Assembly (NCBI GenBank): GCA_947095585.1
Contig: OX352763.1
Location: 66,949,067 to 67,013,066, forward strand
Direction of reading: 5' to 3'
Source of the DNA: Nephrocerus scutellatus
Taxonomy: Eukaryota > Arthropoda > Insecta > Diptera > Pipunculidae
Length of the DNA stretch: 64,000 nt
The position numbers and the translations under genes are program-made. The notes beneath the pieces were generated by a model. It did no database searches, was not told the origin of the DNA, and worked only from the letters and a program-made list of their open reading frames with translations. Shown one piece after another: positions 1 to 64,000 of the stretch. Position 1 is the stretch's first letter. Each line of letters starts with the position of its first letter.

Positions 1-378
1 TGATAATGGATAAGAAAACAGTATAGCAACAACGGTGATTTACCGGACGATGGAAAATATGGAAAAAGAACAACCCGGTTCGAAGTTATAAACCGTTTCA
101 CGTTCTATAAAAGGGGACACAGATCCAGTAAACAGGATCTTCTTCTTCCGTCAGACTCCTGATAGTGAACGGAGCATAGAATCCTCTTTTCACTGAGAAA
201 AATACTTGGACACAGCGACTCTTGGCAGCGAACTGAGCGTAGAATCCTCTTTTCGCTGGTCGAAACACTTCGACACAGAGACTCTTGGCAGCGAACTGAG
301 CGTAGAATCCTCTTTTCGCTGGTCAAACACTTCGACACAGAGACTCTTGGCAGCGAACTGAGCGTAGAATCCTCTTTT
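1..378 (+). mobile_element. Left half of an old plus-strand Ty3/gypsy LTR
   Basis: Contains a TATA-like promoter (ctataaaagggg near 103-116) followed by short tandem repeats, the same layout as the other long LTRs in this window. The stretch at 13191-13461 ends with a terminus closely related to those LTRs, in plus orientation. Because the element at 383-13186 has a clean CACT target duplication, this piece and 13191-13461 are probably two halves of one LTR split by that insertion. The left boundary lies outside the window. The LTR identity is inferred from layout and terminus. Confidence 0.55.
178..378. repeat. 62-63-bp tandem repeat in old LTR
   Basis: The phrase agaatcctctttt recurs at 178, 241, 303 and 366, a spacing of 62-63 bp. 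Each unit carries gactcttggcagcgaactga. Three good units and one diverged unit are visible. It lies just downstream of the TATA-like box and resembles the repeat blocks in the other LTRs of this window, but with a different sequence. Confidence 0.85.
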
Positions 379-529
379 CACTTGTAACGGAGTTTTCCCA
401 GCCGGGGTAAACTCAGCGTGACCAGAGTTCAGAGAAAAGGGGTCGTTACAATGAATTTATACTTTTGTGGGACTTTTAGTTATATTCAGTCTTTATTGCT
501 TAAATTGTACTATTTTCAAGGTGTGATGA

Positions 530-1535
530 TGATCCTGAGCGATGCGTGGGCGTGAGCCTGCGACGATTGTGATTCCTGAGCGATGCGTGGGCGTGAGCCT
601 GACGATCGTAATTCCTGAGCGATGCGTAAGCCTGAGACGATCGTAATCCCTGAGCGATGCGTGAGCGCTAGCCTGAGATGTGCGTGCAACCTGGATGATG
701 CGTGAGCGCTTGCCTGAGATGTGCGTGCAACCTGAAGGATGCGTGAGCGCTAGCCTGAGATGTGCGTGCAACCTGGAGGATGCGTAAGCTTTAGCCTGAG
801 ATGTGCATGCAACCTGGATGATGCGTGAGCGCTAGCCTGCGATGAGCGTGCAACCTGGGTGATGCGTGGGCCTGAGACAATCGTGATCCCTGAGCGATAC
901 GTGAGCCTGAGACGATCATGGTTCCTGAGCGATGCGTGAGCCTGACGATCGTAATTCCTGAGCGATGCGTGAGCGCTAGCCTGAGATGTGCGTGCAACCT
1001 GGATGTTGCGTGAGCGCTAGCCTGCGATGAGCGTGCAACCTGGGTGATGCGTGGGCCTGAGACAATCGTGATCCCTGAGCGATACGTGAGCGCTAGCCTG
1101 CGATGAGCGTGCAACCTGGGTGATGCGTGAGCGCTAGCCTGCGATGAGCGTGCAACCTGGGTGATGCGTGGGCCTGAGACAATCGTGATCCCTGAGCGAT
1201 ACGTGAGCCTGAGACGATCGTAAATCCTGAGCGATGCGTGCAACCTGGATGATGCGTGAGCGCTAGCCTGAGATGTGCGCGCAACCTGGAGGATGCGTGA
1301 GCGCTAGCCTGAGATGTGCATGCAACCTGGATGATGCGTGAGCGCTAGCCTGCGATGAGCGTGCAACCTGGGTGATGCGTGAGCCTGAGACAATCGTGAT
1401 CCCTGAGCGATACGTGAGCCTGAGACGATCGTAATTCCTGAGCGATGCGTGAGCGCTAGCCTGAGATGTGCGTGCAACCTGGATGTTGCGTGAGCGCTGG
1501 CCTTCGATGAGCGTGTAACCTGGGTGATGCGTGCG
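530..1535. repeat. VNTR A in 3' LTR of gypsy copy 1
   Basis: Dense direct repeats of a short motif family (gatgcgtgagcgctagcctg, with variants such as gatgtgcgtgcaacctgg and gacgatcgtaattcctgagc). Units are mixed in order rather than strictly periodic. They are followed by about one unit of a second repeat type (1545-1720). The partner LTR has a shorter stretch of this repeat and about six units of the second type. The open frames that cross it are by-products of the repeat. Confidence 0.9.
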
Positions 1536-1840
1536 ACGGCGAGGAATGTGATGGATGCAATGGACGACGTTGGCAGCGATATGCTGCGCTGTACCAGCGT
1601 AAAACCTGCGGGGAAGCCACACAGCGAAATTACGTTGTACGACGGCAGAGTTGATGAATGCAATGGACGACGTTGGCAGCGATATGCCCAATAACGTCGG
1701 CAGCGGATGAGTAGTGACGTCGACAGCGAAATGCAAAGCAAATGTTGTATGTAGATTAAGTTAGCACTTACCGAGGCGTGATCCAGCCAGCGCAATGGCG
1801 AACAAAGAAAGCGACTAAGAGAGTGATCGCCTGCGTGTTC

Positions 1841-1852
1841 GCCCTTTTATAC
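1841..1852 (-). promoter_or_regulatory. TATA box of 3' LTR, gypsy copy 1
   Basis: On the minus strand this reads GTATAAAAGGGC, a strong TATA box about 200 bp inside the start of the LTR. The repeat block lies downstream of it, in the transcribed R/U5 part. The same box is at 12977-12988 in the partner LTR. Placement is from sequence only; no start site was mapped. Confidence 0.75.
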
Positions 1853-2050
1853 CCTTTTGCGTTGCCAATTCTCAAGTCACGTGCTGCGATGTGATTGGCC
1901 GGTCCGGTGGCGTGATGCTGCTGTTGTCTTTTATTTTATATGCATTTGTTGGCTGCACTGCGTGGGTACAGGGTGCACCCGAATTTGGGAAAAAGTATGT
2001 GGCATGTTTTGTGTGAACAAAATTCGGCCACAAGAATTTTGTTCTTCACA

Positions 2051-2061
2051 CTCCCCCGTTA
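2051..2061 (-). promoter_or_regulatory. Polypurine tract of gypsy copy 1
   Basis: On the minus strand TAACGGGGGAG directly abuts the LTR start (TGTGAAG). This is where plus-strand DNA synthesis would be primed. The intact element at 51686-61066 has a similar tract (AAGGGGGGAG). Confidence 0.8.
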
Positions 2062-2088
2062 CTTCGGCGGAAAGACACTTGCGCTTCA

Positions 2089-3306
2089 CTAGCTAGTTCT
2101 AATAACGGGGCGTCTACGTTCGTAATCCCGGTTTACATTGTTGCGTCTGCTGCTTTGACTTCGGTGCTGCTGTTGACTTCGTTGCTGCTGTGCTTGTTGC
2201 TGTTGTTTGTTCTGTAGATGCTGTAAGTTCTGTTGCTGTGCTCGTTGCAGTAAGGTTCTTCTACTACACTCTGTTGTCCTACCGATTAACTGGCATTTCT
2301 GTTGCTGTGCCTGGTGTTGTTGGTGTACAATTTTTGCTTCTGCCTGTAGTTCTTGTTGTCGAAGTTTAAAATTTTGATTTTTGTTGCTGCGGTCGTTGTT
2401 GTTGTGTTGATGCGCTGACTTTCGAATGTTGCGTCGCCGCTGCGTTTTAAGTACTGCGATTTTTGCTGCCACGCTCGTTGTTGTTTCGCCATTTATATGG
2501 TGGCTTTTGTTGTTGTGCTCGCTGTTGTGGTCGTTCTGCCGCCTTTGTTGGTTTTGTTCTTGTGGTACTGTTGTCGACGTCATGCAATGCTGACTATTGG
2601 GGCGTCTGTGGCAACTTCTAGTGGAAGTCCTCACTAGAGTTGGTTCAATCGGAATTGGTAATACTTTTAGGCATTGACGTATCACGCCAACTTTAGTACA
2701 GTGCTGCTTGGGAAAGACTTGACTTTCATCAACTCTTGTGCTCGTGATAACTTTAGTTGTCGGCTGCTGCGTCTTTGGAAGTTGTGGCTGCATTGGTTTT
2801 CGGAGTTTATTGCAAGTCGAACATTTAACCGGCCATGCTGGTCTAGTTTGGAGTGATAGGTACTCACCTCCGAAGCTTAAAGTAGTTCGGGACCTTGCAA
2901 GGAAGTCCATCCCCAGTGTGAGGTAATCAACGGCGGTCGGTAGCACCAGCAGGCGCAGCGCATACGATGACAACCCAAAACGAACGTTGACATTCAACCC
3001 ATCGCGGACTGTTGTCCGACTCCTGTTGGCCATTTGAATCGGGATGCTCACGGGAATGGGGTTACATAAATTTCGAAGACTATCGGCCAAACGTTCGCTC
3101 ACAAAACTACGGGGTGCGCCGGTACCAATGGTTGCTTGGAGGGATTCGCGGCCGATCATGATGCGGGCAAGAATTCGCTGTCGGTCCTGGATCAGAGCTG
3201 CCCTTTTGTTGAACTGGACAGAATAACGCTGCTCAACGTGTGAAGTAAGTCGACGGCAGCAGTCTATTGTTCTGATTCCTCGTTGGCCGCAATCCCAGCA
3301 GAACAT
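2089..3306 (-). pseudogene. Gag C-terminus, inactive protease domain and long Q/N-rich tail
   Basis: 405 codons open to a stop at 2089. It begins with a degenerate zinc knuckle (CX2CX9C; the histidine is replaced, as in the intact relative). A retropepsin-like domain follows, whose DTG triad reads GTG (TIGTGAPRSF), so the catalytic aspartate is lost. A conserved LGMDFLA segment comes next. The last ~230 codons are rich in Gln, Asn, Arg and Ser, with no RT or integrase motif. The upstream part of gag lies at 10368-11407 beyond the nested BEL element, and two in-frame stops there break the full frame. Gag and protease are in one frame here, unlike the -1 arrangement in the intact relative. The Q/N tail may come from deletion plus captured low-complexity DNA; its function is unknown. 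Confidence 0.75.
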
Positions 3307-3307
3307 C

Positions 3308-3860
3308 TGTTTAGACCCAAGTTACTTTACTTGGATAGGATCTTAGGTACATAAACCTAGATCTGATTGAGGTATGATACACTTAGTTCAAACCAAGTGT
3401 ATCCAACGAATCCTAAAACGTCAAGTAAAAGAGTTCTAGTTTGGTAGGTAGATTAATAACGACTTCGTTTATTCATTAAAATTTGACTCAATTTATACAA
3501 AAATTACTTACAATATAAATACGAATACAATACAAATAACAATACAAATAACAAACTGCTTCGTTGCATATTCCGCTAAGCAGAAAACAGAACAGAAATT
3601 GCAGCGATAACAAAAGTATGTTCCCAACATACTCCATTTACCAAAGGTAGAGATAAAGTATGTTCGCAACATGCTCTCGTTACAAAAATGTGAACTTCGC
3701 CCAAGGTGCTAACGACAGCCGAAATGCAATGCTGGCAAAATCGGCAATGTGGGAAATTCATTCTTCTCACGATAGGAGAAAATGCAATGTAAGCATAATT
3801 TGGCATTATGCTGCGATTGTCGTCTGCCTGATATGAGCTACCTTGAACGAGAGTTCAACA
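3308..3860 (-). repeat. 3' LTR of the env-bearing BEL element
   Basis: On the minus strand it starts TGTTGAACTC and ends TCTAAACA (TG...CA). It matches 9825-10362 closely. Differences include an extra 13-bp unit in an acaatacaaata stretch and a few substitutions or small indels. A GCGGGGCAGAA purine tract lies immediately upstream (about 3861-3871). Confidence 0.9.
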
Positions 3861-3978
3861 TTCTGCCCCGCGTTGAACAGAAGGTTCAACATATCAATGA
3901 AAATTGAATTTAATTATTTAACTATGGATTACTATTTTTAATATATAGGAGTATTCTATTTAAGTTGCTTGAACTTAA

Positions 3979-5357
3979 TCATTCATCAATGTTAATCACG
4001 AATCTGCCTTCGGGATGGTTCGGCGTCATGGGGACATCACTTCGGGCCCTCGGGATTGGAACTGCCTTGATAATTTTCCTCGGCTTCCGGTAGCACTGTT
4101 CGCATAGAAAAATCAAAATAGAGACTGCAATTAGTACCCCAATGATTCCGATGGTCATGGTGTTGGAGGTTAATTGGCAAGGTATCTTGAAATCTTTGGA
4201 TGGTTTGCTTCAGCGCTTAGATTTCGGCTTCATGGCGATGGTAAGCAGGGAGAGACACATTTTTCGTGGTATTTTGATCAGGAATAATGACATCCGTGAG
4301 GTTGCTTAGCGGTAGGTATGACATCCTCATGACTGAAGGAAATATATTATGCCCCCGTATGGTCAGAAACTCTTGCTTCATGATGCAGTCCGGTTCTAGC
4401 TTTGCTATTCCTGAGCCATGTGCTAATTTTCCCATGTTGACTGTGAGTAATAACGTCTAAGAGAGAGGCTTGGATACGTTGAAAATTTGCTGTGTTAGTC
4501 AAAGTTTGTATTGCAAGGGAGATAAATATGCTTGACAATTTTTCTTATTGAACTTCCTTAGCTATATTGTCGAATCGAGTTTTTAATTCATCAATGCTGT
4601 AGGTTATTGCTTCAAAATTTTGATTTCGATTCATAAGATGTACCGTGGCTGCGAGGAATGATGTCTGATTCTTCATGTAAGATAGTAAGTGCTCTTCGTT
4701 TTCCTGCAGTCCGTCGATTGTATTTGACATTTTCTCGGCATATTCGGAATCCAAAACACCAAACAATGCATTGGCTACATTTTCCACTAGATTTAAGGCT
4801 CCCCGTTTTATTCGAGTTGGGATAGAGGTGTGCGACAATAGGTCATTGGTAGTTACCAGTTCCTTTGTAAGATGCTGAATTTGAGTTGTTATACTTCTAC
4901 ACTGCTCCTTGGGGATCATTTTACTGCACAGACCTTCCAGGAAGAAACTGGCATTCTGGAAGAGCCTTAGTTCCTTGGCATAAAGTTGCATATCATAATA
5001 CGCTATAATATTCCAATCACTGGATATCATGCTCGTTGCGCCGATATTTTCGAAATAAACACCTGGGTAAGCCTTGAACGGCTCCAGATGAATTGGCAGA
5101 CCTTGGCTAATTTGAATTGTTAGTAAGACTAGTAACATCGTTACTACACTGGAACCCAATGAATGTTTGATACGTTTCCTAGGTATTTCTTCTGTAGGAG
5201 ATGTCGTAGGTGTCGATTTGTTGTTATCTTGAATTAACGTTGGTTCACTGTCGACTGGTAAGGGTGCTAGTTTATGTATTGGTCTTTTGAGCACACCACT
5301 GGTAGTCTTAACTGCTACCACTCGAACTAGATTGTCATTTCCTCTAATGCATTTCAC
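3979..5357 (-). pseudogene. env: Envelope-like (fusion) protein remnant of BEL element
   Basis: The N-terminal 270 codons (4545-5357) are open. They contain a hydrophobic segment (VVTMLLVLLTIQISQG) that could be a signal or anchor, a furin-type site (RIKR) and, right after it, a hydrophobic helix like the fusion peptides of baculovirus F-like insect Env proteins. Downstream the frame is broken several times (4217-4540). A transmembrane segment and a short basic tail ending at the stop at 3979-3981 are still readable. It lies downstream of integrase, where env sits in roo-like elements. In life such proteins are membrane glycoproteins. This copy is frameshifted and not functional. Confidence 0.75.
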
Positions 5358-5430
5358 AATTATTCCTAGCTGCCACTACATTGGCGGTAAGTTATCGTCC
5401 TTTATGACAACTAACATCCCAGGAGTAGCG

Positions 5431-6375
5431 TTATCTTGCTGGCTTCGCACATTTATTTCGATGCTGTAGCTCACATAGATATTCGTGTGACCAGCGCTGC
5501 CAAAATTGTGACTTTATGGCGGCGATTGTTCTCCATCGATAATTAAGGCTGGTGTTTAACTTTGCTGATCTAGCATCGATTGTGGATGTTAAGGGTTCTC
5601 CAATCAGGAAATGTCCTGGAGTCAGCGAAGAGAGATCGTTGGGATCTGAAGACAGAGACGTTAGTGGTCTTGAATTTAGAATTGCTTCTATCTCTATCAT
5701 CAGTGTCTCGAGTTCTTCATAGGTAAGATTAGCCGATAAGAGATTGCGTTTTAAAAAGTGCTTAGCTGATTTAACAGCGGCTTCCCATAAACCGCCGAAG
5801 TGTGGTGCTCGCGGTGGTATAAAATGGAATTGCATACTCCTCTCTGTGCAGAAAGATGCAATTTTTTCTTTGGATGCTGATGAATGTATGGATGGCTCTA
5901 TATACTCCAACTGATTTCGCGCTCCAACGAAATTTGTCGCGTTGTCGCAGTAAAGGTTTTGACGATTACCTCTTCTTCCTGTGAACCGTTTAAGTGCACC
6001 TATGAATGCTTCAGTAGTAAGATCGCTAACTACCTCAAAATGTGTTGCCTTCGTTGAGAAACAACAAAATACTGCCACGTAGACCTTCCGTGGTTGTTTC
6101 CCTCTTATTTTAAAGTGTACCCATCGAACACATTTTTGGACTACCGAACGAGCAAGTGTTTTTCCCTTGATGGGCCAATACTTCTGACGCACGGCTGCTA
6201 ACAATCCCTGTAGACCGACATGAAGATTGTTCTGGTGAATCTCTGTTATTATTAATTTTGTGAGATCGTGGTTACATGGGAGCAAGTTTGGGTGCTTCGC
6301 ATCATAGCTTAATGCTGATGATTCTAGACGACCTCCTACACGAAGTATTCCTTCCTCATCCACAAATGGTGACAA
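5431..6375 (-). pseudogene. pol: BEL/Pao integrase
   Basis: About 314 codons with typical BEL integrase order: an N-terminal LRVGGRLES motif, a zinc-binding region, the core with YCDNATNFVGA (second catalytic Asp) and FGGLWEAAVKSAK (region of the catalytic Glu), then a C-terminal segment with LSSLTPGHFLIGEPL. The segment around the first catalytic Asp of the core is disturbed: the zinc region runs directly into the stretch after it. It joins the RNase H region at 6376-6676 across stops. This is part of a broken pol; the enzyme would insert the cDNA into host DNA. Confidence 0.8.
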
Positions 6376-6675
6376 ACTCCTTAGTACGCTTTAATTTTGG
6401 ACATATTTTCCATCGGATAGTTGTTTTAGATCTTCCTTAAACACTTGATGTTGCACTTCTTTCATTATAACATTGTTGGCATGGCTTAGTTCGACCGACG
6501 ACGGATGGCCTGACAATCGTTTGTTCATATTACAAGTCTTGCAGTTGTATATAAATCATTCTTACATATGCAATAACCCTTTGTAATCGTGCAAACGAGT
6601 TTTGATGATGACGATTGATGACAATTCTAATCGTGGTATTGTTGTTGTCAGCGTGATTTCTCCGTCTATTCCTCT

Positions 6676-8862
6676 TTAAATTGGTGCTACTATTGATTTT
6701 GAACATAGTAAATGAACAGTTATTGTTTCATCGCTATAACTTGACCGAACATAGACGGCGCTTCCATAGGCCCTTCCAGAGGCATCGGCAAAAGCATGTA
6801 GTTGAATCCCCTTTGCAATTTTGTTATTAAAAATGTGTCTAGGGATCTTTATTTCCGTTATGGCGGCCAGATCCTTCCGAAATGTCTCCCAAGTTGTGTG
6901 CAATTCCATTGGAAGTGCGGCATCCCAATCGAAACCTTCCTTCCATAATTGCTGTATAAAAATCTTCGCTGTAATCGTTATAGGGTTGGCGATGCCCAAT
7001 GGATCAAAAATGTGAGCTATTTCTGATATTGTCGTTCGCTTGGTCGTCCGTTTATTAATTTGCAGGTTTGAATTAATTAACAGCTCATCTCGTTGCGGGT
7101 TCCAAAAAAGCCCCAATGTTTTTAGTGTAGGTGATTCCTTATCTCGAAAATCTGCTTGATTCACTTGATCCTGAGCTGGAATATGTTTCAGAAGATGCGG
7201 TGCATTGCTGCACCATTTGCGTAGAGTAAATCCGGCTGATTTCAGAATCTTTACTAACTGCCCTTGCATTTCAAGGGCTTCGGATATGCTATTAGCACCG
7301 GACATGGTCGATGTGCCTTCATCTACTTCTTTCATTCGCCAGAACTTCTCTACTATGTTATTGAGTAATTCATCTTCCGGGCATACTCCACATGTTGTGA
7401 TTATGGGAGCAAATCCAGGAACTCTTCCCGATACTATCCACCCAAGTACTGTGTTTTGCAAGATGGGCAAGTCGTCTGATAGTTTTATTTGTCCGACAGC
7501 AAGTAATTCGTGGTAAAATTCGGCTCCTAACAATAAATCGATTGTGCCTGGTCGGTTAAAATCTGGATCTGCTAAGTGGATATTAGCTGGAATTTTCCAT
7601 TTCGAAATATCCAGATACTGGATAGGTTGTGGTGAAATTATGTCCCTTAGGACAAATGCTTCGATTCTAGTGGTATAGGAACCTTTGTTTGATTGCATCG
7701 TTATGTTTACTCGGTAATTTGACACTTGCTTTTTATGGCCTATGCCTTCTATGATTAGTGAGTCCGATTTAGTTGTCAGCTTAAGTGCACGTACTATTCT
7801 TTGAGTAATAATGTTCACTTGTGAACCGGAATCTAATAGTACTCGGCAGTCTATTGTGTGATTATTATTACCAGTAATCTTGACCTTGGCCGTCCCTAGG
7901 AGCACAAATGGACGTTTCGGTTGGTTAAGTAGTGCACTAATAGCGAGATTTGGCTCATTCGATGATGTGCGATCTGTTGAGGGGTCTCCTCTCTTGGCTA
8001 CAATTGATTTCTTGGCTGGACGCCTGTTGTCTTGATCAATATGTAATAGTGTGTGATGTCTACCATTGCATTTTAAACAACTACTGGAACTGCAATTCGT
8101 CACAAAATGCCCCGATCGTAGACAATTGATGCATAAATCCCTTTGTTTTATGAGGTTTAATCGCCTTGAAGGTGTGAGCTCCATGAACCTTGGACATTTG
8201 TGTATGGGATGGTTGCCCTTGCAATTTAAAAAATTTGAATGGTGAGATGCAACTGCCAATAAAGTTTTGAGTCCTAACTTGTGCGATCGATTTTCATCTA
8301 GTTTGTCCTTAGTGTCAAGCGCCTCAAGTGATTGGAAAGGATTTTCCAGGAACTCGAGAAATTTCGTAAATGACGGAAGTTTTCGTGTATGGATCAGCGA
8401 TTGCTCATATAGCGTATGTGTTTCCCTATCCAGCTTTTTTACAAAAATGTGCAGCAATATTGGATCCCAGCTGCTCGTATCCAAGCCTAGGCCTTGCAAT
8501 CCTAGCAGAGATTCTTGAATTGAGTCATGCAGACTACGGATTGATTTTGCATTCCCAAGTTGCGAATTCGGATGGGATAACAATTTTCCCAACCATGATG
8601 CCACCAATAGACGTGGATTTTCATAGCGATCGGTCAGGATCTTCCATGCTGCCATATAATTAGCTCCTGATACGGAAAGATGTCGAATCAATTTTTCAGC
8701 TTCTCCCGTTACGCTAGATTTAAGGAACCATATTTTTTGTGCATCCGACATTTGTTGATTGTGAATCATCTCTGTATATAAATCGGAGAACTGCTGCCAT
8801 TTTAAATAGTTACCATCGAACTTAGGTAACTCAACCTTTGGCAATTTCATTGTAGTCATCAT
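6676..8862 (-). pseudogene. gag-pol: BEL/Pao gag-protease-RNase H polyprotein lacking the RT core
   Basis: 728 open codons. Residues 1-200 are BEL-type Gag (MKLPKVELPKFDGN start region). Zinc-binding motifs lie at about 214-274, including CX2CX4HX4C at 244-257 and a following CX2CX3-4HX3-4H. Protease has the DSG active site at about 344-346 (VLLDSGSQVNII). The frame then jumps from the start of RT (NIVEKFWRMKEV, about 506) straight to the RT thumb (SEALEMQGQLVKIL, about 527). The palm with its YVDD-type motif is lost in frame. RNase H starts near 690 (HAFADASG). The deletion leaves the frame open, which is unusual for a random loss. Confidence 0.85.
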
Positions 8863-9824
8863 CCATAAAGTCCTTCCAGTGACGTGGTTACACGTTGTTG
8901 CATATTGTAATACTCTTCGATATCATATTGACTTAATTCGTTCTCCAACCTTCGGTACATCAATGTCACGTCATTCCAGTTTTATTCCAAAGTATTAATA
9001 TGGATGCGATAGAACTGTTCCGATTTATTTTTATCTATAGGTTTGTCTTAAGATTTTGTCACAATTCCAACCACCAAATTATATCTTTGCCTAAGATTTA
9101 TTTGGTTATTTGATTGAAGCATTGGCTGTCCACCTGCTGGCTCCTTAGCCTCTTGAATGTTATCACTTTGCTCACGGATGTTATCACCTTGCAACATGCT
9201 CCCTTGCTCCCTTAAAGCGTCTGTTAATTTTTGTTCCATATCAGCTCTATATGATTCAGTTAATTTGAAGATTTGTGAATAGTAATCGGTCTTGAAATAG
9301 TCATTGTCCTTATCTCCAGCCCACGCTTATCCCTGATCACGCTGTCGTTTTTGTCGAAGTCATCCCAAAGTTTGCTTAGAAGATCCAAGCGGGACCTTAA
9401 GTAGGCCGATGTCTTCCTCTCTGAAGAATCCTTTTTGTAGTTCCTCCATTATTTAATAATGTGCTCTCCCAACTCTGCCTGTTGTTGGGTGTATTCATCA
9501 AGATCCATGTCGTAAAGTTATGGATGGATGCCGGAAACTCAATGAGTAATAGGTGTTGCGTTGTTGAATTGTGTTTGGCCCAATTCACGCCTTCGAAGCA
9601 CTCAAATTTTACTTTAATTAATGAATTGATAATTGATAAACTAATGTCTGAACTGTGTTTAGGCCCAGTTCACGCACTAGTCGTATGCTAAAAAACCCAA
9701 CGAAATGGGTGTGACGTCTGTCCCACACAATAGAGCCAACGAATATGGATATTACGTTAACAAAGTCCTACGCAATAGAGCCAACGAATATGGATATTAC
9801 GAGTACGTGGAAGTCCTGTCAAAT
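8863..9824 (-). other. Leader and Gag N-terminal remnant of the env-bearing BEL element
   Basis: Between the 5' LTR and the main gag frame. 9048-9239 holds a 63-codon fragment (EQKLTDALREQG...) that may be the Gag N-terminus, cut from the main frame by stops. Near the LTR, caatagagccaacgaata recurs at 9728 and 9773 (45-bp spacing). No other gene is seen. Confidence 0.5.
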
Positions 9825-10362
9825 GTTTAGACCCAAGTTACTTTACTTGGATAGGATCTTAGGTACATAAACCTAGATCTGATTGAGGTATGATACACTT
9901 AGTTCAAACCAAGTGTATCCAACGAATCCTAAAACGTCAAGTAAAAGAGTTCTAGTTTGGTAGGTAGATTAATAACGACTTCGTTTATTCATTAAAATTT
10001 GACTCAATTTATACTAAAAATTACTTACAATACAAATACGAATACAATACAAATAACAAACTGCTTCGTTGCATATTCCGCTAAGCAGAAAACAGAACAG
10101 AAATTGCAGCGATAACAAAAGTATGTTCCCAACATACTCCATTTACCAAAGGTAGAGATAAAGTATGTTCGCAACATTCTCTCGTTACAAAAATTTGAAC
10201 TTCGCTCAAGGTGCTAACGACAGCCGAAATGCAATGCTGGCAAAATCGGCAATGTGGGAAATTCATTCTTCTCACGATAGGAGAAAATGCAATGTAAGCA
10301 TAATTTGGCATTATGCTGCGATTGTCGTCTGCCTGATATGAGCAACCTTGGAGAGTTCAACA
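9825..10362 (-). repeat. 5' LTR of the env-bearing BEL element
   Basis: 538 bp, TG...CA on the minus strand, matching 3308-3860. Directly followed by the ACATC target duplication and then by the interrupted gag of gypsy copy 1. Confidence 0.9.
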
Positions 10363-10367
10363 ACATC

Positions 10368-11407
10368 AATTGTGGTCTTTGACAACTTCGTCAGGTGTGT
10401 CCGTCCTGGCCGCAGCGTCGACATGCCGTTCGAACGTTGATACGCTCCTCCTGACTCTCTGTGACCAGAAGGTTCCTCTCGATCGGTCGGGACTGGGGCC
10501 TGGGTGCTTGTCGGATTGGTTCTGGGCTGGGAGAGATATTTTCCAGGTCTTCTGCTAACCCAATTAGCTCCTGCAGATCTTGGAAGTCTCTCCTCCGTAT
10601 ATACAGTTGGTATTCCTGACGACAGTTTCGGAATATACGCTCCAACTGTTGTGCCCTTGAATATCCTGCATGCCGCGTGAGGTTTTGTATGGCGATGACG
10701 AAATCCTTGAAGTTTTCTTCGGGTCTTTGTCGTCGTCAACGGATTTCGTCATCTAATTGTTCCTGGTACCTTGCTGGGAGGAAGAAGCGAAAGAAGTCTT
10801 CCTTGAATGCGTGCCAGTTTGTCCACCGCTGGTTGTTGTTTCGAAACCAAACCAGGGCTCGGTCACGCAGCAGTTCTGGCATTGTCCTGGCCAGGAGGTC
10901 CTTGCTTAAGGAGTAGGTGTCGGCCAATTCCTCCAACCGCTCGATGAAGGTGATCGGGTCTTTCCCGCCATCATACCGCACGGGCAACTTCCTCACCGTG
11001 TCAATGACCATTGGGTATGACGCCGAGGCTGTCTCTTCCGCTTGATGGGGTGGCATTGCGACTTGCGATTCCCAGGACCTTGTGTTGCTTGCTACGGTTT
11101 CCTTGATGTCATGTGCCGGTGTGTTCCCGTGCGGTGCCAAAGCTGTTGCACCGGTGGTCTTCCTTTCCTTTTGTGTGTCGTCTGGTGTTAGGATCACTGG
11201 CGGTGACGGTGATGTGCCGCGTCGGTGCTTCGCTTCCAGTTCGGCCAGCCGAACCTCATCTTCTGACGTTACGTCACGTCCTGAGATGTAGGTTACGAAG
11301 CGCTTCCTCAACTCTTCCACTCCACCGGAATTGTCCAACCTGAATTCGGCCATGTAGGTTTGCAGCTCCTCTTTTGAAAGGGTATATACCCAGCTTGTCT
11401 TGACCAT
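10368..11407 (-). pseudogene. gag: Gag N-terminal and middle part, gypsy copy 1
   Basis: Starts with ATG at 11407 (MVKTSWVYTLSKEEL). Residues ~9-42 fit a SAP-like helix-extended-helix motif (EELQTYMAEFRLDNSG...ELRKRF). A capsid-like region follows (RYDGGKDPITFIERLEELAD...LLRDRALVWFRNN). An in-frame TGA at 10736-10738 and a second at 10391-10393, inside the first zinc knuckle (CRRCGQDGHT*), break it. After the nested BEL insertion the same frame resumes at 3306. The intact relative has Gln and His at the positions of the two stops. Gag would form the particle shell; this copy cannot make it whole. Confidence 0.85.
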
Positions 11408-11462
11408 CTTGTCTTATTCTTTCTATTTTAATTTTTGGTGTTTTGTTTTACGTTATCGAAGA

Positions 11463-11480
11463 GTCCCTGCTCGGGCGCCA
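11463..11480 (-). promoter_or_regulatory. Primer binding site, gypsy copy 1
   Basis: On the minus strand TGGCGCCCGAGCAGGGAC, two bases from the LTR end. This is complementary to the 3' end of a lysine tRNA of the UUU type, with one base (G for A) differing from the canonical site. It sets the 5' end of the element and its minus-strand direction. Confidence 0.85.
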
Positions 11481-11482
11481 AT

Positions 11483-13186
11483 TATAACGGAGTTTTCCCA
11501 GCCGGGGTAAACTCAGCGTGACCAGAGTTCAGAGAAAAGGGGTCGTTACAATGAATTTATACTTTTGTGGGACTTTTAGTTATATTCAGTCTTTATTGCT
11601 TAAATTGTACTATTTTCATGGTGTGATGATGATCCTGAGCGATGCGTGGGCGTGAGCCTGCGACGATTGTGATTCCTGAGCGATGCGTGGGCGTGAGCCT
11701 GACGATCGTAATTCCTGAGCGATGCATGAGCCTGAGACGATCGTAATCCCTGAGCGATGCGTGAGCCTGAGACGATCGTAAATCCTGAGCGATGCGTGCA
11801 ACCTGGATGATGCGTGAGCGGTAGCCTGAGATGTGCGTGCAACCTGGATGATGCGTGAGCGCTAGCCTGCGATGAGCGTCCAACCTGGGTGATGCGTGAG
11901 CGCTAGCCTGCGATGAGCGTGCAACCTGGGTGATGCGTGGGGCTGAGACAATCGTGATCCCTGAGCGATACGTGAGCCTGAGACGATCGTGGTTCCTGAG
12001 CGATGCGTGAGCCTGACGATCGTAATTCCTGAGCGATGCGTGAGCGCTTGCCTGAGATGTGCGTGCAACCCGGATGATGCGTGAGCGCTGGCCTGCGATG
12101 AGCGTGGAACCTGGGTGATGCGTGCGACGGCGAGGAATGTGATGGATGCAATGGACGACGTTGGCAGCGATATGCTGCGCTGTACCAGCGTAAAACCTGC
12201 AGGGAAGCCACACAGCGAAATTACGTTGTACGACGGCAGAGTTGATGAATGCAATGGACGACGTTGGCAGCGATATGCTGCGCTGTACCAGCGTAAAACC
12301 TGCGGGGGAGTCACACAGCGAACTTACGTTGTACGACGGCAGAATTGTGATGAATACAATGGACGCGTTGGCAGCGATATGCTGCGCTGTACCAGCGTAA
12401 AACCTGCGGGGGAGCCACACAGCGAAATTACGTTGTACGACGGCAGAGTTGATGAATGCAATGGACGACGTCGACAGCGATATGCTGCGCTGTACCAGCG
12501 TAAAACCTGCGGGGGAGCCACACAGCGAAATTACGTTGTACGACGGCAAGAGTTGTAATGAATACAATGGTCGCGTTGGCAGCGATATGCTGCGCTGTAC
12601 CAGCGTAAAACCTGCGGGGGAGCCACACAGCGAAATTACGTTGTACGACGGCAGAGTTGATGAATGCAATGGACGACGTCGACAGCGATATGCTGCGCTG
12701 TACCAGCGTAAAACCTGCGGGGGAGCCACACAGCGAAATTACGTTGTACGAAGGCAAGAATTGCGATGAATACAATGGACGACGTTGGCAGCGATATGCC
12801 CAGTAACGTCGGCAGCGGATGAGTAGTGACGTCGACAGCGATTATGTAACTGACGTCGGCAGCGAAATGCAAAGCAAATGTTGTATGTAGATTAAGTTAC
12901 CACTTACTGAGGCGTGATCCAGCCAGCGCAATGGCGAACAAAGAAAGCGACTAAGAGAGTGATCGCCTGCGTGTTCGCCCTTTTATACCATTTTGCGTTG
13001 CCAATTCTCAAGTCACGTGCTGCGATGTGATTGGCCGGTCCGGTGGCGTGATGCTGCTGTTGTCTTTTATTTTATATGCATTTGTTGGCTGCACTGCGTG
13101 GGTACAGGGTGCACCCGAATTTGGGAAAAAGTATGTGGCATGTTTTGTGTGAACAAAATTCGGCCACAAGAATTTTGTTCTTCACA
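11483..13186 (-). repeat. 5' LTR of gypsy copy 1
   Basis: 1704 bp. Ends match 383-2050, except the inner terminus reads GTTATA instead of GTTACA. TATA box at 12977-12988 (GTATAAAAGGGC on the minus strand). The repeat-filled middle differs from the partner: short VNTR A (11630-12115) and expanded VNTR B (12130-12800). Confidence 0.9.
12130..12840. repeat. VNTR B, ~100-bp units, in 5' LTR of gypsy copy 1
   Basis: About six tandem copies of a ~100-bp unit containing gcgatatgctgcgctgtacc, gtaaaacctgcgggggagcc and ttacgttgtacgacggcaga. Units start near 12163, 12270, 12373, 12477, 12581 and 12684. The 3' LTR (1560-1690) has only about one unit. The long frames crossing this block on both strands are repeat artefacts. 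Confidence 0.9.
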
Positions 13187-13190
13187 CACT

Positions 13191-13461
13191 GAACGTCGAA
13201 TCCTTGCTCAATGGTCAGATTACTCTTGCGCAGACGGATTACTTCAATCCCGCTGGACCAAGGCATCACACCACAGAACACACTACCTAAAATCTCAGAA
13301 CTAAGTTATCTAACCATATTATAATCATTCCTTTTTTAAGAAAGAAAAATAAATATTTGAATTCAGAGTTCCAAAACAAATAAATCTTTTATTGTAACGA
13401 AACTACATTAAACGAACCCTGGTCACACTGAGGATACCCCGACTGGGAAGAACCTTGTTAC
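13191..13461 (+). mobile_element. Right half of the old plus-strand gypsy LTR
   Basis: Ends with ctggtcacactgaggatacc and cttgttaca, which is the reverse complement form of the terminus seen at 383-430 and 11483-11530. So it is a related LTR in the opposite orientation. A polyadenylation-like aataaa is present. It directly follows the CACT target duplication, and probably continues the piece at 1-378. Confidence 0.6.
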
Positions 13462-13669
13462 ACTGTTTCTCATTATGACGTAATAAAACGCTAAAACATT
13501 GAAAATTTACTCCCATCGCGCGCAAAGAAGTTTCACTTCAAAAACTTCGTTTTTCGGCTACAAACTTTTATGTATACAACGAAACGCACCACCCAGTCAC
13601 AATTATTTGGTAATAATCGCCAAAATATCTGTTTTTTGTCGGGCCTATTTCAAAGTATTTTCTTTTTTC

Positions 13670-14215
13670 CACGGATCACACGCTCCACACGCGACTCGTG
13701 ACACGCGTCCAACGCGAATGTCTAAATTGGCCCCTGACATTGAGCCGGTCACAAAATTTCAGGTCGTGCGAAAGGTGGTTAAAGAAGACCTAAAAAAACG
13801 AGAAAATGGCGCGATTTCAACTTATCAGACGAGCTACACGGGACTTAGACACTCATAAAATTTCAGCACTCCAAGTTGTGTGGAAGATGGCTAAAAAGGA
13901 CCTAAAAGAAGTTAAAAAAAAGCATCACATGCACCACACTCAACACGCTACAGGCATTATACGTGGAATATAAAAAATTCTATTTTGGACTTAAACACTC
14001 ACGAAATTTCAGCTCTCTAGGTCATGTGATGGTTAAAAAGAACCTCAAATAAGTCGGAAAAAAAAATTCCAATCCATCACACGGGCCACACGGGACACGC
14101 GTCATACGCGATATATAAGAAATGCTGTTTTGGAGTTAGACACTCACAAAATTTTAGCTCTCTAGGTCGTGTGGAAGGAGGTTACTCTTAAAAAGGACCT
14201 CAAAGAAGTCAAAAA
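13670..14215. repeat. Diverged ~130-150-bp tandem repeat
   Basis: Three to four imperfect units. Each carries an acacgcg/cacacggg-rich part, then aaatttcagctctctaggtc, gtgtgg...ggttaaaaa and ggacctcaaagaagtc. It sits right beside the Tomosyn exons, so it probably lies in their intron. No coding signal seen; looks like old satellite-like DNA. Confidence 0.7.
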
Positions 14216-14282
14216 TACAGAGAAAAAGGGGTCAAGTAAAATGTAAGTTTTTAAAAATTCGAGTACTTTTTAAAATACTTAC

Positions 14283-14417
14283 ATTTCTATGGCTTTATTC
14301 CAGTTAATAATGTACCCACTTAATTCGAATGACTCTAAGTGCACTACATGAATGTTTCCTTTCTCAGTTCCCACGTAAAGCCATTTACTTCCTATTGGCA
14401 AATGAATGCATGTAATC
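14283..14417 (-). CDS. Tomosyn: Tomosyn exon (WD40 region), downstream of the two exons seen
   Basis: Exon of 135 bp between an acceptor (TTATAG, 14418-14419) and a donor (GTAAGT, 14277-14282). It reads ITCIHLPIGSKWLYVGTEKG and then NIHVV..LSGYIINWNKAIE, the well-conserved Tomosyn/STXBP5 segment of the N-terminal WD40 propeller. It splices in frame to the exon at 14475-14663 over a 57-bp intron. Tomosyn is a cytosolic syntaxin/SNAP-25-binding regulator of vesicle fusion, related to Lgl. No stops or shifts are present, so this looks like a functional host gene. Other exons must lie outside the window or far across the repeats. Confidence 0.88.
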
Positions 14418-14474
14418 CTATAACAAAATTATATTATTTTTTGTTTAATAATTTACAAATTTACAAAAATATAC

Positions 14475-14663
14475 CTCTCCTTTTGAAATTTCAAACTATG
14501 AACTACTTCTGGATTTTTTTGTCGAATTTTCCACAAATGTAAGCTGTCATCTGCAGTTACAGTTACTATAGCACCTTCATTTATAAGAAAAATTATGTGT
14601 AGAACAGCACAAGCAGAATCCCCCTCGTGTTGTATGTGCGTATCAACTCCTGACTGACCAAGT
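14475..14663 (-). CDS. Tomosyn: Tomosyn exon (WD40 region), upstream of the two exons seen
   Basis: About 63 codons: LGQSGVDTHIQHEGDSACAV, then FLINEGAIVTVTADDSLHLW and VVHSLKFQKE. This matches the conserved N-terminal WD40 blade of Tomosyn (family length about 1,100-1,500 residues). The 3' boundary is a clear donor (AG|GTATAT at 14473-14474) and reading continues in frame at 14417. The 5' boundary is probably an AG acceptor at 14664-14665 (ACAAAAAG|ACTT), less certain. This and its partner are the only clearly intact host protein-coding exons in the window. Confidence 0.88.
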
Positions 14664-14760
14664 CTTTTTGTAAAATATATTATCATTGATGTAAGGAATT
14701 TTTATATGAGAATGAATTATAAAAAAAATTAGGTAATTGGTTTTTTTGCTTGTTTTTTAA

Positions 14761-15414
14761 TCTAATATATAAAAATCTCGTGTCACGGTGTTTGAGGCTC
14801 AACTACTCCGAAACGGCTCGACCGATTGTTATGAAATTTTTTATGTATATTTAGTAGGTATGAGAATAGGTTTTAAAGTGAAAAAAAATACCGCTAGGTG
14901 AAAAAAAAAAAAAAAATTTGAGAACGACTGGACTGATTTGGCTATAGTCCGAACATTGTTTTTGTGGTAGTATTTATGAAACGATTTGGCTCAAATTCAC
15001 ACCATATAATATTTAAATAAAAATAATGTCGTTGACAAAATTTGGAACGTGGGCGTGACGTCAGTGGGCGGGAGGTCAGTGGGCGGTGGTCAGCGGGATG
15101 GGGCAGCCGGGAAACGTGGGTGTAAGTGGGCGTGGCGTCAGTGGGTGTGAGGTCAGTGGGTGTGAGTTCAGTGGGCGGTGGGTCAGTGTGTATGAGGTCA
15201 ATGGGTGGGAGGACAGTTGGTGTGAAGTCAGTGGGTGTGAGTTCAGTGGGCAGTGGGTCAGTGTGTATGAAGTCAATGGGTGGGTGGTCAGTGGACGTGA
15301 GGTCATTGGGCGGGAGGTCAGTGGGCGGAGTCAGTGGGATGGGGCAGCCGGGAAACGCGGGTGTAAGTGGGCGTGGGTCAGTGGGCGGGTAGCAATGCGC
15401 CCGGGTACAGCTTG
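14761..15414 (+). mobile_element. Non-autonomous Helitron candidate
   Basis: Starts TCTAATATATAAAAATCTCG followed by a cacggtgtttgaggc region, the typical 5' terminus of insect Helitrons, preceded by A. The 3' end has a GC hairpin (gggcg ... cgccc around 15385-15402) about 10 bp before the terminal CTTG, followed by T. Insertion between A and T fits Helitrons; CTTG instead of CTRR is a mismatch. No Rep/helicase is encoded. The body is mostly a minisatellite. Confidence 0.7.
15058..15385. repeat. Minisatellite within the Helitron candidate
   Basis: Repeats of a gtcagtgggcg/gaggtcagtgggtgtgagtt type core, 11-22 bp, organised in a larger duplicated block: gggatggggcagccgggaaa occurs at about 15095 and 15336. 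Open frames on both strands here follow from the repeat and are not genes. Confidence 0.85.
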
Positions 15415-15975
15415 TCTACATATATAAACAAGTTTGGTATACATATAACTTTCTACCTGGTATTTAATACTGCCATTAGGACGTAACACGTTTTGAGAGT
15501 GCTTGATGAACCCATAGTTTTCGGGATCGCCTGGATTAATAGTGCTGGATAGAATGGTTCTTGTTGGTCGGGTATTGATGGAGGGTGAGGCTTCCGATAT
15601 CCCGATTAGCTAAGTTGAATAGTGGTGGTGAGTGATGGTATCGGGCTGTGATAATGGTGCCAAAATTTACAACTGTGTAACGCCCAGCACTTAGCTTGTT
15701 TTCTTTATTCATTTCAAATTAATACATAATTTTTATTTTTATTGATGTACTATCTATAAAACTCTACTAAAAGTGTTGAACTACTCTCTTAATGATATTT
15801 CAACAATAATGTTTGGTTTTTTGTTAAAAGATAATCCAACTATAAAAGGTTTTTTTTAAAAGAAGGAAAAAGTATAAAATAAAATTTTGAAAATATTTTA
15901 ATATATATAACGTTACGCACCATATGCATAAGAAATAGCATAGACGACATATAATATACATAACCGACACCAGTC
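15415..15975. other. AT-rich non-coding stretch with one unassigned open segment
   Basis: Around 15470-15620 the minus strand is open in two frames for about 45-50 codons, and one ends at a possible GTAGAA donor. I do not recognise the peptide, and it does not match the Tomosyn exon expected upstream. The rest is AT-rich, with no gene seen. Confidence 0.35.
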
Positions 15976-16110
15976 GTGTAATACAATAGCACGATGGGTA
16001 AGACCTCCGCCTGCCATGCAGTAGGTAGGGGGTTCGAATCTCATATGACCGTCAAAACATATAGAAAAACATATTTATATATATAAAATAATAAACATAA
16101 ATAAAGCAAT
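15976..16110 (+). mobile_element. tRNA-derived SINE head
   Basis: A-box-like tagcacgatggg (15987-15998) and B box ggttcgaatct (16031-16041), spaced as in a tRNA gene, followed by an AT-rich tail. A cloverleaf with proper acceptor pairing is not evident, so this is a SINE or tRNA pseudogene rather than a working tRNA. Confidence 0.55.
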
Positions 16111-16369
16111 AAAGGTATATGTACATATTCCTATAATGTTGGTATATAGGCTCGATATACAACGATAACTGAGGGGGGTGGGGGGGGGTGACCGATATTA
16201 TTGGCGAATCTATGGTTTTCGTTGTCGAGTGTATCTGTTAAGGTGGAAAATACTTAAAGGGGTTATCCCTTGGCTAATTTCGTGAAAAAAATCGTATGGG
16301 AAGGGGGGTTTATTTTCACCCCCTGTGGTGTACGTAGAGTTTTAAAACAGAGACAGACTTTTGACCTTA

Positions 16370-17010
16370 CATCACTTTACACCCTGTAACTCTTGAACGC
16401 TTCTAGCTACAATATCACTGTTGGTCTATTTCGATAGAAAATTAAATCTTTAAGGTCAAAAGAATGTAAATTTTTTAAATTCTTAAAACCATTACCGTTA
16501 TATACGTCGTCACAGCAAAAAAACAAATGTTTTTTTTTTAATTTTATTTTCAAACTATTATTTCGAAAAATGCAGTATTAAAGCCCACTGAATTTTCTAC
16601 AACTTCACCTCATAATATTTCTGCAATAGGTCAACAGGAACAGGATTAAAATTGAAAGTTTGTAATGAATGAAAACGTACTTTTGATACATGACGTCAAA
16701 CCCTATAACTCTTGAACGCTTCCAGCTATAAGCTTAATATAGGTCCTTCTAGAAAGAAAATTAAATTTCTAAGATCAAAATATGTACATCTTTTAAATTA
16801 TTTAAGCCATACCGATATAAAGGTCGTTAAAATCAAAACAAATTTTAAATTGTATTTACCAACACTTGTTTCGAGAAATGCTCTTGAATAAATTTTTTTG
16901 ACAAATACAGTATAAAAGCCTTTTGAATTTCTTACAAATCAATGGCACAATATTGGTACATTCGGTCAAGAAGAGGGAGATAGTGCGGGTTGTGCTACTA
17001 CTACTACTAC
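16370..17010. repeat. Diverged tandem duplication, ~319-bp units
   Basis: accct(g/a)taactcttgaacg at 16381 recurs at 16700, and similarity continues in order (ttctagcta/ttccagcta, gaaaattaaat, taaggtcaaaa/taagatcaaaa, gccattaccg/gccataccga). Two units are visible. No protein signal in either strand. Family unknown. Confidence 0.65.
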
Positions 17011-17078
17011 ATATAAGAAGAGTTGCATGACGTCTCAGTGTTCCTGCAACTACAGTGCAACAAAATTACTTTTGGAAC

Positions 17079-17134
17079 GGGTGCACTCTTACTTTTTTTT
17101 TATAATTTGCGCACGCGAAAAGGGGTTCGCACCC
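17079..17134. other. Hairpin gggtgc ... gcaccc
   Basis: A perfect 6-bp inverted repeat, gggtgc (17079-17084) and gcaccc (17129-17134), encloses a T-rich and gcgcacgcg segment. It may be the end of a small inverted-repeat element, but no partner or target duplication was found. Confidence 0.3.
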
Positions 17135-17224
17135 TTATTATGTAGGGCTATATGCTTGGCAAAGCGTGGGCGTTAAGGAAAAGGAGAAGAGGAGATGTCT
17201 ATGAGCTTGTGTCTTGAATGCCTG

Positions 17225-17345
17225 TTGTTCCGATTTCCACCTACTTTAAATAAATTGATGGCCGACGAAGCTGACAACTATATTTAATATAATAATCATG
17301 TATATAAAATGTATAATTAATACAACAACATCAACCGCATGCTCA
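17225..17345 (+). mobile_element. BEL LTR fragment
   Basis: Matches 35300-35400 and 35655-35755 (tttaaataaattgatggccg, aagctgacaactatatt, aataatcatgtatataaaat). About 120 bp only; both LTR ends are missing. Confidence 0.7.
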
Positions 17346-17937
17346 AATGAGGTTATACATTGTCACCGAGTGAGTATGTCAAATGCTTTCTAACTTAATA
17401 CAAATATACAATAAAGGTATAATATAGAATCACTGTTTTGTATATTCATATGAGTATTTATTCCCATTCGATAAATTTAAAATCAACTTTTCAATCAATC
17501 TACTACATTAAACATATTAAAATATTGATTTGCTTTATATAAGTTAAATTATTAAATTATTAATTCACTTTCTAAAAAATACTTTTCATAGCGGAGCTCT
17601 GATCTTTATTTTAAGATATTAAACTAAGAACTACAAACTTAAAACCAACAACTTGAACTGAACTGGATGAGTTCTTAATTAAAACTGATTACATTGTATT
17701 AGATTTTTAGATTAAGATATTTTATTTAACATTTATGTAATATACAATTTTGACTTAAAACTTAACTTATAACGTATTTACATTGTCTTTTTTTCGTATT
17801 GCTTATTATTAAACAATATTATTTACTACTTAATCTACTATATGTTTATATTTAAAGTAATTTAATTTTAAACGATAAATATTAAAATAAAATAAAAATG
17901 GAAAAAAATATAAAAGGGGGTATAAACAGGGCGATCT
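17346..17937. other. AT-rich stretch, no gene seen
   Basis: Very AT-rich, stops in all frames, no repeat matching other parts of the window. It may include the 3' untranslated tail of the Jockey element that follows, which runs on the minus strand. Confidence 0.5.
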
Positions 17938-18285
17938 TCAGCCTCTGTAATGTTGATTGCTGGCCTTCTCGAAGAAGGAGGCGTCTTGATTATTAAGCAT
18001 GTCGTTGTATCTAGCATCTGTGAATCCTCTGATGTTTATATAGCGGTGGCTTGGCTCGATTTCCTCGATTCTTAGTCCTTGCATCTCTGGACTTGGATGT
18101 GTCTCTAACCCATCAACGAATTTCTTTGCCATTTTGAACAAGTGGTCGGTTATTGGCAGCAGACCTGCCGCGTCGTAAAGCCTACTATTCGAGACTAATT
18201 TGTTACTATTTGGCACCCTCCAGAGTCCTGTACATATTCTCAGTACCTTTCTTTCGAATAGGGAGATCTTCTTCGTCGCTGTTGG

Positions 18286-19967
18286 TTACACGGTGAACCA
18301 TATGGGATAGCCATAGGTTATCACTGGCCTGATGAGCTGCTTGTAGATAAGCAGCCTGGTGTTGTTGGACAGTCCGTTTCGCCTTCTAAGGAGCGGGTGC
18401 ACCAAATGAAGAGCGTAGTTAGCTTTTTTCACCGTTAAATCGATGTGCTTGTTGAACTTAAGCCTCTCCGTAAAGTTGATTCCCAGGTACTTTGTTTCTG
18501 ACTTGGTGTTCATAATTGTGTTGTCTAAAAGAGTGATTTTTAAGCCTCTGCACCGGCTTACAAAATTTCTTCTTCTTGTTCTCGGCCCTGGCACTCGGAA
18601 GCAGATGAGCTCTGTTTTGTTGGCGTTGATCTTCAAATCCCACTTGAGGTAGTAGTCCCAAAGATTTCGGAGGTGTTCCTCCACTCTTCGGGCAGCTATC
18701 TAGGGCGAGAGAGAAACGGCATACGTGATGGACTCATCCACGTAAAGCGTGCTGCTTGTTCCGGCTGTATTAGTGGGTTGATCCGCCATGTAGATGTTGA
18801 AAAGGACTGGGCAAGTCTGGAGCCTTGAGGAACTCCGGCTTTAATCCCTTTCCTAGTGGATGAGTCTGTACAAAAATGAAAAATGAAAGTGAAAGAGAAA
18901 ATTTTTAATTATTTTTACAATATAATTGGGGAACCCAAATCTAATAAGTTTGAACAGTATCCCGTTGATCCATACACTATCGAAGGCTTTTTCGATGTCT
19001 AGCAAACAGGCTACTGTACTGCTTTTAACGTTTAGTGCTCGAGCGACGTTGCTGTGAAGTTTCAGCAGAGGGTGCATCGTAGAGTGCTTCTCTCGGAAAC
19101 CGAATTGAAAGGAAGGAATAAGGCCTCTTTCCGAACAAAACGTATTGATCTTTTTACGGATCAAAGACTCGAATACTTTGCTATACAACACAGTAAAGTT
19201 ATTGGACGGTAATTAGTTACGCTTGAGCGGTCAGTTTTCTTGGGTACTGGTTCTACTTTGGCCACCTTCAAGTTGTCTGGAAAGTAACCAGTAACCCGTC
19301 AATGCCCGATAATTCTTTTGAGTTTCCACTCATTATTAAATCACTGACAATAGCTGTTTTGGTAAACATTTCAACGTCTACGGGCGCTCTAGCGGGGTTT
19401 TCTTCACTAAACCGCTCTGCAAGATTACTTGCAGAAGTTGCGTCTTCCACAAGACTTTCCACCTCTTCCAAATAATCTGGAATATGCGTTGGTGGTCGGT
19501 CCGTAAAGCTCCTTTCAAAATGGCAGGCGAAAGCTTCGGCTTTTTCAACAGGACTGGATGCTACTTGATCTCCAAACTTGATACTCTCTGGAATGGAAAT
19601 ACACTTTCCGACCAGAGAGTTCGGCTTCTTAAAAGCATCAGGACCTGGTTTGATGTTCAGGAGTCGTTTGGTCAGGTCATCTTCCTGGTACCTTCGCAGT
19701 GCTTGACGAAACATGTTCACTGTACAACGCAGTTTCGAAAGTACAGACTGGTATTCGTCGTTGACTGTTAAAAATCCTCTGCAGGCGCTTCCTCAGCCGT
19801 TGCTTGTGAGCATATATTGCCTGTATATGCCCAGGCAGGTGTTGGAAGCGATCCCTGCTGGTGCGTATTGTTTTATGCCGATCGATGGCTGTGTTTACCA
19901 CAATCTCGAAATTTCTGATAGCATCATCAATTTCGTTATTCTCCAAATTTCTGCAGTCCTCTGGCAT
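18286..19967 (-). pseudogene. Jockey RT, fragmented
   Basis: 19268-19967 is the linker before RT. 18853-19191 has the FGFREKHST and LLDIEKAFDSVW motifs (first catalytic Asp). A gap follows, from which the YADD motif is not recoverable as an open frame. 18286-18684 has the thumb and after (INANKTELICF, YLGINF, QLIRPVITYGYPIW). At least two frameshifts. Confidence 0.75.
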
Positions 19968-19992
19968 TGTTAAATCAGCTTCAACTTCAGAT

Positions 19993-20535
19993 CTAAACCG
20001 GTTCCAGTTCTTTCCTGAAGTTGATGTGTAGTTCAGATGTTGGTGTGTCTTTCAGAATTTTCTGATTCAACCTCACTCGAAGCTCTATCGCCAAATGATC
20101 CGAGTCGCTATCGTGTGCCAAACAGAAATAATTTCTTAATTCTGGAAGGATATTAATAAAATTTGTAGTTGCCTGAAAGAAATCCAGAGTTGACGGTGTC
20201 CGAGGGTACGTCTTCTGGGGCTGTGAAACTACAGCCATGGTATGCTGATAAGGATTTGAATCCAGCCAATCTGCAATAGCCTTTCCTTGAATATTGCACA
20301 CTTCATCTTGCCATTGGGTGTGCCTAGCGTTAAAATCCCCTCCAACTACACAGTATGTGTGCCTAGAGGAGATGCCGCAGACAGTTTGCAGATCCCGTTG
20401 GATGTCTTCCCTCGTTGCGTTACAGTGATTGTACACAGATATTACCAGCAAGGTCTCAACCTCGTTGACTTTGATGCTTACAGCTGTTGCTTCCATGCTA
20501 CGCAACCCACTGATTTGACCCTTCTCGCCTGCCAT
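19993..20535 (-). pseudogene. Jockey endonuclease domain, partial
   Basis: Apurinic endonuclease-like C-terminal half: VVGGDFNARHTQW (catalytic Asp/Asn), TPSTLDFF and DSDSDHLAIEL (final Asp-His pair) are all recognisable. The first third, with the catalytic Glu, is missing. In life this nuclease nicks target DNA to prime reverse transcription. Confidence 0.8.
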
Positions 20536-20584
20536 AGTGTCCTTGATAAGGACCGCCGTGCCAGAGCGTCCACTGCTTTTGTCG

Positions 20585-20824
20585 ATTCTCTTTTGTTTGT
20601 CGTTTGTGATTTCTTCTTATCTCTCGATTTAGCAGAAAAACCGGTTTGGACGCGTGAAAAATTCATTTCTTTGTTATTTACTGCGAACACACATTCTCAC
20701 ATTTCTGCTTCTCTCTCGATTTAGCAAAAAAACCGGTTTGGACGCGTGAAAAATAGCGTACATGACTTGCAGAAAAGTGATCATGATAAACTCCACTTTC
20801 CTTGCTCGTTATGTAATATACTAT
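20585..20824 (+). repeat. Dispersed ~240-bp repeat, copy 1
   Basis: Nearly the same sequence as 63070-63322. It contains an internal duplication of tctctcgatttagca and aaaccggtttggacgcgtga. No protein product is credible. It abuts the 5' truncation point of the Jockey element. Family unknown. Confidence 0.85.
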
Positions 20825-20963
20825 GTCATTACATATAGTTATTATATGTAAATATAATACTTTATTGTTACATTTTAAAATATTCTCAAAATCTATTTTA
20901 TTAATAATGTTCTTTCTTTTAACTGGTTTAATTAATAATATTTCGCACGTTTCTTAATAAATT

Positions 20964-21359
20964 GTTGGTATGCTAATAATGTAAATTAATGTATTTTTAT
21001 TGGAAGCGATTTTTATTTTAGCAAATTCCAATAGTTCTTCAACATTTATAAATGGAATAGATTCATTTTTTAACATTTTTTCAATCATTCTTAATTCTAG
21101 ATTTGATAAAACAAAAGAGTTTGCCATATTGGCATTTGCCCAATTTATAGCATGAATTATATTATTATATTACTTGAATTTTATACTTTAATATAGATAT
21201 TTCTTCTTCTTCAAATTCTTCATTATTCTTTATCATATTTAATATGTTATTTGTTATTTTAGTTATATTATTTATACGGTCTAAAGATAATTTGTTAATT
21301 ATTATTTGTTTGTTATTATTTTTAATTTGTTCATTCATTCTATTATTAATTATCTGCAA
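20964..21359 (-). pseudogene. env: Errantivirus env remnant
   Basis: The first open piece (21165-21359) is a coiled-coil-like segment (DRINNITKITNNILNMI). After a stop, a second piece (to about 20964) reads VEELLEFAKIKIAS and LIYIISIP, a pattern I recognise from gypsy-type Env proteins. It is downstream of integrase, where env belongs. Short and frame-broken. Confidence 0.6.
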
Positions 21360-21879
21360 GTCATGGTGGTCGGGGCTACCGGCTAACCATTTCCAGGCTG
21401 TTCCAAGAAAATCGAATGATCGTTTGTATTGTCGGTCTAAGTCTAAGTACGTAGTCCTTTATTTGGGATATTTCGTGAGAAAGGTAAGGATGAAGAGGAT
21501 GATGGGATGTATTGTTTCGATCGATCAGGTGCATGATTTTAAATGTTCCTAGCTGTCTACTTGCTTATCCTATTTTCAGTGTTATAAGTCGGGAATTTAA
21601 GTAGTCTAATATTTGGGTTTTTGCCAAACATGTTGTAATGTAAAGTCTGTAAATATTATTTTTTGATGTTAGATTTATAAACAATTTTGCCAGATATTGT
21701 TTTTATTGTTGTTTAAAAGTCTCTTACTGTCTCTTTCCTAAACCTAGGTGAAAGTTTTGTTCCTAAGCGTTTATCTATTCTTATCTAGTTTATTATTGGC
21801 TGTCTGCGTTTATAATGGTAACCTTTGTCGTTCTGTTGTTTTTCTTCAAGTCTAGCGATGTCTGCTCTTCTACTATCTT
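21360..21879. other. Degenerate stretch between integrase and env remnants
   Basis: No clear gene. Position predicts the integrase C-terminus and env N-terminus of the errantivirus, but stops in all minus-strand frames prevent assignment. Confidence 0.4.
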
Positions 21880-22083
21880 CTAGTAATTAGGGATCGCTGG
21901 AAACTGTTCTGGACTGGACTGATTTAAAAAGAAGATCGTCAAAACTAGTATGGCTATTTTCTGTTTTAGGCAACGCATTATTTCTGAAAGTGTGGAGTGA
22001 AATCTTTCGATTTGACCGTTTACTACTGTGGTATAAGTGGGTGTTCTATATACTTCAATTCCGAGTTGAAAAAATATATTCAA
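21880..22083 (-). pseudogene. pol: Errantivirus integrase, C-terminal core
   Basis: FFQLGIEVYRTPTYTTVVNG followed by QIERFHSTLSEI, the end of the integrase core with the catalytic Glu in the QIER motif. It continues the piece at 25699-25870; the two are separated by the plus-strand non-LTR insertion. Confidence 0.8.
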
Positions 22084-22908
22084 AAAATTATAATAAATTT
22101 TATAAAAAATAATTGAAAATATTTTGTCATATTTTCATTTTAATTAAAAATTACCTTTTTTCTTATATTTAAAATTGTGTTTAATACCATTCAGTATTTA
22201 TTGTTGTGTTAAAATTTTCAAGAATACTTTTTGATATCTAGAAGTGATAAATATATTGGTCAAGATCGTTTAAGAAAGCAATCCACATTCTTAAAAATAA
22301 CAAATTGGTAATTTGTACAATCAAGAATATCAACAAAAGTGGAGTAGATTTACCAACCAAAGCGGAAACAATCGCCGATTTATAATCGCTGTGTCTAGTG
22401 CTGTTGGATAATTTAAACGACAAGAACATCACACTGAATCACCAAAAGAAGTCAAATAAAATCCTAGCGACAAAAATTGCTGTACTCGAACAGGCGTTTT
22501 CCGGTGATTGTTCAACCGCAACCAATGGTTTCTCACTATCACAGATTCTTTTGCACGTATATTGTTCATCAAGCGTGGATACTGCTGACAGCAATACCAT
22601 CAAAACAAAGTCATCATATCGTAACGTTACCAAAGATTCGGGCACAAAAAAGCAGTTACGTAAAAAAGTATTTTTATTCAAGTTTTTATTTTATTTGAGT
22701 AGTTTTTAGAAGTAGAATTTTTATTGACTTTCTGTCTCAGTAGCTGTGCGTGCCTTCTTCGTTTGTTAGGCCTGGTACTACAAACGAATCGGTAACGTTT
22801 TCACTGTTGAGTGGTTGGTTCGTAGAAATTCTTCTTATTATTGTTATTTTTAATATTTTTTGATTTTTTATTTTATTATTATCTTATTTTACGTATATTT
22901 TCATCATC

Positions 22909-23505
22909 TTGACGGGTTCGGTATTTTTACTTTGTAAAATGAACTCTTATTTTGAAATTCATTTCACAAATATTCGCGGCATTAAAAGTAATTTCAACTC
23001 GATCGTAGCACATCTTGACGCGAATAAACCTGCGGTTCTAAGTTTATGTGAAACGCAGGCCTCTTATATGGATACCCCAAATGATTTTCAATGTCCGGGG
23101 TATTCTTGTGTCGACTGTTTGGTTCCACATCGTGGGGTTATTTTATTTATACAAGATGACATCAGTTTTAGTGTACCTAATTTTAATATTCCAAACAGTA
23201 ATCCAATGTTCAATACGATATGGATTGAAATTGTAATTTCAAACCATTCGATATTTATTTGTTCCCTTTATCGTAGTCCTAATTTGTCACCTGATGACAC
23301 TAATATTGAGTTTGATTACTTATCAGACACAATAGACAAGATTTACAAATCATCACCAACATCAGAATTGGTAGTCTTGGGTGATTTTAATGTCCACAAT
23401 GATTCACGGTTGTCCTATTCGAATGGTAGAGATCGATCTGGTGAAACCGCTGAACTATTTTCAAATGTTAATCTTTTCACCCAACTCGTTGATAAGCCAA
23501 CTAGG
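22909..23505 (+). pseudogene. Non-LTR endonuclease
   Basis: ITNIRG-like start (HFTNIRGIKSNFNSIVAHLD), LSLCETQ with the catalytic Glu, RGVILFIQDDI, FICSLYRSPN and VVLGDFNVHN. About 199 codons open to a stop at 23506-23508. The last part of the domain (SDH region) is missing before the next frame starts, so a deletion is likely here. Confidence 0.8.
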
Positions 23506-23510
23506 TAGGA

Positions 23511-25338
23511 ATGAAAAATTGCATTCCTTCTTCATTTAAAAAGAAAAATACTCATAAAAATAAATGGTTTAACGAACATTGCAGGTCAGCAGTCGCGTGT
23601 AAAAAAGCAACCCATTTGGACTACGTTAATTGCACTTCTGAAGAAAACCTTGTAAAGTTTCGAATAGCTAGAAACAGATCAAACGCTACATTGAAAAGGT
23701 CCAAAATAATATATGACCTTAAGATTCGAGATATCATGCGAAAAATTTTGGATTCTGATTCAAACAGTCGAAGCTTTTGGTCGTTTGCTGCATTGGTTAA
23801 AAGAAACTTTGCAGACAATACTTCGTCTATTCCTTCTTTATTTCTTAGTGGTATTCATTATAGAACTGATATTGAGAAAGCTAATCTATTAGCATCTCAT
23901 TTCGCTGGTGCGTCTACCCTTCCTTTAACTAACCAAAGCCCCCCAATTCTCCCGAATCTAGGCCCAGGTATGTCTAAAATCTATTTTCGGAAACGGGTTG
24001 TTTCGAAGATTCTGAAAGAACTTGACCCCAATAAAGCGACTGGCCCCGACGGTATTCCACCATTAGTATTGAAATGTTGTCATTTTACTTTGGCAAAACC
24101 GCTTAGCAAATTGTTTCATCTCTCAATGAAGACAGGTGTGTTTCCATCATTTTGGAAAATAGCAAATATTTAACCCGTTCCGAAAAAAGGTGATAAATCG
24201 GCACCTACGAACTACCGTCCTATTGCTTTGTTGTCGGTTCTATCGAAGGTAATGGAATCTATCATTAATTTCAGACTAATGAACTATCTGAATTCGAATG
24301 TTCTTTTATCCGATGTGCAGTATGGATTTCGTAAAAACCGCTCTTCAGGTGAACTAATGACGTGCATGACTCATTGTTTGGAGCGAAGCATTGAAAACCT
24401 AGGTGAATCAAGCGTTGTTTCCTTAGATATTGCGCGCTGAACTTACACTCCTCTCTCATTACATGGATTGAGAATTATTTATGGAACCGTAAGATAAAAG
24501 TTGTATTAAATGGTATATCTTCAGATTCACATGGGATCAATGCTGGCGTGCCTCAAGGATCATCCTTGTCTCCCACGCTCTTCTTGATATATATCAACGA
24601 CCTGTTGTCTTCTACAACCTGGGGCATTTCTAACAGAGTAGAATTTAACCCAATTAAATTCCAGTCTTGCCTTTTTTCTCAGAAGACAACTAACATTATG
24701 TTCCACTTGTTATTAATGGTACCCCTATTGCGAGATCTGATTCACTTAAGTTGTTAGGTTTAAAAGTATCAAGTGATCTTTCCTGGAAAGAACATATTTA
24801 TGAAATTTCAAAAAGAGCTAGCCAATGTTTAGGCTTCATAAGACGTTGTAACTTCTACTTTACTCCCTCTGAAGTATTAAGATTATATAAATCTTATGTT
24901 AGACCAATTTTAGAATTTAATTCATATGTGTGGGGTGGGGCTCCAAGATCGCTTATGGTTCATTTTGATGGTGTTCAGAATAGAGTTATCCGTTTGATAA
25001 ACGATGTAACCATTACTTCGTCTCTTGATACTTTGGAGCACAGACGAAATGTAGGAGCTTTATCTGTTTTCTATAAATTTTACAACGGTAAATGTTCTTT
25101 AGAAACCCGTTCTCTAGTTCCAGGGCCTTTTCTCAGTAACGTAAACACTCGTTTAAGATGCAACCAACATAGATTTGCCTTAAAACTTTTTTCATGTAGA
25201 ACCCAACACTTTAAATCCTCCTTTTTCCCGAGAGTCTCTTCGATGTGGAGTCAATTGGTCGAGCGCGTGTTTCCCGAATCTTATAGTCTGCAGGCGTTCA
25301 AATTAGCCGTTAACAACTTCTTGAAGGATGATGGTTAA
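23511..25338 (+). pseudogene. Non-LTR reverse transcriptase, broken
   Basis: 23511-24173 has ATGPDGIPPLVLK. After a stop the frame continues with NYRPIALLSVLSKVMESI (24205-24440) and QYGFRKNRSSGE, then breaks again. AGVPQGSSLSPTLF is at 24545-24600. The YADD region is deleted. 24751-25338 holds the thumb and C-terminal part (LGLKVSSDLSW, SYVRPILEFNSYVWGGAP). Four pieces, not functional. Confidence 0.8.
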
Positions 25339-25698
25339 AGTATTCATAAGTTGTTTATTAATATATATATATATAAAAAAAAATTATCAGTATTTTTAAA
25401 ATTATTTTTATAATTTGTAATATTTTCTTGGTCAAGGTTTTTTGTAGTTTCCCCTGACCATGATTCATTGATAAAAGTATTTGGACTCGCGTCGTTCTAA
25501 ATTCTTGTTCGTTTTTCGTATTGCTTTTTCAATGAATCAGGGAGAATTCTGAGAAAATAAATTGAAACCGGCTACAAACGTTTCGATTTTTATTTTATTT
25601 TGAATTTAATAAAGGGCTTAGCCCAACTTATTGCCGTGCCGCAAGTCATTCAGGGGGTCCTCCCTTGGCAATAAGTCTCTATATATAAAAAAAAAAAA

Positions 25699-25870
25699 GA
25701 AGAAAGGAAATTGTAGAGGAATTTAATGATTTTTCGTTATCAATTACTAATGCTTTAGGTATTCCGATTGCTATGAGTAGTTCTCTAAGAGGTTGCTTAA
25801 CATTTTCTATTGCTTTTGAGTTGATTATTTTGACCTGTGCATATTTTGAAAATTTGTCGATACAAGTCAA
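25699..25870 (-). pseudogene. pol: Errantivirus integrase, N-terminal part of core
   Basis: TCIDKFSKYAQVKII (first catalytic Asp) and IPKALVIDNEKSLNSSTI (second catalytic Asp, IDNE). It ends at the poly(A) tail of the nested non-LTR element and resumes at 22083. Confidence 0.8.
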
Positions 25871-26105
25871 AACAAGTTTTTTTTCTGTGTGAACCTAATT
25901 TTGATGTTTGCGAAATGTTGTGGGTATATGTTTTGAATTCGACCCATTATGCTCTCTTAGGTTAAGAGTCCATTGATCAATGCGGGATTAATGTGTGCTT
26001 TAAGTATGGAAATTAAGTCTTCGTCTGAGTAATGTGGTCTTTTTATGGTGTGTCTATGGTAAATAGGGAATGGTATTTCAAAAGTACTTTCATTTGTTTC
26101 GCTTG

Positions 26106-26530
26106 TTATGTAAAGATTTGATCTTTAAACACGTTGATTGGGGTTTCTATTGATGGAATAAGGAGATGTGATGAACTTTCATCACTGTGGCATGTACCTG
26201 TTAGGGAATTAACTTCTTGATATAATGGGGGTCTAGAGAGTGCGTAATTAATTTCTTGATATAATGAAGGTGTAGAGAGTGCGTCAGCGCCTACGTTTGA
26301 TTCGCCTGGTTTGTACCTAATTTCGTAACTATATTCTTCTAGTGCACATTTCCATCTTTTCATTTTACTGTTTGTATTTTTCAGTCAGTGGTTGGTGGTC
26401 TGTGAAAATTATTACTTTTGAAGTTCCATATAAATATGTTCGAAGGCTATTTAGTGCTTAAGTTATGGCTTACAATTCTCGTTCATTAGCAGCATAATTT
26501 TCTTCGGTTTCTGAGAGAGTACGAGAGATG
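26106..26530 (-). pseudogene. pol: Errantivirus RNase H remnant
   Basis: The open piece 26106-26363 has MKRWKCALEEYSYEIRYKPG and NVGADALS, the end of the gypsy RNase H. The preceding part is readable but broken by stops up to about 26640. Confidence 0.75.
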
Positions 26531-26677
26531 AATGTTATCGGCTTTCCTTCCTGTTAAAAGACTGCGCCTATAGCGAAGTTCGAAGCGTCTGTTGTGCGGT
26601 GAAATTCTTTATTGAAAGATGGGTATGAAAGGATAATATCGTCTGAAGTCAATGACTTTTTTATTTTTCAAATGCGT

Positions 26678-27752
26678 CTATTGCTTCGGGGTAAGTTTTA
26701 TGAGTTTTTTAATTGAAGAGTGTTTGGAGACAGGTCCGTCCTTCCCTCTTAAAAGGGCTGTCAGTGGTTTTGCGAGTTTCGCATAGTCTTTTATAAGTCT
26801 TCTGTAGTATCCTGACAGACCGAGGTACGATCTCAAATCTTTAAGTGTTTTAGGAAGTGGGAAATTTGTAATGGCAACTACTTTTTTTTGGTTTGTTCTT
26901 ATTCCTGTGCATGAGATTACAAAACCTAAGAATTCAACTTCTGTTTTTAAAAATTCACATTTATCGAGTTGAACTTTCATGTTTGCGTCACAAAGGGTTT
27001 TGAAAACTTTTTCTACGTTTTATAAATGTGACTTTTCGTCTTTTCCGAAAATAATAGTGTCATCTATATAGACGTAGCATATCGTACCGATATGTTCACG
27101 CAATGTGTCGTCGAGAGCACACTGAAAAATTGCCGGAGCGTTCTTCAGACCGAACGGAAGTCGTGTAAACTCGAATTTGGCGTTATTAACAGAAAATGCA
27201 GTTTTTTCAATGTCAGATTCCTTTAATGGAATTTGATGAAATCCGCTTTTCAAGTCAAGTACAGTAAAAAATGTATTTCCTCCTAGTTGTGCTTTAACTT
27301 CATTTATCTCTGGAATGGGATATCTGTCGGGAATTGTCACACTGTTTAGTTTTCTGTAGTCTATGACCAATCTATAATTTTTTCACCGGATGCGTCCAGT
27401 TTTTTGGGTACAAACCACACAGGTGAATTTTAAGGAGATTTAGATGGTCGGATAATTTTGTTATCAATTAGAGTTTGAATTTCATTCGTTACATAGTCTT
27501 TAAGAGACATGGGATATGGATAGTGTTTCGAATATATAGGGTCATCTGTCGTGGTCTGATTTCTCCTTTTACTGTTGTTGTATAAGTAAGTTTTTCATCG
27601 GGGTCTGTGAATAAGTTAGGAAAATTTTTAACAAGATTCAAAAGTTCCTGTTTTTGGTTGGTGGCTAAATGATCGGTTCGTATATTTATGGAATTAACGG
27701 AGTCTGTAAAGAACTGTTTTATTGGAATGTTTCTACCATTTTTAATGACCAT
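26678..27752 (-). pseudogene. pol: Errantivirus reverse transcriptase, frameshifted
   Basis: 27489-27752 is the region before the RT fingers. 27020-27370 has VIDYRKLNSVTIPDRYPIP, VLDLKSGFHQI (first Asp), LPFGLKNAPAIFQ and the YVYIDDTIIF catalytic box (YIDD), all intact. 26678-26980 is the thumb (KCEFLKTEVEFLGFV, LRSYLGLSGYYRRLI). Stops and shifts separate the pieces. Confidence 0.85.
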
Positions 27753-27916
27753 ATAATTTTCTTTTGTGTGTATTGTTGCGGATAAATCTTTTAGGCTTTC
27801 GTTACCTAGGATACCGTTGAAGGCTTCTAATGAGGGTAGTAAAAAGAATTTAATTTTTAACGTATTAATTCCGAAAAGGTTTACAAATGTGTAGTGTGTG
27901 ATTTTTATATTTCCTC

Positions 27917-28159
27917 CTATGGATTTTGCGTAGAAGTTTTTTCATTGGGAATGGTTTTAACGGCAAGTGAGGGTTGTAAATAGTTCTTATTCGAACCAGT
28001 ATCAATTAATTTTAATATTTGTCCACTCTTCGATCGCAGACATAGATGCGTCAGTGAAATGTTTCTTGTGCGCACAAGTAGTGGATATCTTGTTGCGCAG
28101 TGGATATCCTGTTGTTTGCAATTTGAAGATAAAAAGATGTGCGCCGTTGACTCTGACAA
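27917..28159 (-). pseudogene. pol: Errantivirus protease
   Basis: Retropepsin motif LKLIDTGSNKNYL with the DTG triad kept. The Gag part upstream is missing; sequence beyond about 28200 is AT-rich and then belongs to the BEL element. The frame stops after the domain. Confidence 0.75.
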
Positions 28160-28189
28160 GTTGCCACAATATATGGTGATAACTTATAT

Positions 28190-28330
28190 CAAGACATATG
28201 TACACACATTAATATATTGCCATATTGTGCAATATATATCAATATATTATATTTTAATATATTGTCATATAATGCAATATATATCAAGACATACACACGT
28301 TGATTTATCTCACATTATATTATTGCATGA
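28190..28330. repeat. AT-rich repeats at junction of two elements
   Basis: Imperfect repeats of caatatatatcaa and atatattg(c/t)catat, with atatatcaagacatacaca and atatcaagacatatgtacaca occurring twice (28189-28211 and 28278-28300). It marks the break between the errantivirus and the BEL element. Confidence 0.6.
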
Positions 28331-28734
28331 GACAATTCTGGTGACGTTTTTGCTCTATGCTCTAATTGTTCCCAGTTGAAATCTAAGATTGCCTGACTCC
28401 TCCTTTCATTAGCTTAAACAATAATCACGAGTGAACTGTCAAGGTAATAGGAGTTTCGTAGTGAGTGCTTGCAAAAGACGCCAAACGCCAAAACGAAACC
28501 AAATTTTACAAAAACCACAAACTTTTCTCATTACCATTGAGTAAACGAAACACGAAGTTACCGACGGGTAGCAAATAACAGTGTTAGTTGCAAACTTTGC
28601 GAATAGAACGTCAAACCAAAACCACGAAAGAGAAATCTTAACTCTACTCTCTATAAATAGAAAGAGCTATCATAAACGTTCGGTATTATCTAACATTTAC
28701 CCTAAAGCAATTTAAGAAAGTATTGCTCAGTGCA

Positions 28735-29673
28735 ATGGATAAGGAAACACAAAAGAAATTTTCTGTTACACTAAAGGACGAGGTCATGCACGCGGGCACT
28801 TAACCCGATTAGAAAACTCCATAACTTCGTGCGACATCACACGAATAGACTTACAGGATGCCTACGTATATCTAGAATAATTGGAGAGATGCTACCGTGA
28901 CTTTGAAGAATATGAGCAAAGAATCGCCGACATCGATGAAAATTCCTCGGAAATAACAGTATTCGAGCAAAAATTCTTGAAATTGATGGCAAAGCTACGA
29001 GGGGTAGTGCATGATACAAATATTAATTGAGTGCGGTACAAAAACAACTCAACGAAACCATGTCATCATTTAACTCCCACCAAAAGGAATTACTAGACAC
29101 GATCCGAGAAATAAGCTTGGCCGCGATACCGAAAGAAATTATAAGGCTACCGGCACTGGACATATCTTCTTTTTATGGAAAAAGAGCCGAAGAGTCCCAA
29201 TCATTTAAGGATCTCTTCGAAACAATAGTTGACAAAAATAACGCATGCCCGATTGTTAAAAGCTGAGTTATTTGAAAGGTTTGTTTAAGGGTGACGCTTA
29301 TACATTCGTACGCAACATCGCAGTTACAGATGCCAACTACAAGGGCACATGGGAAAAGTTCTGCAAACGTTACGATCAACCAATTTTAGTTATACGGTCG
29401 TTCACTAAAAGGTTCCTAGACCAACCATCAGTATTGAACGTGAACCCACTGTCACTTCGAAAGCTACTAGACACGTCTACGGAAGTAATCGCAGGACTTA
29501 AGGCACTAGGCAAGGAAGCAGAAACTCATTACATTTGGCTCAACTATATATTAACCAGTAAGCTAGACGAAGATTCAGGGAAAGCCTGGTCAGCAAAAAC
29601 AGTGGAAGTAAAGTACCTTCGAATCTTTAATCGATTTTATCGAAAAGCGATGCTCAACACTCGAAAATTGTAA
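28735..29673 (+). pseudogene. gag: BEL gag, broken
   Basis: A start at 28735 (MDKETQKKF) soon meets a stop. A second frame reads LTRLENSITSCDITRIDLQD with stops, then 29027-29266 (PALDISSFYGKRAEESQSFK) and 29272-29673 (LFKGDAYTFVRNIAVTDANY). These are the BEL-type Gag helices (DUF1759-like). Several in-frame stops. Confidence 0.75.
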
Positions 29674-29731
29674 GATCACAAATAAACGACTATCTATAAA
29701 AACGAATCATGGTATCAACTCTAATAACGCA

Positions 29732-30604
29732 GTGACTTCAAAACCTAGATATGCCACAAATCAAGCAGTCTACCCAATAAACTCGGAAACACGAGTATTC
29801 AAATGTCGCAAATGTGCCAACAATCTTCGGCTTCAAGATTGTGAGCAATTCAAATCGATGTCCGTAGCCAATCGCAAAGAGTTCGCTGCTTCATCCGGAG
29901 ATTGCCCAGTTGCCAAAAGAAGCATCACAGCATTGCATTTGCATTGCTATGATCTCATCAAACGCCACGCCAGTCAAAGACTTGCGAGATGATAGAAATA
30001 GTGGGCAAGGTTTTCGCGTATATGCCTCACTGCTACCAAGCCCGATCATACCAACAGGACGAATTATCATTAAAGGTCAAGATGGAACTAGTTGTATCGG
30101 ACGCATGTTATTGGATTCCTGCTCGAATGCTTCCATGGTCAGTAAGGCGTGCATCCGCCGTCTAAACCTGACGCGATTAAATGCAAGATACACCCAGTCA
30201 AAGGAATAGCGTCTAAAAGCATAACCAGGGGCTTGAGCAAAATCGATATTTCATCCTATTTTAATCCAAAGCTAAAACTAGAAATGAACGTCTATATTAT
30301 GAAGAAATTCCCAATGAACCTACCAAAAGCCGATACAGATGAAATATACGCGTGGCAAAACTTACATATCCACTAGTTGGCCGACCCATTGGACAATCAA
30401 AACAGTGATATCGATGTCATCATGGGTGTCGATCATTTCTTGAGAATGCTATCAGACGTCCAAGTGGAAGGCCCAAACAAACTAAAAGCTAAAAACACAA
30501 CATTTGGTTGGGTAATTGGTGGTGGTGAACCTCATCTCCCCGAGCAACAATCATATAGCATCAACTTGGACTTCAACATCGACAGCACGCTAAGAAAATT
30601 TTAG
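29732..30604 (+). pseudogene. pol: BEL nucleocapsid and protease, broken
   Basis: 29732-29992 holds the nucleocapsid-like part (FKCRKCANNLRLQDCEQF). 29910-30209 has the protease active site as MLLDSCSNASMVS, where the usual DSG reads DSC. The following pieces (30149-30604) carry VIMGVDHFLRML and the FGWVIGG motif of BEL proteases. At least three frame breaks. Confidence 0.75.
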
Positions 30605-30634
30605 GAGCTAGAAGAGCTACCAGATTATAATCAC

Positions 30635-31440
30635 ATGAGTCCACAAGAACAAAAATGCAAAGAGTTATTCAAAGGAACCACATGCCGTGATTCTCAGGGT
30701 CGATTCGTAGTAAGACTCCCATTCATTCCGAACTCACCTAAACTTGGAGAATATCTACTACAAGCAATCTCTGTCTTTAATGGAATGGAAAAAAGATTAC
30801 AGTCGAATATAATAATATAATATCGGCGCGCCAGACCATGCGGTCCAAGGCCTGACTTCTCGCAACCCTTTTGTCTTGAGCATGCATATTTTTGCACACA
30901 AATGGAGGGACCTACAATTTAATGCCGGATCCGAACGGCATTTGAGAAGCTTTCGGTGACAAGTTGTTACTCTCCGACGTTTGTCAAACTTTCGCCAGAG
31001 GTGGGACACCGTGAAAAATACTTTGGTGTTACTGGGATTCGAACCACGAACCCCCTGCTCAGCAGTCCATGCTCCTATCCACTGAGCTACGGCGCCCACA
31101 GTCGAATACTTAACTCAAAACGAGTATATTAAATTTATGGATAACTACCCCGCTCAAAATCACATGGAGAAACTCTCAATAAACGATTTGACTATACCAT
31201 CGACAAACCATTTCTAGCTGCCCCATCATGATGTAGTAAAATCGACAAGTACGAGCACCAAAGTACGCGTTGTCTTTGACGGATCAGCAAACACCAGTTG
31301 ATCGATATCGCTTAATCAAATACTCATGGTCGGGCCCACCCTACAATCGGATCTAGTATCAATTAAAATGCGTTTCCGTCTACTCAAAATAGCATTCACG
31401 TCAGATATACAAAAAATGCATAGGCACTCAAATCGTATGC
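30635..31440 (+). pseudogene. pol: Start of BEL reverse transcriptase, with SINE inside
   Basis: 30635-30797 (SPQEQKCKELFKGTTCRDSQ, FVVRLPFI), then the SINE at 30810-31097, then KVRVVFDGSANTS (about 31260-31300) and FTSDIQKM (about 31400-31420) in broken frames. The frame is then lost and the palm with its catalytic Asp pair is absent. Confidence 0.75.
30810..31097 (-). mobile_element. tRNA-derived SINE with 11-bp target duplication
   Basis: On the minus strand the head carries a perfect A box (TAGCTCAGTGG, 31079-31089) and B box (GGTTCGAATCC, 31035-31045). A ~200-bp body follows, ending in a TAT-rich tail. It is flanked by acagtcgaata at 30799-30809 and 31098-31108. The insertion splits the BEL RT region. 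No protein is encoded. Confidence 0.88.
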
Positions 31441-31456
31441 AGCAGTATTTGTATGC

Positions 31457-32098
31457 ATGATCATAAAAGCAATACATCTAGAGCTATTCATGGACTTATC
31501 AACAGAAGCCTTCATAGCAGCCTTGAGAAGATTCTTCAGTCGGCACAATAAACCCAGTGATATCTACTCCGACAATGGAACAAATTTCAAGGGTGCCAAA
31601 GGTAAATTAACCGAAGTAGAGCAAATGTTACAGAATCCAGAACGAAATCAGGAAATAACCAGTATCTCACAGAAAAGGGAATTCAATGGCATTTTATTCC
31701 ACCCTCAAATCCATCGATGGGCGGACTTTGGGAAGCAGCTGTAAAGTGCATGAAACATCGCTTAACAATGGCCACCGCAAACACAACAATGAGTTTAGAA
31801 GAATTCTCCACTCTTCTATGTGAAATCCTATGAAGCTATTCTAAACTCACGCCACCTTACACCGATATCTATTGACCCAAATGATGACATGCCATTGACA
31901 TCAGCCCACTTTCTGCTTATGAGACCAATCGAGCCGGTACCTGATGAAAATTTGAAGAACGTTCCAGAAAATCGGCTCAACCGATGGCAAAATATACAAA
32001 GTCGAGTTCAGGGATATTGGCGACGATTCTCAAAGGTATATCTCCATACCTTACATCAAAGTAAGAAATGGCACAATCAACAACCTAATAAAAATTAG
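31457..32098 (+). pseudogene. pol: BEL integrase, broken
   Basis: 31457-31744 has KAIHLELFMDLSTEAFIAAL and YSDNGTNFKGA (catalytic Asp). A frameshift near 31690 loses the FGGLWE region. 31820-32098 is the C-terminal part (LNSRHLTPISIDPNDDMPLT, RWQNIQSRVQGYWRRFSK). The zinc-binding N-terminus is missing. Confidence 0.8.
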
Positions 32099-32522
32099 GT
32101 GACTTGGTGTACATAAAGGATGAATCAACGGCTCCACTATAATGGCTAATGGGGATGATTGTTGATTTGCATCCCGGCAAAGATGGGATTGTCCGTGTTG
32201 TATCGGTAAAAAATCGGACAAAATTTACTGAAACGTCCTACCAGAAAAGTGTTAAAGCTGCCAGTCGAGGCGAAGATAACAAGACATAATCATCACAAGT
32301 ATTTGCATCAACACAGCAAGTTTTTCAAAAAACAAAAAAACAAAACCTTTTTATTTAAGCACAATTAATAACTATTTTTCTTCTTCCTCAGACGTACGCA
32401 ATAAATATCCAAACAAATCAGGCGAGCCAACCCGCCTTAAAAAAGGTTAAAACGCGAAAGTTTTGTGGGGGAAATGCCACAAAACAAATCACACTTCAAT
32501 CAGTTTCCACAGCAAACCACCA
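32099..32522 (+). other. 3' end of BEL element before its LTR
   Basis: Continues the integrase C-terminus in broken frames (HPGKDGIVRVV.. about 32165-32210). Then comes non-coding DNA with gtgggggaaatg at 32465-32476, a likely purine tract region, about 45 bp before the LTR. No further gene. Confidence 0.5.
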
Positions 32523-32536
32523 TGATGATGTAAGAT

Positions 32537-35218
32537 TGTAACGGGGTTTTCCAGCCGGGGTAAAACTCAGTGTGACCAGGGTTCTTTGTTTATAGGGTCG
32601 TTACAATAAAAAGAATTTATTTGTTTGGGGAATGGAATTCGATCTTTTATTCTCTTCTTTCAGTTAACAATTATATATTTGTGTAAATTCAAGTGTAATG
32701 TTTATGATATCCGGTCGTATCCTCGGAGGCGGTGTATATATGCTGGCGAAGCGTAGTACCGGGGGCGTTGGTGTTGACTATGTGGATGGCGAGCGCGGTG
32801 TCGTTGTACTAGCGGTGGGGCCTTTGTACCCCTTTGGCTGTAGTATCAATGTTTGCTTAGGTTTGGCGTTAAGCGTGGGCGCAATGGTAAGGATATCTCT
32901 CTTGAACCATTAATGCGAATTTCTAGCGTTAAGCGTGTGGACGTAATGGTAAGGATATCTCTATTGAACCATTAATGCGACGAATTTCTAGCGTTAAGCG
33001 TGTGGACGTAATGGTAAGGATATCTCTCTTGAACCATTAATGCGACGAATTTCTAGCGTTAAGCGAGTGGACGTAATGGTAAGGATATCTCTCTTGAACC
33101 ATTAATGCGACGAATTTCTAGCGTTAAGCGTGTGGACGTAATGGTAAGGATATCTTTCTTGAACCATAAATGCGACAAATTTCTAGCGTTAAGCGTGTGG
33201 GCGTAATGGTAAGGATATCTCTCTTGAACCATTAATGCGAGGAATTACTGAGTCTAGCGTGAAGCATTTGGACATAATGGTAAGGATATCTCTCTTGAAC
33301 CATTAATGCGAGGAACTACTGAGTCTAGCGTGAAGCGTTTGGACGTAATGGTAAGGATATCTCTCTTGAACCATTAATGCGACGAATTTCTAAGTCTAGC
33401 GTGAAGCGTTTGGACGTAATGGTAAGGATATCCCTCTTGAACCATTAATGCGAGGAATTACTGAGTCTAGCTTGAAGCGTTTGGACATAATGGTAAGGAT
33501 ATCTCTCTTGAACCATTAATGCGAGGAACTACTGAGTCTAGCGTGAAGCGTTTGGACGTAATGGTAAGGATATCTCTCTTGAACCATTAATGCGACGAAT
33601 TTCTAAGTCTAGCGTGAAGCGTTTGGACGTAATGGTAAGGATATCCCTCTTGAACCATTAATGCGACGAATTTCTAGCGTTACGCGTGTGGACGTAATGG
33701 TAAGGATATCTCTCTTGAACCATTAATGCGAGGAATTACTGAGTCTAGCGTGAAGCGTTTGGACATAATGGTAAGGATATCTCTCTTGAACCATTAATGC
33801 GAGGAACTACTGAGTCTAGCGTGAAGCGTTTGGACGTAATGGTGAGGATATCTCTCTTAAACCATTAATGCGACGAATTTCTAAGTCTAGCGTGAAGCGT
33901 TTGGACGTAATGGTAAGGATATCTCTCTTGAACCATTAATGCGACGAATTTCTAAGTCTAGCGTGAAGCGTTTGGACGTAATGTTAAGGATATCTCTCTT
34001 GAACTATTAATGCGAGGAATTACTAAGCGAGTTGCTAGTACTAGGAATCACAGGGAAGGAAAGAAGACTGGTTGTCGGAATTTCCTGCCTTTTATATGTT
34101 TTTGAATCGGTTGGAAAGGTCCTGTTATCTCTGAACTGTGGGACGATCGATGTTGTTTGATTCCCACGGTCGGTCCGAGATCCCGTTGTTGCTATGCTCA
34201 TTGTGTTTTGTTGTTCCGTTAAATCATTCGATTTTTGTGTTGTTTTGTCCAGCTCTGTACCTGTTGTTGTTGTATTCCTGCGTTGCAGAAATCAAAGCAT
34301 AATTTGGGTTTTGCTTTGTTTGTCAGTGTACTGTTGTTCTGCTCATCGTGTTGTTTGTTGTTGTTGTTGTGTCTTGATGCGAAAATTTGTTTGCAATATG
34401 TAAATTCATTAGGGTCGCGTTGCTTGGCTCAGCTCTGTGTGTGGGTTTTGTTGTTGTTCGTGGCTCAGCTCTGTGCGTGGGTTTTGTTGTTGTTCGGCAG
34501 CGTTTTCAGGTTGTTGTTGCTGTGTTGTTCGGTATATCGCTCTTCTGTTGTTGGTACTTTTCGTTCGGTTGGTGTTGCTCGGCTTCTATGATCTTGGTGT
34601 TGTTTGGCTGCATATTTCGGGTTGTTGTTGGTATGTTGCAATAGGCATGCTCGTTTGGTTGGTGTTGCTCGGCTCGTCTATTATTGTGCTGTTCGGTATG
34701 TCGCTCTTTTGTTGTTGGTGTTTTTTTTTATCAGCGTTCGATCCTGATAGGTTGATTTTCGGTGAACCCTGTCGGCTGTGTGTGTGGTGATCTGCTCTGG
34801 TGATCTCACACTGGGGTGGTGGTGGTGGTTGTTTGCATTTGCCACCATCTGTATGGTTTCCGATTTCTGTGACTTAGTCATGACTCCTCCTCAGTATTCT
34901 GCTCTCCCATGCGAGTGCAGTGTCGGTGGTTCTCCGTCTCTTTCCCCCCCTTCTTAATATAAGTTTCGTACATTAAGATTTTCTGTGTGGATGTTCGAAA
35001 GTTGCCAAAACGAGGGGAAATCTAAAAACGGCGAAATCAAATTGCTCTCACTCTATTTGTGAGAGTTGGGAGGCTATGAGAAATGAAATTCTATTTGTTT
35101 TGAAATGTTCTCTTAAATTTTATTGTTCATCAATTTCATTGTGATAACAAAATAAAAGAAAAGAAATGTAACTCCCAGTCGTGTGGGAAAATTTTGTGTG
35201 ACAGAATTTTTCCTCACA
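32537..35218 (-). mobile_element. Gypsy solo LTR (copy 2 family)
   Basis: 2682 bp, minus orientation: begins TGTGAGGAAAAATTC and ends CCCGTTACA. Flanked by the AGAT target duplication (32533-32536 and 35219-35222) with no internal region, so it is a solo LTR formed by LTR-LTR recombination. TATA box CATATAAAAGG at 34088-34098. Nearly the same as 38188-40635 except for repeat number. Val/Cys-rich open frames at 34194-34790 on the plus strand come from low-complexity tg/ttg DNA and are not genes. Confidence 0.88.
32870..34020. repeat. ~59-65-bp VNTR in gypsy solo LTR, about 17 units
   Basis: Units built on aatggtaaggatatctctct tgaaccattaatgcgacgaa with a variable link (ttctagcgttaagcg or actgagtctagcgtgaagcg). 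About 17 units here against about 13 in 38520-39390. The 234-bp length difference between the two LTRs equals four units. Confidence 0.9.
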
Positions 35219-35563
35219 AGATGATGCAAGATCAAGTACTATATCATCCACCTCTTCAACGTAAGTAGGAGCCATCAATTTGGACCCGGAGTATGTTCCG
35301 CTTTTCATCTACTTTAAATAAATTGATGGCCGACAAAGCTGACAACTATATTAAATGTAATAATCATGTATATAAAATGAATAATTTATACTAATACACT
35401 CGCGGCCTTAGAATTTAAGCCACCTATCGAATAACAGTAAAAATAACAAAACACTTGTTAGAGATGACCCTTCTTATTGAATTCACTCACTTTTTTCTCT
35501 GCATTAATCCATGAACCTAGTTAAGTTGATTTCTATACGCAAAAAAATAATAAAAACCAGCAT

Positions 35564-35914
35564 GATGATGTAAGATGATGCAAGATCAAGTACTATATCA
35601 TCCGCCTATTCAATGTAAATAGGAGCCATCAATTTGGGCCAGGAGTATGTTCCGGTTTCCATCTACTTTAAATAAATTGATGGCCGACAAAGCTGACAAC
35701 TATATTAAATGTAATAATCATGTATATAAAATGTATAATTTATACTAATACACTCGCGACCTTAGAATTTAAGCCACCTATCGGAAAATAGTAAAAATAA
35801 CAAAACACTTGTTCGAGATGACACTTCTTATTGAATTCACTCACTTCCTTCTCTGCATTAATCTATTAACCTAGTTGTTGTTAAGTTGATATATATACGC
35901 AATAAATTGTTAAC
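35564..35914 (+). repeat. Complete BEL LTR, tandem to the interrupted one
   Basis: About 350 bp, TGATGATG ... TGTTAACA. Same family as 35219-35560 and 17225-17345, with about 90% identity by eye. It provides the uninterrupted (empty) site for the gypsy insertion. Directly follows the previous LTR, so the BEL internal region has been lost between them. Confidence 0.8.
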
Positions 35915-36103
35915 AAAAAAGTGAAATTTGAATCCATCAATTACCAACGCTTGTATTTTTATTATTATCAGTGTGTTCTTGCAAACTTAGAAAAGCTTTT
36001 AATTGCAGTTGAATTTTCAGAATATTGCTCTTACGCGGGTGCTGCGGCGTACTTTGTTGCCCAAAATCTCTGTCTTGACATCACCTCATTTTCCTCATCA
36101 GGA

Positions 36104-36478
36104 TTATAATTGTAAATTTTTATCAAGGAAACAAAACACCTGTGGATCATAGTGATGTGAAAAGACAGAGCTTGGCAGAGCATTCCACATACGTGTTGTA
36201 CGGCTGAAGAACGAATCCCTGAACTTAACTGTACGTCCGAAGATGGGCTTAAGGGTAAACTGACGTGCATTTAGAGCGCCACGAGTATTGCGGTTTAATT
36301 CAAGGAGAGGTTGCATGCAACTGGCTGTTTCTGTTGTGCACCGCTGGTGGAAGAAGCGATAAAACAGTGAAAAGCAGGAGACGTTCCTGCGGTGTTCAAG
36401 CGAATCTATTGATTTTGCTATGTTTTCGTCACCGATAAGTTTAATCGCACAGTTTTGTATTCTTTCGCTAGTTGCCAT
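36104..36478 (-). pseudogene. C-terminal end of a CR1/L2-like RT
   Basis: About 124 codons: IQNCAIKLIGDENI, LEHRRNVSCFSLFYRFF, TRMWNALPSSVF. This is the conserved tail after the RT domain. It matches the family of the element at 48790-51080, which ends just before this part. It may be the missing 3' end of that element. Confidence 0.75.
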
Positions 36479-36798
36479 TCGATCAACTCATCGATTCAAG
36501 CCCAATGAACCACCACCAGTCTCATATCACAATGAATCATTACTTTGTTGCAACACAATCGTGCACATCGTCATATTTCAACACACAAATGGCTCGTCAC
36601 ATTGTAGCAACACAATGACCGTCGTCAAATATCGTTGTGAGCATGCGAGTCGTCGCTTACGCGACCTAATTGTTTACGTTTAAGAACAGACGACCACAAC
36701 TAATGTGCACCATAAGCACAATCAGCATGTCTCGAGTGTATGTCGCATTGGCAGTCGTCGGCATATTCGGCGGCATGTACCTACTCAACGAACTGTGA
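36478..36798 (+). repeat. 5' LTR fragment of the second BEL element
   Basis: Matches 45370-45690 nearly base for base (gatcaactcatcgattcaag, catgtctcgagtgtatgtcg, ggcatgtacctactcaacga). Truncated at both ends: the first ~55 bp and last ~140 bp of the LTR are absent. Confidence 0.8.
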
Positions 36799-36799
36799 A

Positions 36800-37681
36800 A
36801 ATTGCTGTAAAAAATCTGTGCACATGATCGAAGTACGACTGTTAAATTTGGAGACATCCTTTAAAGAAGCTAGGCTTCTTCACCAGAAAATTGTTGGGTT
36901 CCCTAGTGAAGATGCAAAGACTGAATACATGGAGGCACTCACGTTTCATAAATTGAAGGAACTGTTCTTTAATTATTCTAGCGAATTAAATGAACAGTTA
37001 GCAGCCACCGATAATCAAGGCTGCCTTAATAATTCAGTCGCTGCGTCCAAGTCACCGTCGGTTGAATTAAAGCTTCCGGCAATGAAGCTACCAACTTTTG
37101 ACGGCTCCCTACAGCGACAAGAGGTTGCAAAGATAAAGAAATTGTGCTTCAACTGTTTGTCAAGCGCACATTTCACGCAAAACTGCACAAGCACCTTTAC
37201 GTGTTCTGTCTGCCACCAAAAGCATCATTCGTTACTGCACATGAATGAGTCAGTCAACGCAATGCATGCCAATGAACCTGCTCCAATGGGAGATGTGATC
37301 CATGGAGCAGACTCCAAAGCAGAAGCCATGGAGATGCAGTGGCAGCTGACAACAATGTTAAAGCAAGGAGGCTTTCCACTACGCAAGTGGGCAAGTAATT
37401 GTTAAGAATTGTTGGCATCCATTCCAGAGATTGATAGAGAAGTAAAGGTACCACTTTCATTTGACGCAGGCAATGAGATGAAAACGCTAGGGATCCAATG
37501 GCATCCAGCAAAGGATACCTTCACCTTCAAGGTCTCACTGCAGGACTCAAGGAAGACGACAAAGAAAACAATCCTTTCAGACATTGCGCGGCTGTACGAT
37601 CCAATGGGTTGGATTTCTCCGTGTGTCATTGTGGGTAAGATTTTAATGCAAGATATCTGGAAGGAAAAGCAAACATGGGAT
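36800..37681 (+). pseudogene. gag-pol: BEL gag and RT-thumb fragment, internally deleted
   Basis: 36822-37405 is open: Gag helix (EVRLLNLETSFKEARLLHQK), KLPTFDGSLQ, then a jump to a zinc knuckle CFNCLSSAHFTQNC (CX2CX4HX4C) and CSVCHQKHHSLLH. It then jumps to the RT thumb (KAEAMEMQWQLTTMLKQGG) and ends at TAA 37402-37404. 37409-37681 continues the region after the thumb (MKTLGIQWHPAKDTF, LSDIARLYDPMGWISP). Protease and RT palm are deleted. Confidence 0.8.
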
Positions 37682-38103
37682 TCTTCGAGCCTTTCAATGA
37701 ACTGAAGAGGTTCCTTCCCTCCATCGTACCTTACCGACCATTTCCTTACTTGGTCCATTATCTGGGCGTATGATATAGTCGCCGTCTCGGTCCTGTTTCG
37801 TGTCAGAGCTACTTCAGATAGTATCGGCGATGCTGCTCTGATGGCTGGCTTTGGATCGTCGCTCCCTCTAGCTTCCGATGGGTCCAAAGTTAGTAGGGGA
37901 AATGACGATGGGCTGCGTCTGTGTCTCTCTTCTAATTCGCTTAGGCGTGTTTCGTCCTCAGACGTGACGTCTCGTCCTGAGACGTATTTGGAAAATCTCT
38001 TCCTCAACTCTTCTAGCGCGCCGCTGTTGTCTAGTCTGAACTCGCTCATGTAGTTCTTCAGCTCTTCTTTCGATAACGTATATATCCAACTGGTCTTAAC
38101 CAT
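37682..38103 (-). pseudogene. gag: Gag N-terminus, gypsy copy 2
   Basis: ATG at 38103: MVKTSWIYTLSKEELKNYMS, with the same SAP-like helix pair as copy 1 (EFRLDNSG..ELRKRF). It runs to VRYDGGKEPLQFIERLEE, then passes at the junction near 37682 into BEL sequence, which extends the open frame by about 90 foreign codons. No inactivating stop before the junction. Confidence 0.85.
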
Positions 38104-38167
38104 CTTGGTTTTATACTGGTATTATTAGATTTTTGACTTTATTAGTGTATTCTTACTAAATTCCAGG

Positions 38168-38185
38168 GTCCCTGCTCGGGCGCCA
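38168..38185 (-). promoter_or_regulatory. Primer binding site, gypsy copy 2
   Basis: On the minus strand TGGCGCCCGAGCAGGGAC, identical to copy 1 and two bases from the LTR. Complementary to a lysine tRNA 3' end with one mismatch to the canonical UUU-type site. Confidence 0.85.
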
Positions 38186-38187
38186 AT

Positions 38188-40635
38188 TGTAACGAGGTTT
38201 TCCAGCCGGGATAAAACTCAGTGTGACCAGGGTTCTTTGTTTATAGGGTCGTTACAATAAAAAGAATTTATTTGTTTGGGGAATGGAATTCGATCTTTTA
38301 TTCTCTTCTTTCAGTTAACAATTATTTATTTGTGTAACTTCAAGTGTAATGTTTATGATATCCGGTCGTATCCTCGGCGGCGGTGTATATATGCTGGCGA
38401 AGCGTAGTACCGGGGGCGTTGGTGTTGGCTATGTGGATGGCGAGCGCGGTGTCGTTGTACTAGCGGTGGGGCCTTTGTACCCCTTTGGCTGTAGTATCAA
38501 TGTTTGCTTAGGTTTGGCGTTAAGCGTGGGCGCAATGGTAAGGATATCCCTCTCGAACCATTAATGCGACGAATTTCTAGCGTTAAGCGTGTGGACGTAA
38601 TGGTAAGGATATCTCTCTTGAACCATTAATGCGACGAATTTCTAGCGTTAAGCGTGTGGACGTAATGGTAAGGATATCTCTCTTGAACCATTAATGCGAC
38701 GAATTTCTAGCGTTAAGCGTGTGGACGTAATGGTAAGGATATCTCTCTTGAACCATTAATGCGACGAATTTCTAGCGTTAAACGTGTGGACGTAATGGTA
38801 AGGATATCTCTCTTGAACCATTAATGCGACGAATTTCTAGCGTTAAGCGTGTGGGCGTAATGGTAAGGATATCTCTCTTGAACAATTAATGCGAGGAATT
38901 TCTAGCGTTAAGCGTGTGGGCATAATGGTAAGGATATCTCTCGTAAACCATTAATGCGAGGAATTACTGAGTCTAGCGTGAAGCGTTTGGACATAATGGT
39001 AAGGATATCTCTCTTGAACCATTAATGCGAGAAACTACTGAGTCTAGCGTGAAGCGTTTGGACGTAATGGTAAGGATATCTCTCTTGAACCATTAATGCG
39101 ACGAATTTCTAAGTCTAGCGTGAAGCGTTTGGACGTAATGGTAAGGATATCTCTCTTGAACCATAAATGCGATGAATTACTGAGTCTAGCATGAAGCGTT
39201 TGGACATAATGGTAAGGATATCTCTCTTGAACCATTAATGCGAGGAACTACTGAGTCTAGCGTGAAGCGTTTGGACGTAATGGTAAGGATATCTCTCTTG
39301 AACCATTAATGCGACGAATTTCTAAGTCTAGCGTGAAGCGTTTGGACGTAATGTTAAGGATATCTCTCTTGAACTATTAATGCGAGGAATTACTAAGCGA
39401 GTTGCTAGTACTAGGAATCACAGGGAAGGAAAGAAGACTGGTTGTCGGAATTTCCTGCCTTTTATATGTTTTTGAATCGGTTGGAAAGGTCCTGTTATCT
39501 CTGAACCGTGGGACGATCGATGTTGTTTGATTCCCACGGTCGGTCCGAGATCCCGTTGTTGCTATGCTCATTGTGTTTTGTTGTTCCGTTAAATCATTCG
39601 ATTTTTGTGTTGTTTTGTCCAGCTCTGTACCTGTTGTTGTTGTATTCCTGCGTTGCAGAAATCAAAGCATAATTTGGGTTTTGCTTTGTTTGTCAGTGTA
39701 CTGTTGTTCTGCTCATCGTGTTGTTTGTTGTTGTTGTGTCTTGATGCGAAAATTTTTTTGCAATATGTAAATTCATTTGGGTTGCGTTGCTTGGCTCAGC
39801 TCTGTGTGTGGGTTTTGTTGTTGTTCGTGGCTCAGTTCTGTGCGTGGGTTTTGTTGTTGTTCGTGGCTCAGTTCTGTGCGTGGGTTTTGATGTTGTTCGG
39901 CAGCGTTTTCGGGTTGTTGTTGCTGTGTTGTTCGGTATATCGCTCTTCTGTGGTTGGTACTTTTCGGGTGTTGCAATAGGTAATCTCGTTCGGTTGGTGT
40001 TGCTCGGCTTCTATGATCTTGGTGTTGTTTGGCTGCATATTTCGGGTTGTTGTTGGTATGTTGCAATAGGCATGCTCGTTTGGTTGGTGTTGCTCGGCTC
40101 GTCTATTATTGTGCTGTTCGGTATGTCGCTCTTTTGTTGTTGGTGTTTTTTTTTTATCAGCGTTCGATCCTGATAGGTTGATTTTCGGTGAACCCTGTCG
40201 GCTGTGTGTGTGGTGATCTGCTCTTTCTCACACTGGGGTGGTGGTTGTTTGCATTTGCCACCATCTGTATGGTTTGCCGATTTCTGTGACTTAGTCATGA
40301 CTCCTCCTCAGTATTCTGCTCTCCCATGCGAGTGCAGTGTCGGTGGTTCTCCGTCTCTTTCCCCCCCTTCTTAATATAAGTTTCGTACATTAAGATTTTC
40401 TGTGTGGATGTTCGAAAGTTGCCAAAACGAGGGGAAATCTAAAAACGGCGAAATCAAATTGCTCTCGCTCTATTTGTGAGAGTTGGGAGGCTAGGAGAAA
40501 TGAAATTCTATTTGTTTTGAAATGTTCTCTTAAATTTTATTGTACATCAATTTCATTGTGATAACAAAATAAAAGAAAAGAAATGTAACTCCCAGTCGTG
40601 TGGGAAAATTTTGTGTGACAGAATTTTTCCTCACA
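38188..40635 (-). repeat. 5' LTR of gypsy copy 2 fragment
   Basis: 2448 bp. Same ends and TATA box (39458-39468) as the solo LTR at 32537. VNTR of about 13 units (38520-39390). Small differences elsewhere, for example an extra gtgctcagttctgtgcg-type unit near 39850. Confidence 0.9.
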
Positions 40636-40675
40636 AGATGATGCAAGATCAAGTACTATATCATCCACCTCTTCG
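40636..40675 (+). repeat. Short BEL LTR piece between gypsy LTR and RTE element
   Basis: agatgatgcaagatcaagta ctatatcatccacctcttc, the same as 35219-35258. It shows that this gypsy LTR sits in the same BEL LTR site as the solo LTR. The BEL LTR is then cut by the 5'-truncated RTE element. Confidence 0.85.
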
Positions 40676-42949
40676 ACATGGGTATGGTACGTGATCATCA
40701 CCTTATGGTAGCTACTGTCCAGTTACGTACTGCATCAGTTCATAGAATCCGCATTATCATCCGAATGCCTAGGTATAACATCGACCGGCTTAAGATCCCC
40801 TCAGTACGCCAACAATTAAGGGATCATTTATCGCAAGGAGTGGAAGCAATCAGCAGCTCACTGCCGACAACCATCCAGCAGCTCACTGCCGACAACCATC
40901 CAGGAACATTGGAAGGCTGTGAAAAATGTTTTCACATCTGGAGCGGAAAGTATTGTTGGTAGAAGCCAGGCAAGGCACAGCACGTGGCTTACCGAAGATA
41001 CCTGGAGGCGGATTGAAGAACGTAAACTACTTAAAGCTCGTATTGTAGATATCCCAGCAGCAGCGAGGAGCGAGCTAGAGTCCATGTATCGAAGAAAAAT
41101 GAGAGAAGTGCAGCGTAGTGTAAGACGTGACAAGCGTAACTATATTAACAACCTGGCCTCAGAAGCGGAGGAAGCAGCGAGCCGGTGCGAAAGCAGAACC
41201 GTTTACAGAATCACCAAAGAGCTGACAGGTGGTAACCGCTCTAGCCAACATCCGGTGAAAGGCCTAGATGGTACCGTACTCGTTTCAGATGAGGATCAGC
41301 TCAAGCGATGGAAGGAGCATTTCTCTACGGTCCTTAACCGTGTATTTGCTAACGATATGCACCTAAATCAAACGGAAATGCCGGAAGTAAAAATTTCCCG
41401 AATTCGCACCTCAACTCCCAGTAAAGACGAGATCGCTACCGCGATTAACGCACTAAAGAACAACAAGTTGGTAGGACTAGATGGTATACCCGCAGAGCTT
41501 CTGCGTGCAGCTCCAACGACATCAGCAGAGCTTTTATATCCTCTTGTAGAGAGAGCTTGGGAGGTAGAAAGTTTCCCCGAAGAGTGGAAGAAGGGAATGA
41601 TTGTCAAGCTCCCTAAAAAAGGTAGTCTTATGGAGTGCGAAAACTGGAGAGGCATTTGCGTTCTCCCTGCAGTTGCAAAAGTAATAGCCAAAGTAGTACT
41701 TGAACGTATTAAGGAACACCTGGAAGATACACTCGATGCCGAACAAGCAGGTTTCCGCACTAGATCCTCCTGTGTAGACCACATAAACACCCTGCGGATC
41801 ATTATTGAACAGTGCGTTGAATTCCGGTCACCACTGCACCTGCTGTTCATCGATTTTGAGAAGGCGTTTGACAGTGTCAACAGACAGTTTATCTGGCTCG
41901 CCTTGCGCAGGAGAGGTATACCCAATAAACTAATAGCTATTATTAAAGCAACCTATTATGGCTCTAAATGTCATGTGCTGCATAGAGGAAAGCTGTCAGA
42001 GGAATTCGAGATCCTAAGTGGGGTACGACAAGGTTGCATTCTATCGCCGATACTTTTTTTGTTGGTGATTAGCGATGTACTTCGCGCAGCTTTATCTACT
42101 GGAAACGGAGGAATTCGTTGGACTCTTACATCTCAACTCAAACATCTGGATTACGCTGACGACGTTTGTTTACTCTCACATAGAATTATGGAGCTGCACC
42201 AAATGACAACAAATGTGGAGAGGGAGGCAAATGTTGCGGGTTTGAAGATTAATACTGCCAAAACCAAAATCATCAACCTCGGCACTAACTCAGTTACTCA
42301 TGTTAACATAGCTGGACAGCCGGTAGAGAGAGTAGAGAGTTTCCAATATCTTGGGAGTATTGTCTCGACCGAAGGTGGAACGGAACATTGCCAACCGAAT
42401 CGGCAAAACAAAATCGGTGTTTGGAATGATGTCCATGATATGGCGAAACAATGCGATCAGCTTAAACACCAAGATGCGACTGTTCCGCTCGAATGTTGAA
42501 TCTGTGCTGTTGTATGGGTGCAGCACTTGGAAGGTGACCGCTACTATCACAGAAAGATTACAAACATTTGTAAATAGGTGCCTACGGAACATCTTAAGGG
42601 TTTTCTGGCCTAACCGTATCTCTAACGAACATCTTTACCAGAGAACGGGTCAGGAACCAATAGGAACAACCATCCAACGACGGAAGTGGCAGTGGATTGG
42701 TCATACACTCCGAAAAGGCGACAGTTCCATAGCAAACTACGCAATGCAATGGAACCCGTTATCTCAGGATGGTAGAAGAACGGGTCGTCCGAGAAATACA
42801 TGGCGCAGAACAGTTGAGGAGGAGGCACGGCAATTGGGGAAGAGTTGGAGAGAGCTGAAGCTCATTGCCAGGAACGGCACGCGATGGCGCGTAGGCGTAG
42901 TAGAGGCCCTAGGACCCATAAGGGGATACAGGACATAAAGAAAAAAGAA
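40676..42949 (+). mobile_element. RTE-type non-LTR element, 5'-truncated
   Basis: Begins inside the end of the endonuclease (VRDHHLMVATVQLRT, 40686-40731), followed by a full RT and C-terminal region. It ends in an A-rich tail (ggacataaagaaaaaagaag). The RT motifs and lack of an ORF1 fit the RTE clade. Flanked on the left by BEL LTR, on the right by BEL pol. Confidence 0.8.
40686..42938 (+). pseudogene. RTE reverse transcriptase with one frameshift
   Basis: The main frame 40919-42499 has NWRGICVLPAVAKVIAKVVL, EQAGFRTRSSCVDHI, FIDFEKAFDSVNR (first Asp), GVRQGCILSPILF and the LDYADDVCLLSH catalytic box (YADD). So the palm is intact. Near 42370-42420 the reading shifts into the 42351-42938 frame, which carries the C-terminal domain (SVLLYGCSTWKVT, RKWQWIGHTLRKGD, GRPRNTWRRTVEEE). 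The endonuclease is almost all missing. One indel separates it from an intact RT. Confidence 0.85.
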
Positions 42950-44990
42950 GATAACCTGAAAACGGAGCTCACCGCACTAAACAACATCGAGATTCCACGC
43001 TGCGTACACTTGACTAATGATTCAGAAATCGAAATCCACGGCTTTTGCGACGCATCAGAAAAGGCTTATGCGGCCGCATTATACTTACGATTCACCACCA
43101 GAGATACAAATGTCATCCACCTAATCGTGTCAAAAACGAGAGTTGCACCACTCAAAATTAAATCGCTGGCATGGTTGGAACTTTGTGGAGCACTGTTGCT
43201 AGCACATCTCTTGATACAAACCATTAAAACAATGGACCTCCAATCTCCAAAAATATTTGTTTGGTGTGACTCACAAATTACACTTGCGTGGATTAAGATA
43301 GCACCATATATTCGAACTACGTTCGTTGCCGATAGAGTGGTAGAAATCCAGGAACTTATAGATCCTGCGTGTTGGAACTACGTCCGGTCTAAGGACAATC
43401 CGGCCGATGTAGCTTCTAGAGGACTGTTTCCAAGAGAACTCCTCATTAATCATCAATGGTGGCATGGGCCTGAATTTCTTCTCTCGTTTGATGAACAATC
43501 GCAGCCACCATTCGACGTTATACAAACAAATCTTGAAACAAAGGCATCTGAGATTGAGAAACCAAAAAATGAATTCATCACATCTGGGTACCCCATAAAA
43601 AACGTTTTTATCTATGCGTTCACTTTACCGCCTTTGAAAGAAATGACCTCTTCACTCGATTCTCATCTTTACCTCGTCTACTTAGAGCTACGGCTTACTG
43701 GCTTCGTTTCTTTACGAACTTGCCATGTACGGCACAGAAGATGTCAACTCGTGTATCGGGATTACTTTCAGTCGACGAAATCGGCTCGAATACGTTTGAT
43801 TACCATCGCACAGCAACAGTTTTTTGCCGACGAAATAATAATGATGATCAAAGGTAGAACTGTCTCCAAAGGGAGAAAATTGGCACGACTTTCGCCATTC
43901 ATTGATGAGAAAGGGATGCTGCGAGTTGGCGGTCGATTGGAGAATGCTGATCTACCCTATGCACAGCGTCATCCAATAATTTTACCTGCGCAAAACTTCC
44001 TAACGTCACTAATCGTGCATAATACGCACCTCACAACACTTCATGGTGGAAAACAATTAATGATGGCAACACTCCGATCGGAATATTGGATTTTGCAACT
44101 CAGATCTACTGTCAAAAAATGTATTTACAACTGTCTAAAATGTTACAGATACAAGGCAACGGAAATGCAGCAGCAAATTGGAAACCTGCCAGTGTTACGA
44201 GATAACCAGGCAAGACCGTTTCAGACTTCAGGAGTGGATTATGCAGGCTCTGTTCAGTTAAAGGCCTCGAAAGGTCGTTGCAATAAAATCACAAAAGCAT
44301 ACATACATACATACAAAAGCATCTTCGTTTGCTTCTGTACGAAGGCCGTACACTTCGAGTTAGTAAGCGATTACACAACACCTAGCAGCATTCAAACGCT
44401 TCACCGCACGCCGTGGAATCTGAACGAACATATACAGTGATTGTGGAACCAATTTTAAAGGGGCTGCAAACATCTTGGAAGCGGAGAAATTGCACACATC
44501 TAAGCTCTGGACTGAAGACATCGCACAACGTATGCAAGCCAACGGCACAACGTGGCATTTCAACCCTCCCGCTGCGCCTCACTTCGGCGGATTATGGGAA
44601 GCCGTTGTGAAATCTATGAAACACTACTTGAAGCGGGTAATTGGTCATTATTCTCTGACATTTGAAGAATATGCAACGGTATTAGCACGAAGCATGCCCC
44701 AATTCACGGCCACTTTGTCCGGTAACTGAAGATCTGGAAGAAAAAATGGTGATCCGAATACTTGGTTCGACTGCGGCAGCGTCCAAAATGGCTTACTCCA
44801 AATGCTGAACTCAAAGTGGGGCAATTGGTACTATTGCCTGATGGACAAATCCCACACTTTGGGGACTTGGCAGAATCACCGCAACACATCCTGTAGCTGA
44901 CGAAAAAATTCGCGTCGTCACAATTAAGACCGCAACCACATCATTCAAGCGACCGATAGCTAAACTCTACTTTCTACCAATTCTTAATGA
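42950..44990 (+). pseudogene. pol: BEL RNase H and integrase, second BEL element
   Basis: The open frame continues to 44440: RNase H start (IHGFCDASEKAYAAAL), LAWLELCGALLLAHLL, FVWCDSQITLAWI, NPADVASRG. Then integrase: MLRVGGRLENADLPY, HGGKQLMMATLR, CLKCYRYKA and GVDYAG (first Asp). An acatacatacatac run near 44305 adds residues. A frameshift near 44400 follows; 44475-44729 keeps AAPHFGGLWEAVVKSMKHYL (catalytic Glu region). Degenerate to about 44990. Confidence 0.82.
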
Positions 44991-45316
44991 ATAAACCTCG
45001 ATGTCACTCCCACACACCCACACTAATAATAAAATATCTCGTCTCAACTAACCAATTATTTAATCTATGATAAATTTAGCTAAATTGCATGTAATTAACC
45101 CATACATATAAATAAAAGTTGCCACACACTATTCACCACACCTTTTGTTTCCGCCTTCATGTACCTATCCATACGTCACGGAGATGAGGACCAGCTGAAC
45201 CCATCTTGCAGCCCGTATCTTTCATTGAAGCGGAAAATCAACCTCAGAATTTGGAAAATGGACGATAAGTAGATGATCTTCGTCCTTCATCGTGTCTTTT
45301 CCTGGGGTCTGGCAGG
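44991..45316 (+). other. 3' untranslated part of the second BEL element
   Basis: AT-rich DNA with no gene. cctggggtctggcaggatg directly precedes the LTR start TGTTGCAACG at 45317 and may include the purine tract. Confidence 0.5.
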
Positions 45317-45834
45317 ATGTTGCAACGCAACATGCTACATAGTGCTACACACAAAAATCATCATCATCGATTCGATCAACTCATCGATTCAAGGCCAATG
45401 AACCACCACCAGTCTCATATCACAATGAATCGTTACTTTGTTGCAACACAATCGTGCACATCGTCATATTTCATAGCACAAATGGCTCGTCACATTGTTG
45501 CAACACAATGACCGTCGTCAAATATCGTTCTGAGCATGCGAGTCGTTGCTTACGCGACCTAATTGTTTACGTTTAAGCACGGACGACCACAACTAATGTG
45601 CACCATAAGCACAATCAACATGTCTCGAGTGTATGTCGCATTGGCAGTCGTCGGCATATTCGGCGGCATGTACCTACTCAACGAACTGTGGAAATTGCTG
45701 ACATGGTACAAAGCACTGACAAAGTTACGCCTTTGGATTGTGTGGGACTGGTGGTGACGGCAACTGGCGAGGATCATCACTGTCGGCGATCGAAGGAGTC
45801 TACTGATAACCAGCAGCGGCAACGGAGTTCAACA
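45317..45834 (+). repeat. 3' LTR of the second BEL element
   Basis: About 518 bp, TGTTGCAACG ... GTTCAACA (TG...CA). Its central 320 bp match the 5' LTR fragment at 36478-36798. Ends were set from the TG/CA pair and the loss of similarity; no target duplication could be confirmed. Confidence 0.7.
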
Positions 45835-46372
45835 TTTAAATGATATTTTTGAATATTTTGAATTGAAATTTTTGTAATAATTGAATTTGTTTGAAAACCT
45901 TAAATTGTCCGATTTTTTTTGAACTTATTTGTTTGTGGTGTAAACTGTATTACTTTAACGTTATTCTAATTAAATTGTTTGTCGTTTTTGAAAAAACCCA
46001 AAAAATTAAGTTGATTAATTCTGGGAAAAATGCAGTTCGCTTTTTATTTTTGTGGCACGTCTCCATCGTTTTCGCTAAGTGTCCATCGCGATACATTGGG
46101 TCTTTTAAGATTCTTAGTTGCTTTCCATAATGAATAATCAGTATCTTTTTCCCCAGTTAGAGTGCTGAGGTAACTGAATGATTTTTAATGTCTTTTATTA
46201 GGTATTTTAATTTGTTACACAAATGGTTAAATACCCTCTTATTTTCCAGGTTTCGATGTTTTTGCCAATTCTTCCGTGCTTTTCTTTTATTTTTAAGAAA
46301 TTCCTGTCATTTCCTGTCTACTATTAGGAGTGCTTTCCCACGCAGCACTTTGGACATTATGGATGAGCTTAT

Positions 46373-47150
46373 CTAGTTCGTCTTGTATTTGGACTGGTTT
46401 GGGTTCTGCAGACTAATTCTTTCTGGTAACTGTGTTTGGAAGAGATCCCAATTGGTTTTGGAGCTAGCTAATTTTGGGCTGCTCTCTTTTATAATAATTG
46501 TTTGGCTAAGTATCATAATAACTGGTGAATGATCTGATGATAGACTTTCACTGTTCTCCATATGGATATAATTATCTGAAATCCCTCTTGTAATAAAGAA
46601 GTCTATAAGATCTGAAGTCTTACTGAGAGCCGAGGGCCAATAGGTTGGTGTACCGCCTGAGTGAAACTTGCATTTAGTTGTTTGCCTGCTGCGAACAGCT
46701 CTTTTGCTTTAGCAGTCGTTAACCGTGATCCCCAATAGGTATTTTTTGCATTATAGTCACCTCCAATTAAAAAGACACTTCCTAATGTTTTGAGGAGATT
46801 AGTATAATATACTTGTTCGAGATTGTATCTTGGGCAATATATTGCTGAGATACTAAAAGTTTTAATATTGTTTAACTGTATTTTGATTGTTGTGACTTGC
46901 ATGGAAAGCTTCTCAACTTTAAGTTATTCGTTATGTTTTATATAATCTTTTATCAGGATAGCTGATCCACCTCTAGCTTTATTCTCTGGATGTATTGCAT
47001 GGTAGCAATTATATCCTTTTATTTTACAGAATGAAGTTTTGGTGAAATGGGTTTCTGATATAAAACATATATCTATATTGTGCATGTTTAAAAATATATA
47101 TAGTTCTTGAATATGACGCAACAGCCCATTTGCTTTCCAGTTTAAAATTC
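46373..47150 (-). pseudogene. Jockey endonuclease, broken
   Basis: 46924-47121: LYIFLNMHNIDICFISETHF (catalytic Glu) and KARGGSAILIK. 46603-46902: IKTFSISAIYCPRYNL and FLIGGDYNAKNTYWGSRL. 46373-46561: SLSSDHSPVIM (final Asp-His). All landmarks are present but separated by shifts. Confidence 0.8.
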
Positions 47151-47519
47151 GTAATGTTTTTGTTAATAATTCGATTTTATATAATTTATATTTTGATACA
47201 CTCGATCAAGGTTTTCTTTTAATTTTTTATTGAAGCTAGTTTGTGATGTTATTTCTTCTAGTGTGTTCTGCAGACTCATTTCCTGCGAAATAATTATTTT
47301 GTTGAGGTTCTCTAGATTTCTCAGTAAGTCCTGTAAAACGAGATCCTCTTTTAACTGTTTCTGCTCTGTTGGCTGAACTTTTTGTGCATAAGTAACATTT
47401 TTAGTTACTCGCTCTCAGTGTATGTTAAGATTAGGAGTTATCGATTTCGGCTCCGTGGTTTTTTCAAAAAATTGTACATTTCTTGATGTATCTGGTTTGC
47501 GTGATTTATCTCTCATTTT

Positions 47520-48776
47520 TTGTAGTTCTACTTCAACTTCACATCCTCTATAGTTGGCTGGATGCTGACCTTTACAGTTGATACACTTCGGTGTTGTATT
47601 TCGGGGAACTGTGCAGTCGTTTCCTGCGTGTTGTCCTGCACATTTAACACACGTTGCTTCTCGATGGCAGTACTTTTGTGTATGATTATAATGTTGGCAG
47701 TTTTTACATTGTGGTATTAGTCGAGTGACCTTTCACGGTGTTTCTATTTTAATTCTGAGGTTAAGGATAGCCTTAATATTATAAATATTTTCGATTTTTT
47801 CTAGGTTGTCGAAGGTTAGTATGAAAAGTGGGAGACCTCTTCTCATGGTTTCAACATTTCCCTCCCTGTTTTCTCTTTTCTGATGATGTTGACTGCATCG
47901 ACTATTTTCAGGCCTTTCTTTTGCAGGTCCTCAATAATTGTATCTTTTGAACAAAATGGATGGAGACCTCTTGCCATTACTTTAATTGATCGATCATTTT
48001 TATCCTCGTAGGTGTACCACTGGTGACCATCAGCATTTAGCTTGTTAGGTAGAGTTTTATAGTCTTCAGGCTCAGTTGTGTTTATTTTGCAATTATTATT
48101 ACTGAGCGATATTACTTTGTAGTCATTTCGTACTATTTCTTTCATCAATTTCTGAATACTACCGTGATTTGTTATTCCTAAAATATTGATCGGGGATGGA
48201 ACCGGTTTTTTCTTTTCTGGCTCATGCTCTTTTGGTGCTGTAACTGCATTGGCAGTTTTAATGTGGGTTTGAATTAGATCGACTTCTGGTGATGATTCAG
48301 CTTTCCTCTTGTTTGGGTTGGTTTCTCTTCTTGGTTTCTTATTTGCTCTCTTGAATTTCTGTAGTCTCCAATTGGTTTCTCTTTCAAGCTCATCTTCATC
48401 AGTGTGATGTTCTTCTTATTCTGTGAGAACTTGAAATTTGTTGTTCATTAATGCTGCGTTTCGTGCGTTGTTATTTTTATTTATTGTTTCCTTTAGCATA
48501 AGGTTATTCTTTTGTATTCCCTTTAATTTCTCGTTTTCGATTTTCAGAATACATACTTCTTTTTGAGCTGCATGCAAAGTAACTCCAATTCCTGAAGTCT
48601 TTCCTACAATTGATCGTTTTTATTCTTCAAATATGTACTGTTTTCCTTAGGTTGAAGATTTCTTTTTTTTTACATGATTGATTTAAAAGATCAGGATCTC
48701 CACCACCTGGTGGTGGATTGGATATAGACGTCTTTCTTTTTCCTCCTCCCGGGGGAAGAGTTCTATCCATTCCCAT
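47520..48776 (-). pseudogene. Jockey Gag (ORF1), broken
   Basis: Starts near 48776 (MGMDRTLPPGGGKRK, PPPGGGDPDLLNQS). It has a lysine- and glutamate-rich N-terminal part with stops, then 47843-48148 with HQWYTYEDKNDRSIKVMARG, the conserved Jockey Gag core, and a zinc-knuckle region (about 47575-47710, several CX2C/H patterns). Binds element RNA in life; this copy is broken. Confidence 0.75.
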
Positions 48777-48794
48777 TTTATGTAGTTGTAAGTA

Positions 48795-49606
48795 TTATAT
48801 TTTTTCAGCATTTTTGGCGATGGTAAGTATGTGGTCATTCCAACGAAACTTGTCGTTAACGCACATACCGAGAATTGCGAGATTTTCAGTTTCCTCGATG
48901 CAAGTGCCATTCATGGATAATGGCATGGGATTTGGTATTCGCTTAGACGACAGGAGAGAGCATTGGGTTTTGGAAGCGTTAAATTCTACCCGATTGTTTT
49001 CTCCCCATTTTATTATGCTGTATATGTCAGAATTTAACGTGCTTAACATTCGAAGCTGTTTGATTTCCACATTAGAGGTGGAGTGACGTTCCTCAAACTT
49101 ATATGAGAAGCTGAGAGTGCTGTCGTCAGCAAAGGAGTGAATTGGATTAGAAGTCACAGATAAGAGATCTTTAGTAAAAATGAGAAAGAGTGTCGGGGAC
49201 AGAACAGAGCCCTGGGGAGCAACAGCATTTATGTGGTGTATTTCAGACTGGAAACCGTCCAAAACAACTTGAATTGAGCGGTCCAAAAGATAGCTTTTAA
49301 TCCAATGAAGCAGTTTGTCATCTACGCATAAGCACGCATTTTTGACAAAAGAGCTTGATTCCAAACTCTGTCAAATGCTTTGGAAATATCGAGTGCAACA
49401 GCTTTGTTTTCACCAAATTGATGCAAAGACCGGTTCCACTGCTCGGTAAGATATACCATCAAATCACCAGTAGAACGTTGCCCACGAAATCCGTACTGCC
49501 GGTCACTAAGGATTTCATTGGTTTCAAGATTTTTCATGAGCTGAAAATTGATCATCGTTTCGATGACCTTGAAAAGAATGGATGTAAGTGCTATGGGTCG
49601 GTACAA
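48795..49606 (-). pseudogene. CR1/L2-like reverse transcriptase, partial
   Basis: 49322-49606: YRPIALTSILFKVIETMINF, DRQYGFRGQRSTGDL and ALDISKAFDRVW (first Asp). 48795-49364: APQGSVLSPTLFLIF, HSFADDSTLSF (FADD box) and WGENNRVEFNASKTQ. Two overlapping frames imply one shift. The linker with AKRIENTAS lies upstream at 49975-50328. Confidence 0.8.
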
Positions 49607-50481
49607 AGAAGGAGACGACGGCTCACCTTTTTTGGGTATGGGCTGGACAAAGGCTGTTTTCCAACATCTCGGGAAGAGCCCAGAAGAATAGGATAGATGG
49701 AAAAGCTTACGTAATGGTAATGCCAGCTTGGAAGAACACCTCTTCAGAACTAATGGGGAAATACCATCTGAATGTTGAGATCGTTTAAAACTCTAGCAAC
49801 TGCACGAGTACTAATGAAGATCTGTCCCATAGAGTGTTCAATACTCGGGGGTGCAGGCGGCATCAATGCACAATCTGGAAGCGTGTAGATAGCTGCAAAA
49901 TGTGCAGCAAACAGATTGGCTTTGTCTTTAGAGTTGACAGCTGGAGTGTCATTTTAAATGAGCGTTGGAATCGATTACGAGGCTGTATTTTCGATTCTTT
50001 TTGCAAATGACCAAACATTTTTACTACCTTTGGGACATTGTAGTATTTTTTGCCACAATTTTTGGTCGTAGGCGAATTTGACTCGCCGAAGATGAGCATT
50101 GCAATCATTTCTGGCTCGTTTAAAATTTGTTCGGTTTTTCACTGTAGCTTTGTAAAACTGAAAGCATACCTCTGTAATCCTAGAAGCCTCTTTACAGCTC
50201 GAGTCGTACCATCCATCATCCTTTGGTGTGATAGACTTATCCCTGAAAGGGATAAACTTTCTCATACCAATAAGAATGATGTTTGTGATTGCATCAGCGG
50301 CGGCATCCACGTTGCTATAGCGAAACAATAGCGACTAGTTAATTCTCCGTCCCGTCCGGCCGTCCCAATTGGCTTTCTCGTATTGCCATACTGTTTTTTG
50401 GGAGTTTTTTTTTCAAGTCAGGGGAGTTTGCGGAATGATTTGCAATCTCAGGTATTCGTGTAGGCCCATTTATAAGCTGAG

Positions 50482-51078
50482 TTAGGTGGTAAAACTCTTC
50501 AAATAACTCAATACACCTTCCTTCGGGTGTTGACTGGCCAGAATGGCGATGCCACCCAGAATTGTGTACATTAAAACCGTAATAACGATTTCATTTTTAC
50601 GATGTTTTGTGTCAATTCTTAGGATTGAATCAGACTGTGCATCAAACTCGCTCTGAGTTGAAACACTGTCTGAGTGGGGACTTCTGTAAAGGAAACAGTA
50701 GTAGATGTTGCGCTCTTGTACCTTTACTTTAAACCAAATGAAATTGAATTCCGGATTGGAACTCTGGCTTAATTGAGGCAAAAGCTGAAACGAAACATCA
50801 CTCCGGACATAGATTACGAGTTCGCGTCGAGGGAAAAATAATGGCACCAAGTTATGCCCAGGCAGATTAAATTCCTATGCATCAGAATTATCAAATACCT
50901 GTGTTTCACTCGGTGCCAGAATTGCTGGCCTGTGCACATGTACATAGTTAAACACAGCGAAAAAATTCGTTCTGAGCCCACATATGTTGCTGAGATCCAC
51001 TCTGAAACCATACATAACTACAAAAAACAAACACAACTTACCGCTTCTTTTAACCGAATTGAGAAGAGGATGTCTCAA
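50482..51078 (-). pseudogene. CR1/L2-like endonuclease, broken
   Basis: 50875-51078: VDLSNICGLRTNFFAVFNYV and LAPSETQVFDNS (Glu of the catalytic SET motif). 50482-50850: RRELVIYVRSDVSF, NFIWFKVKVQERNIYYCFLY and RSPHSD. The GDFN motif is not readable. Confidence 0.75.
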
Positions 51079-51300
51079 AGTGGATTATTAACACAAATTG
51101 TCGCCAGTGTTATGCCTTCACGAGAAAATGAGTCAAATCACCATAAGAAACAAACACTCACAATCCGTTATTTAATTACTAAAGAACTAGATCATCACAT
51201 TGCGTATGCAAGCATACAACAACATAATTTTCTAAATTCTTTAGTTGAGCTGTTGAGGATAGGACGCACGGACACCACACACTGCACTTTACACTAAAAA

Positions 51301-51681
51301 ATATTGGCAAACGCGAACCGGTTTTTTTGTTATTTGATATTGCAATATATTGCAGTAATGCTCCACGAGAAAGATATGGACAAAAACGAAAAGCTAAAAC
51401 AAATCTGGATGAGCATATACTGAATTACATTACGTTAGCTACGCAATAAATAATGAAACCGGCGGAGCCAGATGAAGATATGGATTTTTTTTAAACCATT
51501 TTACCAATGGTAAAAAATCTATCCGTGGAACAAAAGCACACCCTCTAAAGAATAGCACCATTTAATGATTATGACACATAAAATGAAGTAATAAAGTTCT
51601 AATTGGTAAATTTAATTAATAGATATCTTTTTATTTTTATTAAAATATATATACTTCTTTATTTAAATATTTATGATATTT
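51301..51681 (-). other. AT-rich stretch, probable intron side of a Harbinger transposase
   Basis: No open frame of note. On the minus strand it follows the exon at 61067-61345 once the gypsy element is left out: exon ...TTTAAG|GTAAATATC. The reading frame stops soon after that point, which fits an intron. A second transposase exon was not recognised here. Confidence 0.4.
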
Positions 51682-51685
51682 ACCT

Positions 51686-53266
51686 TGTAACGCGGTAAAT
51701 GCCGGGGTACGCTCGCAGGCGTCCAGGGTCGTTTGCCTATTAACTAATAAGCCGTTGTTTTCGTTACAAAATTTTTCTTTATTGACTCCGTAAAATTTGG
51801 TTGAATATTTAGATTATAATGATTAAATTGATCTCCTTTTTGATTTGATTTACTTTGTTTTGCCTGGTTTCGCTTTGGGGTTTCTCCTTGTTCTTCTGCC
51901 GTCTTCTCCTTGTTCTTCTGCCGTCACACCTAGTTTTGCTTCGGGGTTTCTCCTTGTCGTTCGTTGGCCGCTGACTCGGGTCTCGTAATGACGTGGTACT
52001 GGCAAGAACTTTGATTCGCACTTCAGGCGCCTTTAAGGGGAATTGGTCCCTACGGGATTTAGTCGGAAGGAGCAGGTCTTTCACCACTCGCTTCCTGCTA
52101 AATGGGAAAACTAGGCCCTACGAGGGATCGAAACTCAAGATGGAGTCCTATAAGGCCCGCCAGAGTCCTGAGTTCGAAGGGTTTCTGCCTAGCAGAGGGG
52201 AATCTCTCCCTATCGAGGTTTTCAAAGTCTCGAGATGGAGTCCTATAAGGCCCGCCAGAGTCTCAAGACAAAGAAAGGGGTTTCTGAACTAGATTTAATA
52301 GGGAGAAGCAGATCTTTCACTGTTCGCTCTCTACTAAATGGGAAAACTCGGCCCTACGAGAGATCGAAACTCAAGATGGAGTCCTATAAGGCCCGCCAGA
52401 GTCCAGAGTTCGAAAGGTTTCTATCTAGCAAAGGGGAATCTCTCCCTATCAAGGTTTTCAAAGTCTCGAGATGGAGTCCTATAAGGCCCGCCAGAGTCTC
52501 GAGACAAAGAAAGGGGATTCTAGACTAGCACTACTATTGGGAAATTTGGCTCACCTGATTCCAGCGCCGACCAACGTTAATTGTCCTGTACCACGCCTTT
52601 AAAATTCCTCCGTCATTAGCTTCGTGGGTAGTTCTCATTTAATTATGTTGTTCGGGTGTCTCGCTTGCGGTGAATGTCCGGTAGTTGTCGATGCGGCTGA
52701 TATCTCCTCAAGGCGTTTAAATTTTTCACTGTTCACTTACCGTCTCTGGTGTCCCACTGTTGAAGTGAACAGTCTCACTGATGCAGACAAAAAGAGACCA
52801 ATTCTTCATGTGTTTCACCTTTTATAACCTTTGCCTCTAGGTTGGCTTTGCATCTTTGTGGGCTTGTGGCGTTGTAGTTCTCTCATCTCTCTCGTGTTGT
52901 TGGTGGTTTTCTCTTGTAACAGACCGCTTGGGTTTTTTCCATTTGGCATTTGCTCACCTCCGTTACTTCGTACATACTTGTTTGCATGCACGTGTTGTGT
53001 TGCTACGCTGTGTTTATTTGCATGCAGGCGCTGTGTTGCCATGCTGTATTCGTTTGCATGCATGCTTTGGTTAGCGCTTGTTGATTTTTTTCCTTCGTGC
53101 GTGCGTGCCCTGCTGTACTTGTTTGTACGCACGTGTTGTGTTGCTACGCTGGGCTTTTTGCATGTATTTTATCTCCGTGCGTGCACAGTGAGTGTAACGA
53201 AATTGTTGTTAGTGCGTGCAGTGGGTTGTTAGACGAAAATTGGTTATTAAAATTTTCGTCGTTACA
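51686..53266 (-). repeat. 3' LTR of gypsy copy 3
   Basis: Minus strand TGTAACGACG ... CGCGTTACA. TATA box GGTTATAAAAGG at 52818-52829. A ~244-bp unit is present about twice (52071-52310 and 52306-52530), each with tggagtcctataaggcccgc twice. Differs from 59486-61066 at about four bases (for example near 51712, 52450, 52545, 52714). Confidence 0.95.
52818..52829 (-). promoter_or_regulatory. TATA box of gypsy copy 3 LTR
   Basis: GGTTATAAAAGG on the minus strand. The same box in the 5' LTR lies at 60618-60629 and would drive the genomic RNA. No start site mapped. Confidence 0.75.
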
Positions 53267-54743
53267 CTCCCCCCTTACTACCGGTGAATGTGACCTTTGC
53301 TTCTCCTTGGCGACTGAGCTGTATTTTCACCCTTTTTCCACCGATGAATCGCTGGAACGACATTGATTTGCCTGGGACATGGTCTCTGCGTGCCTGCTCC
53401 ACTATGTCTTCGAGTTCCTCCTCCGGTGTTTCCGCTTCTCTGCGCCTCTTGTGTGCCCTGCACCCTCCGTCGCCTTGTTCGCCATCCTTAGTGTGGCTGA
53501 GGTCGTGTTTGTCGCTGGGGTTGATGCCTTGTCCGTGGTTGTTGCTGAGGTCGTTGCCAGATGGGTTGATGCCTTGTCCGTGGTTGTTGCTGAGGTCGTT
53601 GCCAGAGGGGTTGATGCCTTGTCCGTGGTTGTTGCTGAGGTCGTTGCCAGATGGGTTGATGCCTTGTCCGTGGTTGTTGCTGAGGTCGTTGCCAGAGGGG
53701 TTGATGCCTTGTCCGTGGTTGTTGCTGAGGTCGTTTCCAGATGGGTTGATGCCTTGTCCGTGGTTGTTGCTGAGGTCGTTGCCAGAGGGGTTGATGCCTT
53801 GTCCGTGGTTGTTGCTGAGGTCGTTTCCAGATGGGTTGATGCCTTGTCCGTGGTTGTTGCTGAGGTCGTTGCCAGAGGGGTTGGTGCCTTGTCCGTGGTT
53901 GTTGCTGGGGTCGTTGCCAGATGGGTTGTTTTGGGTGTGTTCGTTTGTCGACAGGAATCGAATGAGTGCCCTTATCTCCTCTCTCTTCTCACTTATAACC
54001 TCGTGTTGGAACCAGTCACTTCGGTCATCCGAGTATTCTCGCATAGGCTGTTCCAAGAAGGATTCCACGAACTGCAGAAGGTACACCCCACAATCCGTAG
54101 AATTTGGTTGTTGCGGGGTCCTGACGTGGAATGCAGGTACCGTTCTTTCGCCGAACTCGACTGGTGCTGCTTCGGGAAATTTTGCCACGAACTCTCGCCT
54201 GAGGTAGCCACGAATAATCTCGACCGCGTGGTTGCGCAGGTTGCTAGCCAACGAGTCGAAAACGAGGATAGCCGGCCGGCCACCTTTTTCCCGTATGGCG
54301 TCTCCTGGGTTGCAAATGATTATGAGGTACCAGTGTTTGTTCTCGTTCACCGGCACGATCACATGTGCTTTCCCGAAGATATCCAGCTTCCTTGTCCATC
54401 GGCGCACTCCGTCATGTCGTTCGGTCTCGCTTACCCCTCCACTGGCCAGTCGGGAATAGAAGAAGGTACTAAAAATATGTAGTCGGCTCCTATCCTCCTC
54501 TGAAAGTCGAAGATCGGCGACCCATCGAAGGTAGAAGTCGATGATGGCGTCGTTCAGGAACTTGCCTGGTCCCAACCTTCGGTACTCCTCCTTGCCGATA
54601 CAGATCCCGCCTTGTCCTTGGGGATACCGCACCGAGAAATCTTGGGCTTCTACTCTCTCTGGCACTTCCACAACATTTGGGGCCTCATCGATCCTGACTT
54701 GGTTGAATGCTGCGCTTACTTCCCAAATTGTTGTTTTCTCCAT
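53262..54743 (-). CDS. SENP6/7 (Ulp2)-type SUMO protease encoded by a retrotransposon (third ORF)
   Basis: 493 codons, ATG at 54743, stop at the LTR edge. Residues ~54-265 form a C48 cysteine protease domain: LGPGKFLNDAIIDFYLRWV, FSTFFYSRL, KLDIFGKAHVIVPVNENKHW (His137), LVFDSL (Asp163), PQQPNSTDCGVYLLQF (Gln212, Cys218) and WFQHEVISEKREEIR. His, Asp, Gln and Cys are all present, and the Gln-Cys spacing of six equals that of SENP enzymes. The FYLRWV, VPVNE-HWYL and DCGVYLLQFVES signatures point to the SENP6/7 branch, which removes SUMO chains. Then nine 15-residue repeats (about 273-407) and a tail with a basic KRRR (432-435). It begins 275 bp after the pol stop, in the place of env. No signal peptide or membrane segment. 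Likely a captured host gene; expression route (spliced RNA?) unknown. Confidence 0.93.
   Translation of the reverse strand: MEKTTIWEVSAAFNQVRIDEAPNVVEVPERVEAQDFSVRYPQGQGGICIGKEEYRRLGPGKFLNDAIIDFYLRWVADLRLSEEDRSRLHIFSTFFYSRLASGGVSETERHDGVRRWTRKLDIFGKAHVIVPVNENKHWYLIIICNPGDAIREKGGRPAILVFDSLASNLRNHAVEIIRGYLRREFVAKFPEAAPVEFGERTVPAFHVRTPQQPNSTDCGVYLLQFVESFLEQPMREYSDDRSDWFQHEVISEKREEIRALIRFLSTNEHTQNNPSGNDPSNNHGQGTNPSGNDLSNNHGQGINPSGNDLSNNHGQGINPSGNDLSNNHGQGINPSGNDLSNNHGQGINPSGNDLSNNHGQGINPSGNDLSNNHGQGINPSGNDLSNNHGQGINPSGNDLSNNHGQGINPSDKHDLSHTKDGEQGDGGCRAHKRRREAETPEEELEDIVEQARRDHVPGKSMSFQRFIGGKRVKIQLSRQGEAKVTFTGSKGGV
53267..53276 (-). promoter_or_regulatory. Polypurine tract of gypsy copy 3
   Basis: AAGGGGGGAG on the minus strand, directly before the LTR. 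It overlaps the last codons of the third ORF, whose TAA stop lies in the first bases of the LTR. Confidence 0.85.
53523..53930. repeat. 45-bp coding minisatellite, nine units, in the third ORF
   Basis: Nine exact-period 45-bp units (each with gccttgtccgtggttgttgc) encode NPSGNDLSNNHGQGI. Units alternate between two variants at their ends (ccagatggg and ccagagggg), so the true unit of growth seems to be a 90-bp pair. All plus-strand frames are open across it too; those are shadows. Confidence 0.93.
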
Positions 54744-55017
54744 TTAATTGTTTATTATTATATTTTGTTTAGTTGTTGTTTTCTTTTTTTCTTTCTTTGT
54801 AGTTTTAGTCACCGCACACGTCCGTTCACCACGAGACTATTAACTAGAATGATTTGTAATGCCAAATCGCTCGTTGACTAAAGATAGTTTCTTTCTCCTT
54901 CTTATATGTTGTGGAACTTCATTTCTGTGATCTTGGTGTGAAAATAGCGGTTCTCGTGATTCGGTGTGGAAATAGCGGTGCTTGTGGTTTGGTGTAGAAA
55001 TAGTGGTTCTTTCTTCT
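54744..55017 (-). other. Spacer between pol and the SUMO protease ORF
   Basis: No gene. Just after the pol stop there are three ~28-bp repeats of (a/c)accgctatttcacacc type (about 54937-55010). A purine-rich, A-rich leader precedes the ATG at 54743. A strong splice acceptor is not obvious. Confidence 0.55.
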
Positions 55018-58000
55018 TTATTTTTGGTTGCGTGCCTTACTAACCTTTTCCATGGCCTCGATCATACATTTCTTCTGTTCATGGTGGCTCGGCGGTATAT
55101 CGTGGTATATCTTCACGTCGCTGACATGAGCGGTTCGCTCCTTTCTTTCTCCTTCCTTGGTTAGCACTAGAATTACGGGTGATTTGAAGGATTCTATGCG
55201 GTATGGTCCTTCATACTTTGGTGCCAGTTTCGCGTTAAAGTTCTCGCTTGCTTTGGACAAATGATGTTGTCTCACCCAGACCATTTGTCCTATCGATGGA
55301 GCCCAGGGACGTCTTCGCAAGTTATAATGCCTTGCCTGGTCTTGCGCTGCCCGCTCCATATTATGCCGCACAATTTGGAACACCTCTTGCAGACGTGAAG
55401 CCTTGTTTGTCGGTGTCACTGTCGTTTTCATCGTTACTGTAGCGGGGGTTACTTCGTCGTACAAGGTTTTTGGGAGCCGTGGCTCGCGTCCTTGTAACAA
55501 GAATGCTGGGCTGAACCCGGTTGTTTCAGACTTCGCAGTGTTTATCGTCAACATTATTTCTGGAAGCTTCTCGTCCCAAAGCCGCTGATCGGCACCCAGG
55601 AGTTGTGCGATGATCATCTTGACTGTCCGGTTGGTCCTTTCTGTTGGGTTCTCTTGTGGCGTGTATGGTGCCGTGAATTGTTGCCGAATTCCCATTTCGC
55701 GCATAAATCGTTGGAAACCTCGAGCTGTGAATTGGGTTCCGTTATCGGTAACAAGAACCTTAGGTATGCCAAATCGCGCCAGAATACGTTCCCTGAATGC
55801 CTTTTGCACTCCTTCTGCTGTGGCTGTGCGTAGTGGTATCAGCTCTGTCCATTTGGAGAACTTGTCGAAGAAAACCAGTAGCATAGTGTTGCCATGTTTT
55901 GAACGAGGGAAGGGTCCCATGAAGTCTGCGCACAATATCGACCAAGGTTCTTCTGGTACTTGCGTCAGCATTTTTCCTGCTGGATGCTGCTGACCCGGCT
56001 TAAAGCGTTGGCAGACTTGGCATTTGTTGACGTGTCGCCGGATATCGCGAAACATCCCTGGCCAATAGTACCTGCCGCATACTCTCTCCGTCGTCTTCCG
56101 AACACCCATGTGTCCAGCTGTTGCATCGTCATGGTTCTCACGCATCACCCTGTCACGGCAATGGGTCGGCACACAGAGCTTCCATGGGGCACAATCGTCG
56201 TCGCCCGCTTGTCTGTGTATGTGACGGTACAGCTGTCCATTTTGCATTGCATAGTCCGGAAATTTCTCTGGTTTCTCTAGTGCTTCCGCTATCTTCCGCT
56301 TGATCCAGCCACATTCCTGTCGTTCGGGCGGAGTATCAGCCACCCGGGCGAATACTTCTAGGGGTTGTCGCGATAAAGCGTCAGCAATCACGTTCAGTTT
56401 GCCTCTGCGGTATTGGATATCGAAGCTGTATTGCTGTAGTTCCAATGCCCACCGTGCGATACGTCCTGCGGGGCTTTCGATCGAGTTGAGCCACTTCAGA
56501 GAAAGATGGTCCGTAATTACGCTGAACCTGTAACCTTCTAGGTAGGGCCTCATCTTCCTGATCCCCCATACGATCGCTAAGCATTCCTTCTCTGTTGGGG
56601 AGTAGTTGATTTCGGCTTTATTCAGGTGACGGCTGGCGTAGGCGATAACTTTTTCGTGGCCATTTACCTCTTGCGTAAGTACTGCCCCCAAACCATAGTC
56701 GCTGGCGTCTGTTTGTAGGGTGAACTTTTGGGTAAAGTCTGGGCATGCCAGTACCGGTGCCTCTGTGAGCCTCAATTTGAGCTTATCGAAAGCCTCTTGC
56801 TCTTGTTCTGTCCACTTCCAATGTTTTCCCTTCTTGAGCAGACGTGTGAGTGGGTGGACGACATTGGAAAATTCTGGTACGAAACGCCAGTACCACGAAG
56901 CGATTCCCAAGCAGCGGCGCAGCTCCCGAACGTTCTTTGGTGGTTGCAGTTCCCGTATGGCGGCTACTTTCTCCGGGTCTGTGTGAATCCCTTCTTCACT
57001 AACGACGTGTCCGAGGTATTTAAGCTCTTTTTTAAAGAATTCACACTTTTCTAGATTAATCTTGAGGTTTGCTGCTCGCAATCGCCGGAAAACTTCCCTC
57101 AGATTCTGCATGTGGTGCTCTAACGTATTTCCAACCACGATAATGTCGTCCAAATAGGCAAATGCGTGGGGTTCCATTTCCGAGCCAATAACCTGATCTA
57201 GCGCTCGTTGAAAGGTGGCGGGCGCTGAGTGTAGGCCAAATGGCATGACCCTCCATTGAAATAATCCACGACCCGGGACTGTGAACGCTGTGAACTGTTT
57301 GCTTCCTTCGTGCATCGGGATTTGCCAGTAACCATTTTTTAGGTCCAGACTGCTGATATAGTTTGCGTTCCTCAACTTGTCTAGGATGTGGTTGATTCTG
57401 GGTAGCGGGTATGCGTCTGGGACGGACTTGGAATTAAGCTGTCGGTAGTCGATGCAAAGCCTCCACTTTCCTGTCTTCTTTCGTACTAGCACAATAGGGG
57501 CGCTGTAGGGGCTGTGCGATGGCTCAATACATCCTTTACTCAATAGTTCGTCGACTTCCGCGTTGATTATTCCCTGCATTGCTGGATTCTTGGGAAAATA
57601 CCGTTGCTTAACGGGGCGATCATCAGACAATATGATTTTGTGGCTGGCTATGACTGTCGTTCCTTGTAACCTCTCAAACTTGGGCAATTCCTCATCTAAA
57701 AATGACTTGATTAACTCGCCTTCATCCTCTATGTTCCTGACCATGGTAAGCTTGGTGACTCCTTCCTGAAATCTGCTTCCACTGGTGTTATCTAACGAGA
57801 GTGATGAACCTCCGCAGCTCATGACAAGTCCAAGTTGAGCTAGACAGTCCATTCCCAGCAGCACGTCGTCTATCGCTCCTGGTAGTACTAGAAAAAAAGT
57901 TTGACATCGCGCGGTTCCTAATTTCACTTCGACATCAATGCAGTTGTGAATTTCCCTCGGGGTTCCGTCGGCCATACGTGCAATTATTTTCGTCGATCGT

Positions 58001-58233
58001 GGTTTGGTCTGGAACTGTCCCCGCTTTTTGATGAAATCCTCACTAGCAAAACTTCGTGTTGCCCCCGTGTCTATGGTTGCGATCGCCGGTGTACCGTTGA
58101 GGGTTACATGCGCGTATACCCGGCTCGCGTCTTGCTTGAGAAATCCTACTGTCTTCGAGGCATCGTTGTCCGAGGTCCGGATGTGCCCCGCTCGTTCCGG
58201 TCCCCTCTTGCGTTTCCCGCGTTTAACCTGCAA
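55018..58233 (-). CDS. pol: Pol polyprotein: protease, RT, RNase H, integrase
   Basis: 1071 codons without a break; it has no ATG at its start, in line with synthesis by -1 frameshifting from gag. Protease DTG at 55-57 (ATIDTGATRSF). RT: Asp297 in SSLDLKNGYWQ, FGLHSAPATFQRAL, and AYLDDIIVV (YLDD, 360-363). RNase H: Asp509 (LQTDASDYGLGAVLTQ), Glu550 and Asp575. Integrase: His701, His708, Cys738 and Cys741 zinc site; Asp770, Asp830 and Glu865 with D35E spacing (TDNGTQF ... PTERTNR). A GPY/F-like C-terminal part follows (KLAPKYEGPYRIESF). All catalytic residues are kept, so this copy could supply enzymes. Makes and integrates the element's cDNA inside the particle and nucleus. Confidence 0.95.
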   Translation of the reverse strand: MQVKRGKRKRGPERAGHIRTSDNDASKTVGFLKQDASRVYAHVTLNGTPAIATIDTGATRSFASEDFIKKRGQFQTKPRSTKIIARMADGTPREIHNCIDVEVKLGTARCQTFFLVLPGAIDDVLLGMDCLAQLGLVMSCGGSSLSLDNTSGSRFQEGVTKLTMVRNIEDEGELIKSFLDEELPKFERLQGTTVIASHKIILSDDRPVKQRYFPKNPAMQGIINAEVDELLSKGCIEPSHSPYSAPIVLVRKKTGKWRLCIDYRQLNSKSVPDAYPLPRINHILDKLRNANYISSLDLKNGYWQIPMHEGSKQFTAFTVPGRGLFQWRVMPFGLHSAPATFQRALDQVIGSEMEPHAFAYLDDIIVVGNTLEHHMQNLREVFRRLRAANLKINLEKCEFFKKELKYLGHVVSEEGIHTDPEKVAAIRELQPPKNVRELRRCLGIASWYWRFVPEFSNVVHPLTRLLKKGKHWKWTEQEQEAFDKLKLRLTEAPVLACPDFTQKFTLQTDASDYGLGAVLTQEVNGHEKVIAYASRHLNKAEINYSPTEKECLAIVWGIRKMRPYLEGYRFSVITDHLSLKWLNSIESPAGRIARWALELQQYSFDIQYRRGKLNVIADALSRQPLEVFARVADTPPERQECGWIKRKIAEALEKPEKFPDYAMQNGQLYRHIHRQAGDDDCAPWKLCVPTHCRDRVMRENHDDATAGHMGVRKTTERVCGRYYWPGMFRDIRRHVNKCQVCQRFKPGQQHPAGKMLTQVPEEPWSILCADFMGPFPRSKHGNTMLLVFFDKFSKWTELIPLRTATAEGVQKAFRERILARFGIPKVLVTDNGTQFTARGFQRFMREMGIRQQFTAPYTPQENPTERTNRTVKMIIAQLLGADQRLWDEKLPEIMLTINTAKSETTGFSPAFLLQGREPRLPKTLYDEVTPATVTMKTTVTPTNKASRLQEVFQIVRHNMERAAQDQARHYNLRRRPWAPSIGQMVWVRQHHLSKASENFNAKLAPKYEGPYRIESFKSPVILVLTKEGERKERTAHVSDVKIYHDIPPSHHEQKKCMIEAMEKVSKARNQK

Positions 58234-59308
58234 CAGTCTTTAGTGCGAACATTTCTCCGGCCACATTCCCAGCAAAAAAGTCGCGTCTCGAATCTGCAAC
58301 CTCTGTGGAAATGCCCCTGTTGGCCACATCGGCGGCATGCCGTTCGTGGGTCAGTGAGAAACTCGGCGTCTGGTGTAATTCCACAGTGTATCGGCTGTGG
58401 GCTGCGTCTGTGTGTGACCGCAACCGGGTCTTTGTTTCCCCGAATCCTCTCGAAGTCCTCGGCCATTTCTATCAGCTCCTCCAGGTGATGGAAATCTCTA
58501 CGGCGTATGTATAGCTGGTACTCCTGCAGGGCGTTCTCGAATATGCGATCTAGCCGTTGTTCCTCGGTGTAGTTGGCGTGACGCATCAGTGTTTGGAGGG
58601 CGAGGACGAAGTCTTTGAAACACTCGCGAGGTTTTTGGTGCCGTTGTCGGATGTCGTCTTCTAATCGTTCTAGATAACGGTTCGGGAGAAAGAATTTCAT
58701 AAAGTCCCTTTTGAAATCGCTCCATCGCTGCCACTGTCGGTTGTTGTTCCTGTACCAAGCAAGCGCACGATCGCGTAACAGCTCAGGCATTGTTCGAGGC
58801 AAGAAGTCCTTTTCCAGATTATAAACATCAGCCAGCTCCTCCACGCGTTCAACAAATGCGAGCGATTCCTTTCCGCCGTCGAATTTTACTGACCACTTTC
58901 TCACTTGGTCGATGAGTGCAGGGTATTGGGATGTACGTTCATTCGAAATAACTTTTGTTTGACTCTCTCTGGATGGCTTTGGTACTCCTAAGCACGCTGG
59001 TCCCGTTAGCGGTGGGATTGGCGATGTACGTTCGTTTGGGGCGATTTTTAGCTGACTCTCCCTGGATGACTTTGGAATTTCTAGGCACGCTGGTCCCGTT
59101 AGCGGTGGGGTCGGCGAAGTTCGCGCATAACGTACCTCTAGTCCCTTCAGGCGGGCTATCTGATCTTCAGTGAGGCTTTCACTGTTGATGAGAGACGAAA
59201 ACCGTTTACGCAATTCCTCAACTGTACCACTTGCTTCCAAGCCGAATTCTTCCGCGAGTAACGAAAGTTCTCCCTTTTCAACTCGTAGACCCAACTTGTT
59301 TTTACCAT
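58146..59308 (-). CDS. gag: Gag of gypsy copy 3 (N-terminal one-base shift)
   Basis: The only good ATG is at 59308 (MVKTSWVYELK), matching the start in copies 1 and 2. The rest of Gag lies in another frame from about 59279 (KGELSLLAEEFGLEASG), so one base seems lost in the AAAAGGG run at 59272-59279. Features: SAP-like helix pair at the N-terminus, a 31-32-residue duplication (SPTPPLTGPACL... and SPIPPLTGPACL...), capsid-like part (KFDGGKESLAFVERVEEL, LLRDRALAWYRNNN), zinc knuckle CRRCGQQGHFHRGC and a degenerate second one (CWECGRRNVRTKDC, His replaced). It overlaps pol in the -1 frame. Forms the particle and binds RNA. Confidence 0.85.
58172..58218 (-). promoter_or_regulatory. -1 ribosomal frameshift signal between gag and pol
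   Basis: On the minus strand a GGGAAAC heptamer (58212-58218) is in the gag frame as G GGA AAC, the classical slippery form. Then a 6-nt spacer (58206-58211) and a stem-loop: GGGGACCGGA (58196-58205) pairs with TCCGGACCTC (58172-58181), 5 bp plus one mismatch plus 4 bp (one G-U), loop 14 nt. A slip here puts ribosomes exactly in the pol frame. Not tested experimentally. Confidence 0.85.
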
Positions 59309-59465
59309 TTTGGGATACTCTCTGCTAGATTTTCCTGAAGTTTTACACCCTCTTCCGTCGAATTATTATTACTTTTTTTTTTCTGATTATACTGCCTATT
59401 ATTAAGTTATATGTTATTTTTGTTTTTGTAAAACTTGACTCGGTTTTTTTTTTTTCTTTAACGGG
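59309..59465 (-). other. Leader between primer site and gag, gypsy copy 3
   Basis: 157 bp of A-rich non-coding DNA on the minus strand. It would hold the packaging signal and any splice donor, but no clear donor was seen. Confidence 0.5.
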
Positions 59466-59483
59466 GTCCCTGTTCGGGCGCCA
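59466..59483 (-). promoter_or_regulatory. Primer binding site, gypsy copy 3
   Basis: TGGCGCCCGAACAGGGAC on the minus strand, the canonical site complementary to the 3' end of tRNA-Lys(UUU). Two bases from the LTR end. Confidence 0.9.
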
Positions 59484-59485
59484 GT

Positions 59486-61066
59486 TGTAACGCGGTAAAT
59501 GCCGGGGTACGCTCGCCGGCGTCCAGGGTCGTTTGCCTATTAACTAATAAGCCGTTGTTTTCGTTACAAAATTTTTCTTTATTGACTCCGTAAAATTTGG
59601 TTGAATATTTAGATTATAATGATTAAATTGATCTCCTTTTTGATTTGATTTACTTTGTTTTGCCTGGTTTCGCTTTGGGGTTTCTCCTTGTTCTTCTGCC
59701 GTCTTCTCCTTGTTCTTCTGCCGTCACACCTAGTTTTGCTTCGGGGTTTCTCCTTGTCGTTCGTTGGCCGCTGACTCGGGTCTCGTAATGACGTGGTACT
59801 GGCAAGAACTTTGATTCGCACTTCAGGCGCCTTTAAGGGGAATTGGTCCCTACGGGATTTAGTCGGAAGGAGCAGGTCTTTCACCACTCGCTTCCTGCTA
59901 AATGGGAAAACTAGGCCCTACGAGGGATCGAAACTCAAGATGGAGTCCTATAAGGCCCGCCAGAGTCCTGAGTTCGAAGGGTTTCTGCCTAGCAGAGGGG
60001 AATCTCTCCCTATCGAGGTTTTCAAAGTCTCGAGATGGAGTCCTATAAGGCCCGCCAGAGTCTCAAGACAAAGAAAGGGGTTTCTGAACTAGATTTAATA
60101 GGGAGAAGCAGATCTTTCACTGTTCGCTCTCTACTAAATGGGAAAACTCGGCCCTACGAGAGATCGAAACTCAAGATGGAGTCCTATAAGGCCCGCCAGA
60201 GTCCAGAGTTCGAAAGGTTTCTATCTAGCAAAGGGGAATCTCTCCCTATCGAGGTTTTCAAAGTCTCGAGATGGAGTCCTATAAGGCCCGCCAGAGTCTC
60301 GAGACAAAGAAAGGGGATTCTAGACTAGCACTACTATTGGAAAATTTGGCTCACCTGATTCCAGCGCCGACCAACGTTAATTGTCCTGTACCACGCCTTT
60401 AAAATTCCTCCGTCATTAGCTTCGTGGGTAGTTCTCATTTAATTATGTTGTTCGGGTGTCTCGCTTGCGGTGAATGTCCGGTAGTTGTCGATGCGGCTGA
60501 TATCTCCTCAAGGAGTTTAAATTTTTCACTGTTCACTTACCGTCTCTGGTGTCCCACTGTTGAAGTGAACAGTCTCACTGATGCAGACAAAAAGAGACCA
60601 ATTCTTCATGTGTTTCACCTTTTATAACCTTTGCCTCTAGGTTGGCTTTGCATCTTTGTGGGCTTGTGGCGTTGTAGTTCTCTCATCTCTCTCGTGTTGT
60701 TGGTGGTTTTCTCTTGTAACAGACCGCTTGGGTTTTTTCCATTTGGCATTTGCTCACCTCCGTTACTTCGTACATACTTGTTTGCATGCACGTGTTGTGT
60801 TGCTACGCTGTGTTTATTTGCATGCAGGCGCTGTGTTGCCATGCTGTATTCGTTTGCATGCATGCTTTGGTTAGCGCTTGTTGATTTTTTTCCTTCGTGC
60901 GTGCGTGCCCTGCTGTACTTGTTTGTACGCACGTGTTGTGTTGCTACGCTGGGCTTTTTGCATGTATTTTATCTCCGTGCGTGCACAGTGAGTGTAACGA
61001 AATTGTTGTTAGTGCGTGCAGTGGGTTGTTAGACGAAAATTGGTTATTAAAATTTTCGTCGTTACA
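59486..61066 (-). repeat. 5' LTR of gypsy copy 3
   Basis: 1581 bp, same as 51686-53266 but for about four bases. TATA box at 60618-60629. The repeat units have the same number as in the 3' LTR, unlike copies 1 and 2. Confidence 0.95.
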
Positions 61067-61345
61067 ACCTTAAAGTTAAGGCTAGCATTTCTTCAGATGG
61101 TATCGCTAACCTCATGTTCGTATCTTGTCGCAAAATTCCACCTTTTACCTTCCATAGTAATTCTTCAAACGGTTCTTTCGACATACGGTAATAATTGAAA
61201 AAAATTTCAGGAAATTCCTTCAATTTAGGATGCCTCAAATAAAGATGACCGGTAAAATGTCTTTCGTTGTTTAGTGGATGTACCAAAAATTGTCTTTGCT
61301 TTCTTTCGTGTTTTATTCTTTTTGCAACACAGTATAAAAAAAAGC
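61067..61345 (-). pseudogene. PIF/Harbinger transposase N-terminal exon
   Basis: Reads QFLVHPLNNERHFTGHLYLR, FFNYYRMSKEPFEELLWKV and RQDTNMRLAIPSEEMLALTL, the conserved start of Harbinger (HARBI1-like) transposases up to the ALTLR motif. It then meets the gypsy element. Read across the insertion the frame meets TAA at once, but AG|GTAAAT there is a fair splice donor. The catalytic DDE part is not seen in the window. It could be an old transposon or a domesticated gene piece. Confidence 0.75.
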
Positions 61346-61624
61346 CCAAAATATTAAAATTTTTCATGTAAATTCTATAAAAGAAGATACTTATGATATT
61401 TACAAATAGTCTTGTCCATCGGAGATACACATGTGTATATAATTTGAAGAAAATCGAGTAATTTTTGTATAAAATTTGTAAAACCCCGATGCCGAAGGGC
61501 CCAGAATTTGAATAGAAAGTGTTGTCATGGGAGATACACATACAAAGTGCAAAGTTTCAATAAAATCGGGCTTTAGGAAGTGGGTTAAAAATTGATCACA
61601 AGATTTGGTGAGCCTGTCACGCTA
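61346..61624. other. AT-rich DNA between Harbinger exon and errantivirus LTR
   Basis: The transposase frame stays open to 61541 but without recognisable motif. gagatacacat occurs at 61420 and 61531 in similar context (about 110 bp apart). No gene seen. Confidence 0.4.
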
Positions 61625-62149
61625 AGTTAATATAGAGAATTTAATAAAACATTATTTTGAACTGTATCCATCTTGAATAACCAAACTAAACTGACAGCAA
61701 ATATGCTGTCAAGCGGTCAAAATGCAGCTTGTGTGACAAAAACGAAATTGATTCCGGGGCGCGAGTTATGTACTTATATGGTGGAAGTCAACCGTAGGAG
61801 TTCATAACCTCGACCTCAAACATTCAACTTGCACCAAGAATGCACGTGTAACTACTGCGAAGCAGCGGAAAAGCTTGTTAAGCATTCTTAATAATATGTA
61901 ACCTGCGAAGCAGCGGATATGCTAAGCATTCTTAATAATATGTAGCCACTGAAAGACGCGGAAATACTTATTAAGCATTTTATAATTATTGTTCAACTTA
62001 TTTGTAAATTTCAGGTAAAGTCTGATGGCAGTCTGGTTTTAACTTTCCACAAGAATAAAAGTATTAACAGAAGATAATTCGGAAGTTTTCTTTTGTATCT
62101 TTTCTTTTTTTTCTAAATTAAATTTAAAAGGCTTGTACAAGAGTACATT
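61625..62149 (+). repeat. 5' LTR of an errantivirus (plus strand)
   Basis: Starts AGTTAATATAG and ends just before the primer site at 62152. It holds about three ~60-bp repeats (gcgaagcagcgga ... taagcattcttaataatatg, 61857-61990). Ends were set from the AGTT start and the primer site; no second LTR in the window. Confidence 0.65.
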
Positions 62150-62151
62150 TC

Positions 62152-62166
62152 TGGCGCAGTCGGTAG
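62152..62166 (+). promoter_or_regulatory. Primer binding site, errantivirus
   Basis: TGGCGCAGTCGGTAG, the tRNA-Ser-type site typical of gypsy/17.6/297 elements. It fixes the plus-strand direction of the gag that follows. Confidence 0.85.
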
Positions 62167-62414
62167 AAAAAACGTTTCTAATCCAAAGAAAACGAACAAA
62201 GTTCGATTAATAACGGCATACAATTTTTTTTGATTGACTACAAATAAGTTAACAAGAAAAAAGTGCAAAATTAAATAAAGTTACAATTCCTATTCTATTG
62301 ACTAAAAATCAGTCAAAAAATTAATTAAGAAAAAAATAGGAGACACACAGTGCAAAGTTAAATAAAGAAAAGTGAATTAAGAAAAAAATAATCATTTCGC
62401 AAACCAGACAACTG

Positions 62415-63016
62415 TTGTTTGATTTAATAAGGCATCTATCAACAGAGGAGAAAGAGATGACGGAGTTAAAGGACATCCTATTATCAATCAACCAAGTCTT
62501 AATAAGACTGGAAAGAAACCATGTCAACAGCAGAGCTGTAGCCATCATGAAGGATATAGGACACATCAAAGAATTCGATGGTAACCGAAACGATCTGACG
62601 CAATTTTTAAACGTCGTTGAAGGCCACATCAATTGTACATCAGTCTCACAGCGAGCCGCAACCTGGAGTGCTATATTCCAAGGAAAAGTCGTCGGAAGAG
62701 CCAAGGAGTTATTACTCACAAATGGAGGTACAACATGGGAAGTGGCAAGAAACCTGCTGAAGAACCATTTCAGGCCAATCATCTATCAGAAGAACATCAT
62801 CAAAAAAAGTATTTATTTAAAAGTAAGTTAGTATTAGATTTAACAAATAAAATTGAATATTGTATGAATGAAATTCATACAGTAATAATGTACGAAAACA
62901 ACACAGAAAGTTTAAAAAAATATTTTCACGCGCCCATAGCCGAAAGTGACTGTTTCGTACGCTATAAATTAGCCTCGAAATTAGCCCATAACAAGACTAG
63001 TTATGTTATGATATAA
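62415..63016 (+). pseudogene. gag: Errantivirus Gag, truncated and frameshifted
   Basis: 62415-62831 (138 codons): KEFDGNRNDLTQFLNVVEGH and NGGTTWEVARNLLKNHFRPI, the capsid-like region of 17.6/297-type Gag. Near 62810 it shifts into another frame that runs to 63016 (LVLDLTNKIEYCMNEIHTVI, SLKKYFHAPIAE). Then it is cut by the dispersed repeat. No nucleocapsid or pol. Confidence 0.8.
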
Positions 63017-63069
63017 ACGTCTTTTGTTATTTACTACAATCTCAGCGAACACATTGCGCATGAGCAAGA

Positions 63070-63322
63070 ATTCTTTTTTGTTTGTCGTTTGTGATTTCTG
63101 CTTCTCTCTCGATTTAGCAGAAAAACCGGTTTGGACGCGTGAAAAATTCATTTCTTTGTATTTACTGCAGTCACAGCGAACACACATTCTCACATTTCTG
63201 CTTCTCTCTCGATTTAGCAAAAAAAAACCGGTTTGGACGCGTGAAAAATAGCGTACATGACTTGCAGAAAAGTGCTCATCTACATAAACTCCACTTTCCT
63301 TGCTCGTTCTGTAATATACTAT
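63070..63322 (+). repeat. Dispersed ~240-bp repeat, copy 2
   Basis: Same as 20585-20824 with small indels (for example agtcacag inserted near 63168). Internal duplication of tctctcgatttagca and accggtttggacgcgtga. It lies between two errantivirus fragments. Confidence 0.85.
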
Positions 63323-63330
63323 ATACAGCT

Positions 63331-63836
63331 AAGTTGTAAATAAAATTCGAGAATTAGCTATCGGTAATCTTGCGAGGGAAATTCGGGATAAATTTGATTT
63401 ACATGAAATCAAAGTGATATTATAAGTTAAATTAAATAAAAAACTACAAGTTTTTTTGATATTTAATTGTTTATTATAAAAAAAGTGAACCTCGTCGTTC
63501 TCTCTTAAGACTAAAGACTAAAATTAAAACAAAATGTATATTCGATACGCAATGGTGAAAGAGAATTCGTCGACCTTATTAGAATGTTGGTGTAAGCCTG
63601 TTTCGACTTTGTTATTCGCGAAAATGCTGAAACCATATTTTGTCTAATAAGCACAAACAATATTTAATTGTTTGTGCTAGTGTAGGCAAAATGATAATTA
63701 GAATAATTCGATATTCTCGTTGGGTTAAATGACCTAAGGTGAATGGCATTACATTCATTTTAATAGCGCAAACAATATTTATTTGTTCGTGCTGGCTTAG
63801 GCAAAATTTTATATTATGGGGTTCTTGCCCATAACT
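63331..63836 (-). repeat. 3' LTR of another errantivirus (minus strand)
   Basis: On the minus strand it starts AGTTATGGGCAAG after a GGTGGGGG purine tract (63837-63844) and ends near TTTACAACTT. It has an aataaa signal. Inside, gcacaaacaatatttaattg and gcgcaaacaatatttatttg recur about 120 bp apart (63652 and 63766), each a near palindrome. Confidence 0.7.
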
Positions 63837-64000
63837 CCCCCACCGTTTGTCCGAGACTCCGACGAGGTCTTCGTACAAATACTTATAAGAATTGAAACTT
63901 TACGATATGTTTTGTACATTAGGAGTGCAACTATTATTGCAATGTTTATCAATATAAAAGAAATGCCCGTAATTGTTATTTTTAGATTGTTATTTTGAAC
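63809..64000 (-). pseudogene. env: C-terminus of errantivirus Env, cut by window edge
   Basis: Minus-strand frame open from the window edge to a TAA inside the LTR (63809-63811). It carries a membrane segment (GISFILINIAIIVALLMYK) and a short basic tail ending across the purine tract (SRTNGGGVMGKN). That layout, a transmembrane anchor plus tail overlapping tract and LTR, is typical of gypsy-type Env. Rest lies outside the window, so its integrity is unknown. Confidence 0.6.

Follow-up and report, generated by a model that had tools for sequence, protein, structure and literature searches.

The window analysed here, a 64,000-nucleotide stretch of Nephrocerus scutellatus contig OX352763.1, contains a complete and young Ty3/gypsy element on the minus strand, the third gene of which (ORF3) is a 493-codon reading frame that lies exactly where the original prediction had placed it. 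The features of the locus are:

51682..51685, no strand: target duplication ACCT, left
51686..53266, minus strand: 3' LTR, 1581 bp, from the LTR comparison
53262..54743, minus strand: ORF3, 493 codons, SENP6/7-type C48 protease with repeat linker and C-terminal tail
53265..53432, minus strand: C-terminal tail, predicted helix and three strands, aligning with the tails of families B, D and E and of contig P0047
53267..53276, minus strand: polypurine tract AAGGGGGGAG, within the last ORF3 codons
53499..53924, minus strand: tandem 45-bp (15-aa) repeats, 5 to 10 units in seven copies with open ORF3
53976..54563, minus strand: Peptidase_C48 (Pfam), residues 61-256, E 8e-34
54090..54092, minus strand: Cys218 codon, catalytic (TDCG), from alignments
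54108..54110, minus strand: Gln212 codon (PQQPN), from alignments
54255..54257, minus strand: Asp163 codon, catalytic (FDSL), from alignments
54333..54335, minus strand: His137 codon, catalytic (KHWYL), from alignments
55018..58239, minus strand: pol, 1073 aa, with aspartic protease, RT, RNase H and integrase (Pfam domains)
58146..59324, minus strand: gag, Retrotrans_gag 5.9e-10, overlapping pol in another frame
59466..59483, minus strand: primer-binding site TGGCGCCCGAACAGGGAC
59486..61066, minus strand: 5' LTR, 1581 bp, with 4 differences from the 3' LTR
61067..61070, no strand: target duplication ACCT, right

Paired TG..CA LTRs, a short target duplication, a tRNA primer-binding site (which we take to be of the tRNA-Lys type) and a polypurine tract, together with gag and a pol in the order PR-RT-RH-IN, assign the element to Ty3/gypsy, and the same termini are found in one copy of family B (see below). 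The prediction that ORF3 is bounded by pol, the purine tract and the LTR within one target duplication is correct for the overall arrangement, but the tract lies inside the last ORF3 codons, and the 3' LTR contains the ORF3 stop codon together with the final two bases of the terminal Val codon. The layout LTR-gag-pol-third ORF-LTR is shared with gypsy elements that carry env after pol, described in part in an excerpt of PMC7264820; here, the third ORF is instead a protease. Indeed, Pfam finds only C48 in ORF3 and no env glycoprotein of the kind that forms the third ORF of errantiviruses, although it does recognise Baculo_F in a Pao-type env frame elsewhere in the window.

The third gene encodes a SENP6/7-derived protease

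The C48 domain of ORF3 scores 117.8 bits against a curated cut-off of 20.7, which the domains of families B, D and E likewise exceed, and the full catalytic set is present at the predicted residues, with Gln212 presumably contributing the oxyanion hole. His137, Asp163, Gln212 and Cys218 are invariant in a seven-row alignment of transposon sequences, and in a 21-row alignment that includes host-type proteins His137, Gln212 and Cys218 remain invariant and Asp163 is conserved in at least 90%. The linker (residues 274-415) consists of about nine 15-aa tandem repeats and leads into the tail, to which P0055 provides a weak match (0.035) and for which a fold search returned no match at or below 0.001.

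The best PDB match by sequence is SENP7 for family A, to which the window element belongs (2.4e-40), as well as for families B (2.8e-23) and E (1.2e-15). For family A, SENP7 reaches 142 bits, compared with 75 for Ulp2 and 65 for SENP1; for B and E, SENP7 ranks first, followed by SENP1/2. A fold search with the family A model, the only C48 model searched, is led by SENP7 and Ulp2, with the SENP7-SUMO2 structure 7r2e at the top (E 7.6e-22, target TM 0.86), and weaker matches include a NEDD8 protease as well as bacterial enzymes that share the fold. By these scores, the protease belongs nearer to SENP6/7 (Ulp2) than to SENP1/2/3/5, which bears out its predicted grouping with SENP proteases, although one tree (see below) did not exclude a SENP3 row. 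Conserved insertions in the SENP6/7 catalytic domain are described in an excerpt of PMC4281951, and the gap between the two matched stretches, which separates His from Asp, spans 7 residues in the window ORF versus 60 in SENP7. Thus, we refer to the enzyme as SENP6/7-derived rather than as a SENP6/7 orthologue.

A scan of viral contigs with the ORF alignment found no relative, and the 20 phage-record matches listed cover query residues 264-431, which correspond to the repeats. Two protein searches with ORF3, the second scoring 7995 candidates, retrieved 6 and 23 SENP6/7-like or other C48 proteins, none of them recognisable as a transposon protein.

C48-bearing elements form six families

A gypsy pol lies close by at 38 of 39 C48 loci read in this genome, including the window copy (L001), which excludes a chance association. 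The C48-bearing elements fall into six families (A–F), with 58-68% identity to the window element in pol and 33-39% in C48. The domain is a separate ORF in the copies of A, B, E and F that were read, and forms part of a 1743-aa pol frame in the single family D copy read (L048). Counted by eye, 22 of 139 C48 matches lie in 475-codon frames with the match free of stops. A further ENA contig, P0047 (6409 bp), encodes gypsy PR-RT-RH-IN-C48-tail in one 1483-aa frame with the catalytic set kept. Among the matches listed, named pol relatives occur in Eurosta, Drosophila and Musca and, further down, in bees and an ant.

In the C48 tree, families A–E cluster in a single clade (87/98, rough bootstrap) distinct from host SENP6/7, in a tree that left out Candida_Ulp2, P0023, SENP3b, Timema_gen, Nerophis, Hemibagrus, A_L011 and B_L027. 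The C48 trees cover families A–E, family F being absent from them, and P0002, P0004, P0013-P0015, P0019 and P0021 stand in no tree. The transposon domains share 26-42% identity with the SENP6/7 of the host itself, which is located elsewhere (C5, L038) in two separate stretches interpreted as exons. Because of this divergence and the separate clade, the original suggestion that the element took its deSUMOylase from this very host is not supported.

The deeper relationships are resolved less firmly in these trees, which have long branches and rough bootstraps: the position of P0047 floats, and only 14% of the 200 bootstrap trees place all nine transposon rows (A–E plus P0047) together. In an earlier tree, Candida fell among the transposon rows and a single transposon clade had an AU p of 0.33, with Candida, SENP3b and P0023 as long branches; in another tree, the value was 0.39, and a clade of the transposon rows plus one SENP3b row was not rejected (AU p 0.234). 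The pol tree, which holds P0047, four tail-bearing relatives and 23 other listed relatives and in which no single branch sets the outgroup off from the rest, fails to bring the C48-bearing families together (AU p 0.062). A single gain followed by losses, repeated gains and recombination are therefore all compatible with it.

The protease is under purifying selection and dispensable in cis

The C48 domain is under purifying selection, contrary to the neutral decay that would have spoken against the original prediction. Pairwise dN/dS for C48 is 0.25 (window-L009) and 0.22 (window-L011), compared with 0.195 and 0.192 for pol in the same pairs; the overall range is 0.22-0.26 in family A, with 0.13 in family B from a codon alignment. 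Between D and F, pN is 0.20 versus a pS of 0.74, and Fisher tests for purifying selection give p values of 5.8e-7, 3.3e-9, 6.5e-11 and 6.4e-35. The ORF3 tail has higher dN/dS values of 0.57 and 0.56, from 9 and 12 changes. The H/D/Q/C set is kept in all nine transposon rows (A–E and P0047), and family F retains KHWYL, YDSL, PQQTN and ECG, the last replacing DCG in both E and F. Among the young C48-bearing family A copies, seven of eight keep all four catalytic residues. Loss of one residue despite an open C48 stretch is seen in L003 (Asn at 163) and L013 (Phe at 218), and the decayed copy L036 lacks His and Cys.

Absence of the ORF from other copies, which would also have counted against the prediction, is found for part of the family only, and the domain recurs in five further families. 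We compared 51 window-family pol rows (16 young, 35 older) with 91 of 105 ORF3 rows, leaving out 14 divergent ones; 27 of the 91 are assigned to no listed pol row. C48 follows pol in 8 of the 16 young copies and in 19 of the 35 older ones; in a further 8 young and 9 older copies pol is followed by the ORF3 linker and tail alone, and no part of ORF3 is listed after the remaining 7 older ones. In two young C48-less copies that were read, the domain was lost by different internal deletions, with 12- and 5-bp overlaps. Since half of the young copies amplified without C48, the domain is not needed in cis, and enzyme-bearing and enzyme-less forms coexist within one family.

Possible roles of the element-borne protease

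The most likely reading of the sequences is an old capture that has been kept as an active deSUMOylase with a putative target in silencing, and we assign a probability of about 0.85 to the anatomy together with an active, selected protease. Alternatively, the protease could serve the element's own proteins, by deSUMOylating Gag, IN or RT or by cleaving the element polyprotein. In the family D copy and P0047, a pol-frame C48 would be made, and perhaps packaged, with Gag-Pol, and C48-less copies would be accounted for if the enzyme were supplied in trans; we nevertheless consider this role unlikely, as the element encodes an aspartic protease of its own and an excerpt of PMC4281951 presents SENP6/7 and Ulp2 as SUMO chain editors with weak processing activity. 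The absence of the large SENP7 insertion and the weaker fold matches to the NEDD8 protease and bacterial enzymes could also point to another ubiquitin-like modifier or to a non-proteolytic role, which appears improbable given that SENP7 ranks first by sequence in three families and by fold in A. Still less probable is a captured passenger of no use to the element, a view that accommodates the amplified C48-less copies, the different deletions in two of them and the catalytic losses in L003 and L013, but that is disfavoured by dN/dS values well below 1, the many open frames and catalytic residues kept despite the divergence from the host gene. The idea that ORF3 is no element gene, but a host SENP gene or an artefact of assembly next to a gypsy copy, found no support and is refuted by the repeated arrangement, with one target duplication enclosing LTR-gag-pol-ORF3-LTR in family A and again in one B copy, and by the separate location of the host-type gene.

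Returning to the retained deSUMOylase, we suggest that a gypsy group long ago captured a SENP6/7 (Ulp2-type) catalytic domain, now intronless, which was placed between integrase and the ORF3 tail and retained as a lasting third gene (with an ORF of its own, or within the pol frame in the D copy). The ORF3 protein would be made as an active deSUMOylase, enter the nucleus and strip SUMO or its chains from silencing factors acting at the element, candidates being Su(var)2-10 and Panoramix, and the loss of SUMO would lower piRNA-guided repression of the element. A Drosophila screen, as excerpted from PMC9406493, found that transposon repression requires SUMO pathway components; Su(var)2-10 and SUMOylated Panoramix are named in the same source, and an excerpt of PMC4281951 describes SENP7 as acting on SUMO chains, with a proposed link to KAP1 and HP1. 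As fly transposons are silenced partly via SUMO, a retrotransposon that encodes its own SUMO protease would be armed directly against this silencing. We regard the whole chain, from SENP6/7 capture to lowered repression, as having an even chance of being correct. More tentatively, and with some doubt, we propose a radiation of animal LTR elements with a standing SENP6/7-derived anti-silencing protease that dismantles SUMO-dependent piRNA/heterochromatin repression, in which the C48-less copies would rely on the enzyme of intact copies. The anti-silencing idea is testable with one enzyme and one Cys mutant.

Comparison with known systems

The original prediction that a SENP6/7-type protease with its catalytic residues kept occupies the env position of an LTR element is thus supported, and indicates that the gypsy env slot can be occupied long-term by a non-envelope enzyme. 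Literature searches for a precedent showed no LTR element with a C48 gene among the papers listed. The DNA transposons Ginger1, Mutator and Crypton also carry a C48 domain, there called Ulp1; in Ginger1 it is joined to the transposase, and the Ginger authors suggest a role for it in transposition (excerpts of PMC2836005, PMC3212892). NeSL and Utopia-1_TSP are, like the window element, animal retrotransposons with an Ulp1-like cysteine protease, but are non-LTR elements from nematodes with an N-terminal protease domain (excerpt of PMC4640811). Host SENP6, SENP7 and Ulp2 (Drosophila velo), which are SUMO chain proteases, share the catalytic domain, the H-D-Q-C set and the fold; ORF3 differs in being retrotransposon-borne, in lacking the large insertion, and in having a short N-terminus and a transposon linker and tail. 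P0047 is 56% identical to the window element in pol and about 30% identical in C48.

Architecture of the element and its protease gene

The C48 (Peptidase_C48) domain resides in ORF3, the third gene of a Ty3/gypsy element whose LTRs, with termini TGTAACG..CGTTACA, are near-identical, indicating a young insertion. The element comprises:

51686-53266 and 59486-61066, LTR pair, each 1581 bp, with 4 mismatches between them
53262-54743, minus strand, ORF3
55018-58239, pol (PR, RT, RNase H, IN)
58146-59324, gag, overlapping pol in a different frame
primer-binding site (PBS) TGGCGCCCGAACAGGGAC, 2 bases from the LTR
purine tract, adjoining the 3' LTR
target duplication ACCT, flanking the element on both sides

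ORF3 starts 274 nt past the pol frame, in a third frame distinct from that of pol, and its stop codon lies inside the LTR. Each LTR contains an internal 236-bp tandem duplication (52056-52527; 59856-60327) with halves ~90% alike. The linker of 15-aa repeats within ORF3 varies from 5 to 10 units, with the frame intact, in seven copies (the window copy L001, at 53499-53924, and loci L002-L003 and L005-L008).

The 493-codon frame bears out the C48-type ORF of the original prediction: its sole Pfam domain is Peptidase_C48 (residues 61-256, E 8e-34), and among solved structures human SENP7 is matched best (2.4e-40), ahead of Ulp2 (6.2e-20) and SENP1/2 (6e-17 and weaker). In an AlphaFold2 model with an input alignment of 21 sequences, block pLDDT over C48 is mostly 80-93, dipping at approximately residues 141-160 and 231-250. 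The top Foldseek match of this model is SENP7-SUMO2 (7r2e; E 7.6e-22, target TM 0.86), followed by Ulp2 and then SENP2/5/3/1. The predicted catalytic set His137, Asp163, Gln212 and Cys218 is found in place.

C48-bearing gypsy families in the genome

Searching the source genome (613 Mb, 9 contigs) with ORF3 returned at least 105 matches (87 of 1038 candidates scored). Twenty loci (L001-L020), including the window copy itself, match at 79-100%, and gypsy pol lies inside the 1.5-kb flanks of all except L020, where an LTR is present but pol is absent within reach of the flanks. At 14 further places the match is only 29-39%, yet the frames span 377-561 aa; pol is present at all 16 divergent loci fetched, namely these 14 and two intermediate ones (L035, L036). 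Twelve of the 16 (L021-L032) form family B, with pol mostly 62-70% identical to that of the window copy, a member of family A. One B copy (numbered on L021 joined with its neighbour L037) has LTRs at 1304-3245 and 9514-11064, the target duplication GTAT and the same PBS type as the window element. Stops are present in L033 and L034 (family C), L035 and L036.

A later C48 search returned at least 139 matches (139 of 522 candidates scored); by eye, we counted 24 in 475-codon frames (22 of these stop-free where they match) and 8 in longer frames, 1243-1774 aa. Three of these places were read. The family D copy (L048) encodes gag followed by a single 1743-aa frame, PR-RT-RH-IN-C48-tail, the tail being the C-terminal part of ORF3. 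The copies of families E (L049, pol broken) and F (L050, cut at both ends) carry a separate C48 ORF downstream of pol. Matches to pol and C48 share one frame at C6:14434385-14435806 (1743 aa; read) and C6:16507475-16508905 (1774 aa; from matches alone). Overall, pol is close by at 38 of the 39 C48 loci read (L001-L036 and L048-L050).

C48 is maintained under constraint

All four catalytic residues are kept in nine element-borne C48 sequences (families A to E and P0047, a relative from an ENA contig), and likewise in family F. A codon-by-codon check of 24 loci (L001-L020 and L033-L036) found losses in L003 (Asn163), L013 (Phe218) and L036 (Glu137 and Tyr218), the first two positions lying outside the coverage of L018; the set is intact in 7 of the 8 young C48-bearing A copies.

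C48 does not decay neutrally: pairwise Nei-Gojobori dN/dS between the window copy and L009, L011 and L013 is 0.248, 0.215 and 0.262, respectively. The corresponding pol values are 0.195 (L009) and 0.192 (L011), with 0.67 for the pol row of L013. Other A pairs, with stops present (L004, L010, L012, L014, L020), give C48 values of 0.25-0.44. The tail gives 0.57 (L009) and 0.56 (L011), based on 9 and 12 changes. Within family B (L021-L022), dN/dS is 0.13 for C48 and 0.05 for the tail; D versus F C48 is saturated, with pN 0.198 and pS 0.74. Fisher p for C48 is 5.8e-7, 3.3e-9 and 3.8e-7 in A, 6.5e-11 in B and 6.4e-35 for D-F.

Origin of the domain

The best match in the genome to a Timema SENP6/7-like protein, C5:1810646-1811032 (51%; others listed at 50% or below), has a second piece of host-type SENP6/7 nearby, and we take this locus as the host's own SENP6/7. 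The element domains are 26-42% identical to it, and the Timema protein 53%. The C48 tree groups the element sequences of families A to E from this genome in a single clade (87/98) and joins the host sequence to that of Timema (86/88), leaving P0047 without a fixed place. Given this separation, the proposed take-up of a host deSUMOylase is unlikely to have been a recent capture from this host. The test does not reject all nine element sequences as a single clade (p 0.39), although just 14% of 200 bootstrap trees recover it; the tree program flagged an unsettled bootstrap and a meeting of long branches (B with D-E). In the pol tree (35 rows), A, B, C, D-E-F and P0047 fall within one 26-row clade (99/99) with an unresolved backbone; family C is sister to P0024 (92/93), known from pol rather than ORF3, and a single clade of C48-bearing rows has p 0.062.

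Among the best 120 of 4403 pol relatives (7974 candidates scored), PF02902 occurs in one, P0047, whose pol is 56% identical; this is a lower bound, because a C48 in a separate ORF is invisible in pol proteins. C48 and tail of P0047 share the pol frame, and its C48 reaches its highest score, 86.0 bits, against the window ORF, compared with 81.2 against the Timema protein and 43 against family B. A 575-aa SENP6/7-like protein of the spider Oedothorax gibbosus (P0001) repeats the start of the catalytic domain several times.

The tail, the last ~55 residues, is predicted to form one helix plus three strands (pLDDT 81.6 in a single-sequence model) and is alignable across A, B, D, E and P0047. Among 143 proteins, a profile built on the tails of families A and B and of P0047 picked out P0061 (E 0.005), with P0087 slightly above threshold (0.011), and, after both were added, P0039 (1.2e-8); the best reversed-sequence match was 1.9. 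All three are gypsy pol proteins with C48 absent from their listed Pfam domains. Thus, the tail seems to have a wider distribution than C48, which may have been inserted beside a pre-existing tail.

Immediately upstream of C48, family B has SIVLSSDEEED, and the host-type consensus contains a PIVLSS.DEE stretch. The family B stretch resembles a SUMO-interacting motif, and may be read as one.

C48 domains are already known from the DNA transposons Ginger1, Mutator and Crypton (PMC2836005, PMC3212892) and the nematode non-LTR elements NeSL and Utopia (PMC4640811). The main text of a review on extra ORFs carried by plant LTR elements does not contain the words protease, ULP or SUMO (PMC7264820), and we found no C48-bearing LTR element among the open-licence papers listed. 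The present case is an LTR element with a captured gene, here a protease of a kind known from other TE classes.

Possible role and copies without C48

We infer both the protease activity and the target of ORF3. A Drosophila screen is described as showing that TE repression needs the SUMO pathway, with Su(var)2-10 and SUMOylated Panoramix named (PMC9406493), and SENP7 is described as a SUMO-chain editor with a proposed chromatin-relaxation role via KAP1 (PMC4281951); a SENP7-like enzyme encoded by an element would be in a good position to undermine silencing. The fusion of C48 to pol in the family D copy would also allow a role inside particles.

Matches to the pol C-terminus (150 of 2947 candidates scored) were compared with the ORF3 matches above. 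C48 is present in 8 of the 16 young A copies (≥98%), and the other eight retain linker and tail only. Of 35 older A copies, 19 have whole or partial C48, nine have linker and tail only, and seven have no ORF3 match among the matches listed. The two young C48-less copies read (L051, L052) carry different deletions, with join overlaps of 12 and 5 bp, and no in-frame ATG upstream of the leftover repeats; 6 of the 8 retain a pol frame of ≥1073 codons. Since half of the young copies lack it, recent movement does not require C48 in cis, much as many gypsy copies can do without env. Supply of the protease in trans would reconcile such copies with long-term selection.

In a further C48-less copy of the window family (C3:40602276-40603408), a 1229-aa pol frame overlaps the repeat-tail match, and pol may continue into this stretch. 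The window also contains a Pao/BEL-type element (4545-8922, minus strand) in split frames, which encode Peptidase_A17, domains resembling integrase, and an env similar to Baculo_F (7.8e-11), and other gypsy fragments (2851-3309, 10379-11380, 37681-38076, 26214-27418) that are 36-63% (gag) and 35-40% (pol) identical to the window element.
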